From positions 4,526,001 through 4,590,000 of the forward strand of contig NC_087074.1 in assembly GCF_026151205.1 (NCBI RefSeq): a stretch of DNA of 64,000 bases. Direction: 5' to 3'. This stretch comes from Bolinopsis microptera. Its lineage: Eukaryota > Ctenophora > Tentaculata > Lobata > Bolinopsidae. This document shows positions 1-64,000 of the stretch, in pieces. The stretch's first letter is position 1. Every line of letters starts with the position of its first letter. The notes beneath the pieces were generated by a model, which worked only from the letters and a program-made list of their open reading frames with translations, was not told the origin of the DNA and ran no database searches. A program made the translations under genes and the position numbers.

Positions 1-56
1 AAAAACATCTGAATATGAAGCAGTTGCTCCCCTAGTAGTAGCAGATTAATACGTAC

Positions 57-1409
57 CCCAGCATCAGTGTCAGTCTCCTGGAACAGAGATACAGGCTGTA
101 GTTCAGTAGGAGGAGATAAGCGGACCACATCCTTTACAAACCGACACACTTCCTCAACGTCACTCTCTCCTATTGATATCAGCACTGTCTTACCCTGCGA
201 GGGAGGATAACTCAAGTGAGGGAATTGAAGGGGGGGGGGGCAATTGAAGTATTGGCTAAAACATTATTTTGGAAGAGGACGAATAGTTTTTTAATTCCGC
301 TGTTTGAAATAAACACTAAGTTCTCTCTATTTAGTGCACACAAAGGAAGACAGTGAGAATATCATTCTATTAGGAGTTAGATAATAACTCACACTGGGGT
401 TGATGAGGACTAAGGTAGGCCAGCAGATTATACTGTAACTATTCCACATTTCGTAGTTCTGATCGTTTATCACTGGATGGGTTATCTTGTATCTCGACAC
501 TGCACTGGAAGTGAAAATATGTGAAAAAGGTGTAAGTGAAGTGAAAGTGAGCTTAGAGAATTTGTGGTAAATACTAAATCTACTGAGGTCAGCCCACCCG
601 CTGTCCCTTGACCCTTGTCGTGACTGTTTCGACATACTTACTTGAGGATGTTGTCGTTGCTCTTCTCATTACTAAACTTGCCAGAGTGGACCCCGACTAC
701 CACCAGACCCTCTGGTACGTGTTCCTCCAGTTTGTGTAGAGCCGGGAGGATGTGCATACAGTTTATACAACAGTACGTGAAGAAGTCCAGTAGTACGTAT
801 CTTCCTTTTAAATTACCTGTAATGTGGGTTATCTTGTTAGTTTGTGAACACCAGCCTAACTTTATCACATATCCATACACTGTATGGGTATGTGATAAAC
901 TATACAGCACCCAATAGATATTGAGATTTTATACCAGTTTAAAGACATATTTCGGATCACCCAACAAAATTCTGGGCAAAAATCATGATCTGTTAATCAT
1001 ATTACAGTCTATCCCAATAATAAATAATCTAAAGAACGCACCGTGAATAGAAAGGGGTGATGAGTTGACCCAGTCAGCATTTTCTGGAAACTCTACAGCA
1101 GACATTGAAGCAGCAGCTAAATGGCCAGCTATGACCGCATCGTCCGCATTTCCTCCCTCGCCGTACAGGGCCTGCAGATATAATATTATAATACTAACAG
1201 AATCTATTTACAATGTCTATCGTTCAGAACGTACGATATTGATTTAGGTTTCCCAATTTAAAAAAATATGTTGATGAGTGGTTATTATAATACATATCTA
1301 ATGATTTATTGCACTGTATTATATTGTTTCATTTTAACTATACCTGCAGAAGCGTCTTAGATTTTGAAGGGAGGGTATCATGGTAACCTCCTTTATCAAG
1401 AGAGCCCAT
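57..1409 (-). CDS. NHLRC2: NHLRC2-like protein, 5' part of gene (thioredoxin-like domain)
   Basis: Five exons read on the minus strand: 1344-1409 (ATG at 1409), 1042-1171, 642-816, 393-504 and 57-194; a GTACGT donor at 51-56 shows that the gene continues beyond the left edge. All junctions are GT-AG and phases agree. The product starts [10 protein letters not shown]. It then matches the N-terminal thioredoxin-like domain of animal NHLRC2: EFPENADWV, then [14 protein letters not shown] with the redox-type CCINC motif, then [16 protein letters not shown] and [10 protein letters not shown]. The NHL beta-propeller expected downstream lies outside the window. NHLRC2 is a conserved cytosolic protein needed for animal viability; its reaction is not established. 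The next gene upstream on the same strand stops 605 bp away. Family assignment is firm; the first exon rests on one in-frame ATG, a good donor and matching phase. Confidence 0.9.
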
Positions 1410-2013
1410 CAGTTGAGATCAGGGTTGCGTCTTCAGGCTTAATATCTCGTTCAGTGGTCTGGACAAATTAGTTCCCTTTCTTTCATTTCTAACGGATAAT
1501 CAGGGATTTGAAGTTTTAAAAATCTGGATCGAGTATTTCGAAGATAAATATTTTGCATCAATACACAAATCTGCAAATTACACAAGGCAAAGTAATAAGA
1601 ATAACATATTATGTATGCGGCGAAATTATACGATCTGAACGAGGTCCAGAGGTCGTCAGGTCATGATTGATTTAAATTAGTCAATTCTCTCGAATAACAG
1701 AAAAATATTACAAAAATGCACAAAATAAATTACAAAACTTAATAAATGAAAGAATAAATTAAGAAAATTAGAGACTATGTCAGTCTCTTCTGAGTGTCTG
1801 ATTGTTGAACATAACATCCTCATTGGAATGTTGCCTTCTCACGCCACACCATATCGCAGAGTTAAATCCCAGCTCTTTATTCGCTGCTAAGAACAACTTC
1901 CCCACGAGCTAACATGAAAGCATAAGGGATTCATCAAATAATCACGTGACGTCACGTTGCAACTCACGTGACGTCACGTTGCAACTCGTGACGTCACGTT
2001 GCAACTCAGCCCC
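1410..2013. other. Intergenic gap between NHLRC2 and the small membrane-protein gene
   Basis: No coding signal was seen. The gap should hold the NHLRC2 promoter and the 3' UTR of the gene to its right. Its right end carries the short CACGTGACGTCA repeat listed separately. Confidence 0.6.
1941..2007. repeat. 22-bp tandem repeat with CACGTGACGTCACG core (3 units)
   Basis: Three units, the last slightly shortened, each contain ACGTGACGTCACGTTGC. The core joins an E-box palindrome (CACGTG) to a CRE palindrome (TGACGTCA). It lies just beyond the stop codon at 2014-2016. The same composite core recurs in UBE2T intron 3 and an SGSM3 intron. Confidence 0.85.
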
Positions 2014-2566
2014 TCACTCAACTTCAGCTGATATCTCAGTTCTCTGAAAGCTCTCCAGATCCCTCAACATTACCATCTCTCTCTGTCTCTCCTCCTCTAC
2101 CTCTTTGTAACACTGTAGGATCTTATCTTCAGTGCTAGCAGCGGACCCTATCTCAGATATCCAATACCATGTTCTCCAGCATCTCTTGGAAAATCTCCCC
2201 ATCTTCTTTTCAAGCTCAGTAGAGGCTTTAGAGAGGTTCCTGGCAATTAAAACGTGAGTTAATTAAAGTAGTATTGGGAATTTCAGCTAGTATTTCCGAT
2301 CCCAACCCCTTATTCTCTATTGATACTTTTGCCCTCACAAAACGGTATGTACAAAATTCTTGGATAAATGAATATAAATAAAATTCCCAACATTTAAAAA
2401 CCAATTCCCGATAATATTTAACATAATATTTAGTACAGAGTACGAACCAGTTCTCGTAGAAGTTAACATAGACTATAGCTGCACTCCAAGTAAGGAATAT
2501 GCCACAGAGTAAGCCCCTCTCAATCCACCGGTACTTCCTGGCTTTCAGCGAGTGCTGCTTGGCCAT
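2014..2566 (-). CDS. Small single-pass membrane protein, 114 residues, unrecognised
   Basis: Two exons: 2448-2566 (ATG at 2566) and 2014-2239 (TGA at 2014-2016). The donor is GTTCGT (2442-2447), the acceptor CCAG; phase 2 joins cleanly as Trp, giving 115 codons in all. The N terminus is short and basic (MAKQHSLKARKYRWIERG), followed by one hydrophobic segment at about residues 18-35. The C-terminal half is charged, with a coiled-coil-like stretch rich in Glu, Arg and Lys (KEVEEERQREMVMLRDLES). Topology suggests a tail facing the cytosol or organelle matrix after one membrane pass. I do not recognise the family. The ATG sits at the last base of a 73-bp minisatellite unit, so the promoter region is repeat-derived and is now split by LINE-A. 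The gene could extend upstream into an exon I cannot see. Confidence 0.6.
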
Positions 2567-2743
2567 TTGCAGCGGTATACCACGCGCCATAGCTACTAGG
2601 GGGAGGGGTGTTGTTAAAATCACTGCTAACACCGCTCATTTGCAGCGGTATACCACGCGCCATAGCTACTAGGGGGAGGGGTGTTGTTAAAATCACTGCT
2701 AACACCGCTCATTTGCAGCGGTATACCACGCGCCATAGCTACT
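2567..2743. repeat. 73-bp minisatellite, left part (about 2.4 units)
   Basis: The string AGCGGTATACCACGCGCC recurs at 2571, 2644 and 2717, a 73-bp period. The array stops abruptly in CTACT at the T-tract that marks the LINE-A tail and resumes beyond the other end of LINE-A. Confidence 0.9.
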
Positions 2744-3090
2744 TTTTTTTTTATTTTTTTTTTATTGAAATCTTTCAAATCAGTCAATTACATACAAGTT
2801 TACACAATGAATTAGTTAAATATAATATTGTCCTCTAAGCATGGATTGTCAAAGTTGAAATTGTCTCGGACAAAATGTATGTAACCAAAGGACCTGAGGG
2901 TCACCAAAACACAGATATTGAGTGCAAATGCAGCTCCTGCACAAGCATGGGCCCTTATAAAATTGTAATAAGTTACTTTAAACAAAATCACACACCCATT
3001 CAATCAATTCATAAAATATTGTGCTGTGAGATGAAATTGAGAAATATGTGAATGCAGACAGCAAGAATAGATAATCTTGAATAAACTATT

Positions 3091-6000
3091 TTACGGATTT
3101 GTTTCTATTGAATAGTCAAGTTCAGAGTCCGAATCCACCGGGATAATTTTCCCCCACATGTAAGTGGAAAGTTTACTTTTAAAATCAGTGATACTCTCTA
3201 TCTCACGGATATCTAGAGGAATGTGATTCCACTTAGTGTGGGTCCTATAGAAGAAATTCTTGGCAAAAGCGTTGGAGCTTGCTCGAGGTGAGATAGAGCT
3301 TACAAAACATAGAGAGTCCATGTGACTATTTCTGAGCCTTGAGTGGCCTTGAAATGGTTGCAAATATGAGGGTAAAGTGACAGGTATATGTTGCTTCACA
3401 ATTTTAAAGAAGAAGATGAGATCCAAGAAGTCAAAGCGGTCTTCAATCGGCATAATCTTCAGCTGTCTGCATTTTTGAATGTATGTGGATGATGGATAAC
3501 TCATATACTCCTCGTGAAGAATCCACTTAATAGCACGCTTTTGGAGGCCCTCCAGCTTGCTTATCTGGGATTTTGTGACTGGTCTCCATATAACCGAGCA
3601 ATGCTCAAATAGGCTCCTCACTAAAGTGAGATACAGTACTCTACGACGATTTACGTCTTGGACAAAATAACAATTTCTTCTCGCCATGCCTAATTTTTGG
3701 TTTGCCTTAGAAAGGACTTTGGAGCACTGATCTTTCCAATCGAGATTTGATGTCACAATTACACCCAGATCCTTTTCATGATCAACATAGTCAAGTGTGA
3801 TTCTTCCCATGGAGTATACAAAGTTAAAGAGTGGTAGGACACTAAGGAGGGAAACTGTTTCGGATATCCTTCCTGCGACGGTGAGGACCTTACATTTGTC
3901 GGGATGAAATCTCATTTTATTAGAAAGTGACCAGTCATGGAGATAATCAATGTCCTTCTGCAGTCGCAGGATATCAGACTCCGAAACAATCTTACGCCAA
4001 ATTTTAGTATCATCGGCATACAGTGACAGTTGTGTGCCTGGTGAAATCCCCACTGATATATCATCAATGAACATAATGAACAGCAATGGTCCCAAAATTG
4101 ACCCTTGAGGTACACCAGACTGGGCGTTTCTCATAGAAGAAAACTTGCCACTTATCAAGACCTGTTGTTGCCTGTCTCTTAGATAATCAGTGATGAATTT
4201 CAGTAGCCTCCCATCAATACCAAATTTGCTCTTTAGCTTAAATAATATAAGATCATGGTTAACCGAGTCAAATGCTTTGGCAAAATCAAAGTAGACTACA
4301 TCTGTTCTCATATTTTCATTCAGTGAGAGCGCTAGGCTGTCGCACAGTCCTACAAGATTAGTTGCACAAGATCTCTCAGCTCGGAAACCATGCTGTTTGT
4401 CATTGATCATGCCATTAGTAAGTGCCAATAACTCATCTCTTATTATGCGTTCAAGAACTTTTGTGATTAAGCATGTAAGAGAAATTGGCCTATAATTTGA
4501 AACCTCATGTTTATCCCCTTTCTTGAATATTGGTACAATGTGCCCCAGTTTCCACTCCCTTGGTAGTGTCCCAATGTTGTAGCATGAATGAAAAAGTATT
4601 GATATAGGGTATGCGAGCCCAACCGCACAGTTTTTCAAAAGTTTCCCATGGATACCATCAGGTCCATAAGCTTTATTAGCATTAATATTGGAAATGATTT
4701 TGCGAACCCTTCTGTGGTCAAATTCAATATCAAAGCGCCAATCATTAGAGTAATCTATATCTATGTCATAAGTTGATGCCTCAGAGAACTGCTCGAAGAA
4801 AAAGTCATTAAATAGGTTGGCCTGGTCTTCAGGGCAGTTGCGGACAGTGCCTTTGTGGCTTACAAACTCAGGGATCCGCTGACTAGCTGTCTTCGATTTG
4901 ACATAGGACCAAAATTTTTTTGTTATTAAAGCACTATCATCAGATTCATTTAATGTTTCCCTCATTTTTTGAGCAACCACATTTTTGAAATTTTTCCTAG
5001 CAAGGGAGAATGCAATTTCAGCTCTATCACTTTTATGCCTTTCTTTATGTAATCTCACTTTCTTACGCCATGCATCATAACACTCCGAGTCAAACCATGG
5101 ATCTTGGCCATCAGTCTTGACAGAGCATTTTTTAACAAATTTATCTGTGACATTGAAAAGTTTGTCCTTAAATTTTTTCCATCCAATTTCAGGTTCTGTG
5201 CCATTGAGCAATGCATCCCAATTCGTGTGTCGGAGTTCATGGTTTAGCCTCTCCCAGTTCACAGTCTTAAAGTTATAGCACATACGCCTGACTGGCTTCT
5301 TCCTACCAACTTTAACGTTGATCTTAAAATTGATGGGGAAGTGGTCAGACTTGCAAGCACTATCTCTCTCACCTACCATTAGGTCATTAATATTTGACAC
5401 AGAGTTTGTGAGCAATAGGTCAAGTGTTTTGCCTTTGCAGTGGGTAGGTGTTAGCACACATTGTTGAAGGCCTAGATCAACAAAAGATTCAACAAAAGAT
5501 TGCTCAATAGGACAGGAGCTGGCCAGGGTAGACCAGGAAACTCCGGTCAGGTTAAAATCTCCTAGTATGAAGACTTTACTCAGTCCTCTTCTTCTGAGAA
5601 GAGTTTTCAAAGACTCAACAATTTTTTCACGATTTGCGGAGCCCAGTGTACCAACACGATAACATGTGCATACAACAAACTTAATTCCAGTGGAGGTCTT
5701 AAATTCCACAGCAAGAATTTCTGCACCATACTTGAGACGAACTCCCTTTGAAGTTAGATCAAGGTCTGCTCTCACTGCAATCATGACCCCTCCACCATTC
5801 CTCCTAAACCGGGTTGGATTAGAAGGATCTGGTGGATGAGTTTTCTTCGATCTATCAGAGCGAAATATCTTATATCTGTCAGGGTGCAGAAATTCACTAT
5901 CAGCAATAGAACTCTTAAACCAGGTTTCGTTAAGTATTGCAATATCTATCTTAGCCTCATTAAGATAAGTCGACACTTCAAGACATTTAGTGGTATCAAT

Positions 6001-6621
6001 CATTGGATGGGCATTGTTCAGTTCACCAAAAGGGATGAGACCTTGAACATTCTGAAAGTAAACATTCAATTTATTACCATTCCCAACTCTAACACCTATG
6101 GGAGACGGCCCTGGGTTTACAATTCCAGGGTTTACTAAAACTATCAAAAAACCATTCATCAAAAACAACCAAATTATGCATCCCGTGAGAATATTGCCGG
6201 TTCTACCAGTAAATATGCAATTTAAGTTCTTATGGATTGAAATCTGGCAAAATCTATATAAACCATCGAAACTGTAATTATTCCTCAGATAATACATATT
6301 TGCTAAATATAAAAAGAAATAAACTGTAAAGCATCGGCACAAGTTAGGAACTGGGTATGTTGGTACAAAGGCTCGGCAATCATAAGTGACCCTAGAAAAA
6401 GCCAACCCACTTACCCCGACATATGTGATAGTGATTAGCGAAAAGTGACATATGAATATAACATAAAAAATATAAAATAATAAGCGAGAATCAATGCAGC
6501 TGTCTAAATAATCAAAAATACTACCTGTACCACGTCTACGGTTCTGATGTTTGATGGATTTTGCAAAAGAATTTCCACTAAACACTCCAACTCTAAATCT
6601 GTATGTTACTAAATCGATCAT
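3091..6621 (-). CDS. LINE-A ORF2: AP endonuclease plus reverse transcriptase
   Basis: 1176 codons, ATG at 6621. After about 185 residues with a hydrophobic stretch comes an exonuclease-endonuclease-phosphatase domain: NVYFQNVQGL, then ILNETWF, GGGVMIAVR, ILGDFNL and the C-terminal SDHFPI, which are the usual Asn, Glu, Asp and His positions. The reverse transcriptase follows: GPDGIHGKLL, NYRPISLT, DFAKAFDSVNH, SGVPQGSILGPLLF and the catalytic box YADD at about residues 868-871. A thumb and CR1-type tail complete the protein. No RNase H domain is seen. It nicks target DNA and primes cDNA synthesis from the element RNA. No internal stop interrupts it, so it may still be coding-competent. Confidence 0.93.
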   Translation of the reverse strand: MIDLVTYRFRVGVFSGNSFAKSIKHQNRRRGTGSIFDYLDSCIDSRLLFYIFYVIFICHFSLITITYVGVSGLAFSRVTYDCRAFVPTYPVPNLCRCFTVYFFLYLANMYYLRNNYSFDGLYRFCQISIHKNLNCIFTGRTGNILTGCIIWLFLMNGFLIVLVNPGIVNPGPSPIGVRVGNGNKLNVYFQNVQGLIPFGELNNAHPMIDTTKCLEVSTYLNEAKIDIAILNETWFKSSIADSEFLHPDRYKIFRSDRSKKTHPPDPSNPTRFRRNGGGVMIAVRADLDLTSKGVRLKYGAEILAVEFKTSTGIKFVVCTCYRVGTLGSANREKIVESLKTLLRRRGLSKVFILGDFNLTGVSWSTLASSCPIEQSFVESFVDLGLQQCVLTPTHCKGKTLDLLLTNSVSNINDLMVGERDSACKSDHFPINFKINVKVGRKKPVRRMCYNFKTVNWERLNHELRHTNWDALLNGTEPEIGWKKFKDKLFNVTDKFVKKCSVKTDGQDPWFDSECYDAWRKKVRLHKERHKSDRAEIAFSLARKNFKNVVAQKMRETLNESDDSALITKKFWSYVKSKTASQRIPEFVSHKGTVRNCPEDQANLFNDFFFEQFSEASTYDIDIDYSNDWRFDIEFDHRRVRKIISNINANKAYGPDGIHGKLLKNCAVGLAYPISILFHSCYNIGTLPREWKLGHIVPIFKKGDKHEVSNYRPISLTCLITKVLERIIRDELLALTNGMINDKQHGFRAERSCATNLVGLCDSLALSLNENMRTDVVYFDFAKAFDSVNHDLILFKLKSKFGIDGRLLKFITDYLRDRQQQVLISGKFSSMRNAQSGVPQGSILGPLLFIMFIDDISVGISPGTQLSLYADDTKIWRKIVSESDILRLQKDIDYLHDWSLSNKMRFHPDKCKVLTVAGRISETVSLLSVLPLFNFVYSMGRITLDYVDHEKDLGVIVTSNLDWKDQCSKVLSKANQKLGMARRNCYFVQDVNRRRVLYLTLVRSLFEHCSVIWRPVTKSQISKLEGLQKRAIKWILHEEYMSYPSSTYIQKCRQLKIMPIEDRFDFLDLIFFFKIVKQHIPVTLPSYLQPFQGHSRLRNSHMDSLCFVSSISPRASSNAFAKNFFYRTHTKWNHIPLDIREIESITDFKSKLSTYMWGKIIPVDSDSELDYSIETNP

Positions 6622-6703
6622 GGTGTTTTACAGGTGAGTATACTTGCCAGACTACAACTGCATATCATTAGCTTAACAAGGTTCAGAGGACAGCACAAAA
6701 GAA

Positions 6704-8077
6704 CTACTGATAGATATAAGGATTAAAATATCTACTGTGGATGGCACGAATATAAAATCTGGCCAACACACCCATACCTTTCTGAGGATTGGGGTGAATG
6801 CCTTTGTTCTCAAATAAGGGATCAAATCTCTTAACAGGCTCACTTAGAGCTCTCTTAAACTTTGTAAAGGGATAAAACACATCCATGAAAAAGAACCTCC
6901 TAAATACACACTCATTGTATAAAATCCTATTAAAATCCATTACCCTCTTGTTAGTTAATTTATCGTTATCATTCTGTAAAGGTAATGGCAATAGCGATTG
7001 AACATATACCTTACAGTTGGGAAATAATAGGCCTATCTTACCAAAAAGTTGCTTTACTGGTCCCCTCAAAATACCAATTTTATCCCCCACACGCCTAATA
7101 TCGTTTGTGCCTACGCTGATCAGAAGCTTCTCAACGTGGACATCAGGATGTGCCGTGCAGTAGTCCTCCAACTGTTTCTGGACTTTGTCCATTTTTGCTC
7201 CGCCTTCTGCAACATTTACGACTGTGACTTTCCCTTTTCCCAGCTTTGCGGAGTCCAATCTTTGAGCATAAGAGTCTCCAGCAACCAACGTGACTCTTTG
7301 CGCAGGTACTTGGGCTTCGGTGCCAGAAGCTGGTGTACTAGTCTCTGTGCTGATATTCTGAGAGCTAACTTGGCCACCAGATTTCACAATAGCTCGAAAT
7401 GACAGGGAGTATCTTACTTGCTCCGATTTCTTTGGAGGCTCTCCCTTTGTGGCCGGCTCTGCTCGCACAGCATGCCTCAGATTCTGCTGTGTCCCAGGCC
7501 GCATTACAACAAGACTGTTGTTCTTCATCCTTATCGTCTTGACACAATTAGGTTTCCCAGTTGTGCCCTCGTAAAACTCAAGCGTCCGTTCACATCCCAG
7601 TGAGAAAGAGCAAATCGATTTCTCCTGGTCCATTAGTTTCTCACCGTCATTGTGTATTGAAGTACTCGCTTGGTTGTTTCCATACTTGATGACCAGACAT
7701 GAGTCCAGAGGTCCAGTTATCTCCGTACTCGAGTTTACAAGACTCAGGAGTCTTTTGATATTAGGGAAACCACTGATATCCTGTGGTGGGTGCACTGGAT
7801 TTGTGTCAGTGTAAATATAGGGTGCATCCTGTGAGCACAACCAAGCTGTTGTTGCCTTGTGTCTTCCCTCGGTGTTTAGTTTCTGCAGGGACTCACATTC
7901 AACCCATACCGCATCACAGAGAACCTCATCCTCGCAGAAGTCCTCTATATGTAACACAAAATTGTCCACCTTTCCCTCACGCTTTGGCAGCTCGTTTTGA
8001 ACAGAGTTAAGGATATGACGTAGATCCTCAACTGAGGCAGCTTTGACATAGTCGAAAATCTCTTGAAGGTTTATCAT
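6704..8077 (-). CDS. LINE-A ORF1: AlkB-like dioxygenase fused to SGNH/GDSL hydrolase
   Basis: 457 residues if started at the ATG at 8077 (MINLQEIFDYV); the frame is open a little further upstream. Residues about 115-232 look like an AlkB-type 2OG-Fe(II) dioxygenase: SIHNDGE gives the metal-binding His-x-Asp (His142, Asp144), LRHAV the second metal His (His202), and RYSLSFR the paired arginines that bind 2-oxoglutarate (Arg222, Arg228). Residues about 263-457 form an SGNH/GDSL hydrolase: LVAGDSYAQ (catalytic Ser block), ISVGTND (Asn block) and GIHPNPQKG (Asp-His block). Esterase ORF1 proteins are known in CR1-type LINEs; the AlkB domain is the odd part. AlkB enzymes demethylate alkylated nucleic acid bases, so a role in protecting element RNA or cDNA can be proposed but is inference. 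ORF2 starts 83 bp downstream. Confidence 0.85.
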   Translation of the reverse strand: MINLQEIFDYVKAASVEDLRHILNSVQNELPKREGKVDNFVLHIEDFCEDEVLCDAVWVECESLQKLNTEGRHKATTAWLCSQDAPYIYTDTNPVHPPQDISGFPNIKRLLSLVNSSTEITGPLDSCLVIKYGNNQASTSIHNDGEKLMDQEKSICSFSLGCERTLEFYEGTTGKPNCVKTIRMKNNSLVVMRPGTQQNLRHAVRAEPATKGEPPKKSEQVRYSLSFRAIVKSGGQVSSQNISTETSTPASGTEAQVPAQRVTLVAGDSYAQRLDSAKLGKGKVTVVNVAEGGAKMDKVQKQLEDYCTAHPDVHVEKLLISVGTNDIRRVGDKIGILRGPVKQLFGKIGLLFPNCKVYVQSLLPLPLQNDNDKLTNKRVMDFNRILYNECVFRRFFFMDVFYPFTKFKRALSEPVKRFDPLFENKGIHPNPQKGMGVLARFYIRAIHSRYFNPYIYQ

Positions 8078-8524
8078 TGTTGTCAGAGATTGTCGAGTCT
8101 GGCAGCAAAGTTTGCCAGGGAACCATCCGTAACACCTCAGAGTAGGCAACCTCCCACAACACTAAACACGACCTGGAAGGAAAATGGCACGAGAAAATGT
8201 GAAATGAAACTGCTGGTCGGGAGTAAAGTTAACTTTGCCAGGAAAATATAGCTAGAGTAAGGATAAGAGGGGCAATATCAGAGATGTAACAATTCACATT
8301 CAAAATAAGCTATCAATGAGAAAGAAGTAAAAGAGAAACTTACATCGTGTTTAAGGTGTTGTTGCCCAGTGCAAGCACTGGGCGAGAGGAGCCTAACTCA
8401 GGAGGCGAACTTCAGGAACCCCAGCGCACCCGCATACCAGGAGATCGGCTGTACTTCCTAGCCCGTCATGCCATTGTACATGCCTAAATTTATTTGTTAT
8501 ATAGTAGTGTTGTAAGTATTAAAA

Positions 8525-8640
8525 CTAGGGGAGGATGTTGTTAAAATCACTGCTAACACCGCTCATTTGCAGCGGTATACCACGCGCCATAGCTACTAGG
8601 GGGAGGGGTGTTGTTAAAATCACTGCTAACACCGCTCAAG
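8525..8640. repeat. 73-bp minisatellite, right part
   Basis: About 1.6 units of the 73-bp repeat seen at 2567-2743, in the same orientation and phase, ending ACACCGCTC at 8637. It is the other half of the array split by LINE-A. Confidence 0.88.
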
Positions 8641-9259
8641 GTATTACATCCAGTTAAAACCAAAGGATCAATGCCCATTTGACCAAATGTTGAGGAATAA
8701 ATGGATATTGCCCCCCCCCCCCCCCCCCTTGATATGACGAGCTTCCACTTGATAATTGAAACGTAATTTAACAAGAAGACTACGTGCTTGTAAAAAATTA
8801 TTTGATATGAAATTTGATGAAAATATTAATAAATTAAATAATAAATTAGTATTCAAACGTCAAACCATTGAAACCGTACAGTCGCATAAATCTAAAACAA
8901 ATTTGAATTATGTACTTTTTGATAAACCGTGTGCAGTGCCCTTTCCAGAGGGTTTTTTTAAAAGAATTCTTTAACGTTACTATTTTCTATCTATTACTGT
9001 TTGTATTATAATTTTGAGTAAACATTAATCGAGTAAACCGCTCGATTCCCAATCATGTAAAAATAAAAACGCTGTTTTAAAACAACTTTACGTCGACAAG
9101 TACAACAAATAATTACCTTAGGACTTAGATTAATACAAGTTAATCTAAAAGTTAATACACAATTACATTGCCCGTTGAGTTGTTGAAAGGCTACTTAACA
9201 CTACACAATGCACGCTAACTGAAATTCTATCCCATACTGGTATAAACTATAAATGGTTT
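8641..9259. other. Gene-free AT-rich stretch with a poly-C run
   Basis: An 18-base C run at about 8711-8728 is the only striking feature. A 72-codon plus-strand frame at 8756-8974 is Lys- and Asn-rich and has no recognisable motif. No gene is called here. Confidence 0.5.
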
Positions 9260-10095
9260 AACTGCAAGATGGTACACACTTTGTATCAACTAACTGCAAG
9301 ATGGTACACACTTTGTTTCAGCTAACTACAAGATGGTACACACGTTGTTTCAACTAACTACAAGATGGTACACACGTTGTTTTAACTAACTGCAAGATGG
9401 TACACACTTTGTTTCAGCTAACTACAAGATGGTACACACTTTGTTTCAACTAACTGCAAGATGGTACACACTTTGTTTCAACTAACTGCAAGATGGTACA
9501 CACTTTGTTTCAACTAACTGCAAGATGGTACACACGTTGTTTCAACTAACTGCAAGATGGTACACACTTTGTTTCAACTAACTGCAAAATGGTACACACT
9601 TTGTTTAAACTAACTGCAAGATGGTACACACTTTGTTTAAACTAACTGCAAGATGGTACACACTTTGTTTCAACTAACTGCAAGATGGTACACGCTTTGT
9701 TTAAACTAACTGCAAGATGGTACACACTTTGTTTCAACTAACTGCAAGATGATACACACTTTGTTTCAACTAACTGCAAGATGGTACACACTTCGTTTCA
9801 ACTAACTGCAAGATGGTACACACTTTGTTTCAACTAACTGCAAGATGGTACACACGTTGTTTTAACTAACTGCAAGATGGTACACACTTTGTTTCAGCTA
9901 ACTACAAGATGGTACACACTTTGTTTCAACTAACTGCAAGATGGTACACACTTTGTTTCAACTAACTGCAAGATGGTACACACTTTGTTTCAACTAACTG
10001 CAAGATGGTACACGCTTTGTTTAAACTAACTGCAAGATGGTACACACTTTGTTTCAACTAACTGCAAGATGGTACACACATTGCTTCAACTAACA
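9260..10095. repeat. 32-bp minisatellite (about 26 units) in the UBE2T 3' region
   Basis: The unit contains CTGCAAGATGGTACACACTT followed by TGTTTCAACTAA, with period 32. Variants alternate (ACACTTTG or ACACGTTG; CAACT, AAACT or AGCT), and blocks of variants repeat, pointing to segmental amplification. It begins about 20 bp beyond the UBE2T stop codon, so it probably forms most of the 3' UTR or its flank. Confidence 0.92.
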
Positions 10096-10115
10096 TCCCA
10101 CAACCCAGTACCAGT

Positions 10116-11052
10116 TCATGCTCCCTTTACAGCGTACATCTGCGTCATCTCCCTCGCTTTATCCTCGAATTGTGATCTGTTAAACTTATACTGGTTAGAG
10201 ACATCTGCTAGCAGTCCGTCGTCAGGGTTAGGTTCACTCAGCAACAACCGCACCTAATGAAACGAGCATGTTATCAAAATCACGTGACGTCATAATATAA
10301 AATCAAGTGACTTCGTTAAAAACCACGTGACGTCCTATAAAATCACGTGACTTCGTTTAAAACCACGTGACGTCCTATAAAATCACGTGACTTCGTTTAA
10401 AACCACGTGACGTAACCACGTGACAGTGTACTCACGCTAGTAAGGAGGGTACGGATGTTGTGTACAGGTTTCCAGGAGCCCCGAGGTGGGCAGTGTAACA
10501 GATCCAGACACACTCGCCCCGTTTCGTCTATGTTAGGATGGTAAATCTAGAGTGAATATTTTAGGGATATTTTACATATTTTTACATGTTTTAGGGACTC
10601 GTTTGTATCAATAATTTAAACAATAAAATAACAAACGGTGTCCTGCTACAAAACACAAAGTGTGATGTTAGCAGTGGGACTGGGAGTAAGCAAACCTTTG
10701 TGTCAAATTTAATAGACGGAGGCTCAAACGGGTATCTCTCTGGCAAGGTCATTGATATCTCAAATACTCCTTCCTCATACGGTGTATCAGGTGGTCCTGA
10801 AGAAGTGAATATCATTTGATTAATATGTAAGAAAAATTGCATGGATCTGAACAAAAACACTGAACAAATCCAAAACAATTTTGAACAAAGTAATATAAAC
10901 TGACGATGAGTTGCACTTTTACACTGACCGATTATCTGACAAGAGAAGGAACTAGTGCTGTCACCCCGGAGAAACACACTGATTCCGGGTGCTGGTTCCT
11001 GGTGTAACTGTGACAGCTCTTTCTTCAACCGTCCCGCTGATCTTTGTGACAT
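10116..11052 (-). CDS. UBE2T: UBE2T-like ubiquitin-conjugating enzyme E2
   Basis: Four exons: 10929-11052 (ATG at 11052), 10696-10796, 10436-10546 and 10116-10253 (TGA at 10116-10118); 474 nt, 157 residues. Phases agree throughout. The product starts [16 protein letters not shown] and has the UBC fold motifs [40 protein letters not shown] with the catalytic Cys, [12 protein letters not shown] and [17 protein letters not shown]. This order and wording match UBE2T, the Fanconi anaemia E2 that monoubiquitinates FANCD2 with FANCL in the nucleus. The variable C-terminal extension of vertebrate UBE2T is missing; the protein ends soon after the UBC core. It lies 450 bp downstream of the GNL1 stop on the same strand. 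The assignment is strong; other E2 subclasses lack this combination of YHPNID and SEPNPDD context. Confidence 0.92.
10265..10430. repeat. CACGTGACGTC-type minisatellite filling UBE2T intron 3
   Basis: Between the exon 4 acceptor (10254) and the exon 3 donor (10430-10435) the intron is almost wholly made of AACCACGTGACGTCC and ATCACGTGACTTCG half-units. The CACGTGAC core appears about seven times. The array starts about five bases inside the donor consensus. Confidence 0.88.
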
Positions 11053-11504
11053 TCTGGTGACAGGAGGGGGAATTAAATATAATCTCATTAATCTTTACAA
11101 AGTAATTAGCTAAAATCTCACAAATCTTTAAGTGACGTAAGAGTATTTATTTATTTGAGAACTTGAATTAGAGTACACTGTCCGAGTAGTGGAACGTTTC
11201 ATATTAGGCTAGTGCAGTGACAGCTGTCCGGAGCCAAGCGTAACGAAAAGGGGAAACAAGTGGTGAATAGCTAAAATTCTCAACCAACAAATATCATTTA
11301 ATTAATTCATTGAACCAAATAAAAGACATTTAAATAATCAATAAACATTAAAAACTATAAAAATAGTCGAATTTACTCTTAAAAGATCACGGTAATTTCT
11401 GGTTTCAACAACTTAACACAAAGCTTTGTCACTAAGAACCGCTAAAATGATAGCTCATAAAACCTTGATCACATGACTAAAATAAATAAAATCCGTTCTA
11501 ATTC

Positions 11505-14500
11505 TCAGTCAATTTCTTGCAGTAAACTGAACTTGTTTCCCATTTTCTGATCCTTCTCCATTTCCTCTCCCTCCTCGCTACTCTCGTCAGAGTATTCTTC
11601 TTCTTCTGATTCTTCAATCTCTATTTTTGTAGCAAAACTGCAGAAACAGTATTATTTTTCTTCTCATATTTCCTTTCTACAATGTGTATGTACTGCTAAT
11701 ATAATGTACCATGGAAAAAGTAGACTGTGAAAAAATACAAATTGAACTATCTTCAACAACCGTAAACGGAACAAAAGTTACATTTTTGACCACGTAACTT
11801 ACCTTATCAGCTCCTTAAGGATGTCTTTGTAACTTCCTCCCACCCCTTCAGGAGAGTATTCAGGAGGAAGCAGTCTCAGACAGAGTCGCCCTGTTACCAG
11901 GAGTCGAAGTATTGAGTTAGCTCCTCGGTACACATCAGGTCTTCCTGAGCAGACAGTTAATAGGAAACAGATCGCAAACTAGCAACCAGTTAATAGGAAA
12001 CAGATCGCAAACTAGCAACCAGTTAATAGGAAACAGATCGCAAACTAGCAACCAGTTAATAGGAAACAGATCGCAAACTAGCAACCAGTTAATAGGAAAC
12101 AGATCGCAAACTAGCAACCAGTTAATAGGAAACAGATCGCAAACTAGCAACCAGTTAATAGGAAACAGATCGCAAACTAGCAACCAGTTAATAGGAAACA
12201 GATCGCAAACTAGCACCCAAGAAACATTGAATTTGAAATAGAAGGTCTCTGTATTTGCTAATTGGTTGATAGTTTAAATGATTAGTAAGCATTTTCAAGG
12301 GCTACCGCTAACGATTTAGAACAACACTTATATCACAAATTGATCCCCAAAACGTGGATCCTAGCGGGGATCAAACTCAATCTCACATACCTGTTCAATC
12401 TCACATACCTGTTCAATCTCACATACCTGTTCAATCTCACATACCTGTTCAATCTCACATACCTGTTCAATCTCACATACCTGTTCAATCTCACATACCT
12501 GTTCAATCTCACATACCTGTTCAATCTCACATACCTGTTCAATCTCACATACCTGTTCTAGCGGTGTGATAGCCGTTCTTATCCGCCCACGCAAAGCAGA
12601 TGTACCAAGCTGTCCAAGGAGCTTGAGGCTCCTCTTCTAAACAGGGGTGTACTATACGGAGGTAGGATACCAGATCTATCCGCTCTGCTACGTACCGGAC
12701 CACTGAGTACGGCTCTTTCACCTGACAGGAAGGACGTAGGGTCACTAGGGATTACCATCACTTTACTGCAGAAGAGGAGAGTGAATACACAATACATAGG
12801 GGTCGTTCACATATTACGTAATCACTTTTTGGACAATTTTTAACCCCCCTCCCCCCTCTGTAATCAGTTTTACACATAACTATTGTGTAAAAATTACACT
12901 AGCGTAATCATTTGGAAACCACCTTCCCCCTCGGCAGATTACGTAATATGTGAACGACCCCATATTGTCTCAGAAATGGAAGGGTTCACGCTCAAATTTG
13001 AAATAAATCTACAATTTTCAGGGAGAAATTGCCCAATCTAATGCATACCTGAGCAACAGGGTACATTCCTGACAATATCTGGATCTGTTTGGGAGCAATT
13101 GTAGGAAACACCAACCCTGGACAATCACATAACCTGTAATCAGAGCTATTTGAGAACTTGCACCACAGGGTTTTTATTTTCAAACTGTTATATGTATTAG
13201 GATACAGTGAAACTACCAGACTACGATGAATAGGGACTTGCCACCCCACAGTGGCGTAACGAAAGGCCCTGCTGACCCCGCTGTGCAGGGGGGCGCCGTC
13301 TTAGGGGGGCGCCAAATCGTCGTTTTAATGTGGGACAATTTCGAAAACTTAACTAAAGTACTAGCAAAACTGCGCGTTTTGCTCTAGATACACACTTTTT
13401 TAGAGATTTTACCGGCGTATTCTCTAAAATCACCTAATTTCTTCAAATTTAGGGAGGGGCACCAAAAGGGGAGGGGGCGCCAACAGGGGGGCGCTTTTTT
13501 CGGCAGGGGGGCGCCAACAGGCAACGTTACGCCACTGCCACCCCATGGCAACATAGAATATAATATCGACTCGGTTACATTAGTCGGAGACCAACCGTTC
13601 TAAAAGGCCATATCGTTAGCTTTTCGTGTTAAAAGCGATTTCTCGACGGTTATCACCTCTCTAGATAATGCTTAAAACATTTGGCCTTCGTTGCATTTTT
13701 GTACTAAATGCAGCAACATACCTTAAAATGCTTATTTTCAGAAATATGGCCGAGAGGCCTAGGAAGTGACTTCCTAGGCCTTTCGGCCATATTTCTGAAC
13801 ATCTGTACATGATGGTTGACATGTGAACTGTACCCTACTAGCCCATTTCTGGATCAATTAAATTCTACTGATGGATCACATCACTACTGATGGATCACAT
13901 CACTAATTATACGTCACTAATTGGTGATATGACTTGACCCTTGATAATCGGGAGCCCCCCTATGTCGGCCTCCCGATTTATTGAGATTATTGCTTAAGAT
14001 ATTTATAAGTATAACTCCACTTTTGACCTATTTGGCGGCCATTTATTAAATCCATAATTGCACCGGTTGGGGGGGTACCAATGGCATAAAATGGCATAAA
14101 TGGCATACGTTTTATGGCATAAACGGAAATTTTTATTGGCCAATTCTCCATTTATGCCATGAATTTAGGTCTTCATATTTGACTTTAAATTCGCAAATTA
14201 TTATTAGTACTTGAATGAGAGACATGTTTCATGCTTTATAACGCTTGGAATGATCGTTAAAGATTCATATGACAAATAAAGAAAATAGAAATGTATTATA
14301 TCAAAAATGGCATAAATGGCATACGTTTTATGGCATAAATGGAAATTTTTATTGGCCAATTCTCCATTATGCCATTTATGCCATTGGTACCCCCCCCACC
14401 GGTTTTTGTTCCAGGGGGTGCGATTACAAAACTAATTGCACTGTTTTGAGAGTGACCGAAATCTTATTAGGTACGATTACTAAACTAATTGCACTGATTC

Positions 14501-17500
14501 CCTGAAAGATGCTGTAAATCATGGCTCAGGCAGATAATTAGAGTTAGAGAGAGTACCTCGTAAAATGAGGACCTAATTAAAACCGAGTATTTTACTACTG
14601 TGAGGTGCTGATTCAAGTATTGACTTAAATCAACTACCTGAGGTAGTTTGGCGACCGTTAGTGCAATGGTCGCACGAAATAAATTTATGGGCACAAATTT
14701 AAATTTATAGTTTAGGACAACATCTTTGTTGTGTTTGGAATAAGTCAATCCTTACATTGCATTAACACAACACAGTATGAGGCTGAGATCTCATTAATTA
14801 TTTGTAAAACAAAAAGTGGCATAACTTATGTTCTGATAAATATTTTTGCTTCTAAATTTCACAGAATGTTAATAACAAGTATCTAAACCTTTGTGGCAAG
14901 TTTTGTGTGATTGCGAGCTTCACTGAACTTATTTGAACAATTTAGCCCCTGAGCGAGCTAGCTTGCATTTCTCACCCAGAACTGTTTACATTGGTTAATA
15001 GAAACCACCAAAAAAATCCTGGGTAACAAAATAAAAAAACCAGCGATTTATTCACGTTTTACCAATTCTATTCACATGGAGCCATCGCACATTCCATTCT
15101 CTCTATATTTTAACTGATAAGGACTATCACAGATGATCCTTCCTGCTTGTTTATATCGTTCTTCTTACATGGAATGTGCGATGTATCATGGTGAATAGAA
15201 TTGGTAAAACATAAATAAATAAAGATAAGGATGGGTAAACTTTTGAGGCCCACCCTGTATAACAACAAAGTCGGTGCGATTATAAACTAATTACACTGGT
15301 TATAACATCAGAGGCGTGGAGTTATACGCGAATCTAACTGCATGTATAATACGATTACACCAGTTCATGCGGTTCTTCGAAGAACTACCATTCTTTGAAA
15401 CACCTATCCTTGAAACCGAGGACCACGTCATAAATGAATGCCCCAGCTACAACTCCCTCCGGTCCAACCTCTCAGACAACCTTAAAAGCCTCATAATGCT
15501 CAAAGAATATGGGGCCATCATGAACTCATTCCATGCTACTGAATTTGGAAAGTACCTCACAGAATCCTTTCACCTTCGACATCCTCCTGAAAAGAAGTCC
15601 TAGTTATCACCTCCTATGAAGTCCTAGCAATCACCACCTAACAGACTCTTCAAACCTTCGAAATCCTATGATTAAGTCCTAATCCTCGCTTCACGTCCCC
15701 TACTCATCTCCTTCAACGTCCCATCACCTTATGTAGTTTAACATATCTCCTTGGACTTGTTTTTATGCACACATCCAGAATTTCCATTAGCATTTAAATT
15801 ATTATATTTGATTTTATTTCCACTTCGTGATATTGTAACGCGGTTAAATTTTAAGATTTTATTTTCATACTTTTATTCGGCTTTTGTTTTATATATGAAC
15901 TTATTTATGAATTGATGTATAGCCAAAACGAGTCCGTTAGTGTTCTCCTTGGTAATTTCAAGTTTAATTCCAGTTTAATTCCAGTTTAATTCCAGTTATT
16001 TTCATACTTTTATTCGGCTTTTGTTTTATATATGAACTTATTTATGAATTGATGTATAGCCAAAACGAGTCCGTTAGTGTTCTCCTTGGTAATTTCAAGT
16101 TTAATTCCAGTTTAATTCCAGTTTAATTCCAGTTTAATTCCAGTTATTGCACTCGGCTGCGCCTCGTGAAATAACTGCAATAATCGAACTCGGCTTCGCC
16201 TCGTGCGATTATTGTATCAATTTCCACTCGGCTGCGCCTCGTGCAATTAATAGTGTAATCGCATTATACGCAGTTAGATTAGCGTATATAATCACTGTTA
16301 TTGTTAATTAGCGGACTAACATCAGTCGCTCGCTTTTCCCTTTCATTCACGGTCTACAAATAAGTTATTATTGGCGAATGAATTTCCCAAGGGTTTAAGA
16401 ACAGCTGCCCACGCACCACAGCTTGAGTTAGGTACTAGGCAGAGATTACAGTGATAACTGTTGATTAACCCTTCCAGATCGTAGAGGTCTGCACATGCAT
16501 CGTTTTCATCTCTCTATGACTATAGTAATAAAGTAATAAGCAATTTAAAGTCATGTCCGTAGCCCGCTCGTCGCACGTCAAGAACAAAAGAAAATCGCGA
16601 TTATTTAGGCCAAAAATCGCGGCGCCGCGACAAGCCAAACTAGGCGAAATCGCGGCGAAAATCTCGATAATCGCGGCGAATTCGCAGACATTTTCACGGT
16701 TCTTCAAGTTAACAAGTTGTTCTTAATCTTAGGCACGTGGTTCTGGAACAAGTAGTCCTCAGTGCTGCACGCCGCCGCTAATGATTTTCCGGCCACGCCG
16801 CCGCCGCCGTTTTCAAACGGCGTACACAGCGTGAACCTGTTTATACGCCGAATGCATGTTTCGTAATTTTTTGCAAGAATTTTTTGAACGAAATCCAACA
16901 TTTCAGACCATATTATTTTCCATATAATTTCTACACGAGTGGATACTGTAGCAGGCATCGCTAATGTCGATATTTTAAAAATTGCTCTCCACATGGCATT
17001 ATTCTAGGGGAAAATTTAATCTGCGAAATCACGTGACCTCAGCACTGGTAGTCCTATAATGGCATATTATCATTATGTTCGTAGAAATATTTCCTTTACC
17101 CTCATAAGTTTTTGTCTATATTATGTTCGCAAAGGTATGTTATATTTATAAAGTTATAATATAGATTAATCGTCTTAACAATTGGTCAATATGTTCTCAT
17201 TGTTCCAAATATCACTTAACACTTTAACAGATTAACTGCTAACTAACCTTATGCCTAACACCTTTTACATCACATACGTATTATGTTATTTCCTCATCTT
17301 TGCCTTTGTTCATGTTAATAAGAGGGCCTCATGCCTCTATACTAGGTATCGTTTTCTGAATGTTTGCAGTTTTCCAGACATTGATTGGGGTGTCTAGTGG
17401 TTAACTTTATGTCTAGTGGTAAACTTATGTCTAGTGGTATAAGTTTTTATGTCTAAGTTTTAGGGAAGTTTTTGGCTAACAATGTTACGTCAGCAGACGA

Positions 17501-20500
17501 GTGGGTTAAGAAATGCTTGTGAAAGTGGATTCCTGGAAACCAATTTTTCCACGGTTCATGCTACCCTGATCATTATGAGCCTAACATATTTTGTTCGGTT
17601 TTCTGAAGTCCGTACCTAGTAAGTTAAGTAGTAGTAGTACCTTAAGTAGTAGTACCTTAAGTAGTAGTACCTTAAGTAGTAGTACCTTAAGTAGTAGTAC
17701 CTTAAGTAGTAGTACCTTAAGTAGTAGTACCTTAAGTAGTAGTAATACCTTCTCGTATCGAGAATTACTCGGACCATAAATTTTCTAAGTCGAATTTTTT
17801 CAAAGTTTTTCTGGAAACTAACTCTTGTTCATTACATGTTCATACATGTTTCTTGCTACCCTGATCGTTATGAGCTTCTGAAGTCCGTACATACATTCGG
17901 AAGGCTGTGGATGTGATTGGTTCCATATACTTGGCATTCAGATTTAATGGAAAATTCGTAATTTTTCGTGGAGAACTGAAATAATCGCGATTTGTCGCGG
18001 AGAATGGGAAAAATCGCGATTCCGCACGTGCCGCGATTTCCTTTTGTCCTTGTCGCACGTGCATTAATTATGAGTAATTAAACTTGCATGTGGTACTGTT
18101 TTAGCTTATTATTATATATTTTACCAAAACCCATAATTGGGTAGAGTCGACCGTTGCCAGTGTCTCCCTTTTGCAAACAGAGGGAAATGATATCAATTGG
18201 AATAACGGTTATCAAATGCAAAATGATACCGAGAATTAAATCGGTCGCTACAGCAGAGAATTGAGAGAATTGTCTGAGATTGAGAGATAGCACAGACAGG
18301 GATACTTCTTAGGAAGTTTGTTCTTGCAGCACCGCCAGGCATCTTCCTCTCCTTCTTCGTAGGGGGCTGTGGTCAATATAACTAATGGAAAGTTCGTGAC
18401 CACTGTAAGATAGAGCATTGGAGCTAGGGTTGCCATTATCGGTACAATTTTTTTGTCGCGATCATCGATAACTTTTTCATAATTATCGCGATAATATCGG
18501 TTATCGGCGATAAATTTGGCAAGATAATAGAAGTAATATTTTTCTGCTATGAATATACTATGCATACTTGAATTATGCTCCTATGCTATGAAACCTTGTT
18601 ACATCATCATTATATAGTTACAATATCATTAATTGAATTTAATTTCCAAAAATCGGTAAAATTCGAACTTTGAAGATAAAAGCATAAAACGTAAATAGCA
18701 TTATCATGTGCTTTATTGCTTAATGCTTTGCTATAGAATCAATCGCAATATTGGCATTGCCCTTAAACAAGCCCATATTTCATCGACAAATTTTCTTTAG
18801 GCCTATTGTTTGCGTGCTGAAATCTAGGAGATGTTAACTTAATTTGAAGAGCCTGGTTACTTGAAGAGATCGTTAAACGACGCAGGGCTGTTGCTTTAGA
18901 ATTAGTATGAATAATATTCATAAATAGCGGGAATCGCAATGTAAAATTTACAGATCGTCACATACAGAAATATAACCTATGTTTATATGTTATATTTCCC
19001 CAACCGTGCGTTAACCGTGCCATAATGGTTGCTTATGGGCAGTTTGTGCCTTAACCGTGCGTTAACCGTGCCTCAGTAACCCTTGTTCCCCCGCCGTGCC
19101 TTAACCGTGCCTTAGTGAACCACTTGTATGTTTATAGGTTATAATTCCCCAACCGTGCGTTAACCGTGCGTTAACAGTGCCTTAAGCGACCATAATGGTT
19201 GCTTTTGGGCAGTTTGTGCGTTAACCGTGCCTTAATTAAGCTCTTAAGTGACCGTGCGCGTGCCTCATGTAACCCTTGTGCCTTAACCCATTAGGGACGA
19301 TAGGGTCGTTTTTATGACCCACCTTTTCTAGACAAAAAACCAAATTACTAAACGATATAACGAATCTATAGCATATATGCTCCAAATTTATTGGGCTACA
19401 TATAATGAAGCCCAATAAATTTGGAGCATATATGCTATAGATTCGTTATAGCGTTTAGTAATTTGGTTTTTTGTCTAGAAAAGGTGGGTCATAAAAACGA
19501 CCCTATCGTCCCTAATGGGTTAACCGTGCCTTAACTGTGCTTTAACCGTGCCTTAACCGTGCGTTAACCGTGCGTAGCTACATTACCGAATTGCCCAAAT
19601 TTTGGGGACCGTTGTCGGCTTGAACTTATTAATGTGGTAGTTTAGTTCACAATGTCCAGTAAAGAATTGTGTTGCTGTTCTTATGCTCTCTTTACCAAGT
19701 TTTGGGATTGATCTGGCGAACTTATGTCTCCATACTCGTTTGAAGTGAGTATTGGGCAACGTTCTCCATCTTTCACTCATTTTCCAATGACTTATACTCC
19801 GCAGCGCTCCCTTCCATAATACTTTTGGTATTGGTAGTGAGGGCTGAATCCTTGTCCTTCTTCCGAAAGTAGATGTATCCATCAGAGTCACGTAGACCAC
19901 CCCCATTAGCAAGAGCTCCCGTCCCTTATGTGATCTACGAGTCGAGCAGACATCTTAAAGATCATGTTTACTTCTAAATGTACAGCTATGATGTACAGAA
20001 TTGACATATGAACTCTACCCTATATCTAGCCCATTTCTAGGTCAATTAAATTCTACGGATCTATGGATCATATCACTTATTATACGTCACTAATTGGTGA
20101 CATGACCCCTGATAATCGGCCTCCCCAAAATGTCGGTTTCATAAGGTCAAAGGGTCTATTGCTAACAGCAAATTGTTCGCAATTGCCGACTCATGCACAT
20201 TATATATTCGAAACGCTCAGTTTAGGAGTGATTAGTAGATAACTACTGCATGATTTGTGAAAACAAAATTCAGCATCAAACGTTTAATTCATTCATACCA
20301 TAAAACCATGATACCAAGAATGCCGGACCTTAAATAATTTGGCACTGGGTCCGGGCTAAATTGTCGCCCGACCGCTGACCAGTGCCACACTTCGTAATTA
20401 TAATTATGATATTGGTCTGTAATCCCTGGATTGAGATAATATGTTGGCCGCAGTTTAATTTAGCTCATTTCCTATAATACCGCAGTGGTTTAGTTCCCAC

Positions 20501-23500
20501 TTCAGGATGACTCCACATTATTTTTTGCTGTCACATAGCAGATTTTCCCATTGTATGATAATGCGTGTCATTACCTCGTTGTTTTTATAATCAAGTGGTT
20601 ACCGGCTAGCTCTATAGTTATTACAGCTGCCTTGAGATTTTATCTGGGGCACTAATACTAGAACATTATAACTGTGATCCTAGAACTTCATATTAAGATT
20701 ACTTGGCCGAATAGCATAGATTCGACCGAAGGCATTCAGGTAATATACACATTATAACCCGTATAATATATGATATAACCCTAAACGGTGTCAAGACTCA
20801 AAATACTAAAATAATTATTACCTATTTAATTGGCGTTTTTGACACCAGTTGGGAGTCCAAATTTTCGGCTCTAAAATCATTATTCCTTGGCCAATTTTTT
20901 ATTTTTTCATGCTGATTTGTCATTTGAAGGCCATTAAAGCATTTGACCCAGCCAAAAAAGTTCCAGTTGTATATCTTTTACGGTTTATGCGGAAAGTCGC
21001 GTCAAAGTTGATGCCGTGGTGTCAGTGAAATGGCAAATCGAAATAGTAAGATGTAATTTCGAGACCAGCTGCCTGTAATCTGTATTTTGCTCTGAGATCC
21101 AACTTTAAGATCGGAGATCCGACCTGTAAGTGTAACATCACCTGTACTGGAGATCAGATGTTTTCGCTTGATAATAGACCTATAAATCGAATTATATATC
21201 CGAAACAGCGATGTAACCACGATTACTATAGATAAGATTTACCAGCTATTGAATATATTGGATATTTATAGATATATTGGATATTCATAGATATCTCCTT
21301 TCGGAATTGCCTGACCCCACAGGCAGGCAGAGCATCCTCAATCCTCACGTATACTCTCGTGCACCATCTAGGTCCAACACATCTCTTAAAAAAACAGCTA
21401 TTGGGCCCGATATCTAGTTTCCCATAAGTAAGAGATCGTCCACGCTAGCCAGATATATTGATCATTTAATCAATAATAATTTAGATTCTCTCCCCGCTCT
21501 ATAAAAGCCACTTTTACTCAAAGCTAAATTTGTGTACAAATTTCAATTTATGTGGAACCTAAGACAGCATCTCGAAACCTGCTATTTATATATTAACCCC
21601 GTGATCCGGATAAGGCCTTAATGAAATTGAGATTCAGAAACTTGTCCACAACCGGTTATCTGAACCTATTATGTTACCTGAGTTCCCTCAGTCGAATCCG
21701 GAATCCTGCTAATCGACCAAGCAAGCTTAATGTGAGGTTCTAGGATTACAATTCTAATGTTCTAGTATTAGTGCCCCAGATAAGATCTCGAGGCTAGGGT
21801 TGCCATTATCGGTACTATTTTTTTTATCGCGTTAATCGGTAACTTTTTCAAAATTATCGCGATAATATCGGTTATCGGCGATAAATTTGGCAAGACAATA
21901 GAAGTAATATTTTTCTGCATTATGCATACTTGAATTAGTATGCTCATAATAATATGCTCCTATGCTATCTAACCTTGTTACATCATCATTAAATAGTTAC
22001 AATAATATCATAAATGGAATTTAATTTCCAAAAATTTCTCTGCAGAGAATTAGAATTACTTTAATAGAATTAATTCTCTGCAGAGAATTAGAATTACTTT
22101 AATAGAATTATCGTGGGCCTTATTCTTTTCTATAGAATTGCTCAATGCTTTTCAGACCCAGTGCTGAATTATTTTAGGTCCAGTATTCCTGGTATTATGT
22201 AAGAGGCTTTAGGACCTTCCTAGTTACCAGTCCAACAGCCCATTTGTGAGTATTTTCATGGTTTGCTCGACAAAAATGAAAAATCCTTTTTTCAGCCATA
22301 ATTCCGAAAATGAACATTTTAAGGTATATATTGTTGCTTTATAGATGTGGATACTGGCGGGGAGGTGATCATTGTTTGTTTACATTTTGGTGGCGCCTCT
22401 ATTAAGCATCACATCTTCAACCTGCTGAATAGAGGCGCCACCTAAAACGTAAACAAACAATGATCACCTCTTTGACCTGCATAATAGAGGCGCCACCAAA
22501 ACGTAAACAAACAATGATCACCTCCCCGCCAGTATCCACATCTATAAGTTGTATATAAATATGGTTATTAGGCACATTTTGTGTAGGAATAGTTCCTACG
22601 ACCTCCCTGGGCCGAAATACAAAAATCCGAGTGACCGCAAAACCCTAGAATCGGGTTTGGCCGAAAACGCCCTCATTGCATTTAGTACAAAAATGCAATG
22701 AAGGCCCAATGTTTTTCACTTTTAGTCTTGGACCGTGCGACCAAACTACGAACCTGATTCCTGGCGAGTAGAAAATCGTTTGGAAATGTTTGGTATGTCC
22801 TGGCGTCTTAGAAACGCTGACTTTCTTATCTTGCAATATGCCGTTTATCAGGGACGATTTACCCGCGTTCGGCTGACCGATCAGTCCTATCGTCACATAA
22901 TCCTCGTCACTTGGTTCCCCACCTTCAGCAATACTCGGCTTTTCTGTGGTCGGTGTTTCTCCTTTTATCTCCTTCTTCTTGTCGTAGTGGCATTTAGCTA
23001 ACTGTATCAAACTCTCTGCTCCGTACGCCCACCCAAGTTTTTTTATCGTTGGTTTCTTAAGCAGTCGTTTACCGGTGTTTTCAACGAGTTTCTGTTCGTC
23101 AGGAAAAGCAGAAAAGAGAACGACTCTGATCTCTGGGAACTTATGCTCGAAATAGTTTTTCCAGGAGACAGAGACGGAGGGATGGACCATGTCCACTTTG
23201 TTCAGCACTAGAATTACTTGTCTGTCTAGCTCCTCGGTGATGTCTGGGGAATGTTTAATTTAAAAACTCCGCTGGGGTGGGGTCTGTGCCACATGACATA
23301 GAGCTGTTATTTGAAGGCCTAGTTTATTAACTGTTCATCTCAATTTCCCCCCTTCGCAAAAACCTAGAGTTAAAACTCACATTTATAAACGGAGTGAGAG
23401 AAGTGAAGAGTAGGATATCTGATGTCACATACGAAGAGTATAATGTCACTCATCTCCAGGGTTCTCCACAACTGTCTCCAGGTCTCCAGATTCCGCTCGT

Positions 23501-26500
23501 AGTAACTTGCTCTACCTGCAGGGGGGGGGGGGGGGGTCAGAGCAGCAATTCGGTAATGTAGCTACGCACAGTAGTAACTTGCTCTACCTGCAGGGGTCAG
23601 AGCGGCAATTAGGTAATGTAGCTACGCACAGTAGTAACTTGCTCTACCTGCAGGGGTCAGAGCGGCAATTCGGTAATGTAGCTACGCACAGTAGTAACTT
23701 GCTCTACCTGCAGGGGTCAGAGCGGCAATTAGGTAATGTAGCTACGCACGGTAGTAACTTGCTCTACCTGCAGGGGTCAGACCGGCAATTCAGTAATGTA
23801 GCTACGCACGGTTAAGGCACGGTTAAGGCACGGTTAGGGCAGGATGTGAAATCTAGGAGATGTTAACTTAATTTTAAGAGCATGGTTACTTGAAGAGATC
23901 GTTAAACGACGCAGGGCTCTTGCTTTAGAATTAGAATATTTATATCGCAATGTAAAATTTACAGATCGTCACATTCAGAAATATAACCTATGTTAACCGT
24001 GCCTTAAGTGACCGTGCCTCAACCGTGCCTTATGTAACCTTTGTGCCTTAACTTTATTACCGAATTGCCGTGAGAGCTGAGGGCCAAGACACAGCATGTG
24101 GTTCTTTAATGGATATTCTCGACTTTTTAGCCTGATTGTTTGCGTTCAATCGACAACCATGTCAACTAGTTGCCACTGTATAATGCTGAAATGCGGCAGA
24201 ATACATCACTACATACATAATCAACATGTCTTTATAAATACCTAAGTTCTGATAGTACTCGTCCAGTTCACTGCACCACTCCCTGAATTCCTTTTGTTCG
24301 GCCAGCTCTAACTTCTGTTTTGACATCGTGTAACTCCATCTGGTTGCAGAGTACACTCGTCAGTTTAAAAATGTCATGAATAGTTCCTTGAATAACAAAA
24401 GCTAAATCACCCCGACACAATCATTTACCATAAATTTCCACTCAATATTAATCAGAGTCCATTAACCGCACATAGAACAAACGGGGTCCAGACTCAATGG
24501 CGTGAGGCTCTAAGGCGGAGTTCTGAAAAACAGGAAACGTGGTCGTGAAAAAACAGGACTCGTGGTCTCACGCGACGGCCCTAAAGTCCCGGACCAGAAC
24601 AAACAATTTGACCCACTTTCCACGTTTAGGCATGCCCAAATCCAGAATCTCCATCGCGTAATCCTCGACCTTGGTAACCAGGAGAGATTCATCTAAAGCA
24701 GGTAATGGTTTCTTGCTGAGCTTTATATTCTGATCCACCTCCTCTTTAGACTCCTTACCGAACACCAGGCAGTACTTGTTAAGTCGCTCATGTGCGGTAC
24801 CTGGGAAGAAGTTGTTGTATAACCATATACTGATTACTGAGGTGTGTATTTGCAAGTGTCTCGTTATCTAATCGTTATTTAATGTTGCCATGGGGTGTCA
24901 AGTCCCCATTCATCTCGCAGCCCACTAGTTTTACTGCCTCTTAATTCGCCCGACATCTAGAAGACCTTTTTGTGTTTCATTCGGATTTTTAAGCTGCTAT
25001 ATATTTGATCTTAAGGGTTGTAAAGATATTTGGGCGCTACAACTTTGATGCAATTATTCGTATGAATGCTAATTTGTATGGTTTATGGTTATTCACCTAG
25101 AAATGAAGGCCGTCAGGCCTAAATTTTCAGATGGATAAATGTCATATTCCCCATCAATTTGGGTAGAGTTGGACGGTATTAGACAGCTTGCATTGTATTA
25201 CTATGCGAACATATTCCATTAATCCAGGACTGAACACCAACGACCACCTACTGAACCCTATGTCACCTTTGAGAGATCCCCAGTAACCATCCACTTCTCT
25301 AAATTAGTCTAGACTCGGGTAAAGAAAACATCTGCCAGCGTTAGCAATGTATTATTATGCGAATATATTCCATTAAATTCTGGACTAAACACCAACGACC
25401 ACTATGTCACCTTATATCACTGTTTCTGACATGGTGATAATCGTACTGAAGCAAATATGCATCTAAGCATAATGTCAAATACAATTGTCACCATACTCGA
25501 GTGAAAAATGCGTCGTTTTCCTGCTATATCATTCCCTAGTTATACCATTATCAACGTAAACCTTTTTCAATAATTCTAAATCTACACTATTTTAAGATAG
25601 CAGAATAAACACCGGAGATGGCTGAATCAACCCTGGAGATGGTTATATCAACCCCGGTTACAAACTCAACTACGAATGGCTACAAAGAGACCAGCTACAC
25701 CCTCTCCAAGAGTTCTAAAGACAATGAGAAGTGTATAAAAGAGGATCACAAACCGCCAGGCAGAAGAGCAGATATTGATGTGATCATGATAGTCCTAACC
25801 TTCGGTGTCTACTTGTTCCATATCTGTAAAATGTACACGCCATCTGCATCGCCAGCAGAGGGACGGTATCATGAAGTCCGTTACCAAGGCTTGATAACGA
25901 CTTCTACGTCTGAAGATCCTTTCACCCCCATCTACCTCGGAGTCATCGTACATTGGTTCGTTGGGTTCATGCAAGCTTGGCACATGCCCATGTTCTTCTA
26001 TCTGTCCGGGCAGAACACTTACTCTGCTCTGTTCCGGAGATCGGAGACTCAGTTCAGGGACGAGAGAGTACACCGGCTCCTGGTTCCAACTCTGTTTCTG
26101 TGTGCGGTCACTGAGCTCCCTTTTACCCTTGCTTACTTTGCTCGTCGCGAGGTTCCTCTAGTCGAGGAATCATATTGGGAGTACGTGAAAGGCTTCTATA
26201 TACATCCACACTTTCAACAGTCATGGTTTCTTTTGTACCTCTTCATCTACGCCCAAGTATCCACCTTCTGGTTCAGAACGTTTCATCCAGCTCACAACAC
26301 TGATGAGACCACCACACTCTCATTTTGTGGCTCCAACTCCTGCTGCTGCACAGTGAAACCATTTAGCCGGCTCACTCAGTACTTCTGCTGCCTGAATTTC
26401 ATCCTCAAGCCAGCTTTAACTCCTAGAGAATTCTTTTCTGCAGTAAAGTGGTATCTGGGTGGACCAATCAGGCTTGCTCTCATACCAGGGATAGTGATAG

Positions 26501-29500
26501 GAGTTGTGGAGACAGGCCACCGTCTTTACGATGTTTACTTCCCAAACTATCCTATTTTATCTTACTTGGTCATCTACTTGATGGGTTACGCTACAGCAGC
26601 GGCGGAGAGAGAGATCAGACAACGTAGCAAGGTTTGGTCCTGGAGTTGCTTCTTGGTTGGAACAGTTCTTTGTTCAGTGTTTGGAGTCGGCATGGTTATT
26701 TACGGTAAAGAAATTGAGAAAAAACAGGCGTCCACAAATTTAATAAGCATGGTCATCTATGGTGCATACACTGATAAAACTCGTTTTATAATAAGTTTAA
26801 TAGGTGGATTCACGAGAGGTTTAGGACAGTGGCTGTTCATCATCGGGTCTATAGCATTAGCGAGAGAAAAGTTCACTACCCCTCGAGATTGGCACCAGAA
26901 ATGCAGGGTTATGGCCTTGCCTTTCTATCTGATTCATCAACAACTTTTAGTTGGGATCGGCTCAGGAGCTCTTTGGGTCCCTTACCTCCGATCTTTTCCG
27001 GTAATGCTTATCATGACCTCCGTCCTTATTATAACAATCACCTACTTTATCACCAAGTCCGGATCTCTACGCTACTTTTTTGGTCTGCCTACTCTTAAAG
27101 GATCTTGGTTGCCAGGGAAACCCCTGAGAGGGTTCGTGCCAGTATTGGTGCTTACCGGGGTGGTGCTGCTACAAATGACTTTGGCACGGACTTTGTAAAC
27201 ATGGATGTTTGGTTTTCATTTATGACAGTATAACAAATCAGCATGTTTATGGACCTTATTGGAAGCTTTGAAGTGTTGGGAAGTGTTATGCGATTAGCGT
27301 TATTGTGTGTAGTTTTTTCGAGTATCTTCTTGTTATTTTTTGGTTTGCTTTGGTTTTAACAAGTTGGTTTTTATCAGTGTGTCAATAAAATCTCTGCATA
27401 GTTTCATATTGTGCTAACTTGGAATGGAGTGTGAGGTCACCAACTTGTAGCGATCAATTGTCTCAATCACCTCCCATACATATTTTACACATATAATATA
27501 GTATTAGTTGAAAAGCATGAGATAAGCGGAAAACAAACAGACGAGTTGACTTCAATTTCCTAAGGGATCGTCGAGTGAGATCGTCGATTTCAAAACTTTT
27601 AGGAAAAATGTTAAATTCTCAGACATTTTATCAGAGTACGGATATTTCAAAATTATTCAGACAAAAATATCGGGTAATCGAATAACATACTGACAAGTGG
27701 TTGTTTCTTAAAAGCCAGAATTCCATCTCCTGTTCAGATAATTACCCAGTTAACCGAGAAATATCTTTGAAAGTGTCATTGAACAAAGAAGTCATTATCA
27801 CTTCGCGCGATTTCATTAAAAAATGTGAATGTGCAAGTAGAATTGCTCTGTGTAATTAAGTAGAATTGCTCTGTGCAGGAAACAATGTCACCAGGCCAGG
27901 TCACGGTTTTTCTACCCATGTTTATAATACCACATTAATTGCTATTGAGTGCTACGTGCGATAATGCGCGGTGAGGCCGAGCTCGGCACAAGATTAAGCC
28001 AAGCGTCCGGTATTCGGCAAGCTGCGAAAACTGCACCTAAGACCCATTCGAAATTTAACCTGCTGTATTATATGCTGTACACTAAATAATTTTAGACGAT
28101 ATGGAATCTGTAATTCTATCTGACCACAAGAATCATTGTTTAATGACTAGTGCAGCCGTTATCATAATCACTAATCGGTGCCCAAGCTCAGTGGCCTTGT
28201 GTTTGATAATTCTCAGCGGAATCACCTTTTTTGCAAAACGTTTCCCAGTCAATGTTGCCTCTAGTCGTCTCCCTACTGCATCATTACTCAATACTCAGTA
28301 CTCACTATACTATTATCAACGCTATAACTTTGATGCAATGATGCAATTATGCATATACATTATTATCGTGTTTTACATTTGCTTTGTTGTAATGTTGAAT
28401 GTAACTTACAGTCCCAACCCCAATGTTTCTGAGTGGTCTAAGTTCGTATTGAAACATATACATTATAGTTATACATTGTGAGATATAAAATACTGTCTAG
28501 TTACTGTCTACCACTGCTTGTTTGATGTTTATGCCGTGCAATTCTACTGTTTTAATATGTGTAGTTATATACGCCTTAGCAGGGTCAGTGGCTTACAGTA
28601 CTAAGCTGCAGTGTTGGATTTTGCTTGTTTAATCCTTCACTCAGCAATTAGTTTGTTAAAGTATTCATTAGGTTTAAATTGTTTTCAGGTGCGTACATTT
28701 TGACTCCAGGGCAATTTCACCGTGACATTTAAAAAAAAGTTCAAACGAAGGTCATGCCTAGTTCGATGATTATTTTTCAGCTTACGCTATTTATTCGTCC
28801 ACATTTAACCTTTTTAAAAGTTGTGTCAAAAGTTCAGACGCCTTTCATGATTAATTTCTGAGCACCCCTGTGACAGACGCGACAAAAATATTACACTTTT
28901 TGTGGGTCTTCAGTTGAGCCCAAATCTATCTCAAAAATTTATCTATTGTCTCTAATCTGGACATTCAGGGATAGAAGAAGGTTTAGGGACTTCTAAGATA
29001 CCATTTTCTTGGAAATTGCTCCATTTTTGTTCGCATGGCGTTATTTCTAATTGTGACAGACGTGACTGTGACAGAATTTTTTCCCGATTTTTCTAAATTT
29101 TCCACTTGACACTTTTATTATATTGTTATAAGTAATCCTCAGTATATATCTATGCCAATGTTCGTCCATTTTGGGCTCACCCGAAGGCATCAGTGTAAGG
29201 GTAGTGATGATTTCTCTTGAACAAATATCTAACTCTGGTGAAACTTTCATCACGGTTCAATCCATCATACTATTAAGACCGTTTCTCCAAAGCTTTATTG
29301 CTTTTGTATGTAAAATGTGGACGATATTGAATTTTTACTTCAAAAAATATGGGAAAATAGGGTTAAATCTAATTTGTGTTATTTTTACTGTTACGTAAAG
29401 GAGTCTTTATCAAATACAATAGCAAAAACGCTGTAAATTTGTTAACTGAATTGCATATGATGTTATTTAGCACTCTAGTCAAAATAGTCAGAACTTCAAT

Positions 29501-32500
29501 TAGTCTTACTAGTACAGGGAAATCCGTCTGAAAAAAAAAACGATCTGCCGACACACAAAGCTTACAAAGGATTTTTGACGTTTTTGAGTCCTAATAGATG
29601 TCTTTTATGGCTGACCAACTTTTCCAAACTTTTCCACGTGTCTCAAAGCCACTTTTTGCCACTTTACCACTTTTTACCACCTTTCTTGTTTGTCAAATAT
29701 CTTTAGTTGTGAACATCGTAGAAAGTTGCAGATTAATCGAAGGTGTTCATATTATCAGGAAGAAAAACTTTTGTAGAGACAATTTTTGCCTCAGATAATC
29801 AATTAATTGGATAATTATCAATTAGCTAATTAGCAAAATTTAAAATTTTTTATTGGCTCAAAAGTGATCAAATTGCATTAAACGCGGAGAAAAATGCTTT
29901 TAAAAAACTTCGTGAATTTTTGTTTTCAAGAATACTAAAATCACTTACATTTGTAGTTGGAGTTCAGTAAATCTCGGCAGATTTTAGTAATCAGGAATTA
30001 CTAAATCGAAATAAATAAAAGGGCTGAAACTGAAAAACGTTAACCACAGGATATTAGAGTTTCATAATGATTACAGTACATCCTTATCAATTTTTACCGA
30101 AACTCCACCAAAGGCACATTTGAGATCGAACCGATAGCCTGCTGTACTACGATAATCGCATAATATTATGTAATAAATAAAACCTCTCTGAGTCTGTACT
30201 ACTATACCGTCAGTCGTGCTAATCTGAACCGGCCTACCTGGATTACCATCTACCTCTTCTTTTCCTCAATAAGTAGACCGAGTTGTGCAAGAAATGTGAT
30301 TTATCATAGCTCATAATAATTCTAACGGCCAGGTAGCGCAGTTGGTTAGCCAGCTTTGCAATCGTGAGGTTGCGGGTTCAAATCCCACTGCCTGCCTGGT
30401 CGTGGGGTGAGTGTCGTTGACATTCAGCTAAGGATCGTGAGTGGTCTATGCAGCCCCCCGGTCTACTCAGCCGAATACTCGAGAAATCAGGTGTGAGGGT
30501 TAAATGAGGAGCTGCACATTGCAGCAAAGTCTCGGGCGAAGAAAGTATGGTATACACTACCTTAACCGTCACTGGCTAAAAACAAATCCTTCGGCTTCCT
30601 GTAATTGGCTGGTTGCACTTGTGTAACACTGTGGCTGTTGGAATACTCCGAAGTAAAATAAGTGTCTAGATTTAAAAAAAAAAAAAATTAAATCACCAAC
30701 CAAATGCTATCGCATTTGGTGGGTGTGTAAATAATTCCAATCATTTTGAGCCAATAAAAAAATTTTAAATTTTTGCTAATTAGCTTAAACACGTCTACAG
30801 AACCTACACGCACTTCCATTTTAAATCATATTTTCTCGTACAAACGATAATCAGAAGTAAAAAAATAAACTCTGTAATTCGCTTCCTAATATCACCCTGG
30901 CTAGTGAGTAAAATGTTTTCGACCTCGTACACCATAACATTTCCTTAGAAATACGTGATCAATAACAATATTCCTTCACCCGGTCATGTAATTGTGTTGT
31001 GATTAGATTCCTCGACCTCGTGGCTCGTACATTATAAGAGTAAGACCTCGTACTGATATATATTTCACTCTTACTGGCAGAAAGACCGGAGAGGTGATCT
31101 AGCAAAACTTTAAGAAAATTTTAAGACTGTCGCCCATAGTTTATTCTCAGAATTGTAAAAGTTTCGCCCACTGAAATATCATTAATAACGTATCATTTCG
31201 ACATAATATGGAACAATGGTAAAAATAGCCAAAATTGAGCCTTACGGCCATATACCTACAAAATTATGCATAACTCAGTCATTTTCTATCCACATTTTTG
31301 ATTTGAAGACATTTTTTTGTTCAGGACGGTCTCAGCTTCAACAAAATGCATTTTTGGATTTTTTGGAAACTGTTTCAAAAAAATATGACAGACGTGACAA
31401 GTTGGGAGTAGTTAGGACCTCCCTTTTAAAATTTGTTCCTTAAAAGATATGATCCTAATAATTTTGATGAAACTCCCTTGCCTTCAAAAGAGATAGGTTA
31501 CATTGGTTTTTTGAATATAAATGGCATAATGTGGATCTGAATAAACTTGTTCGCTTAATTTTGTGACAGACACAACACCATCTTTGTTGAGATTTTTCAT
31601 AAAAAGTATATGAGCAGCAGTCTAACTATTGTACCCATGCTTCAGTGTATGGAATTTCATAGACAAACATTGCTGCATATCCAAACTATGAGCATCTGAA
31701 AATTTAGATAATTTTATTCATTTTTGAGTCTTGCAATTTTGAATGAGAAAAATCGCAATTTAACGCAATATCAAACAAAAAACTTTGATTGACCAGTAAG
31801 GTTAAGAGTCTAAAAAACATATTTTCACCAAAATTAGGTGCCTGTTTAAACATTTTTCATTGTCACCAAGAGGTACCTTAACGTGGAATTGCTCTCCATT
31901 CTATCCTGTAGTATAATTTCGAATACAATTGTGACCATACTCGAGTGGAAAAATACGTCATTTCCCTGCTATACCATTCCCTAGTATTATAGTTATACCA
32001 TTATCAACGTAAAAATTCTTCGATAATTCTAAAACTACACTATTTTGAGATGACAGAATCACCCCCGGCCCCTGTAGATGGTTGAATCGATCCCAGTTAC
32101 GAATCCAATTTTGAATGGCTACAGAGACCAGCTACATCCTCTCCAAGAGTTCTAAAGACGATGAAAGGTGTCTAGAAGAGGATCACAAACCGTCAGGCAG
32201 AAGAGCAGATATTGATGTGATCATGATAGTCCTAACTTATGGTATTTACTTGTTCCATATCTGTAAAATGTACACGCCATCTTCGTCGCCAGCAGAGGAA
32301 CGGTATCATGAAGTCCGTTACCCAGGCTTGATAACGACTTCTACGTCTGATGATCCTTTCACCCCCATCTACCTCGGAGTCATCGTACATTGGTTCGTTG
32401 GGTTCATGCAAGCTTGGAACATGCCCATGTTCTTCTATCTGTCCGGGCAGAACACTTACTCTGCTCTGTTCCGAAGATCGGAGACTCAGTTCAGGGGCGA

Positions 32501-35500
32501 GAGAGTACACCGGCTCCTGGTTCCAAGTCTGTTTCTTTGTGCGGTTACTGAGCTTCCTCTCACCCTTGCTTACTTTGCTCGTCGCGAGGTTCCTCTAGTC
32601 GAGGAATCATATTGGGAGTACGTGAAAGGCTTCTATATACATCCACACTTTCAACAGTCATGGTTTCTTTTGTACCTCTTCATCTACGCCCAAGTATTCA
32701 CCTTCTGGTTCAGAACGTTTCATCCAGCTCACAACACTGATGAGACCACCACACTCTCATTTTGTGGCTCCACATCCTGCTGCTGCACAGTGAAACCATT
32801 TAGCCGGCTCACTCAGTACTTCTGCTGCCTGAATTTCATCCTCAAGCCAGCTTTAACTCCTAGAGAATTCGCTTCTGCAGTAAAGTGGTATCTGGGTGGA
32901 CCAATCAGGCTTGCTCTCATACCAGGGATAGTGATAGGAGTTGTAGAGACAGGTCACCGTCTTTACGATGTTTACTTCCCAAACTATCCTATTTTATCTT
33001 ACTTGGTCATCTACTTGATGGGTTACGCTACAGCAGCGGCGGAGAGAGAGATCAGACAACGTAGCAAGTTTTGGTCCTGGAGTTGCTTCTTGGTTGGAAC
33101 AGTTCTTTGTTCAGTGTTTGGAGTCGGCATGGTTATTTACGGTAAAGAAATTGAGAAAAAACAGGCGTCCACAAATTTAATAAGCATGGTCATCTATGGT
33201 GCATACACTGATAAAACTCGTTTTATAATAAGTTTAATAGGTGGATTCACGAGAGGTTTAGGACAGTGGCTGTTCATCATCGGGTCTATAGCATTAGCGA
33301 GAGAAAAGTTCACTACCCCTCGAGATTGGCACCAGAAATGCAGGGTTATGGCCTTGCCTTTCTATCTGATTCATCAACAACTTTTAGTTGGGATCGGCTC
33401 AGGAGCTCTTTGGGTCCCTTACCTCCGATCTTTTCCGGTAATGCTTATCATGACCTCCGTCCTTATTATAACAATCACCTACTTTATCACCAAGTCCGGA
33501 TCTCTACGCTACTTTTTTGGTCTGCCTACTCTTAAAGGATCTTGGTTGCCAGGGAAACCCCTGAGAGGGTTCGTGCCAGTATTGGTGCTTACCGGGGTGG
33601 TGCTGCTACAAATGACTTTGGCACGGACTTTGTAAACATGGATGTTTGGTTTTCATTTATGACAGTATAACAAATCAGCATGTTTATGGACCTTATTGGA
33701 AGCTTTGAAGTGTTGGGCAGTGTTATGCGATTAGCGTTATTGTGTGTAGTTTTTTCGAGTATCTTCTTGTTATTTTTTGGTTTGCTTTGGTTTTAACAAG
33801 TTGGTTTTTATCAGTGTGTCAATAAAATCTCTGCATAGTTTCATATTGTGCTAACTTGGAATGGAGTGTGAGGTCACCAACTTGTAGCGATCAATTGTCT
33901 CAATCACCTCCCATACATATTTTACACATATAATATAGTATTAGTTGAAAAGCATGAGATAAGCGGAAAACAAACAGACGAGTTGACTTCAATTTCCTAA
34001 GGGATCGTCGAGTGAGATCGTCGATTTCAAAACTTTTAGGAAAAATGTTAAATTCTCAGACATTTTATCAGAGTACGGATATTTCAAAATTATTCAGACA
34101 AAAATATCGGGTAATCGAATAACATACTGACAAGTGGTTGTTTCTTAAAAGCCAGAATTCCATCTCCTGTTCAGATAATTACCCAGTTAACCGAGAAATA
34201 TCTTTGAAAGTGTCATTGAACAAAGAAGTCATTATCACTTCGCGGGATCTCATTAAAAAGTGTGAATGTGCATTGTGCAAGTAGAATTGCTCTGTGTAAA
34301 GTAGAATTGCTCTGTGCAGGAAACAAGGTCACCAGGCCAGGTCACGGTTTTTCTACCCATGTTTATAATACCACATTAATTGCTATTGAGTGCTACGTGC
34401 GATAATGCGCGGTGAGGCCGAGCTCGGCACAAGATTAAGCCAAGCGTCCGGTATTCGGCAAGCTGCGAAAACTGCACCTAAGACCCATTCGAAATTTAAC
34501 CTGCTGTATTATATGCTGTACACTAAATAATTTTAGACGATATGGAATTTGTAATTCTATCTGACCGCAAGAATCATTGTTTCATGACTAGTGCAGCCGT
34601 TATCATAATCACTAATCAGTGCCCAAGCTCAGTGGCCTTGTGTTTGATAATTCTCAGCGGAATCACCTTTTTTGCAAAACGTTTCCCAGTCAATGTTGCC
34701 TCTAGTCGTCTCCCTACTGCATCATTACTGAATACTCAGTACTCACTATACTATTATCAACGCTATAACTTTGATGCAATGATGCAATTATGAATATACA
34801 TTATTATCGTGTTTTACATTTGCTTTGTTGTTATGTTGAATGTAACTTACAGCCCCAACCCCAATGTTTCTGAGTGGTCTAAGTTCGTATTGAAACATAT
34901 ACATTATAGTTATACATTGTGAGATATAAAATACTGTCTAGTTACTGTCTACCACTGCTTGTTTGATGTTTATGCCGTGCAATTCTACTGTTTTAATATG
35001 TGTAGTTATATACGCCTTAGCAGGGTCAGTGGCTTACAGTACTAAGCTACAGTGTTGGATTTTGCTTGTTTAATCCTTCACTCAGCGATTAGTTTGTTAA
35101 AGTATTCATTAGGTTTAAATTGTTTTCAGGTGCGTACATTTTGACTCCAGGGCAATTTCACCGTGACATTTTAAAAAAAGTTCAAACGAAGGTCATGCCT
35201 AGTTCGATGATTATTTTTCAGCTTACGCTATTTATTCGTCCACATTTAACCTTTTTAAAAGTTGTGTCAAAAGTTCAGACGCCTTTCATGATTAATTTCT
35301 GAGCACCCCTGTGACAGACGCGACAAAAATATTACACTTTTTGTGGGTCTTCAGTTGAGCCCAAATCTATCTCAAAAATTTATCTATTGTCTCTAATCTG
35401 GACATTCAGGGATAGAAGAAGGTTTAGGGACTTCTAAGATACCATTTTCTTGGAAATTGCTCCATTTTTGTTCGCATGGCGTTATTTCTATTTGTGACAG

Positions 35501-38500
35501 ACGTGACTGTGACAGAATTTTTTCCCGATTTTTCTAAATTTTCCACTTGACACTTTTATTATATTGTTATAAGTAATCCTCAGTATATATCTATGCCAAT
35601 GTTCGTCCATTTTGGGCTCACCCGAAGGCATCAGTGTAAGGGTAGTGATGATTTCTCTTGAACAAATATCTAACTCTGGTGAAACTTTCATCACGGTTCA
35701 ATCCATCATACTATTAAGACCGTTTCTCCAAAGCTTTATTGCTTTTGTATGTAAAATGTGGACGATATTGAATTTTTACTTCAAAAAATATGGGAAAATA
35801 GGGTTAAATCTAATTTGTGTTATTTTTACTGTTAAAGGAGTCTTTATCAAATACAATAGCAAAAACGCTGTAAATTTGTTAACTGAATTGCATATGATGT
35901 TATTTAGCACTCTAGTCAAAATAGTCAGAACTTCAATTAGTCTTACTAGTACAGGGAAATCCGTCTGAAAAAAAAACGATCTGCCGACACACAAAGCTTA
36001 CAAAGGATTTTTGACGTTTTTGAGTCCTAATAGATGTCTTTTATGGCTGACCAACTTTTCCAAACTTTTCCACGTGTCTCAAAGCCACTTTTTGCCACTT
36101 TACCACTTTTTACCACCTTTCTTGTTTGTCAAATATCTTTAGTTGTGAACATCGTAGAAAGTTGCAGATTAATCGAAGGTGTTCATATTATCAGGAAGAA
36201 AAACTTTTGTAGAGACAATTTTTGCCTCAGATAATCAATTAATTGGATAATTATCAATTAGCTAATTAGCAAAATTTAAAATTTTTTATTGGCTCAAAAG
36301 TGATCAAATTGCATTAAACGCGGAGAAAAATGCTTTTAAAAAACTTCGTGAATTTTTGTTTTCAAGAATACTAAAATCACTTACATTTGTACTTGTAGTT
36401 GGAGTTCAGTAAATCTCGGCAGATTTTAGGAATTACTAAATCGAAATAAATAAAAGGACTGAAACTGAAAAACGTTAACCACAGGATATTAGAGTTTCAT
36501 AATGATTACAGTACATCCTTATCAATTTTTACCGAAACTCCACCAAAGGCACATTTGAGATCGAACCGATAGCCTGCTGTACTACGATAATCGCATAATA
36601 TTATGTAATAAATAAAACCTCTCTGAGTCTGTACTACTATACCGTCAGTCGTGCTAATCTGAACCGGCCTACCTGGCCTGGATTACCATCTACCTCTTCT
36701 TTTCCTCAATAAGTAGACCGAGTTGTGCAAGAAATGTGATTTATCATAGCTCATAATAATTAAATCACCAACCAAATGCTATCGCATTTGGTGGGTGTGT
36801 AAATAATTCCAATCATTTTGAGCCAATAAAAAAATTTCAAATTTTTGCTAATTAGCTTAAACACGTCTACAGAACCTACACGCACTTCCATTTTAAATCA
36901 TATTTTCTCGTACAAACGATAGTCAAAAGTAAAAAAATAAACTCTGTAATTCGCTTCCTAATATCACCCTGGCTAGTGAGTAAAATGTTTTCGACCTCGT
37001 ACACCATAACATTTCCGTAGAAATACGTGATCAATAACAATATTCCTTCACCCGGTCATGTAATTGTGTTGTGATTAGATTCCTCGACCTCGTGGCTCGT
37101 ACATTATAAGAGTAAGACCTCGTACTGATATATATTTCACTCTTACTGGCAGAAAGACCGGAGAGGTGATCTAGCAAAACTTTAAGAAAATTTTAAGACT
37201 GTCGCCCATAGTTTATTCTCAGAATTGTAAAAGTTTCGCCCACTGAAATATCATTAATAACGTATCATTTCGACATAATATGGAACAATGGTAAAAATAG
37301 CCAAAATTGAGCCTTACGGCCATATACCTACAAAATTATGCATAACTCAGTCATTTTCTATCCACATTTTTGATTTGAAGACATTTTTTTGTTCAGGACG
37401 GTCTCAGCTTCAACAAAAATGCATTTTTGGATTTTTTGGAAACTGTTTCAAAAAAATATGACAGACGTGACAAGTTGGGAGTAGTTAGGACCTCCCTTTT
37501 AAAATTTGTTCCTTAAAAGATATGATCCTAATAATTTTGATGAAACTCCCTTGCCTTCAAAAGAGATAGGTTACATTGGTTTTTTGAATATAAATGGCAC
37601 AATATGGATCTGAATAAACTTGTTCGCTTAATTTTGTGACAGACACAACACCATCTTTGTTGAGATTTTTCATAAAAAGTATATGAGCAGCAGTCTAACT
37701 ATTGTACCCATGCTTCAGTGTATGGAATTTCATAGACAAACATTGCTGCATATCCAAACTATGGGCATCTGAAAATTTAGATAATTTTATTCATTTTTGA
37801 GTCTTGCAATTTTGAATGAGAAAAATTGCAATTTAACGCAATATCAAACAAAAAACTTTGATTGACCAGTAAGGTTAAGAGTCTAAAAAACATATTTTCA
37901 CCAAAATTAGGTGCCTGTTTAAACATTTTTCATTGTCACCAAGAGGTACCTTAACGTGGAATTGCTCTCCATTCTATCCTGTAGTATAATTTCGAATACA
38001 ATTGTGACCATACTCGAGTGGAAAAATACGTCATTTCCCTGCTATACCATTCCCTAGTATTATAGTTATACCATTATCAACGTAAAAATTCTTCGATAAT
38101 TCTAAAACTACACTATTTTGAGATGACAGAATCACCCCCGGCCCCTGTAGATGGTTGAATCGATCCCAGTTACGAATCCAATTTTGAATGGCTACAGAGA
38201 CCAGCTACATCCTCTCCAAGAGTTCTAAAGACGATGAAAGGTGTCTAGAAGAGGATCACAAACCGTCAGGCAGAAGAGCAGATATTGATGTGATCATGAT
38301 AGTCCTAACTTACGGTATTTACTTGTTCCATATCTGTAAAATGTACACGCCATCTTCGTCGCCAGCAGAGGAACGGTATCATGAAGTCCGTTACCCAGGC
38401 TTGATAACGACTTCTACGTCTGATGATCCTTTCACCCCCATCTACCTCGGAGTCATCGTACATTGGTTCGTTGGGTTCATGCAAGCTTGGAACATGCCCA

Positions 38501-41500
38501 TGTTCTTCTATCTGTCCGGGCAGAACACTTACTCTGCTCTGTTCCGGAGATCGGAGACTCAGTTCAGGGGCGAGAGAGTACACCGGCTCCTGGTTCCAAG
38601 TCTGTTTCTTTGTGCGGTTACTGAGCTTCCTCTCACCCTTGCTTACTTTGCTCGTCGCGAGGTTCCTCTAGTCGAGGAATCATATTGGGAGTACGTGAAA
38701 GGCTTCTATATACATCCACACTTTCAACAGTCATGGTTTCTTTTGTACCTCTTCATCTACGCCCAAGTATCCACCTTCTGGTTCAGAACGTTTCATCCAG
38801 CTCACAACACTGATGAGACCACCACACTCTCATTTTGTGGCTCCAACTCCTGCTGCTGCACAGTGAAACCATTTAGCCGGCTCACTCAGTACTTCTGCTG
38901 TCTGAATTTCATCCTCAAGCCAGCTTTAACTCCTAGAGAATTCGCTTCTGCAGTAAAGTGGTATCTGGGTGGACCAATCAGGCTTGCTCTCATACCAGGG
39001 ATAGTGATAGGAGTTGTGGAGTCAGGTCACCGTCTTTACGATGTTTACTTCCCAAACTATCCTATTTTATCTTACTTGGTCATCTACTTGATGGGTTACG
39101 CTACAGCAGCGGCGGAGAGAGAGATCAGACAACGCAGCAAGGTTTGGTCCTGGAGTTGCTTCTTGGTTGGAACAGTTCTTTGTTCAGTGTTTGGAGTCGG
39201 CATGGTTATTTACGGTAAAGAAATTGAGAAAAAACAGGTGTCCACAAATTTAATAAGCATGGTCATCCATGGCGCATACACTGATAAAACTCGTTTTATA
39301 ATAAGTTTAATAGGTGGATTCACGAGAGGTTTAGGACAGTGGCTGTTTATCATCGGGTCTATAGCATTAGCGAGAGAAACGTTCACTACCCCTCAAGATT
39401 GGCACCAGAAATGCAGAGTTATGGCCATGCCTTTCTATCTGATTCATCAACAACTTTTAGTTGGGATCGCCTCAGGAGCTCTTTGGGTCCCTTACCTCCG
39501 ATCGTTTCCGGTAATGCTTATCATGACCTCAGTCCTTATCATAACAATCACCTACTTTATCACCAAGTCCGGATCTCTACGCTACTTTTTTGGTCTGCCT
39601 ACTCTTATAGGATCTTGGTTGCCAGGGAAACCCCTGAGAGGGTTCGTGCCAGTATTGGTGCTTACCGGGGTGGTGCTGCTACAAATGACTTTGGCACGGA
39701 CTTTGTAAATATGGATGATTGGTTTTCATTTAGGACAGTATAACAAATCAGTATGTTTATGAAGCTTTGAAGTGTTGGGAAGTGTTATACGATTAGTGTT
39801 ATGTGATTAGTGTTATGTGATTAGTGTTATGTGATTAGTGTTATGTGATTAGTGTTATCCGAGATTATTAGTGTTATGTGATTAGTGTTATGTGATTAGT
39901 GGTATGTGATTAGTGTTATGTGATTAAAGTGTTATGTGATTAGTGTAGTATTATTGTGTATCTTATTATTATTTTTTAATTTGCTTAAAAAGTCAGTCTT
40001 TCAATAAAATCAATTATATTGTGTGTATACTATTTCTTGGCGACGGTCGGGTCCACTCTACCAAATTTTGGGTTTCGGTAAAATAATATCATAGATTATT
40101 CCATCAATCTCGGCCTATAACTCTAATGCCCAATCTCGAGGTTAAAGTTTGATACACTCATATAGTTTGTAATTAATAACATAAATATTATATACTAATA
40201 GTATATAATATTTATGTTATTAATTACAAACTATATGAGTGTATCAAACTAGTATTACTAGTATTACTATGGTCTGTGAGGTAAATAAATCTATAATTCG
40301 CAGTGCGCCTCAATCATCGTAGCCATCTTGTCTCAATCAGTTCCCGTTAAGATAATGTTTACACTTGACTGAACATAATAAGTCAAGAGGAACAAACATT
40401 TTCCCGTGTTTGTAGTCAATGTATGTAATATTAGAGTCAGAACAACAGGGTGCCGGCGTATACGGGGTTAATACAGACCTCATGTAACGATAAAGATAGG
40501 TTACGTTAGCAGGTCACGTGATAACGTTAGCAGGTCACGTGATAACGTTAGCAGCTCACGTGATAACGTTAGCAGCTCACGTGATAAGGTTAGCAGGTCA
40601 CGTGATTACGTTAGCAGGTCAAGTTATAACGTTAGCAGGTCGCGTGATAACGTTAGCAGGTCAAGTTATAACGTTAGCAGGTCACGTGATAACATTAGCA
40701 GGTCACGTGATTACGTTAGCAGGTCACGTGATTACGTTAGCAGGTCAAGTTATAACGTTAGCAGGTCACGTGATAACGTTAGTAGGTCACGTGATAACGT
40801 TAGTAGGTCACGTGATAACGTTAGTAGGTCACGTGATAACGTTAGCAGGTCACGTGATAACGTTAGCAGGTCACGTGATAACGTTAGCAGGTCACGTGAT
40901 AACTCTGTGTTATATAATACTTTTCATGAACACGTAATACGGCAGGATAATTTCGTTATCGTATTACCTATCAATATTGTTTAGTATACGTTACATTATT
41001 ACCAGTATTAATACTACTGAATAGTTGATCTGGGGGGTCCTTTCCGAACAGTATAAATACTTAAGTGCAAAAACTTAAGTTACATTTTGTACTTAAGCAT
41101 TTTTTCGGAAAGGACCCCCTGGTGCTAACATCGTGTAACGAGACGGTCAAATGTGATATTATATATGCTAATTAATTATTATATTATATATGCTAATTAA
41201 TAATTATATAGTATATGCTAAGTAATAATTATATAGTATATGCTAATTAATAATTATATAGTATATGCTAATTAATTATTATATTATATATGCTAATTAA
41301 TAATTATATAGTATATGCTAAGTAATAATTATATAGTATATGCTAAGTAATAATTATATAGTATATGCTAATTAATAATTATATAGTATATGCTAATTAA
41401 TTATTATATTATATATGCTAATTAATAATTATATAGTATATGCTAAGTAATAATTATATAGTATATGCTAATTAATTATTATATAGTATATGCTAATTAA

Positions 41501-42257
41501 TTATTATATAGTATATGCTAATTAATTATTATATAGTATATGCTAATTATTAATTATATAGTATATGCTAAGTAATAATTCCCAAATCGCGGTAGAATTT
41601 AATATGTGATATACTGACATGTGTAGGAAAGTTAAACATTACAAATGTAGATTGTAGCCACCTTAGAAAAAATTACGAGGTAAGATCTATCCTACACAGG
41701 GTAAGAAGTATCCTACACAGGGTAAGAAGTATCTTACACGGGGTAAGAAGTATCCTACACAAGGTAAGAAGTATCCTACACAAGGTAAGAAGTATCCTAC
41801 ACAAGGTAAGAAGTATCCTACACAGGGTAAAATTATAAAGGGGTCTACAAAGGTCTGGGATGACACGGACCCTCTACTACCTACAGGCTGAGTATTTAGT
41901 CTTCTCTCTTCCTCAGTAGAATTACTTAACTCCGTCTCCTCTTTCTTCTTCTCTGAATTATCGTCATCACTATCGAGACCAAACTTGGCAGGTTCATTCT
42001 GAAAATTTTTTCTCCTCAAAATCGAGAGACCCAAAATCGTACTTTAGAGAAAGATTAGACAAAGTAATTTTTTGGGATTGAAACGAAAATATGGGAGCCC
42101 ATATTAAAAAAAAAAAAAAAAAAAACAATTAAAACATTTTCGTGTGTTTGAAAACAAAACTGAGAGAAAACTTGAAGTCCCAAACCTGTTTACGTTTCCT
42201 CTTATCCTGCAGCTGCTGTTTCTTTTGTTTACTGCTGAATTGCTGTTTTCTAGGCAT
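11505..42257 (-). CDS. GNL1: GNL1-like circularly permuted GTPase, 10 exons over 31 kb
   Basis: Exons (minus): 42186-42257, 41881-41998, 24617-24800, 24242-24339, 23381-23515, 22754-23243, 13049-13133, 12553-12721, 11803-11944, 11505-11637; 1626 nt, 541 residues, all phases matching. The basic N terminus MPRKQQFSSKQKKQQ is the GNL1/YlqF-Lsg1-type nucleolar start. Then come ERRLNTQPV, WSYTMSKQKLELAEQ and NLETWRQLWRTLEMSDI. The GTPase motifs follow in permuted order: G4 LVLNKVD, G1 GQPNAGKSS, G2 SKTPGHTK, G3 DCPGLVFP. After them come YPVAQVKEPY, WYICFAWADKNGYHTAR, DVYRGANSILRLL and an acidic tail ending NKFSLLQEID, as in animal GNL1. HSR1/MMR1 GTPases act in ribosome assembly or nucleolar control. 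Introns 2 (17 kb) and 6 (9.6 kb) are loaded with repeats; intron 2 encloses three opposite-strand acyltransferase genes. The exon 6 donor is GTTCGT. Confidence 0.92.
11951..12215. repeat. 33-bp minisatellite (8 units) at the GNL1 exon 9 acceptor
   Basis: The unit contains AGTTAATAGGAAACAGATCG followed by CAAACTAGCAACC. It begins a few bases from the exon 9 acceptor. On the minus strand each unit carries TTAACTGGTTGCTAG, similar to the true acceptor context TTAACTGTCTGCTCAG. The period is a multiple of three, so frames stay open, but that is a repeat artefact. Confidence 0.9.
12372..12552. repeat. 18-bp minisatellite made of the GNL1 exon 8 donor (10 units)
   Basis: On the minus strand the unit is GTATGTGAGATTGAACAG. 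The true donor is AACAG followed by GTATGT at 12547-12552, and every unit repeats that junction exactly. Ten near-perfect copies extend into intron 8. Confidence 0.95.
12799..12961. mobile_element. MITE in GNL1 intron 7, TIR GGGGTCGTTCACATATTACG
   Basis: The termini are inverted for about 24 bp and are flanked on both sides by ATA (12796-12798 and 12962-12964), consistent with a TA or 3-bp target duplication. 163 bp, non-coding. A decayed relative lies at about 43636-43757. Confidence 0.85.
13249..13537. mobile_element. Non-autonomous hAT-like element, TIR CAGTGGCGTAAC
   Basis: The ends CAGTGGCGTAACG and CGTTACGCCACTG are inverted, and an exact 8-bp target duplication CCACCCCA flanks the element (13241-13248 and 13538-13545). 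The interior has several GGGGGGCGCC runs. It lies in GNL1 intron 6. The same terminus is found at 61166. Confidence 0.92.
13737..13799. repeat. Foldback with 31-bp arms
   Basis: Arms around TATGGCCGAGAGGCCTAGGA are inverted with one mismatch and a one-base centre. Sequence to its left (TGCATTTTTGTACTAAATGC, near 13692) reappears inverted near 22676, so the foldback is part of an older repeat. Confidence 0.85.
13800..13945 (+). repeat. Dispersed repeat copy 1 (AATTATACGTCACTAATTGG)
   Basis: Shares TAGCCCATTTCTGG, TCAATTAAATTCTAC, GATCACATCACT and TACGTCACTAATTGGTGA with 19985-20125 (same strand) and 49180-49290 (opposite strand). No coding content. Confidence 0.75.
14069..14396. mobile_element. 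Foldback MITE with 8-bp TSD CACCGGTT
   Basis: Termini GGGGGGGTACCAATGGCAT and its complement are flanked by CACCGGTT at 14061-14068 and 14397-14404. Each arm also holds a direct copy of a segment with GGCATACGTTTTATGGCATA and ATTGGCCAATTCTCCAT. The 8-bp duplication suggests hAT mobilisation. Confidence 0.9.
14405..15046. other. Intron 6 sequence with short ACTAATTGCACTG duplications
   Basis: The string AAACTAATTGCACTG occurs twice (about 14430 and 14472), and a variant occurs near 15283. No coding region is supported; the small frames here have no family features. Confidence 0.45.
15047..15220. mobile_element. Inverted-repeat MITE-like element
   Basis: GTTTTACCAATTCTATTCAC near 15056 and its complement near 15190, plus ATCGCACATTCCAT pairing with ATGGAATGTGCGAT, give imperfect arms of 40-45 bp. 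No clear target duplication was found. Confidence 0.65.
15376..15603 (+). pseudogene. Fragment of a non-LTR retrotransposon C terminus
   Basis: A short open frame contains LETEDHVINECPSYNSLRSN, which resembles the C-terminal zinc-knuckle tail (His then Cys followed by Tyr and LR) found after the RNase H or RT region in several LINE clades. The first Cys pair is absent and there is no RT sequence nearby, so it is a 5'-truncated or decayed remnant. Moderate confidence only. Confidence 0.5.
15860..16145. repeat. Tandem duplication, about 137-bp unit
   Basis: The segment with TTCATACTTTTATTCGGCTT and ATTGATGTATAGCCAAAACG occurs twice back to back (from about 15863 and about 15999). Each ends in a short array of GTTTAATTCCA. 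Confidence 0.88.
16146..17622. other. Intron 6: CTCGGCTGCGCCTCGTG repeats and CG-rich patches, no gene
   Basis: Three copies of CTCGGCT(G/T)CGCCTCGTG lie at about 16150-16235. Patches rich in ATCGCGGCG occur at 16590-16690 and GCCGCCGCCG at 16795-16812. Two minus-strand frames of 80 and 96 codons cover them but show no domain. Confidence 0.5.
17623..17745. repeat. 15-bp minisatellite TAAGTAGTAGTACCT (8 units)
   Basis: About eight near-perfect units in GNL1 intron 6. The apparent Ser-rich frame across it is a repeat artefact. Confidence 0.93.
18420..18760 (+). repeat. Dispersed repeat with ATCGCGATAATATCGG core, copy 1
   Basis: Starts GCTAGGGTTGCCATTATCGG and contains ATTATCGCGATAATATCGG and GATAAATTTGGCAAGA. 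A second copy in the same orientation lies at about 21790-22160. Confidence 0.8.
18820..18990 (+). repeat. Dispersed repeat GAAATCTAGGAGATGTTAAC, copy 1
   Basis: Shares GAAATCTAGGAGATGTTAAC, GAAGAGATCGTTAAACGACG and AATTTACAGATCGTCACAT with 23850-23995 in the same orientation. In both places CCGTGCCTTAA repeats follow. Confidence 0.82.
18998..19580. repeat. Degenerate CCGTGCCTTAA repeat array
   Basis: Many units of CCGTGCGTTAA or CCGTGCCTTAA and longer mixed units. The array is interrupted by the TTAA-flanked palindromic element at 19287-19519. Inverted units appear at 23805-23840 and forward units at about 23998-24056, on either side of the exon 5 minisatellite region. Confidence 0.85.
19287..19519. 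mobile_element. piggyBac-like palindromic MITE with TTAA target duplication
   Basis: The ends CCCATTAGGGACGATAGG and its complement are flanked by TTAA at 19283-19286 and 19520-19523. The 233 bp form an almost perfect palindrome with arms of about 110 bp. It sits inside the CCGTGCCTTAA array, each unit of which supplies a TTAA target. Confidence 0.93.
19583..19912 (-). pseudogene. Non-LTR retrotransposon ORF2 C-terminal fragment
   Basis: The minus-strand frame includes ISHWKMSERWRTLPNTHFKR and IRTATQFFTGHCELNYHINK. The pattern FxTGHxxLNxHxxK is typical of the region after RNase H in Jockey/I-type LINE ORF2 proteins. It ends where the zinc knuckle would begin. No RT remains nearby. Confidence 0.65.
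19985..20125 (+). repeat. Dispersed repeat copy 2 (AATTATACGTCACTAATTGG family)
   Basis: Contains ATCTAGCCCATTTCTAGGTC, AATTAAATTCTACGG and TATACGTCACTAATTGGTGA, matching the copy at 13800-13945. Confidence 0.75.
20630..21794. mobile_element. DNA-transposon-like element with about 100-bp imperfect TIRs
   Basis: ATCTGGGGCACTAATACTAG near 20642 and its complement near 21765 lie in long inverted arms that also share GAACATTA, TCCTAGAAC and TTGG(C/T)CGA(A/T)TAGCA. The interior of about 950 bp has no transposase frame, so it is non-autonomous. The right end abuts copy 2 of the ATCGCGATAATATCGG repeat. No target duplication was identified. Confidence 0.75.
21790..22160 (+). repeat. Dispersed repeat with ATCGCGATAATATCGG core, copy 2
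   Basis: Second copy of the element at 18420-18760. It contains an internal tandem duplication of TTCTCTGCAGAGAATTAGAA at 22035-22108 that copy 1 lacks. Confidence 0.8.
22340..22546. mobile_element. MITE with TIR TATAGATGTGGAT, copy 1
   Basis: TATAGATGTGGATACTGGCG and its complement form the ends. Internal GTGATCATTGTTTGTTTAC also pairs, and GGCGCCTCTATT and its complement form a nested hairpin; one arm is partly duplicated. A related, shorter copy lies at 45753-45893. Confidence 0.87.
23516..23815. repeat. 60-bp minisatellite copying the GNL1 exon 5 acceptor (5 units)
   Basis: Each unit contains TAGTAACTTGCTCTACCTGC, which on the minus strand is the acceptor CTGCAG followed by the first 17 bases of exon 5. 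The unit next to the real exon has its pyrimidine tract lengthened to about 16 C (minus strand). Units alternate CGGCAATTCGG and CGGCAATTAGG. Confidence 0.93.
23850..23995 (+). repeat. Dispersed repeat GAAATCTAGGAGATGTTAAC, copy 2
   Basis: Second copy of the element at 18820-18990, with small internal differences. Confidence 0.82.
25195..25420 (+). repeat. Imperfect direct duplication upstream of acyltransferase copy 1
   Basis: ATTCCATTAATCCAGGACTG and AACACCAACGACCAC near 25210-25245 recur as ATTCCATTAAATTCTGGACT and AACACCAACGACCAC near 25370-25402. No coding content. Confidence 0.7.
25618..27198 (+). CDS. Acyltransferase-3 family membrane protein, copy 1 (526 residues)
   Basis: A single uninterrupted frame with ATG at 25618 and no introns. 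It is a multi-pass membrane protein of the acyltransferase-3 (OafA/MdoC/NRF-6) superfamily. RRADIDVIMIVLTFGVYLFH carries the family pattern of an Arg before, and a His (His68) at the end of, the first membrane helix. This is followed by MPMFFYLSGQNT, ERVHRLLVP, GGPIRLALIPG, FTRGLGQWLF, LPFYLIHQQ and a final hydrophobic helix. Such enzymes move acyl groups from cytosolic donors to lipids, sugars or hormones; the substrate here is unknown. It lacks the secreted NRF domain of many animal members and resembles the shorter bacterial/fungal layout. It is nested on the opposite strand in GNL1 intron 2. AATAAA lies at 27384-27389. Only copy 1 keeps the longer N terminus MAESTLEMVIST. Confidence 0.9.
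   Translation: MAESTLEMVISTPVTNSTTNGYKETSYTLSKSSKDNEKCIKEDHKPPGRRADIDVIMIVLTFGVYLFHICKMYTPSASPAEGRYHEVRYQGLITTSTSEDPFTPIYLGVIVHWFVGFMQAWHMPMFFYLSGQNTYSALFRRSETQFRDERVHRLLVPTLFLCAVTELPFTLAYFARREVPLVEESYWEYVKGFYIHPHFQQSWFLLYLFIYAQVSTFWFRTFHPAHNTDETTTLSFCGSNSCCCTVKPFSRLTQYFCCLNFILKPALTPREFFSAVKWYLGGPIRLALIPGIVIGVVETGHRLYDVYFPNYPILSYLVIYLMGYATAAAEREIRQRSKVWSWSCFLVGTVLCSVFGVGMVIYGKEIEKKQASTNLISMVIYGAYTDKTRFIISLIGGFTRGLGQWLFIIGSIALAREKFTTPRDWHQKCRVMALPFYLIHQQLLVGIGSGALWVPYLRSFPVMLIMTSVLIITITYFITKSGSLRYFFGLPTLKGSWLPGKPLRGFVPVLVLTGVVLLQMTLARTL
29815..30790. mobile_element. Possible DNA element with about 42-bp inverted ends
   Basis: AGCTAATTAGCAAAATTTAA with TTTTTATTGGCTCAAAA at 29824-29866 is mirrored at 30748-30788. 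The same pair is present in spacer 2 (about 36256-36300 and 36815-36860). The interior is non-coding; in spacer 1 it was further invaded by the SINE. Confidence 0.6.
30322..30687 (+). mobile_element. tRNA-derived SINE, about 365 bp
   Basis: The head is tRNA-like: GGTAGCGCAGTTGGTTAGC is a good A box, GGGTTCAAATCCC a good B box, and GGCCAGG pairs with CCTGGTC as an acceptor stem. A tRNA-unrelated body and an A-tract (30674-30687) follow. Spacer 2 has the uninterrupted site CATAATAATTAAATCACC at 36750-36768, so the insertion is proven by an empty site; the target duplication is short (AATT or ATT). Confidence 0.93.
32115..33635 (+). CDS. Acyltransferase-3 family membrane protein, copy 2 (506 residues, mosaic)
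   Basis: Intronless, starting MATETSYILSKSSK at 32115. The domain layout is that of copy 1, with His48 in YLFH. Relative to copy 1, two bases are missing in GGCTACAGAGACC, so the older upstream frame (ATG at 32081, MVESIPVTN) is out of phase and ends early; translation must start at the inner ATG. Up to about 32960 the sequence follows copy 3 (YILSKSSKDDERCLEEDH, QAWNMPMFF, CAVTELPLTLAY, EFASAVKW). Beyond about 33060 it is practically identical to copy 1 (KQASTNLISMVIYG, AREKFTTPRDW, LKGSWLPGK). A few private changes exist (VFTFW, GSTSCC, SKFWSW). AATAAA is at 33821-33826. All key motifs are kept, so the gene looks functional. Confidence 0.9.
   Translation: MATETSYILSKSSKDDERCLEEDHKPSGRRADIDVIMIVLTYGIYLFHICKMYTPSSSPAEERYHEVRYPGLITTSTSDDPFTPIYLGVIVHWFVGFMQAWNMPMFFYLSGQNTYSALFRRSETQFRGERVHRLLVPSLFLCAVTELPLTLAYFARREVPLVEESYWEYVKGFYIHPHFQQSWFLLYLFIYAQVFTFWFRTFHPAHNTDETTTLSFCGSTSCCCTVKPFSRLTQYFCCLNFILKPALTPREFASAVKWYLGGPIRLALIPGIVIGVVETGHRLYDVYFPNYPILSYLVIYLMGYATAAAEREIRQRSKFWSWSCFLVGTVLCSVFGVGMVIYGKEIEKKQASTNLISMVIYGAYTDKTRFIISLIGGFTRGLGQWLFIIGSIALAREKFTTPRDWHQKCRVMALPFYLIHQQLLVGIGSGALWVPYLRSFPVMLIMTSVLIITITYFITKSGSLRYFFGLPTLKGSWLPGKPLRGFVPVLVLTGVVLLQMTLARTL
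33636..37983 (+). repeat. Spacer 2 of the acyltransferase array (no SINE)
   Basis: Duplicate of spacer 1, without the SINE and with a few point changes. The 126-codon frame of spacer 1 is stopped after 83 codons here (34542-34793), which argues against that frame being a gene. Confidence 0.9.
38188..39708 (+). CDS. Acyltransferase-3 family membrane protein, copy 3 (506 residues)
   Basis: Intronless, starting MATETSYILSKSSK at 38188, with the same two-base loss and upstream out-of-phase ATG as copy 2. The membrane layout and the Arg/His pattern in the first helix are kept. Private residues cluster in the 3' half: VVESGHRLY, KQVSTNLISMVIHG, ARETFTTPQDW, VMAMPFYLIHQ, GIASGALW and LIGSWLPGK. The 3' flank differs from copies 1 and 2: it carries a 14-bp minisatellite, and AATAAA lies at 40003-40008. 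Copy 3 therefore represents the second ancestral gene of the array. Substrate unknown. Confidence 0.9.
   Translation: MATETSYILSKSSKDDERCLEEDHKPSGRRADIDVIMIVLTYGIYLFHICKMYTPSSSPAEERYHEVRYPGLITTSTSDDPFTPIYLGVIVHWFVGFMQAWNMPMFFYLSGQNTYSALFRRSETQFRGERVHRLLVPSLFLCAVTELPLTLAYFARREVPLVEESYWEYVKGFYIHPHFQQSWFLLYLFIYAQVSTFWFRTFHPAHNTDETTTLSFCGSNSCCCTVKPFSRLTQYFCCLNFILKPALTPREFASAVKWYLGGPIRLALIPGIVIGVVESGHRLYDVYFPNYPILSYLVIYLMGYATAAAEREIRQRSKVWSWSCFLVGTVLCSVFGVGMVIYGKEIEKKQVSTNLISMVIHGAYTDKTRFIISLIGGFTRGLGQWLFIIGSIALARETFTTPQDWHQKCRVMAMPFYLIHQQLLVGIASGALWVPYLRSFPVMLIMTSVLIITITYFITKSGSLRYFFGLPTLIGSWLPGKPLRGFVPVLVLTGVVLLQMTLARTL
39786..39948. repeat. 14-bp minisatellite TGTTATGTGATTAG in copy 3 3' UTR
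   Basis: About eleven units with a few variants, between the copy 3 stop codon and its AATAAA. Copies 1 and 2 have a single related string (GTGTTATGCGATTAGCGTTA) here, from which the array probably grew. Confidence 0.9.
40146..40250. repeat. Perfect 105-bp palindrome
   Basis: 52-bp arms (AGTTTGATACACTCATATAG to TATATACTA) are exactly inverted around a single A at 40198. AT-rich, no target duplication seen. It can form a long hairpin or cruciform. Confidence 0.93.
40499..40904. repeat. 21-bp minisatellite with GCAGGTCACGTGATAACGTT (about 19 units)
   Basis: Units vary between GGTCACGTGAT, GCTCACGTGAT and GGTCAAGTTAT. Most hold the palindrome CACGTG. The long open frame across it is a consequence of the 21-bp period. 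Confidence 0.93.
41030..41121. mobile_element. Short MITE, TIR GGGGTCCTTTCCGAA
   Basis: The ends GGGGTCCTTTCCGAA and TTCGGAAAGGACCCC bracket about 60 bp. CTGG on both sides may be part of the target duplication. Confidence 0.8.
41155..41580. repeat. AT-rich minisatellite around TATAGTATATGCTAATTAAT
   Basis: About 17 units of roughly 24-25 bp with alternating TAATTAATAATTATA and TAAGTAATAATTATA variants; a higher-order order of variants is visible. Confidence 0.9.
41688..41830. repeat. 21-bp minisatellite near the GNL1 exon 2 donor (7 units)
   Basis: Unit ATCCTACACAGGGTAAGAAG plus one T; variants have CAAGG for CAGGG. It ends about 45 bp inside intron 2 from the exon 2 donor (41875-41880). 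On the minus strand it reads CCCTGTGTAGGATAC, loosely like the donor context CCTGTAGGTAGT. Confidence 0.88.
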
Positions 42258-44132
42258 GCTATGTACAGTTAATTAGTGTTTTACTGCAGAACTAGTTTTG
42301 AGTGCCATGGGATTGGATATTTCAAATTTTAAAATTTTTTTTCCGAATATTCTGTCGTACAATACAAAAGTCTACCTTTAAAATACTTTAATTTCATTCA
42401 ATTATTTGAAATTTGATAACAAGGAAAAAAGCTAAATCAGCACCCGAAAATTATTACAATTAACAATCAACAATGTTATAGCGGTAAGAATGGGAATTTC
42501 AAACTTTCAGTCAAAAAATCAAATCATGAACTTTTTACAGTTGCATTTTACAAGTCAAATAATTTGAAACTCAGTCAAAATCAAACGATGAACTTTTTAC
42601 AGTTGCATTTTACAAGTCAAATAATTATCATGTCACATTTTACAAGTCAAATAATTTTCACGGGTCATTTTCGTGTTCATTCAATAAATAAGTTAAGTTT
42701 GAAAACAAAGATACAACATATAATCGGAATCCCGCATTGATATTCCCCTTAGTTGCGCTAAAAGATTTTACACAACGGCCAAATCCTACAAATCATATTA
42801 GTGACTAAACAACCAGATTAATATCATAATAATATTAATATACATAACTACGTGCTGTAAAACATTAAACATGTATTTATAAATGGGTATCTACTTTTAC
42901 TTGATTGTTACTTTTTAACTCTGCTAGTTAATTAAGTTTGGTAACAGGGCCGGCCTGATTACTTTGGTATTGACGGAACTTGGTCTATGCAGTTTTAGTT
43001 TATATAATAACCATAAGATTAGTTATATTGTCCCTTTTAACGATTAAGTTACGTACCCAAAATTCTAATACGACTTCTAATATAACAAATTCATCAATCA
43101 ATATCTCCAATTAACAGTTGTATTTAATAATTCCTTTGCAGATCAAATCAAATATCGCTTAATTGCTCGATCAATTGGTTTAAACCTCTGTTACAATTAT
43201 GAAGTAATGTTAACAATAATAATACATTTAAATACAAATAATGTACACACTAAACGCAAATTGTAAAACAAAATTTAACGGGACAGTTCATTTCTCATTA
43301 TATTAGTATAGGCTGGTAATTCATTTTTACTTAAGTCATTATTCACTAATCAGCTACTCATTATTCAGTAATCAACTTGAATGTTGGCACCAGTATTTGT
43401 AAAATGATTCTAATTTTTGTCAATGAAGACGAAATCTTCAACTCAGTTTATTTCACTGGAAAGTCTGTACCTTAGAACCTCATCTCATTAAGATCAACCC
43501 ACTCAAAAGAGCGAAAGCTGAAAATCAATAAAATTATTCATAAACTATCAAATATTTTACAAAATGTAATGAATTATGCTACATTCGATTAAAAACGGTG
43601 AGTAGCTAAATTCCGTGTACAATCGCACCAGATTTCATAGGGAACGTTCATAAATTACTTAACTGTAAGCTAACTAATTGGTAAGAATATTTGTTTCTAT
43701 GTGAAAAAAGTGATATGGCCAAAATCTGGTCAACGTTATATTATGTGAACGAACCCATATTGGAATGAAATTTCAAATTGCAGTCAAAAGTCCGATCCCG
43801 GACGAATACTGCAAAAATAAACAGACAGACATTTTTTATAGAACCAGCATTTTATGATCACTCAATCTTTTATCGTCCAAATTATCCAATTCCAGAGATT
43901 TTACAACCATTCTCATCAAAATTTTACAAGGTGATAGATAAATTTATCTTTATTTGCCGATTGGATATTATTGTAGTACATACGTGTTCGAGAAATCAAC
44001 ACAGTTTAACAGTAGTACGAAAGGATTGATGTCTTTAATAACAGGTCCAATGTCCACGACCAACTTTGTTGCAAACGGCGGGCCAGTCGATGGTAAAACA
44101 TCCAGCTGAAGAGATGATGCTAAACAGTGAGA
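42258..44132. other. GNL1 upstream region and SGSM3 3' flank, gene-free
   Basis: AT-rich, with no supported gene. A 67-bp segment with GAACTTTTTACAGTTGCATT is duplicated at 42530-42640. A decayed relative of the 12799 MITE (GGGAACGTTCATAAATTACT to TATGTGAACGAACCC) lies at 43640-43757. Confidence 0.55.
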
Positions 44133-47100
44133 TCATGACATCCAACTGAAGAGATGGTGTTTTATGAGCATGTCCTGGACATCCTGTTTGACTGGCTCCG
44201 TGTGTGAGCTGGGATTAACCTCGTAATCCAAACTCAGGTTGAAGGCGTACTTGGAGAGCAGTCTGAGCTCGCACTTTATCTGGAACCAAGCAGGGGACCG
44301 TATGAAGGACCAGGGAGCGTACCAGCGCTCGGTCACCTCCGTACACTGACAAAACGTGGCAAACCACATGTGCAGACACTGCTCGTTCAGGCCCGCACAG
44401 ATCAGGGAGCGCAGCTTTACGTCCGCACTAATGTTCAGGGGGTCATGGCTGGCGTTTATCAGGTGCATGGCCCGGAACAGCATCTCGTTAGGCTGCAGCA
44501 ACTTTTTTTCCTCATCCAGTCGAAATGTTTTACACAGAACCAATCTGCCCAGGATCTGAGTAAACTGCTCCTTTATCTCGTGGTCTATAGAGTCTTCGAC
44601 AAAGTGCCAAGGATGGAGAGCAGTACCCAACACTGAGGGCCTCCTCAAACCGTGCTCGAATATCTTCCTCAGAGCTGTGCACAAGTTCCCCCTCACTAGC
44701 GTGGTGATCTCGTTGCTAACCCGATCATCCCCTTCTATAGCGTATAACTTGCTCCTCTCGTCCAACAGGAGCACGAACTTGGCGGGAAAGAAGCCGCGCA
44801 CACCCCCTACCTCGCCGAACCAGCAGTGCTCGTCCTTCTGGTTCAGGACCGTTATGATGTCGTTCTTACAGAAACCCAACTCGTCGTCGTCATGCCTCTC
44901 GAAATCCATGAGAGCACGAGCTCTGAGGGGCCTGTTCCGGCTAAACTCCTTGAAGTTCTCAATGTCTCGCTGATGAGACTCGAATGAGTAATCAGGACTG
45001 ACATCCAGCCGGGTGTCCCCACCAAAGTGCTTGACAATAGCTGCAATGTTCTTCCGGAGATCTTCAAGCATTTCTGTTTGAGCGATGTTCTTGGCTTTGT
45101 CACTCACGCTTCCACCATACCCAAACCATTGCCTGGGAACAAAGGGAAGCTAGAATCGAGCAGTGATGATAATCTAGAAGTTATATCAGGTTTTTTGTGT
45201 TATTCATTGGATTCTAATTTTGAGATCAAAAAGGTTTACTCACGAGAACCAAGACGCCTTAGCCTCGCCTAGTCTGCGAGCTTGTTCGCTGGGTCGCGGG
45301 TTATAAGGGGTACCAAGGGCGTTCACTGCTGAGCTTAGCTTAGCAGCTGCCTCCGTTCTGAGGGAGTGGGTAATATTTGCCAGACCGTTACAAATTATTC
45401 AAGCTGATCAAAGTAACATGTTTAAAAAGGTAGATTTATATCAGGGTTATATTGCCTATTGGTGTATTATGGAGTTAACTAACAGTTAACATGCATACTC
45501 ACACGGTAAGAATGGAATTAATTATTCAAATGATACTTTTCAGGGATCACAATAAAAGTAATCTTTCCTAAAATGTTCCTATTTTTACCTCATTTCCTGG
45601 AGCACATTGTCAGTTAAAGTCTCAGTTATCTCATAGGAATGTACTATCAACTGTTCTACGTCTTCAATGTGTGAGGGGGCGTTTGATAACTGAGAAAATG
45701 TATTAAAACTGGTACAAAATTACACAAATTATTAACAGAATAACATAAGAAATATAGATGTGGATTCTCGTGGGGGAGGTGAGGTACATTTGTTTACTTT
45801 ACCATGTGCATCACCTCTTGATCCTGCTGAGCAGAGCCTCCATGTAAAAGTAAACAAATGTACCTCCCCTCCTCACGAGAATCCACATCTATTAAATAAT
45901 TAATTAAATAATTATAATTATGCTTTTGAGGTGCTATTATGCGACAAAGAAAAGAAAATCTCCTTCTTAAACACAAATAATATTGAATATGATATACAAG
46001 TAACAACGTGCAGGGTAGTCTGCAATGCAGCCCTTACACATTGCTAAACTGGCACAACAACTGTAACAAACCATTGTGTGCTGTATTTACAATCTTCCAC
46101 CAACTATTAACACGAAATGTACAATTAATAATATTCTAGTATCACAAATATCTGCGAGTACAAAGATTCAATAGGCGCAGCTTGTTGACGGTCTGCATAA
46201 TACATACAAATATTTTAGCTTATACTTATAACCCACCTCGGTAAAAATTCCTTCGCTAGATTCCTGGGACAGGACTAAGTCTTTGTTGATGGACAAGACA
46301 CCCAGTGCTATGCGAAAGAGAAGGATCGATCCTTCATACAAAAAACAATCCCAGACACTGAAAATCAAAGAGAATCATTTCACGAACATGTCAGGATACA
46401 TGAATGTCACGTTTTTTATCGATAAAGTTACGGAATCAAAAGAATTAGTGCTATGCTGCTTTAAATCATACAGTTGTACATACACATTCCAGCTCTATAA
46501 AAGTGCACCCAATTTTAATCTATTTTCCAACTCCCTCTCTGTTTGCCCATATCACCCCAAACCACACTCCCCCTTATGTGGTAAGCGTAAATTGTGGATA
46601 GACCCTTCCAATGAAAGTGCTATTTCACCACGTGACATCACCCTCGCACCACGTGACGTCACTCTCACTAGGTCACATGACGTCACTCCCACTAGGTCAC
46701 ATGACGTCACTCTCAAACCACGTGAATTCACCCTCACACCACGTGATGTCACTCTCAAACCACGTGACGTCACTCTCAAACCACGTGACGTCACGCTCAC
46801 ACCACGTGACACCTACCGTAGGGTTATCCTGGGCGCTAAGACAGCGCTGTAGAGAGTTAGAAACCAGTTGAGGGTAATGAGGTTTATTTCCACGTTGTGA
46901 GCCTCAAAGTGATCGTGGAGGTCAGGGAGGTACTGTTTAACTAGCTCTACCAGCACTGCCTGATCCACCTGGACAAGTGGACAATGTTCAATTGTTTATT
47001 TATTATCTGGCTTAAATTTTAATTTCATATTAATTTCTTATTTTCGCGGGAGATGGATCATGAATTCTGACTTCCAAACCCTAAAAGCAAATCCTAGGAG

Positions 47101-50100
47101 GAAATACCTGGATTCCGAAGAGGTTAGTGTTGTAATAATGTGAAGGAAGATGGTCCTCAATGATGCAGCTGAGAAGCCAGAACACTTCACCCTCTTCCAG
47201 AATTAGAAGGAGGGTCGACACAACCATACCCATTCCTTGACAGTACCTGTATAAAATAAGTATTGGCTGATTACACAGAGTGGCTAAAATTAGTTAGTCA
47301 TTACGACTTTGAATATTTTATAAAACCTCGGAACTTTTAGAAATAAAAGATATAAAAGGTAATGGTAAAAATTAATTAAAAAACGTATCGCAGGGTTTGG
47401 CCCAAACGATTGGTCTGGAAAATAAATAACTCAAGTGAACGAACCCAATATCAGGAAATAACCACGAGATAGCCCTCAGCACGTTCCTGAGTCTGTTGAC
47501 CCCGCTGGCGTTTATTGTTTGGAAGAAAACGTTGTTCGTACTGGTTCTGACAAGATCTCGTTCAATCATACGAGTTGTAACTGTGTCTTCATCCCAGCAG
47601 TTGTGAAGAATATCCTGGGCGAATATTATCTTGGTGAATTAATTAATAAAAAGATAAATAAAGTTAATTACTTATTAGTAGTTTTGGGAATTGCGGTGGA
47701 AATGTGGCATTCCTACCGGGGAGCAGAGGTTTCATTTAGGTCAACTGGCACAACAAATGTTTCAATGTAAGCAATAATTATTTTAATTAGCATAGAATTA
47801 GCAACTACTATTACACAGCCCCACCCCAGTTACCTTGTAGGACAGGTTTGATTTGATAGACTTGGACATTGAGCCGGATATTCGGGCCCACAGCTTACAT
47901 CTCATAATGTGTGGAATTCCTTGTTTTATCAAACAGTGAACCTGGAATGTAATTATCATTAACTATCAAGACTGCAGTAATTGCTGATTATGTAGCTTGG
48001 CATACCACACAAGTAAAGACACAACAGAGGCACGATCTGCTCGCTTCCGTTCTATTTTGGCTTGATGATCGTGGTATTCCAATCTATAAAATTAGGTGAA
48101 AAAACGTGCGTGGAAAGTTGATGTATGCCTTCAAAGAAATTGTGCGCGTTACGTTAAATCATGGGTGGGTATAGCACTATCGCACAGTTACTGGCACACA
48201 CGTCACACTCATTGGTTTATGAAGAAATAATAGTGATCCAGGAGATATCTCCCCAGAAAGCGTTGCAAAAGTTTTTAAAATGGCTAAAGGTATGAATCAT
48301 TTTTGTATCGAGGCCTAGAAACATAACAAACACATTGCTTCACTAGTCAATTGCTGCAATTACTGCACTGTGACAATTAGTTAATAACGGCTTGTTAATT
48401 AATTTCTGGAAAGATAAGCTTTCACCTAGAAACCTATAGGGCCTCGAGAACATTTAATGCGTCTAAGATCCTTTTTACCTTAAGATTTTATTGTTGCTAC
48501 AAAAATGGCACACTTTTGGTGAAACCACGTGATTGAAAGTTTTTAGAATAATCATTTCTTGAAACAGTACAAACCTTGTCAGATTTAGGGATGAGAGGAC
48601 TGATCTTATCCCAGGTGAGTTCATCAACAGATTTGTTCTGAGTGAACTCTAAGTGAGCGGTCCAGTGGAGGTGCGCAGCTGGGTTGTCCACCAACACTTG
48701 GTGTGATTGTCTGCTGTTAGCCTGTGGGAATGTTAAGTGAAATGAAAAATCATTAAAATCAGCCGAATTTCGTTTTTTGATTATTTTTTGGAGCCTTGCC
48801 AAGTTGTCTCTATATTATGGGTTACAAAGAGCGGAAATTTGACATTCTTGGAGAGGATTGAGCCATTTGTCTTACTGTTACTTTGAAACTTGTTACAATC
48901 AATTCTACCAGTCAATTTAACTCACATGATATGAAGTTTCTTTAGGAAGTGCAACAAAACCAAACTCGTCCACCTCATTACCCTTGCTCAGTATCCGCGG
49001 ATCAGAGGGACGTAGTGATGACGTCACAGCAGAGAATGGTGCTTTATATCTGAAAATAATACACAGAATAGACTCATACACACTACACAGGATAGGCAGT
49101 GCAGCTGGCACTTAATGTTTTTATTTAGAGCATTCCTGAAAAACTGAAAGTTTTTAATTTGTCTGGCCCCCAAGAGGGGTCAGATCACGTCACCAATTAG
49201 TGACGTATAATTAGTGATGTGATCCATGTCGATTGAATATAATTGAACTAGAAATGGGCTAGACGGTGCTTCAAGCTTGCATGTTAATTACTTGATGACG
49301 TATATGGTGGTCATATTACTCCTTACCCAAAGTCTGGCAGCCGTCATAACTAACTTATTCCCAATAAAGTTTTGTTCGAGGACTTGTGTTGGAGAAATTT
49401 TGTAAACCTTTCATGGTTAGGATAATCATCTCATCCTCTAGGCAAACTTTGTCACATAACGATATCCTAATCAGGTGTTAAGATATCGGTTAAATACGGC
49501 CGGCACGGAAATGTTCACATTGTCACGCTATAAACATGTAACGCAGTAAATATGGACCCCTTGCTTCTGTGTTTGACCAACTTTTTAAGTGTCCAGTCGA
49601 CATGATAGGATGGGTACCCGCCACCCGGTACATACTACATATGACAATAACATACATATTCGACGACCTTTTTCGTTAAATGGCGCACAGATGACCTACG
49701 ATACAGCTAATTTTATTTCTTCCTAGCACTAAATTATACTGACAAGACAAACCTGGTGCCCATAGCTGTTGCATGATGTGTAGTTTGCAGCCCCTGGGAG
49801 GATGAAGTTAGAGGCTTTCTCTCTGACTCTTCATCGTCTTCATACAGGGACACTGTACTCTGTTTCTGAAGATAAAAGAGTGTCAACAATTTTATCGTAT
49901 ATACTACGGACAATAGACACGTACATATGTTAGTCCAACTCGCTCAATTTTAATTTTGAATGGAAATTTGCCAACATTTTAACTCAACTGCGGCACAGCA
50001 TGTCTATTGTCTATCTAAATGTTGATATTTTAAATCAACTGTTCCAATGTTCCATTTGACAGTCATTGTACAGAGAGAAGATCACCAAATGATATGACTA

Positions 50101-50412
50101 TTATACATTGTGTAGTTGAGCATAGAAGTGAGCACTATTAAGAAAAAAAAAGCTAACACAGTCTGAAATGATGTTACTGTCTACTTCAATTTCGTCAAAA
50201 GTGTCATCACAGTGCAGAGCACTATCCTCAAAACTATAATACTGGGAATTGTCATGGTCGTCAGGGTGACAGACGACATTTCGACAGGAGGTGTCTTGTA
50301 TGGTCAGTTCGTCATGGTGACGGTTGTCATGGTGACAGTTGTCGTGTATGATCAGTTCGTCTGTTGTTAATTTGTACTCTTCCAATACTGGTTGCAGCTG
50401 TAACATGATCAT
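44133..50412 (-). CDS. SGSM3: SGSM3-like TBC-SH3-RUN Rab GTPase-activating protein, 12 exons
   Basis: Exons (minus): 50158-50412, 49753-49865, 48926-49049, 48575-48721, 47834-47941, 47445-47614, 47108-47246, 46817-46968, 46237-46357, 45589-45689, 45244-45357, 44133-45132; phases match. The product has VDEFGFVALP, the TBC domain with QGIPHIMRCKLWARISG, the arginine finger IERDLVRT and glutamine finger YCQGMGMV, then VWDCFLYEGS; SH3 RALMDFERHDDDELGF to GFFPAKFVLLL; RUN from LVRGNLCTALRKIFEHGL to WFQIKCELRLLSKYAF, ending DMLIKHHLFSW as in vertebrate SGSM3. It should speed GTP hydrolysis by small GTPases (Rab/RAP) on membranes. The N terminus is the weak part: the first exon is Asp/His-rich, not seen in vertebrates, and starts at an ATG at 50412 or is spliced at 50397 from an unseen exon. 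The donor at 47439 is GTTCGT. Confidence 0.9.
45753..45893. mobile_element. MITE with TIR TATAGATGTGGAT, copy 2
   Basis: Ends AATATAGATGTGGATTCTCG and its complement, with internal GTACATTTGTTTACTTT pairing to AAAGTAAACAAATGTAC. Same family as 22340-22546, shorter. It lies in an SGSM3 intron. Confidence 0.85.
46617..46812. repeat. CACGTGACGTCA minisatellite beside an SGSM3 donor
   Basis: About nine units of about 21 bp, ACCACGTGACGTCACTCTCA with variants CACATGACGTCA, CACGTGATGTCA and CACGTGAATTCA. It starts five or six bases inside the intron whose donor is at 46811-46816. Confidence 0.92.
49180..49290 (-). repeat. Dispersed repeat copy 3 (AATTATACGTCACTAATTGG family)
   Basis: CACCAATTAGTGACGTATAA, TTAGTGATGTGATCCAT and CTAGAAATGGGCTAGA are the reverse complement of the family at 13800 and 19985. 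It lies in an SGSM3 intron. Confidence 0.75.
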
Positions 50413-50934
50413 TATAAGTCATTAGCAGAGTTATAATCGTTATGTAATTATGGATAATCTCCTCTCGTTAATTCACACATAGGATTATGTTACAGGAACA
50501 GACTTGCAGTCAACAGAATTAAGAAAAGGGCTTTGGTTAGATGATATTGTGAAAGCATATGTAATTCTAAAGGAGTCACATATCATTACCCAATTTCACC
50601 TCTTCTGGGTGCTGTGTCCCTTGTAGTTCAATAACAATTGACACAATAAAATCCTGTTAAAAATTGTATTTCTCGATAGTAGAATTTACACCTTAGAACA
50701 TATATTTTCCAGAAACTTGCCCAGATTCTTCCTCCCTACATCACAGTGACTACACCCTCTTTGGGATTTGTTTGAAATTACACCCCAAAACTTGTAAAAT
50801 TGCAAATTTTGGCAAATCCACTCCGATATCTTGGCATTCTAGACATTTTGAAATTTTCTTCATGGTGATCGAGAGTGTGCCATTAGAACTGATGAGCTTC
50901 CAAGGTCTATTGCTGATTTATGATATTATTAGTA

Positions 50935-51101
50935 CAGTAAAACCCTGATTAACTGCGCACCCCGATTTACCGCGGCTATTTCTTTTCCCCCAATAGGGCT
51001 TAAATGCACAAAGTAAACAAAAAACCCCGATTTACCGTAAACCTCGATTTACCACGGATGTTTTCCTTCCCCAAACTCCGCAGTAAATCGGGGTTTTACT
51101 G
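50935..51101. mobile_element. pogo/Tigger-like MITE with TA target duplication
   Basis: The ends CAGTAAAACCCTGATTAAC and GTAAATCGGGGTTTTACTG are inverted and flanked by TA. CCCCGATTTACCG repeats inside. The terminal sequence is the classic pogo/Tigger type. Confidence 0.88.
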
Positions 51102-51499
51102 TACTTATGTAGTCCTATGGTTTATTTAAATCAGAAAACTCACTGATATTGGCTGAAACTGAAAAGCAGTCGTTGAGTACATGGGTGATGTACCTTTTTG
51201 TATGTGAGACATCGACATGCCTGCAAACAATGAAATATTATGTTTAAATAGAATACATCACAGGATATCAGGCATAATTAAAAATATAAAAAACGCTACA
51301 AATCTATCACATTTATTGAGGTATAACAAAATGACATGATAAACAGAAATCAAACTAGTGAAAATAGGTAGAGACGAGAAGAAGTGTTGAGTTTGTCAAC
51401 TCATGTCTAAGCACAATTATGTACTGTTCACATACTCCACACTTCACATCATTAAATCAATGATACTGTTGAAGTATATCTGAAGGAACAATTAAGACG

Positions 51500-51870
51500 G
51501 CAGTAAAGGAATACTTACACGGAATCCATCTCAGCAGATACAGAAACATGGCACTAAGTGAGAAGGGGAAGATCCCTCTCACAATCCTACTCACCAAATA
51601 TAAGTACAGGAATCTTGGATTCGCAAGAAATCATCAAGGTGGATAACCTGGTTGTTCACAGGACATAGCCCCCTGGCCTTCTTCCAATACAAGGCAAACA
51701 ATTTCACATCTCCTCATTGTGAACACTGTCCAGAAGAAGAAGAAACCTCAGAACACTTCATGTGTCACTGTATAGTATACATGACCATTAGGTTGAGAAT
51801 TTTTGGTAGTATATTTCTGACCTGGGAAGACATATTCACAGCTAGAATAAAAAGCTAGAATAAAAAGGTT
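51500..51870 (+). pseudogene. Non-LTR retrotransposon ORF2 C-terminal fragment
   Basis: The plus frame reads FTGHSPLAFFQYKAN, then CEHCPEEEETSEHFMCHC, the CxxC-H-C knuckle found after the RNase H domain of I/Jockey-like LINEs. Upstream, GIHLSRYRNMALSEKGK-like sequence is in another frame. The fragment is decayed, with a frame break near 51630. CCCTGGCCTT follows the break. Confidence 0.65.
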
Positions 51871-52329
51871 ATAAAATATATCGAAGCAACCAATCGTCTA
51901 TTAAGGGAGGATCTTTTTGACGATCCTATTAACCACTAACACACCTAGGATTACTTGCAGAATGTTAGGAACTGACCGTCCCTGGAAGTTCCTGTCTCCA
52001 CGTCATTAACCCCGCCGGTGCGGGGTGGCACCAGGGGCGGTGGTAACAGAACTTCTAGACTCTTGGAGTCTGTTGTCGATATCTATATTTAATATAGTTA
52101 TGGCATATAATTTGGAAGTCTCTTCAGCAGCAGGAGTTGGAGAATGGGGACGTGTTGTGAAAGCCATCAAAAGGAAGGCTTAGTCGACGCGGACCAATCA
52201 GAAGAAGAGTACATATTCTGTTCACTGAAGAGCTGGTATTTACTATTTACGAATGGAGGAACGAAAAAGGAACTGTCATCGTTTCTGTTCAATTGTTTGC
52301 TAGATTTGATTTTGAAAAGTAGATGTTTA

Positions 52330-52700
52330 CAAGTAGATTCCTTGAAATAGGAAGCGATGCATGCAACTAGCTGATGTCCAGAGTGAGCAACTGGTTAGCA
52401 AAAGGGAACAGATAGATATTCTTCAATCTGATATTCAAACACTACATTCCTGAAGAAAGAACTGAAATCTTACAGTGAGGCTGTTAAGAAGTCTACTGTT
52501 GAATCAATCAACTCGAAGAAGATTAAAACAGCTGTGAAAGACATTGCAAAAGATATGAGTAGAAACCTCATGATATTTAGAATTAGAATTAGAATTAGAA
52601 TCAAATTTACACAGCAATACAATAAGAATAAAAATAATTTAAGAAGCTTCAATCTGCTGTGCAGGACATTCAAGTCAGTCGAAAACTGTTAGCAGAACAC
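52330..52700 (+). pseudogene. Remnant of a LINE ORF1 coiled-coil region (frame-broken)
   Basis: Pieces such as LADVQSEQLVSKREQIDILQ and LKSYSEAVKKSTVESINSKK, then KIKTAVKDIAKDMSRNLMIF, can be read in different plus frames. The style (coiled coil, then SRNLMIFRI before an expected RNA-binding domain) resembles ORF1 of CR1/L2-type LINEs. An (AATTAG)n run cuts it at about 52575-52600. Low-moderate confidence. Confidence 0.4.
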
Positions 52701-53033
52701 CCTTCTAGGGACATAAGGATATAGTATGTATGTAAACATAATGAGTAATAAAATAATGAGTGATAAAATAAGATATGATTTAACAGTGAACTGTGGGCAT
52801 GAAGGTAACAATTAAGATTACTTAGATGCCCACTTTGGGATTACGTTAGTAATGTTATTTACAGTTATATACAGAGAAGTATAGAACAATAATAGATTGG
52901 CAATGATAAAAAATGGGAACGAATAAAGGAGATGTTTAAAGTTCTATACTTCTGGAAATACCTAGGTCATATATAACGCAGGGGGCCTTTCCACCCGACA
53001 AAAACTCCAGACCCATAAAATTTGTTTCAGTTG

Positions 53034-56030
53034 TCACATAGCTAGAGTGTAGAAATAGTCGAAACTATTGTTTATTTCATAGGATGAGACTCCTTGAATT
53101 ACATCTGACATAAATTTAGATTTCATACATTGTGAGAATTTTACACTACATTCTATAGTCCTTATGTTCTCTGGAATTGTATTCCAACATTTTGCACCTA
53201 AATATGTAAAGGTTTTGTGTGTTCTGGATTTGTGAATATAAAGGTTGCACCTCTCAGCATCACGTGATCCTCCGGATACATAAGAAAATTTATCTGTGAA
53301 TGATGATGGTGCAGCCTCATTAAGAATTTTATACATATACGTTGACAGATGGAGTTGTCTTCTTAAGTGTAAGGGTAACCACTTCATATTTCGATATACA
53401 TTTACTGATGGTTCCTGCCAATGAACATCCAGAGCAATTTTTGCTACTTTCTTGTATAATATATCAAGAGAATTAAGTTTGGTTTTGGCAGCCCTGCACC
53501 ATATTATATCCAGGTAGTCAAATTGGGGGAGCATAAGAGCATTTACAAACATTTTTCTATATTTCAGTGGAAGAAGATTTTTCGACCTGTATAATGCCCC
53601 TATTCTTTTAGCAATTTTTGATTTCACATAATCAATATGGTCATGAAAGTTCAATAAATTGTCTATCATGAGACCTAAATATTTTTGAGATTTAGTTTCT
53701 TCTATAAATAGGCATTCTTTTTCCAAATCCAGAGGGATTGACAACGTGTCCAGATTAGGTGATCTATCAAATACAATGAATGAAGATTTTGCAGCATTTA
53801 GTCTCAGCTTGTTGATTCTAAGCCATTCATACACAATTTTCATATCCTTAATTACATTCTCATATATGCCTCGGGAAATGTTATCAAAATATAGTGCACT
53901 GTCATCTGCAAATAAGTAAACAGTAGATTGTGTGCAATTTCTACTGAGATCATTTATGAATAAACTAAATAGAATTGGTCCTAATATGCTACCCTGTGGC
54001 ACACCTGTTTTAACAGGGAGTGATGTGCTTACATTACCACGTATTTTGGTGTGTTGCTTTCTGTCCCCCAGGTAGCTTTTGAACCACTTTATGACAAAGC
54101 CATCAACTCCATAATACTTAAGTTTTTTTAATAAAATATTATGGCTTACTGTGTCAAAGGCCTTTTTGATATCTAAGAATACAATTGCAGGTTTCTTCTG
54201 TGATTCCTTAGACGTAAATATTTTATCAAATAGATTAAGCATTAGAAAAGTGGTGGAATGATCTTTTCTAAAACCATACTGATGGTTGGTAAGCAGTTTA
54301 TTTGTTTCAACATACTCTGTAAGCTGTTGGTTAACAAAATATTCTATGCATTTTCCAAGTAGGGGGAGTATGGATATTGGCCGGTAGTTATTTGGATCAT
54401 TAGGGTCACCAGTTTTAAGAATTGGAGTGACTGATGCAATTTTACATGCCAACGGCATTGTTCCACTTTTCATACTAAGGTTTATAATATGAGCTACTGG
54501 ATCGATGATTTGGGGAATAATATACTTATATATTTTAATGGGCATGATATCGTTAATCGATTTATCTGATGGTATACTGAGTATATATTCTTTTACTTGT
54601 TCAACAGTCACCTCTTCGAATACAGAGAGTTTACACTCTGTTGGAGGCGGCATATATTCTAGGAAGTCGTCTGAATCCTTTTCCTTAATCGATTCTTGTA
54701 TTATTGTACCAACTGTGGCAAAATGCAGGTTAACTCCGTTAACATTTAAGTTGCTTGGGGAAGAGCTACTTATTTTTCCAGGTAAGTTTGAAGCATGTTT
54801 GATAGTTTTCCAAATGCCTTTTAAATCGTTTTTTGCACTTTTCACAGTAAGGTCCTGAACAATATTTGTACGTCTGTTTTCTTTGGATAATTTTGTCACA
54901 TAGTTTCTTTGGGGACGATAGTTATCCCACGAAGTAGAGCATTTCTTATGTAGTTCACTTTTTCTGCATTTACATATTCCATTAATACAATTACACTTGA
55001 ATTTGTTTAATTGTCCTAAACACTTTTTATACTTTCTGAAAAGCATCTTCTTCTTCCGTATTTCTGCCAACAGTTCTTTAGAGGGATTACAGAGAAAGTT
55101 ACTATTACATTTTATCTGTTTAGGTGGACAGTAATTATCATACGATTCCTGGATGTGATGATTAAGTCCATCTAGGGCATGGTCTACATTAGTACAGCTT
55201 AGGATATTACTGTAGTTGCTGCAGGATCCCAGAAAATAGCTTAAGGCTTTCAGATTGTTTAAGGAGTGGTCTCTGATAAGAACCTTCTGGAATTTACTAG
55301 CTTTACTTACTTTAAAGTCGAGAACACATTTGAGAGCTTGGTGATCTCCTATTCTATCATCAAGTACTTTACACTCTATGAAATTAGAGTAACAGTTAGT
55401 CATGACAACATCTATTGTGCTCTGCGTTATCCTACCATCTAAGTTTGCAACTCTAGTAATTCCTGTAACAGTCTGTATCATTCCAAAGAGCTTCATTGTT
55501 ATATCTAACTTTTTATAATCTAGATCAGATAAAGAGTTTTGGTTAACATTAACATCGCCAATCCATATTACTTTCTTACCTTGAAGTTTCATCATACATT
55601 CAGTCATATAATCAAGGAAAGTATCTAGGTGACAAAAGTTTTGTGATCTGTAGAAGCAGCAAATGTAAAGATTGGCATCCTTGAGTTGTATCCATATAGC
55701 TTCGATTTTAGAAATATCAGAGTAAGTTATATCTAAATTGAGTAATTTGTGGTTTACATTTTGGTTGATCAATATACCACACCCTCCTCTTCCTCTATCG
55801 TTAAGTCTATCACACCTTATAAAATCAAAGTTTAAGGGGAAGTTAAGTGTACTAGTGTCTATATCAGATTTAAGGTTTGTCTCATTAATTCCAATTATGT
55901 CAAGCTTTTCGCGAAATATTAGCTCCTGTAGTTCAAGAGTTTTTGCCAGATTAGTCAGGCCACCCTGTATATTACATAGACCAAGAGAGAGATTATCGTT
56001 TATTGAGGTACGAATGTGGTAATAATAAAG
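53034..56030 (-). CDS. LINE-B ORF2: AP endonuclease plus reverse transcriptase
   Basis: The frame is open from about 56030 to the stop at 53034 (912 codons from 55772, plus about 85 more upstream, without a clear ATG). Upstream residues give the start of the endonuclease: LGLCNIQGGLTNLAKTLELQ and IIGINETNL, then GRGGCGILINQN. They are followed by VIWIGDVNVN and the terminal IGDHQAL. The RT has NYRPISILPLLGKCIEYF, LDIKKAFDTVSH, GVPQGSILGPILF and the catalytic box FADD (about 53899-53920). A Cys-rich insert (CNCINGICKCRKS) lies between endonuclease and RT. There is no internal stop, but the missing ATG suggests either an unusual start (read-through or reinitiation from ORF1) or loss of the start. 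Confidence 0.87.
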   Translation of the reverse strand, partial: LYYYHIRTSINDNLSLGLCNIQGGLTNLAKTLELQELIFREKLDIIGINETNLKSDIDTSTLNFPLNFDFIRCDRLNDRGRGGCGILINQNVNHKLLNLDITYSDISKIEAIWIQLKDANLYICCFYRSQNFCHLDTFLDYMTECMMKLQGKKVIWIGDVNVNQNSLSDLDYKKLDITMKLFGMIQTVTGITRVANLDGRITQSTIDVVMTNCYSNFIECKVLDDRIGDHQALKCVLDFKVSKASKFQKVLIRDHSLNNLKALSYFLGSCSNYSNILSCTNVDHALDGLNHHIQESYDNYCPPKQIKCNSNFLCNPSKELLAEIRKKKMLFRKYKKCLGQLNKFKCNCINGICKCRKSELHKKCSTSWDNYRPQRNYVTKLSKENRRTNIVQDLTVKSAKNDLKGIWKTIKHASNLPGKISSSSPSNLNVNGVNLHFATVGTIIQESIKEKDSDDFLEYMPPPTECKLSVFEEVTVEQVKEYILSIPSDKSINDIMPIKIYKYIIPQIIDPVAHIINLSMKSGTMPLACKIASVTPILKTGDPNDPNNYRPISILPLLGKCIEYFVNQQLTEYVETNKLLTNHQYGFRKDHSTTFLMLNLFDKIFTSKESQKKPAIVFLDIKKAFDTVSHNILLKKLKYYGVDGFVIKWFKSYLGDRKQHTKIRGNVSTSLPVKTGVPQGSILGPILFSLFINDLSRNCTQSTVYLFADDSALYFDNISRGIYENVIKDMKIVYEWLRINKLRLNAAKSSFIVFDRSPNLDTLSIPLDLEKECLFIEETKSQKYLGLMIDNLLNFHDHIDYVKSKIAKRIGALYRSKNLLPLKYRKMFVNALMLPQFDYLDIIWCRAAKTKLNSLDILYKKVAKIALDVHWQEPSVNVYRNMKWLPLHLRRQLHLSTYMYKILNEAAPSSFTDKFSYVSGGSRDAERCNLYIHKSRTHKTFTYLGAKCWNTIPENIRTIECSVKFSQCMKSKFMSDVIQGVSSYEINNSFDYFYTLAM

Positions 56031-56206
56031 TTAAAAGGAGGACAAATCTATACGTTTCTTCTTCAAGCAATTTAAATAAAATTCATGACATTTAGTTTTA
56101 TGTCATGCTGATTTATTTGTGACTTAATAATTTAAAATGTGATTCTTTGATAAAAGTATCAAATACTCATTTAACTACAGAACTTTCTACAATCTGAATG
56201 GAGAGA

Positions 56207-57076
56207 CTAAGTTTGCTCATTGTGGGATAAATATTTTAAATGTTTCGCCAACCTGGCGATTCCCTTGATATTAAGGTGAACATTATCTATTCCCTTTTTG
56301 AAAAATACCTGTTTCCTTACTCCAGTAACTCGGCTGGTAAATAGTCTATTATTACGTTCTAAATCTATATAATTTAACCCATGGCTAGAGCAGGTGTTAG
56401 AAATAAACCTATTTAATTCGTTGATAACTTCATTTTTGTTATAACTGTTCCTAGGTAAAATATTTATAACTGAAATTCTTGCTCCAATAAACATTCCCCA
56501 AAGTATACTAAGTATTTGATCAATTCCTTCTGTTGCATTTTTCATAGAAATATAATTGTTACAGACAGAATCTACGTAGTTTGTACCTGTTAGTATGAAA
56601 ACACGCTTTACATCCTTTTTGTCCAGTTTTTTGAACTCCTCATCATGTAACAGCCTATTTAACATTTGAGCAGAGTTCGCTCCAGGGTAGAAGAACACCT
56701 TAGCTTTCTGCTTCCTCGAACTTAGTAGAGTTCCGTTGAGGTCCCTGAACATACTGCTGCTGATGTAGATGGTATCAATTGGCAGGTCACTTGGGATCTG
56801 TTCAGGTGAAGGAGGCGCTGCAGTTGACTTGGCTGAACTCTTAACTCTGGAATGGTGGACTTCAAATTCACTTTCGTTGTAGGGTACATATCCACTAGCT
56901 GTAGAAGGTGATTTTCTTGGTTGACTGCAGACAACTGGTTTGATAAGTCTAAAAGTTAAACTGATCCTTTTGTCTGTGCATAGTGGATCGGGACATAGTT
57001 CATGGTTGAATTGATGTTGGGACTTTTTGGACATAAGACATACATCTCCATGTTCTAAAATTAGGGAAGTCACCAC
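56207..57076 (-). CDS. LINE-B ORF1, 3' part: end of AlkB domain plus SGNH hydrolase
   Basis: The frame overlaps the upstream piece by seven bases and has no ATG at its head (it opens with GTG GTG). The first residues finish an AlkB domain: LEHGDVCLMSKKSQHQFNHE (metal His) and DKRISLTFRLIKP (the 2OG-binding arginines). An SGNH hydrolase follows: DTIYISSSMFRDLNG (Ser block, here SSSM rather than GDS), FILTGTNYVD (Asn block) and DNVHLNIKGIARLA (Asp-His block). It is therefore not an independent gene but the continuation of 57070-57948 after a one-base frame change, which could be decay, an assembly error or programmed slippage. Confidence 0.8.
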   Translation of the reverse strand: MVTSLILEHGDVCLMSKKSQHQFNHELCPDPLCTDKRISLTFRLIKPVVCSQPRKSPSTASGYVPYNESEFEVHHSRVKSSAKSTAAPPSPEQIPSDLPIDTIYISSSMFRDLNGTLLSSRKQKAKVFFYPGANSAQMLNRLLHDEEFKKLDKKDVKRVFILTGTNYVDSVCNNYISMKNATEGIDQILSILWGMFIGARISVINILPRNSYNKNEVINELNRFISNTCSSHGLNYIDLERNNRLFTSRVTGVRKQVFFKKGIDNVHLNIKGIARLAKHLKYLSHNEQT

Positions 57077-57948
57077 TTAGCTTGTCCTGTTTTGATTTCA
57101 GTCAACTGCATCATCCTGGAAGCACCAAGGGACACTGTTACAATGTACGAATTTTCTTCAATAAATTCTTCATTGTCACTATGAGCAGGCATATGTTCCT
57201 CTCCAGATTCATAGAGATTGACCAGAACACTGTTGTAGTTGTATTCTGGGAATAGCTCATCTAGAAAGGAACATATACTTGCCATGTAAGATCCCTGGGG
57301 GATCTTCTTTGGGTCATGCATTCCTCCACTGTACACGTAAGGATGTTTCCCAAAGTAGACTGATTTCCTGTTATGGAAGTGGTGGCTGAACTTTAATTCC
57401 TCAAATAAGATTTCAACAGAAAATTTGCTGAATGGTGCCTGTTCAATAAGTTCAACAGGTGTGATGGCGATATCAGGGATTTCATAGTCTGTAGTAAGGT
57501 CTGAACTTGACACAGGTGTTAAATCTAATCCTGCATAATATTCACCACTTCTTGGAATAACTGAGCCAGTGTCTGTAATCTCGCTGGTTGAAATGTCTAT
57601 GTTGTTAGAAATAATTGATAGAGGTGCTTCTACATAGCCATCATCATCAATCAACAAAAATGATTCTGGTACCTCACATTCATTGTCATACTGAATGTTA
57701 TTGTTGCTGGAGTCCGTTTGCACTGATACATCGAAACACTTGTATTGAGCAATTGATTGGTTTCCACTTAGAGGCGAAATAGTTTCATTAATCTCTGCTA
57801 TTGTTTGTGAGGTTTGAACAATCTCCTCTAAAATGAACACTTTACGCTCCAGAAACTTCACGCGAGTTTCAAGATCTGAACAGTGTGTACATTTTGTATC
57901 ACATTCCATCAATAATTTGCCGAAAAATGTTTCCAATGAATCGTTCAT
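57070..57948 (-). CDS. LINE-B ORF1, 5' part: coiled coil plus start of AlkB domain
   Basis: ATG at 57948. The N terminus MNDSLETFFGKLLMECDTKC with LETRVKFLERKVFILEEIVQ looks like a short coiled coil, perhaps for multimerisation. From about residue 175 an AlkB-like fold starts: FHNRKSVYFGKHPYVYSGG, SVLVNLYESGEEHMPAHSDN with the metal-binding His-x-Asp, then VTVSLGASRMM. The frame stops at 57070 in the middle of the domain, and the rest is found in the overlapping frame 56207-57076. Compared with LINE-A ORF1, the AlkB and SGNH domains come in the same order, but the sequences are far apart. Confidence 0.8.
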   Translation of the reverse strand: MNDSLETFFGKLLMECDTKCTHCSDLETRVKFLERKVFILEEIVQTSQTIAEINETISPLSGNQSIAQYKCFDVSVQTDSSNNNIQYDNECEVPESFLLIDDDGYVEAPLSIISNNIDISTSEITDTGSVIPRSGEYYAGLDLTPVSSSDLTTDYEIPDIAITPVELIEQAPFSKFSVEILFEELKFSHHFHNRKSVYFGKHPYVYSGGMHDPKKIPQGSYMASICSFLDELFPEYNYNSVLVNLYESGEEHMPAHSDNEEFIEENSYIVTVSLGASRMMQLTEIKTGQAKW

Positions 57949-58059
57949 GATTTTGAGTTGGTTGAGTTGGTTGTAGATAAATAGATTGATTGAAGTCGAT
58001 TGAAGTTGATTGAAGTTGATTGAATAGATTTGATACCTCCAATTACATTACATTTTTGT

Positions 58060-58430
58060 CATGTTGGTCATTTTGGTCATACCTCAATAAATGTAATAGA
58101 TTTGTAGTGTTGTAATTAGTTTAAATTTGGATTCAGTTAAACAAAAATTTCAGTTAAACAAAAATTTCAATTTTATGCCATTTATTACAGAATAAACAAG
58201 TTTAAAATAAATCAATTTGATATTTAAAGGAATCCTAATTCAATGTGTAGTATGGTTGTCACTCTTTGGATAGATTAGACATAGGTTGACGGGGCAAAGG
58301 AGTGTGCGTGCTGTTTGCTATTGCTCACACCAAACGGCAACCTAGTAAAAGTTTTGTATGGACGTCTCAACAATGGAAATAGTCATACAATTAAGAAATT
58401 TACCAAATTCTTAATAATAATAATAATAAT
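58060..58430. other. AT-rich flank of LINE-B with a tail-like inverted match and TAA microsatellite
   Basis: CTCAATAAATGTAATAGATTTGTAG near 58084 (given here as two parts: CTCAATAAATG and TAATAGATTTGTAG) reappears inverted near 51300-51320, probably LINE 3' tails in opposite orientation. A (TAA)n microsatellite lies at 58411-58432. Confidence 0.5.
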
Positions 58431-58439
58431 AAACTGGAA

Positions 58440-59141
58440 CTGGCTCACTCAACAAGACTTGAAGAAGGAGACAGAAGGATTGTTGATAGCAGCCCAAGAC
58501 CAAGCACTTATATTAGGACTAACTATGTGAAGAATAAGATTGACAAAACACCTGGCTCTTCTCCACTCTGCAGACTCTGCAGAAATCATTATGAGACAAT
58601 AGATCACATACTGAATGGGTGCCCAAAACTTGCACAGACAGAATATAAGTGTGACCGGCATGACAAAGTAGCTGCCGCGTTGCACTGGAGTCTGTGCAAG
58701 GAATACGGCTTCCCACGCAGTAAAAAGTGGTACGAACACCGAGCAGAGAAGGTGTTGGAGAACGAAAAAGTCAAGCTATTGTGGGACTTTCACATCCAGT
58801 CAGACCACGTTATCGAGCACTGCAGACCGGATCTCCTCCTAGTAGACAAGGTAACCAACGCAGCAACCATCATCGACGTTGCAGTCCCAGGAGATACCCG
58901 GATCTTGGATAGAGAGCAAGACAGGATACTAGCTTATCAAGACCTAAAAAGAGAGATTAAGAAGAACTGGAATTTACGAAAGGTTACAATTGTCCCAGTG
59001 GTGGTAGGCGCTTTAGGAACTGTCGCCATGAACTTTCGTAAGCACCTAGATGCAGTCCACTGCAATCTGAGCATCTCTAATCTTCAGAAGACAGCTCTGC
59101 TTGGACCAGCCAGAATTCTCAGGATGGTCTTGGACATCTAA
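58440..59141 (+). pseudogene. C terminus of a non-LTR retrotransposon polyprotein (zinc knuckle plus PD-(D/E)xK-like)
   Basis: The plus frame reads LTQQDLKKETEGLLIAAQDQ, then after a one-base frame change near 58518 RTNYVKNKIDKTPGSS, CRLCRNHYETIDHILNGC (CCHC knuckle), KWYEHRAEKVLENEKVKLLW, RPDLLLVDK with IIDVAVPGD, VVVGALGTVAMNFRKHL and LLGPARILRMVLDI to the stop at 59141. This tail is common in animal RT polyproteins of abundant LINEs; the PD...D..K pattern resembles a restriction-like endonuclease, as in R2/R4-type elements. The RT itself is absent, so this is a 5'-truncated insertion. Clade assignment is inference. Confidence 0.7.
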
Positions 59142-59430
59142 TTGAGTGTTTAATACACCGTAGCTCTTCTTTCAGTTTTAGTTTATTCTGTACTGTAATA
59201 GCCCAAGGCTGCTCTAAAGAAGAAGATATTACTTAGTAGTGACTCTGCAGAAGATAACTGCCCCGTCGTAGATTCTGATGACCTTAGCACTGGTGATTGT
59301 GAGGATGAAGATGTGGTAGTGCCGATTGAAGTGGGGTCTTATTTAACTTTTTAATTTACCAGTTCAATCATCTCTTAGAAAGTGCTTTTATTGATTTAGA
59401 CAAGCTATCTTGACCAAACAGATCTACCCT
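59142..59430. other. 3' flank of the LINE fragment, no gene
   Basis: Probably the 3' UTR of the truncated LINE, followed by unremarkable AT-rich sequence. Confidence 0.4.
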
Positions 59431-59431
59431 T

Positions 59432-59972
59432 ATCAAAATGGGGGAAAACGGACCATTTTTACAATTACTAAAGAATTACTTTATTTAGGCAATTACTATG
59501 AAAAAAAGGTCATAGAATGTGAGAACTAGGCATATATTTGCAATTATGGCTCGTAAAAGCAATCTACACGACAAAAAATTGTGAATTTTTTTTGGGGTAA
59601 AACGGACCAAGGGCGTGGTTTTCTTGGTTAGAAAAGTTGAAGAACAGAAATTTGTATTGAATATTGTTTAGGACTTAGCCCCAAGTGCCTTAAATGTATT
59701 AACAAATCTAGATTAACAAAGAATGTGGAGTTATGTGTTGGTCCGTTTTACCCCATGCATGGGGTAAATCGGACCAGCTGACTAATTTTTTTGGAATGGG
59801 TGGTACACCTACTAAACGTTACACTCAAATTTTACTGTATACCTACCAATTTAGACAAAGGTCCAACTGGTAAATGGCATGTAACATTCTTCAACCAAGT
59901 CCTTCTGTTGAGGCAGGAAGTTTCAAAAACTAAAATATTGGTCCGTTTTACCCCCTCCTACCCTATATACTT
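59432..59972. mobile_element. Element with repeated GGTCCGTTTTACCCC termini
   Basis: GGGGGAAAACGGACC (59440) and GGGGTAAAACGGACC (59596) point one way; GGTCCGTTTTACCCC (59740 and 59939) points the other. At 59740-59776 the motif folds on itself around CATGCATG. Inverted outer and inner copies suggest a non-autonomous DNA element with subterminal transposase sites; no target duplication was found. Confidence 0.6.
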
Positions 59973-59994
59973 TTTGCCTGGTCCTCTTTTATCT

Positions 59995-60540
59995 CCTCCC
60001 TTGCTCCGCAAGCCCTGTCTCTTGTTTATTCAACTTTTAACTCATATCAATGTACATATCGGAAAGTTATATTGTATTTATTAAGTATACTGTATTGAAA
60101 TTACTCCCAGATTTGTGTAAAGATTATTATTGTCTGGACTTTGTGATATACAATTGTTACAGTTATTTCTCTTGTTTTTCTTCCCTTGCTCTGCATTCTG
60201 CAAGCCCTGTTTCTTGTATAAATATTGTGTTTAGTATTTCGTATATTCTTGTTATTATTGTGATAATTTGTGATTCAGTTTTCAGTAGTAGTAATAGGTG
60301 TTTGCTGAATTACTGTATTATACACTCTGTGGCCAGCTCTTATGTGTCCCTTTATTTCAACAAAAAAAAATCTCTTGCCCTGCAAGCCCTGTTTCTTGTT
60401 TATACAACATATTATAATTATGTGATAAACATTTATTGTAGTGTAGGATTGTTTGTATTTCTATTTGCTAAGTCATTTAATATGCATTTTGTGTTTGTTT
60501 CTCCCGTTTTTCTTCCCTTGTGTTGCAAGCCCTGTCTCTT
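59995..60540 (+). repeat. Four degenerate GCAAGCCCTGTTTCTTGT units
   Basis: GCAAGCCCTGT(C/T)TCTTGT occurs at about 60008, 60200, 60380 and 60525, each preceded by CTTCCCTTG- or CTTGC-like sequence and separated by 145-190 bp of T-rich sequence. The frame at 60050-60544 is not supported as a gene. Confidence 0.65.
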
Positions 60541-60715
60541 GTAAAAACAACCACTTTTGTAGATACACACAGTCTCTACGCCTTTATCCTCTGGTCCCTA
60601 GGGTCAGCTGACTCCGGGCCAGAGGAAAATTACCGATTGCCAAGGTTTGATGCCTAGGCAGTCGTGACCTCTTATTGAGAACCGATATAATAAATTGAAT
60701 TATAAACACTGCTTT
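60541..60715 (+). mobile_element. Probable LINE 3' end ending AATAAATTGAATTATAA
   Basis: GATGCCTAGGCAGTCGTGAC followed by TAATAAATTGAATTATAA resembles the 3' terminus of CR1/L2/Jockey-like LINEs, which end in AATAAATTGAATTG-type repeats. The preceding repeated T-rich region may be its 3' UTR. Confidence 0.45.
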
Positions 60716-60944
60716 TAAGTTGTAAAACTTTTACTCAGCAGTGTGAGAACAACTACAAAAGAACAAACTGAGATAAGTGCCACAAAAACTCTATCCTAAA
60801 TTAACAGCCTTCCTGGCAATACGCGATATAATAATAAAACTCAGTAACCTAGAGTCTCGAGTTTATGAATAAAGTTTTTCCAAATCATGAGTTGATAAAC
60901 TGAACAGATAAGTCTTATACATGGTTATCAAAGGATAGTCGATT

Positions 60945-61163
60945 GTCTATATAATATATATCCCAAGATTTTTCACCGTTGAGATGAAACAAATGGTATA
61001 ACCAGTCCCAAGATTTGTCCCATGCAGCTCTATTGACTGCAAGTTCAGTGACAACACCTTGCTTGACCCAACAACAATAATCTGTGTCTTGCTATCATTA
61101 AGCTGAAGGAAGAACCTGTTCATCCATCTCTTTATAACAGTAAAACACTGTTCAACCTGTATG
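60945..61163 (-). pseudogene. Reverse transcriptase fragment of a CR1/L2-like LINE
   Basis: The minus frame contains CFTVIKRWMNRFFLQLNDSK, TQIIVVGSSKV and STVKNLGIYI, the usual W-x-x-x-N-x-L-x-L-N-x-x-K-T block after the YADD box of non-LTR RTs. It is cut at 61164 by sequence starting CAGTGGCGTAACG. Confidence 0.75.
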
Positions 61164-61492
61164 GCAGTGGCGTAACGAAAGGCCCTGCTAAAGGCGGGGT
61201 GCAACACCTCACCCCGCCAATCCCGCTAATCCCGCCAAATCCCGCCAAATCCCGCGTTATCCCGCCAAATCCCGCGTAATCCCGCCAAATCCCGCGTAAT
61301 CCCGCCAAATCCCGCGCAATCCCGCCAAATCCTGCGTAATCCCGCCAAATCCCGCGTAATCCCGCCAAATCCCGCCAAATCCCGCGTAATCCCGCCAAAT
61401 CCCGCGTAATCCCGCCAAATCCCGCGTAATTCCGCGTAATCCCGCCAAATTCCACGTAATCCCGCCAAATTCCACGTAATCCCGCCGATAAA
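61164..61492. mobile_element. hAT-like terminus with a 20-bp CCCGCCAAATCCCGCGTAAT array
   Basis: CAGTGGCGTAACGAAAGGCC at 61166 is identical to the left end of the hAT-like element at 13249. It is followed by about 14 units of AATCCCGCCAAATCCCGCGT. The matching right end (CGTTACGCCACTG) was not found, so the element is truncated or the right end has decayed. Confidence 0.75.
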
Positions 61493-61867
61493 AATAAAGT
61501 TAATTTTTTTATGTCACAAATTTTACTCATCAAAGCATAAATACGAAACTCGATCTGTTTTTAACAATACGAAATGGTTTTGTTAATAACCAAATTTTGC
61601 ACTTTAGTTTTCGTAAATAGCATAGATAGAAGTTTCCATACTTCGACAGGAAAACATTAGTTGCTCATTTGGTAAAGGCCACATTTATATTGGATCCCTG
61701 AAATATTCCTACAGAGTAGTTGAGTAGTTGAGTAGTTGCAGTAGCGGACCTTTCAAAGTTCATCTTGAAAGGAGATATCGATTGCAAGTATTGCCACCAG
61801 ATTTTCAAAACCGGAAGTTTACTAAGATGTATTATCATTGAACTGATTACAAAAGATGATCATAATT
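61493..61867. other. Gene-free AT-rich stretch
   Basis: No coding or structural signal apart from three copies of GAGTAGTT near 61717-61735. Confidence 0.5.
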
Positions 61868-64000
61868 GAGAAAAGAGGAGGAGGAGGAGGAGGAGGACTA
61901 AGGAGGAGGACTGAGGAGGAGGGGGAGGACTGAGGAGGAGGACTGAGGAGGAGGACTGAGGAGGAGGACTGATGAGGAGGAGAAGGAGGTGGATGAAGAG
62001 AACTGAGGAGGAGGAGAAGGAGGACTGAGGAGGACTGGTGAGGAGAAGGAGGCGGACTGAGGAGGAGGAGGAGGAGGAGAAGGACTAAAGAGGAGGAGGA
62101 CCCAGGAGGAGGATAACTGAGGAGAAGGACCGATGAGGAGGAGGACAGAGGAGGAGGAGGAGAAGGACTGAGGAGGAGAAGGAGGACCCAGGAGGAGGAC
62201 CCAGGAGGAGGAGCAGGAGGAGGAGCAGGAGGAGGACTGAGGATGAGGATGAGGGTGGCTGGGGGAGGACTGAGGAGGAGGAGGAAACCTGAGGAGGAGG
62301 TGTAAGATGAGAAGGACTGAGGAGGAGGAGGAGGACTGAGGAGAAAGATGAGGAGGAGGACTGAGGAGAAAGATGAGGAAGAGGACTGAAGAGGGAGACT
62401 GAGGAGGAGGAGGGGAGGCGGAGGAGGACTGAGGAGGATGACTGATGAGGAATGATGAGGAGAAGGAGGTGGATGAGGAGGATGAGGAGGACTAAGGAGA
62501 AGGAGGAGAAGAAAGAGGACTGGTGAAAAGGATTGATGAGGAGGAGGATGATCAGGATGACCCAGGAGGAGGATATAGGAGGAGGACTGATGAGGATGAC
62601 TGAGGATGAGGACTGAGGAGGAGGATGAGGAGGAGGATGAGGACTGAGGATGAGGACTGAGGAGGAGGAGGAGGACTGAGGAGGATGGCTGAGGATGATG
62701 AATGAGAGGGAGGAGGAGGAGGAGGAGGAGTAAAACTGAGGAAGACTGAGAAGAAGGAGGAGGAGAACTGAGGAGGAGGACTGAAGAGGGGGACTGAGGA
62801 AGAGGATGGGAGGCGGAGGAGGATTGAGGAGGATGACTGATGACTGGTGAGGAGGGGAAGGAGGTGGATGAGGAGGATGAGGAGGACTAAGGAGGAGGAG
62901 AAAGAGGACTGGTGAAGGGGATTGATGAGGAGGAGGAGGAGGACTGATAAGGAGGAGGAGGAGGAGGACTGAGGATGAGGGGAAGGAGGTGGATAAGGAG
63001 GATGAGGAGGATGAGGAGGACTAAGGAGAAGGAGGAGGAGAAGGAGAAGGAGGACTGGTGAAGAGGATTGATGAGGAGGAGGAGGACTGATGAGGAGGAA
63101 GACTGAGGAGGACTGAGAAGGAGGAGGACTGAGGAGAACTGAGGAGGAGGAGGAGGACTGAATAGGAGGAGGAGGGGGACTGGGGGAGGACTGAAGAGGA
63201 GGACTAAGGAGAACGATGAGGAGGAGGACTGAGGAGGAGGGGAAGGAGGTGGATGAGGAGGATGAGGAGGATGAGGAGGACTGATGAGGAGGAGGACTGA
63301 GGAGTAGGAGTAGGAGGATGACTGAGGAGGGGAGGAGGAAGAGGACAAAGGAGGATCAGGATGACCCAGGAAGAGGACCCAGGAGGAGGAGGAGGACTGA
63401 GGAGGAGGAGGAGGAGGACTGAGAAGGAGGAGGACTGAGGAGAACTGAGGAGGAGGAGGACTAAGGAGAAATATGAGGAGAACTGACGAGGAAGATGAGG
63501 ACTGAGGAGGAGGAGGACTGAGGAGGATGGCTGAGGAGGATGACTGAGAGGGAGGAGGAGGAGTAAACCTGAGGAGGACTGAGGAGAAGTCTCAGAAGAA
63601 CTGAGGGGGAGGAGGACTAAGGAGAAATATGAGGAGGACTGACGAGGAAGATGAGGACTGAGGAGGAGGAGGACTGAGGAGGATGGCTGAGGAGGATGAC
63701 TGAGAGGGAGGAGTAAAACTGAGGAGGACTGAGGAGAAGGAGGATAAGGACTGAGGAGAACTGAGGAGTAGGACTGAAGAGGGGGACTGAGGAGGAGGAG
63801 GGGAGGCGGAGGAGGACTGAGGAGGATGACTGATGAGGAATGATGAGGAGGGGAAGGAGGTGGATGAGGAGGATGAGGAGGACTAAGGAGAAGGAGGAGG
63901 AGAAGGAGGACTGGTGAAGAGGATTGATGAAGAGGAGGAGGAGGTGGACTGAAGAGGAGATGACTGAGGAGGGGAGGAGGAAGAGGACTGAGGAGGATCT
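61868..64000. repeat. Purine-rich GGA satellite reaching the window edge
   Basis: At least 2.13 kb in which the plus strand is almost only purine, built from GAGGAGGACTGA-type words with GATGAGGAGGAGAAGGAGGT and GACCCAGGAGG variants. Larger blocks of a few hundred bases recur imperfectly (for example GGGAGGCGGAGGAGGA at about 62404, 62810 and 63804), showing higher-order structure. The Ser/Pro frames on the minus strand are artefacts. Confidence 0.95.

Follow-up and report, generated by a model that had tools for sequence, protein, structure and literature searches.

The first open reading frame (ORF1) of LINE-A, a retrotransposon on the minus strand of the window (i.e., the whole 64,000-nucleotide stretch of Bolinopsis microptera DNA that was analysed), encodes an AlkB-type 2OG-Fe(II) dioxygenase domain followed by an SGNH/GDSL hydrolase domain within one intact frame of 457 aa, as a preliminary description of this DNA had proposed. 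Both domains scored above the curated Pfam cut-offs, with 60.1 against 31.2 bits for PF13532 (2OG-FeII_Oxy_2) and 40.5 against 32.9 bits for PF13472 (Lipase_GDSL_2), and the arrangement recurred in the genome, which together ruled out a chance motif match. An ORF1 that pairs AlkB with SGNH is a new architecture within mobile elements of familiar types, for which other classes of element offer related precedents, and AlkB-SGNH is probably an accessory module that these elements share.

LINE-A, assigned to family F1, spans 2743..8528, with its 5' end near 8528 and an A-rich 3' tail reaching to ~2743; all of its features given here are on the minus strand (-). The 3' limit is common to three other copies, and the 5' limit was taken from alignments to 11 other copies, which begin at 8482-8528. 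ORF1 (6704..8077) runs as a single frame from ATG to stop with no internal stop, and comprises the AlkB domain (residues 75-228; 7394..7855; PF13532, E 4.3e-16) and the SGNH domain (residues 268-432; 6782..7276; PF13472, E 5.3e-10). ORF2 (3091..6621), which starts 82 nt from the ORF1 stop, is an open frame of 1176 aa with a leader of ~185 aa. Pfam matches within it define an endonuclease (EN; residues 216-430; 5332..5976; union of PF14529, 7.9e-11, and PF03372, 2.5e-6) and a reverse transcriptase (RT; residues 703-914; 3880..4515; PF00078, 3.3e-29) in which YADD is present. The earlier placement of ORF1 directly upstream of an EN-RT ORF2 was thus borne out, and, when compared by eye, ORF1 sequence was found just upstream in all F1 copies with an ORF2 match from residue 1 (16/16). 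Family F1 also shows the LINE hallmarks of 5'-truncated copies and an A-rich 3' tail. With regard to target site duplication, the tail of the window copy abuts a 73-bp tandem repeat within which this copy sits, and three other copies are without a clear duplication. The median difference among 11 copies of F1 is 2.8 per kb, and the family was therefore recently active.

The Fe(II)-site HxD (H142 and D144; 7646..7654), the second Fe(II) histidine (H202; 7472..7474) and R222-x5-R228 (the 2OG-site arginine and a second arginine; 7394..7414) were invariant in 14/14 transposon AlkBs, hand-picked as family representatives. The column of E146 was likewise invariant in the 14, and all six columns (H142, D144, E146, H202, R222 and R228) held against 33 bacterial or viral-contig AlkB rows (alignment A6). 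The residues singled out earlier are the right ones. When the window protein was modelled by AlphaFold together with the 33 rows, mean pLDDT values over 10-residue blocks were 81-94 for residues 101-210, 65 for 211-220 and 93 for 221-230, and region 101-230 is predicted, mostly with confidence, to adopt the AlkB double-stranded beta-helix fold. The model of the whole ORF1 reached a mean of 64.6 and a pTM of 0.51, with the SGNH half, which had no relatives in the alignment, being poorly modelled. The top Foldseek matches of the predicted AlkB domain were ALKBH2, ALKBH3 and AlkB (E ~1e-11), with TM values by target of 0.56-0.74 among the 50 matches listed. Profile search and fold prediction therefore both upheld the AlkB call.

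By profile, and among AlkB paralogues of solved structure, the F1 ORF1 AlkB is nearest to the ALKBH3/ALKBH2 type and not to ALKBH5 or FTO. A transposon-only profile ranked ALKBH3 first (1.6e-28), followed by ALKBH2 (2e-20), AlkB (5.6e-10), ALKBH8 (5e-5) and 5xeg, another 2OG-Fe oxygenase (1.8e-4), and ALKBH5 and FTO were absent from the 33 sequences at E<=0.01. An Asp after HxD (HxDDE) is a trait of the ALKBH2/ALKBH3 subfamily, where it has an ascribed role. At this position, the 14 transposon AlkBs carry Asp (seven), Asn (six) or Gly (one), the Gly being that of the window copy (HNDGE), whose base choice may differ from that of ALKBH3.

AlkB and ALKBH3 reverse m1A/3meC in RNA and single-stranded DNA. 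The reading that we favour, to which we would give slightly less than an even chance, is that F1 ORF1 is an active ALKBH2/3-like dealkylase, tethered to an esterase-type module, that would clear Watson-Crick-face methyls from element RNA and cDNA. In such a cycle, ORF1p would coat the element RNA in the RNP, and the AlkB domain would add nucleic-acid binding and oxidatively strip both the RNA template and the new cDNA of m1A, m3C and their relatives, whether these are marks set by the host or products of alkylation damage; as these methyl groups would stall reverse transcriptases, their removal would favour full-length copies. Computed support comes from the domains, the Fe(II)/2OG residues, the fold, dN/dS values and recurrence, from which we infer catalysis, substrate and place in the cycle. 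In a sequencing method that employs an R2-type non-LTR RT, m1A is reported to hinder the RT, and AlkB treatment to remove m1A and m3C, with most 3' tRNA halves going up and the capture of intact tRNA being modestly changed (PMC12140624).

The main rival to this dealkylase, which we consider plausible in principle and on balance unlikely, is an epigenetic counter-defence in which AlkB would erase m6A from element RNA or 6mA from element DNA, thereby blocking host silencing or degradation. 6mA occurs in ctenophores, and the variable residue after HxD (D/N/G) would suit such a role. Precedents are an ALKBH5-like ORF of orchid Gypsy elements, which demethylates m6A RNA in vitro (PMC9289625), the TET/JBP enzymes that fungal DNA transposons carry in 11 lineages, some of them Helitrons, and that are read as an escape from silencing (PMC12730594), and mouse cells in which both 6mA and repressive marks increased on young L1s once Alkbh1 was lost (PMC4982230). 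The mouse Alkbh1 and fungal TET/JBP precedents weigh in favour of counter-defence and against dealkylation; moreover, in the fungal study, DNA transposons without a single-strand stage also carry TET/JBP, read as anti-silencing, which counts against the dealkylase (PMC12730594). Erasure of m6A or 6mA, however, sits poorly with a transposon profile that matches ALKBH3, ALKBH2 and AlkB rather than ALKBH5/FTO at E<=0.01, and with an entry named 'DNA N6-methyl adenine demethylase' that was reached only at 6e-4, once host rows had been added to the profile. In the fungal study, moreover, TET/JBP was not seen in any retrotransposon (PMC12730594).

As for the second domain, the S, N and H of the SGNH blocks were invariant and the block-II G was conserved in at least 90% of the 12 rows aligned. 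The usual Asp at -3 of the catalytic His, present in 6/12 rows as read from the alignment, is missing from the window copy (K-G-I-H), and for this reason the esterase activity of the F1 SGNH domain is uncertain. SGNH profile A2 matched structure 4c1b, an ORF1-encoded protein (E 3.7e-15), which we take to be the ZfL2-1 esterase. The domain would probably provide lipid or membrane contact, as proposed for other LINEs, a role carried over here from work on ZfL2-1 (PMC3905857). LINE-A ORF1 resembles the Type IV (esterase) ORF1 of CR1/L2 LINEs such as zebrafish ZfL2-1 in having SGNH upstream of EN-RT; in contrast, Type IV proteins are described as a coiled coil plus esterase with no structural RNA-binding domain (PMC3905857). 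An ORF1 of esterase type has been described for CR1, RTE/RTEX and Penelope-like elements (PMC3905857) and also for L2 (PMC4120745), and a word search found neither AlkB nor oxygenase in a survey of 448 Jockey-superfamily elements (PMC4120745).

AlkB matches in the genome numbered at least 96 with the P0001 query, at least 151 with PF13532 and at least 150 with the Helitron AlkB. Merging yielded at least 323 places, including one SGNH-only row and three host-like loci, i.e., at least ~320. Among the loci read, 51 frames held both domains, corresponding to 47 distinct places with four duplicated. Where the surroundings were read as well, ORF1 was found to combine AlkB and SGNH in LINEs of four ORF2 lineages, whose RTs are 54-73% identical within F1/F5/F6/F7 and 23-36% identical between the four lineages. 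The families read together with ORF2 were F1 (window), F5 (L061), F6 (L062), F7 (L066), F8 (LINE-B of the window), F9 (L067), F10 (L064) and F11 (L065). For F5, F6 and F7, Pfam gave no PF13532 match, and their AlkB assignment derives from alignment and from an HMM made from the other families. The F10 ORF1 combines PHD, AlkB and SGNH, with PHD (20.4 bits, cut-off 24) and SGNH (18.4 bits, cut-off 23.6) both below threshold, and in the F11 ORF1, AlkB is followed by a coiled-coil-like stretch and then by a weak SGNH-like end (Pfam E 0.04-0.06). Unclassified AlkB families with frames of ~537, 540, 630, 697 and 746 aa were seen as well.

The pair was also found in a frame of at least 2399 aa (L063), in the order SGNH, AlkB, Helitron_like_N and PIF1 helicase, which is reversed for AlkB and SGNH relative to LINE ORF1. 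This one protein unites Rep (HUH; PF14214, 3.6e-22) and Pif1 helicase (PF05970, 1.3e-11), the domain pair by which the element was identified as a Helitron; its SGNH match, at 29.5 bits, was under the 32.9 cut-off. In the Helitron, the same AlkB-SGNH pair would guard the single-stranded DNA intermediate. The preliminary description had missed this element, the other LINE of the window that carries AlkB+SGNH, and the hundreds of places elsewhere in the genome.

An SGNH-only ORF1 with an RG-rich tail is encoded in the same genome (L155), which ruled out that esterase LINEs always carry AlkB. It also indicates that not all LINEs of this genome require AlkB, a point against the favoured reading. 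Of the 150 SGNH places listed, 57 lie more than 3 kb from every AlkB or ORF1 place listed, a figure that is not a count of SGNH-only elements, since some of these places have the frame lengths of known AlkB families. The RG-rich tail was missing from the seven AlkB ORF1s whose ends were read (F1, F5, F6, F7, F9, F10 and F11). This difference would fit an AlkB fold whose main task within ORF1p is to bind nucleic acid, in place of RRM or basic regions and with catalysis secondary, as would the basic character of F1 ORF1 overall (pI 8.8) and the Repbase esterase ORF1ps without a structural RNA-binding domain that are described in one source (PMC3905857 section 13). We nonetheless judge this alternative improbable: in a protein that only binds, some of the Fe histidines, the Asp and both arginines should have been lost, whereas all are invariant in 14/14, and the AlkB domain of F1 is only weakly basic (+3), with the F9 ORF1 being acidic (pI 5.8).

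Two host-type loci (L031 and L032) resemble ALKBH2 and ALKBH3, names that are assigned by motif. Near-neighbouring AlkB and SGNH frames at a further locus (L033) make it a possible host source gene. Neither P0001 nor SGNH profile A5 found relatives in viral contigs, where the host-AlkB profile A4 found four AlkBs. If the elements supplied alkylation repair that benefits the germ line, they might be tolerated on that account, and the nearest profile is indeed that of direct-reversal repair enzymes. The ALKBH2-like and ALKBH3-like loci already present in the genome argue against this, and high copy number across many unrelated elements fits element fitness better; we therefore hold a host-repair role to be quite improbable.

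The second AlkB+SGNH LINE in the window, LINE-B (family F8), is also on the minus strand (-) and has a frameshifted ORF1, with a 5' piece (57073..57948) that holds most of AlkB (PF13532, 1.6e-10) and a 3' piece (56210..57076) with the AlkB end (PF13532, 2.8e-4) and SGNH (PF13472, 5.8e-6, at 27.4 bits below the 32.9 cut-off). Its ORF2 (53037..55772) encodes EN-RT, with a strong RT match (PF00078, 2.4e-39) and a weak EN of 17 bits. LINE-B and L067 (F9) share 98% protein identity in ORF2 and 97.9% DNA identity from window position 56048 downstream, whereas their ORF1 regions are only ~70% identical, and the break in identity falls between the ORF1 stop (56207) and ORF2. Because of this disparity, one AlkB-SGNH ORF1 has probably been swapped for another on a near-identical ORF2. 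A 54-bp match upstream of LINE-B was set aside as a target site, a shared 5' UTR being more likely.

With regard to origin, a single branch (97/94; found in 95% of bootstrap trees) separated the 14 transposon AlkBs from 16 bacterial, 2 viral-contig and 3 host-like AlkBs, in a tree whose bacterial rows had been selected for resembling the host rows and whose branches are long, that of F10 very long. The transposon AlkBs did not group with the host ALKBH2/3-like rows and lay outside host and bacterial AlkBs alike. This branch of their own, and the Gly after HxD in the window copy, also speak against the ALKBH2/3-like dealkylase. The tree fits a single capture of AlkB, after which LINEs and Helitrons would have exchanged the domain. 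A broader proposal, which we put forward tentatively and would sooner doubt than accept as a whole, is that AlkB-SGNH is a portable accessory module of class I (LINE) and class II (Helitron) elements, captured once, exchanged between element classes and present in very many copies in a single animal genome, which would directly reverse the methylation of the obligatory single-stranded intermediates (RNA/cDNA in LINEs, ssDNA in Helitrons) and so act as a repair or unmasking system encoded by the transposons themselves.

Selection was estimated as dN/dS by NG86, on between-family pairs unless stated otherwise. Values for AlkB were 0.17 (bootstrap 0.10-0.29) and 0.19 for F1 vs F2, 0.13 for F8 vs F9, 0.05 in each of two F11 comparisons and 0.17, 0.17, 0.23 and 0.23 in four Helitron comparisons. 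SGNH gave 0.09-0.10 (F1-F2), 0.12-0.14 (F11) and 0.15-0.26 (Helitrons), and linkers gave 0.43-0.51 (F1-F2), 0.45-0.73 (between SGNH and AlkB of the Helitrons) and 0.57-0.97 (after AlkB). The middle part of F11, at 0.22-0.24, is therefore also constrained. Distant pairs, as well as SGNH and linker of F8-F9, have saturated synonymous sites and yield no value. Within F2, two copies gave an AlkB dN/dS of 0.76 (interval 0.2-3.1), a further point against the favoured reading, although it comes from too few changes to carry weight. Taken together, the low dN/dS values and the invariant catalytic residues support what is predicted to be a working enzyme. That AlkB is a functionless passenger, a captured piece of host AlkB, would agree with the broken copies, namely LINE-B and those with stops (L010, L012, L013, L021, L028 and L029). 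Such a passenger was rejected on dN/dS, since the AlkB values stay far under 1 in all four kinds of between-family comparison (F1-F2, F8-F9, F11 and Helitron), and AlkB is moreover carried by LINE lineages whose RTs are 23-36% identical; we accordingly regard it as highly improbable.

Compared with ALKBH3, ALKBH2 and E. coli AlkB, which are the best profile and structure matches, the transposon AlkBs share the fold, the HxD...H...R-x5-R site and the Glu after HxD(D), but they are fused to SGNH, carry D/N/G after HxD and form a separate tree branch. Plant flexiviruses carry AlkB domains and, by description, are likewise mobile RNA replicators with AlkB, although in the context of a viral replicase. 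The orchid Ty3/Gypsy element is the precedent of a retrotransposon-encoded AlkB-family demethylase tested in vitro; unlike LINE-A, it is a plant LTR element whose paALKBH5-like protein is a separate ORF of ALKBH5 type, and the available text mentions no SGNH (PMC9289625). The fungal TET/JBP transposons parallel the present case in having a 2OG-Fe(II) dioxygenase across many lineages of one genome, Helitrons included, and in its transfer between transposon lineages; they differ in that, within the part of the paper available, the dioxygenase is not AlkB (the word is absent), no retrotransposon carries it and no SGNH partner is mentioned (PMC12730594). In searches confined to the full text of open-access papers, and judged mostly from the listings, no LINE or Helitron with AlkB came up, and within these bounds the earlier view that AlkB in a LINE ORF1 is undescribed holds.

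LINE ORF1 proteins are poorly understood, and an assayable, predicted demethylase within one of them offers a handle on why they carry enzymes. It also raises the question of whether RNA methylation or alkylation limits retrotransposition. On a practical level, transposons may inflate AlkB/ALKBH gene counts in such genomes. Together with fungal TET/JBP and orchid ALKBH5, these observations suggest that mobile DNA has repeatedly resorted to capturing nucleic-acid dioxygenases, a strategy which here extends to the LINEs of an early-branching animal, a ctenophore, and that mobile DNA may clear methyl marks or damage from its own genetic material.

The second LINE of the window, LINE-B (family F8; 57948-53037, minus strand), carries an ORF1 combining an AlkB dioxygenase with an SGNH hydrolase, which is broken by a frameshift, and an open EN-RT ORF2, the lineage of which differs from that of LINE-A, the other LINE of the window. 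When window 58071-53022 was compared with L067, a copy of family F9 elsewhere in the genome, identity at the DNA level reached 97.9% in ORF2, whereas ORF1 identity was just approximately 70%, with an abrupt change around window position 56048. This sharp break points to a probable exchange in which one whole ORF1 replaced another. The ORF1 of LINE-B is F8-like, yet the 54 bp next to it (58072-58125) are identical to the sequence immediately upstream of ORF1 in the F9 copies L034/L067 and L040; this stretch is perhaps part of a mosaic 5' UTR.

Reverse-transcriptase-related fragments of another element adjoin two LINE-B-type copies, one beside LINE-B itself (58527-59141, plus strand; zf-RVT, 21.5 bits, under the cut-off) and one beside the L067 LINE (L067:5371-6201, plus strand; recognised by eye). 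Elsewhere in the window, a 32-bp repeat array of 26 copies (9259-10094) sits between LINE-A and a gene which we take to be ubiquitin-conjugating-enzyme-like. Three very similar tandem open frames (25618-27198, 32115-33635 and 38188-39708, plus strand) are spaced by about 6 kb, and a domain scan of the first one matched Acyl_transf_3, a membrane acyltransferase.

Several additional high-copy AlkB families were found in the genome, with open frames of approximately 537, 540, 630, 697 and 746 aa. In the LINE at L064, ORF1 (L064:2853-4586, minus strand) harbors a PHD-like finger together with AlkB and SGNH, and a PHD-like finger is also present at the start of ORF2, both matches being under Pfam cut-offs. 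In contrast to the LINE order, SGNH precedes AlkB at the start of the single Helitron frame of L063 (L063:2723-9919; G000:C12:2465580-2475500), whose AlkB is common to other long frames (3226-3388 aa) on contigs C9, C10, C12 and C3.

Finally, at locus L033 (G000:C5:22265392-22268829), an SGNH frame lies approximately 0.7 kb downstream of a host-like, ALKBH3-type AlkB frame on the same strand. L033 is possibly a host gene or the relic of an old one, and the AlkB-SGNH pair may have originated from it.
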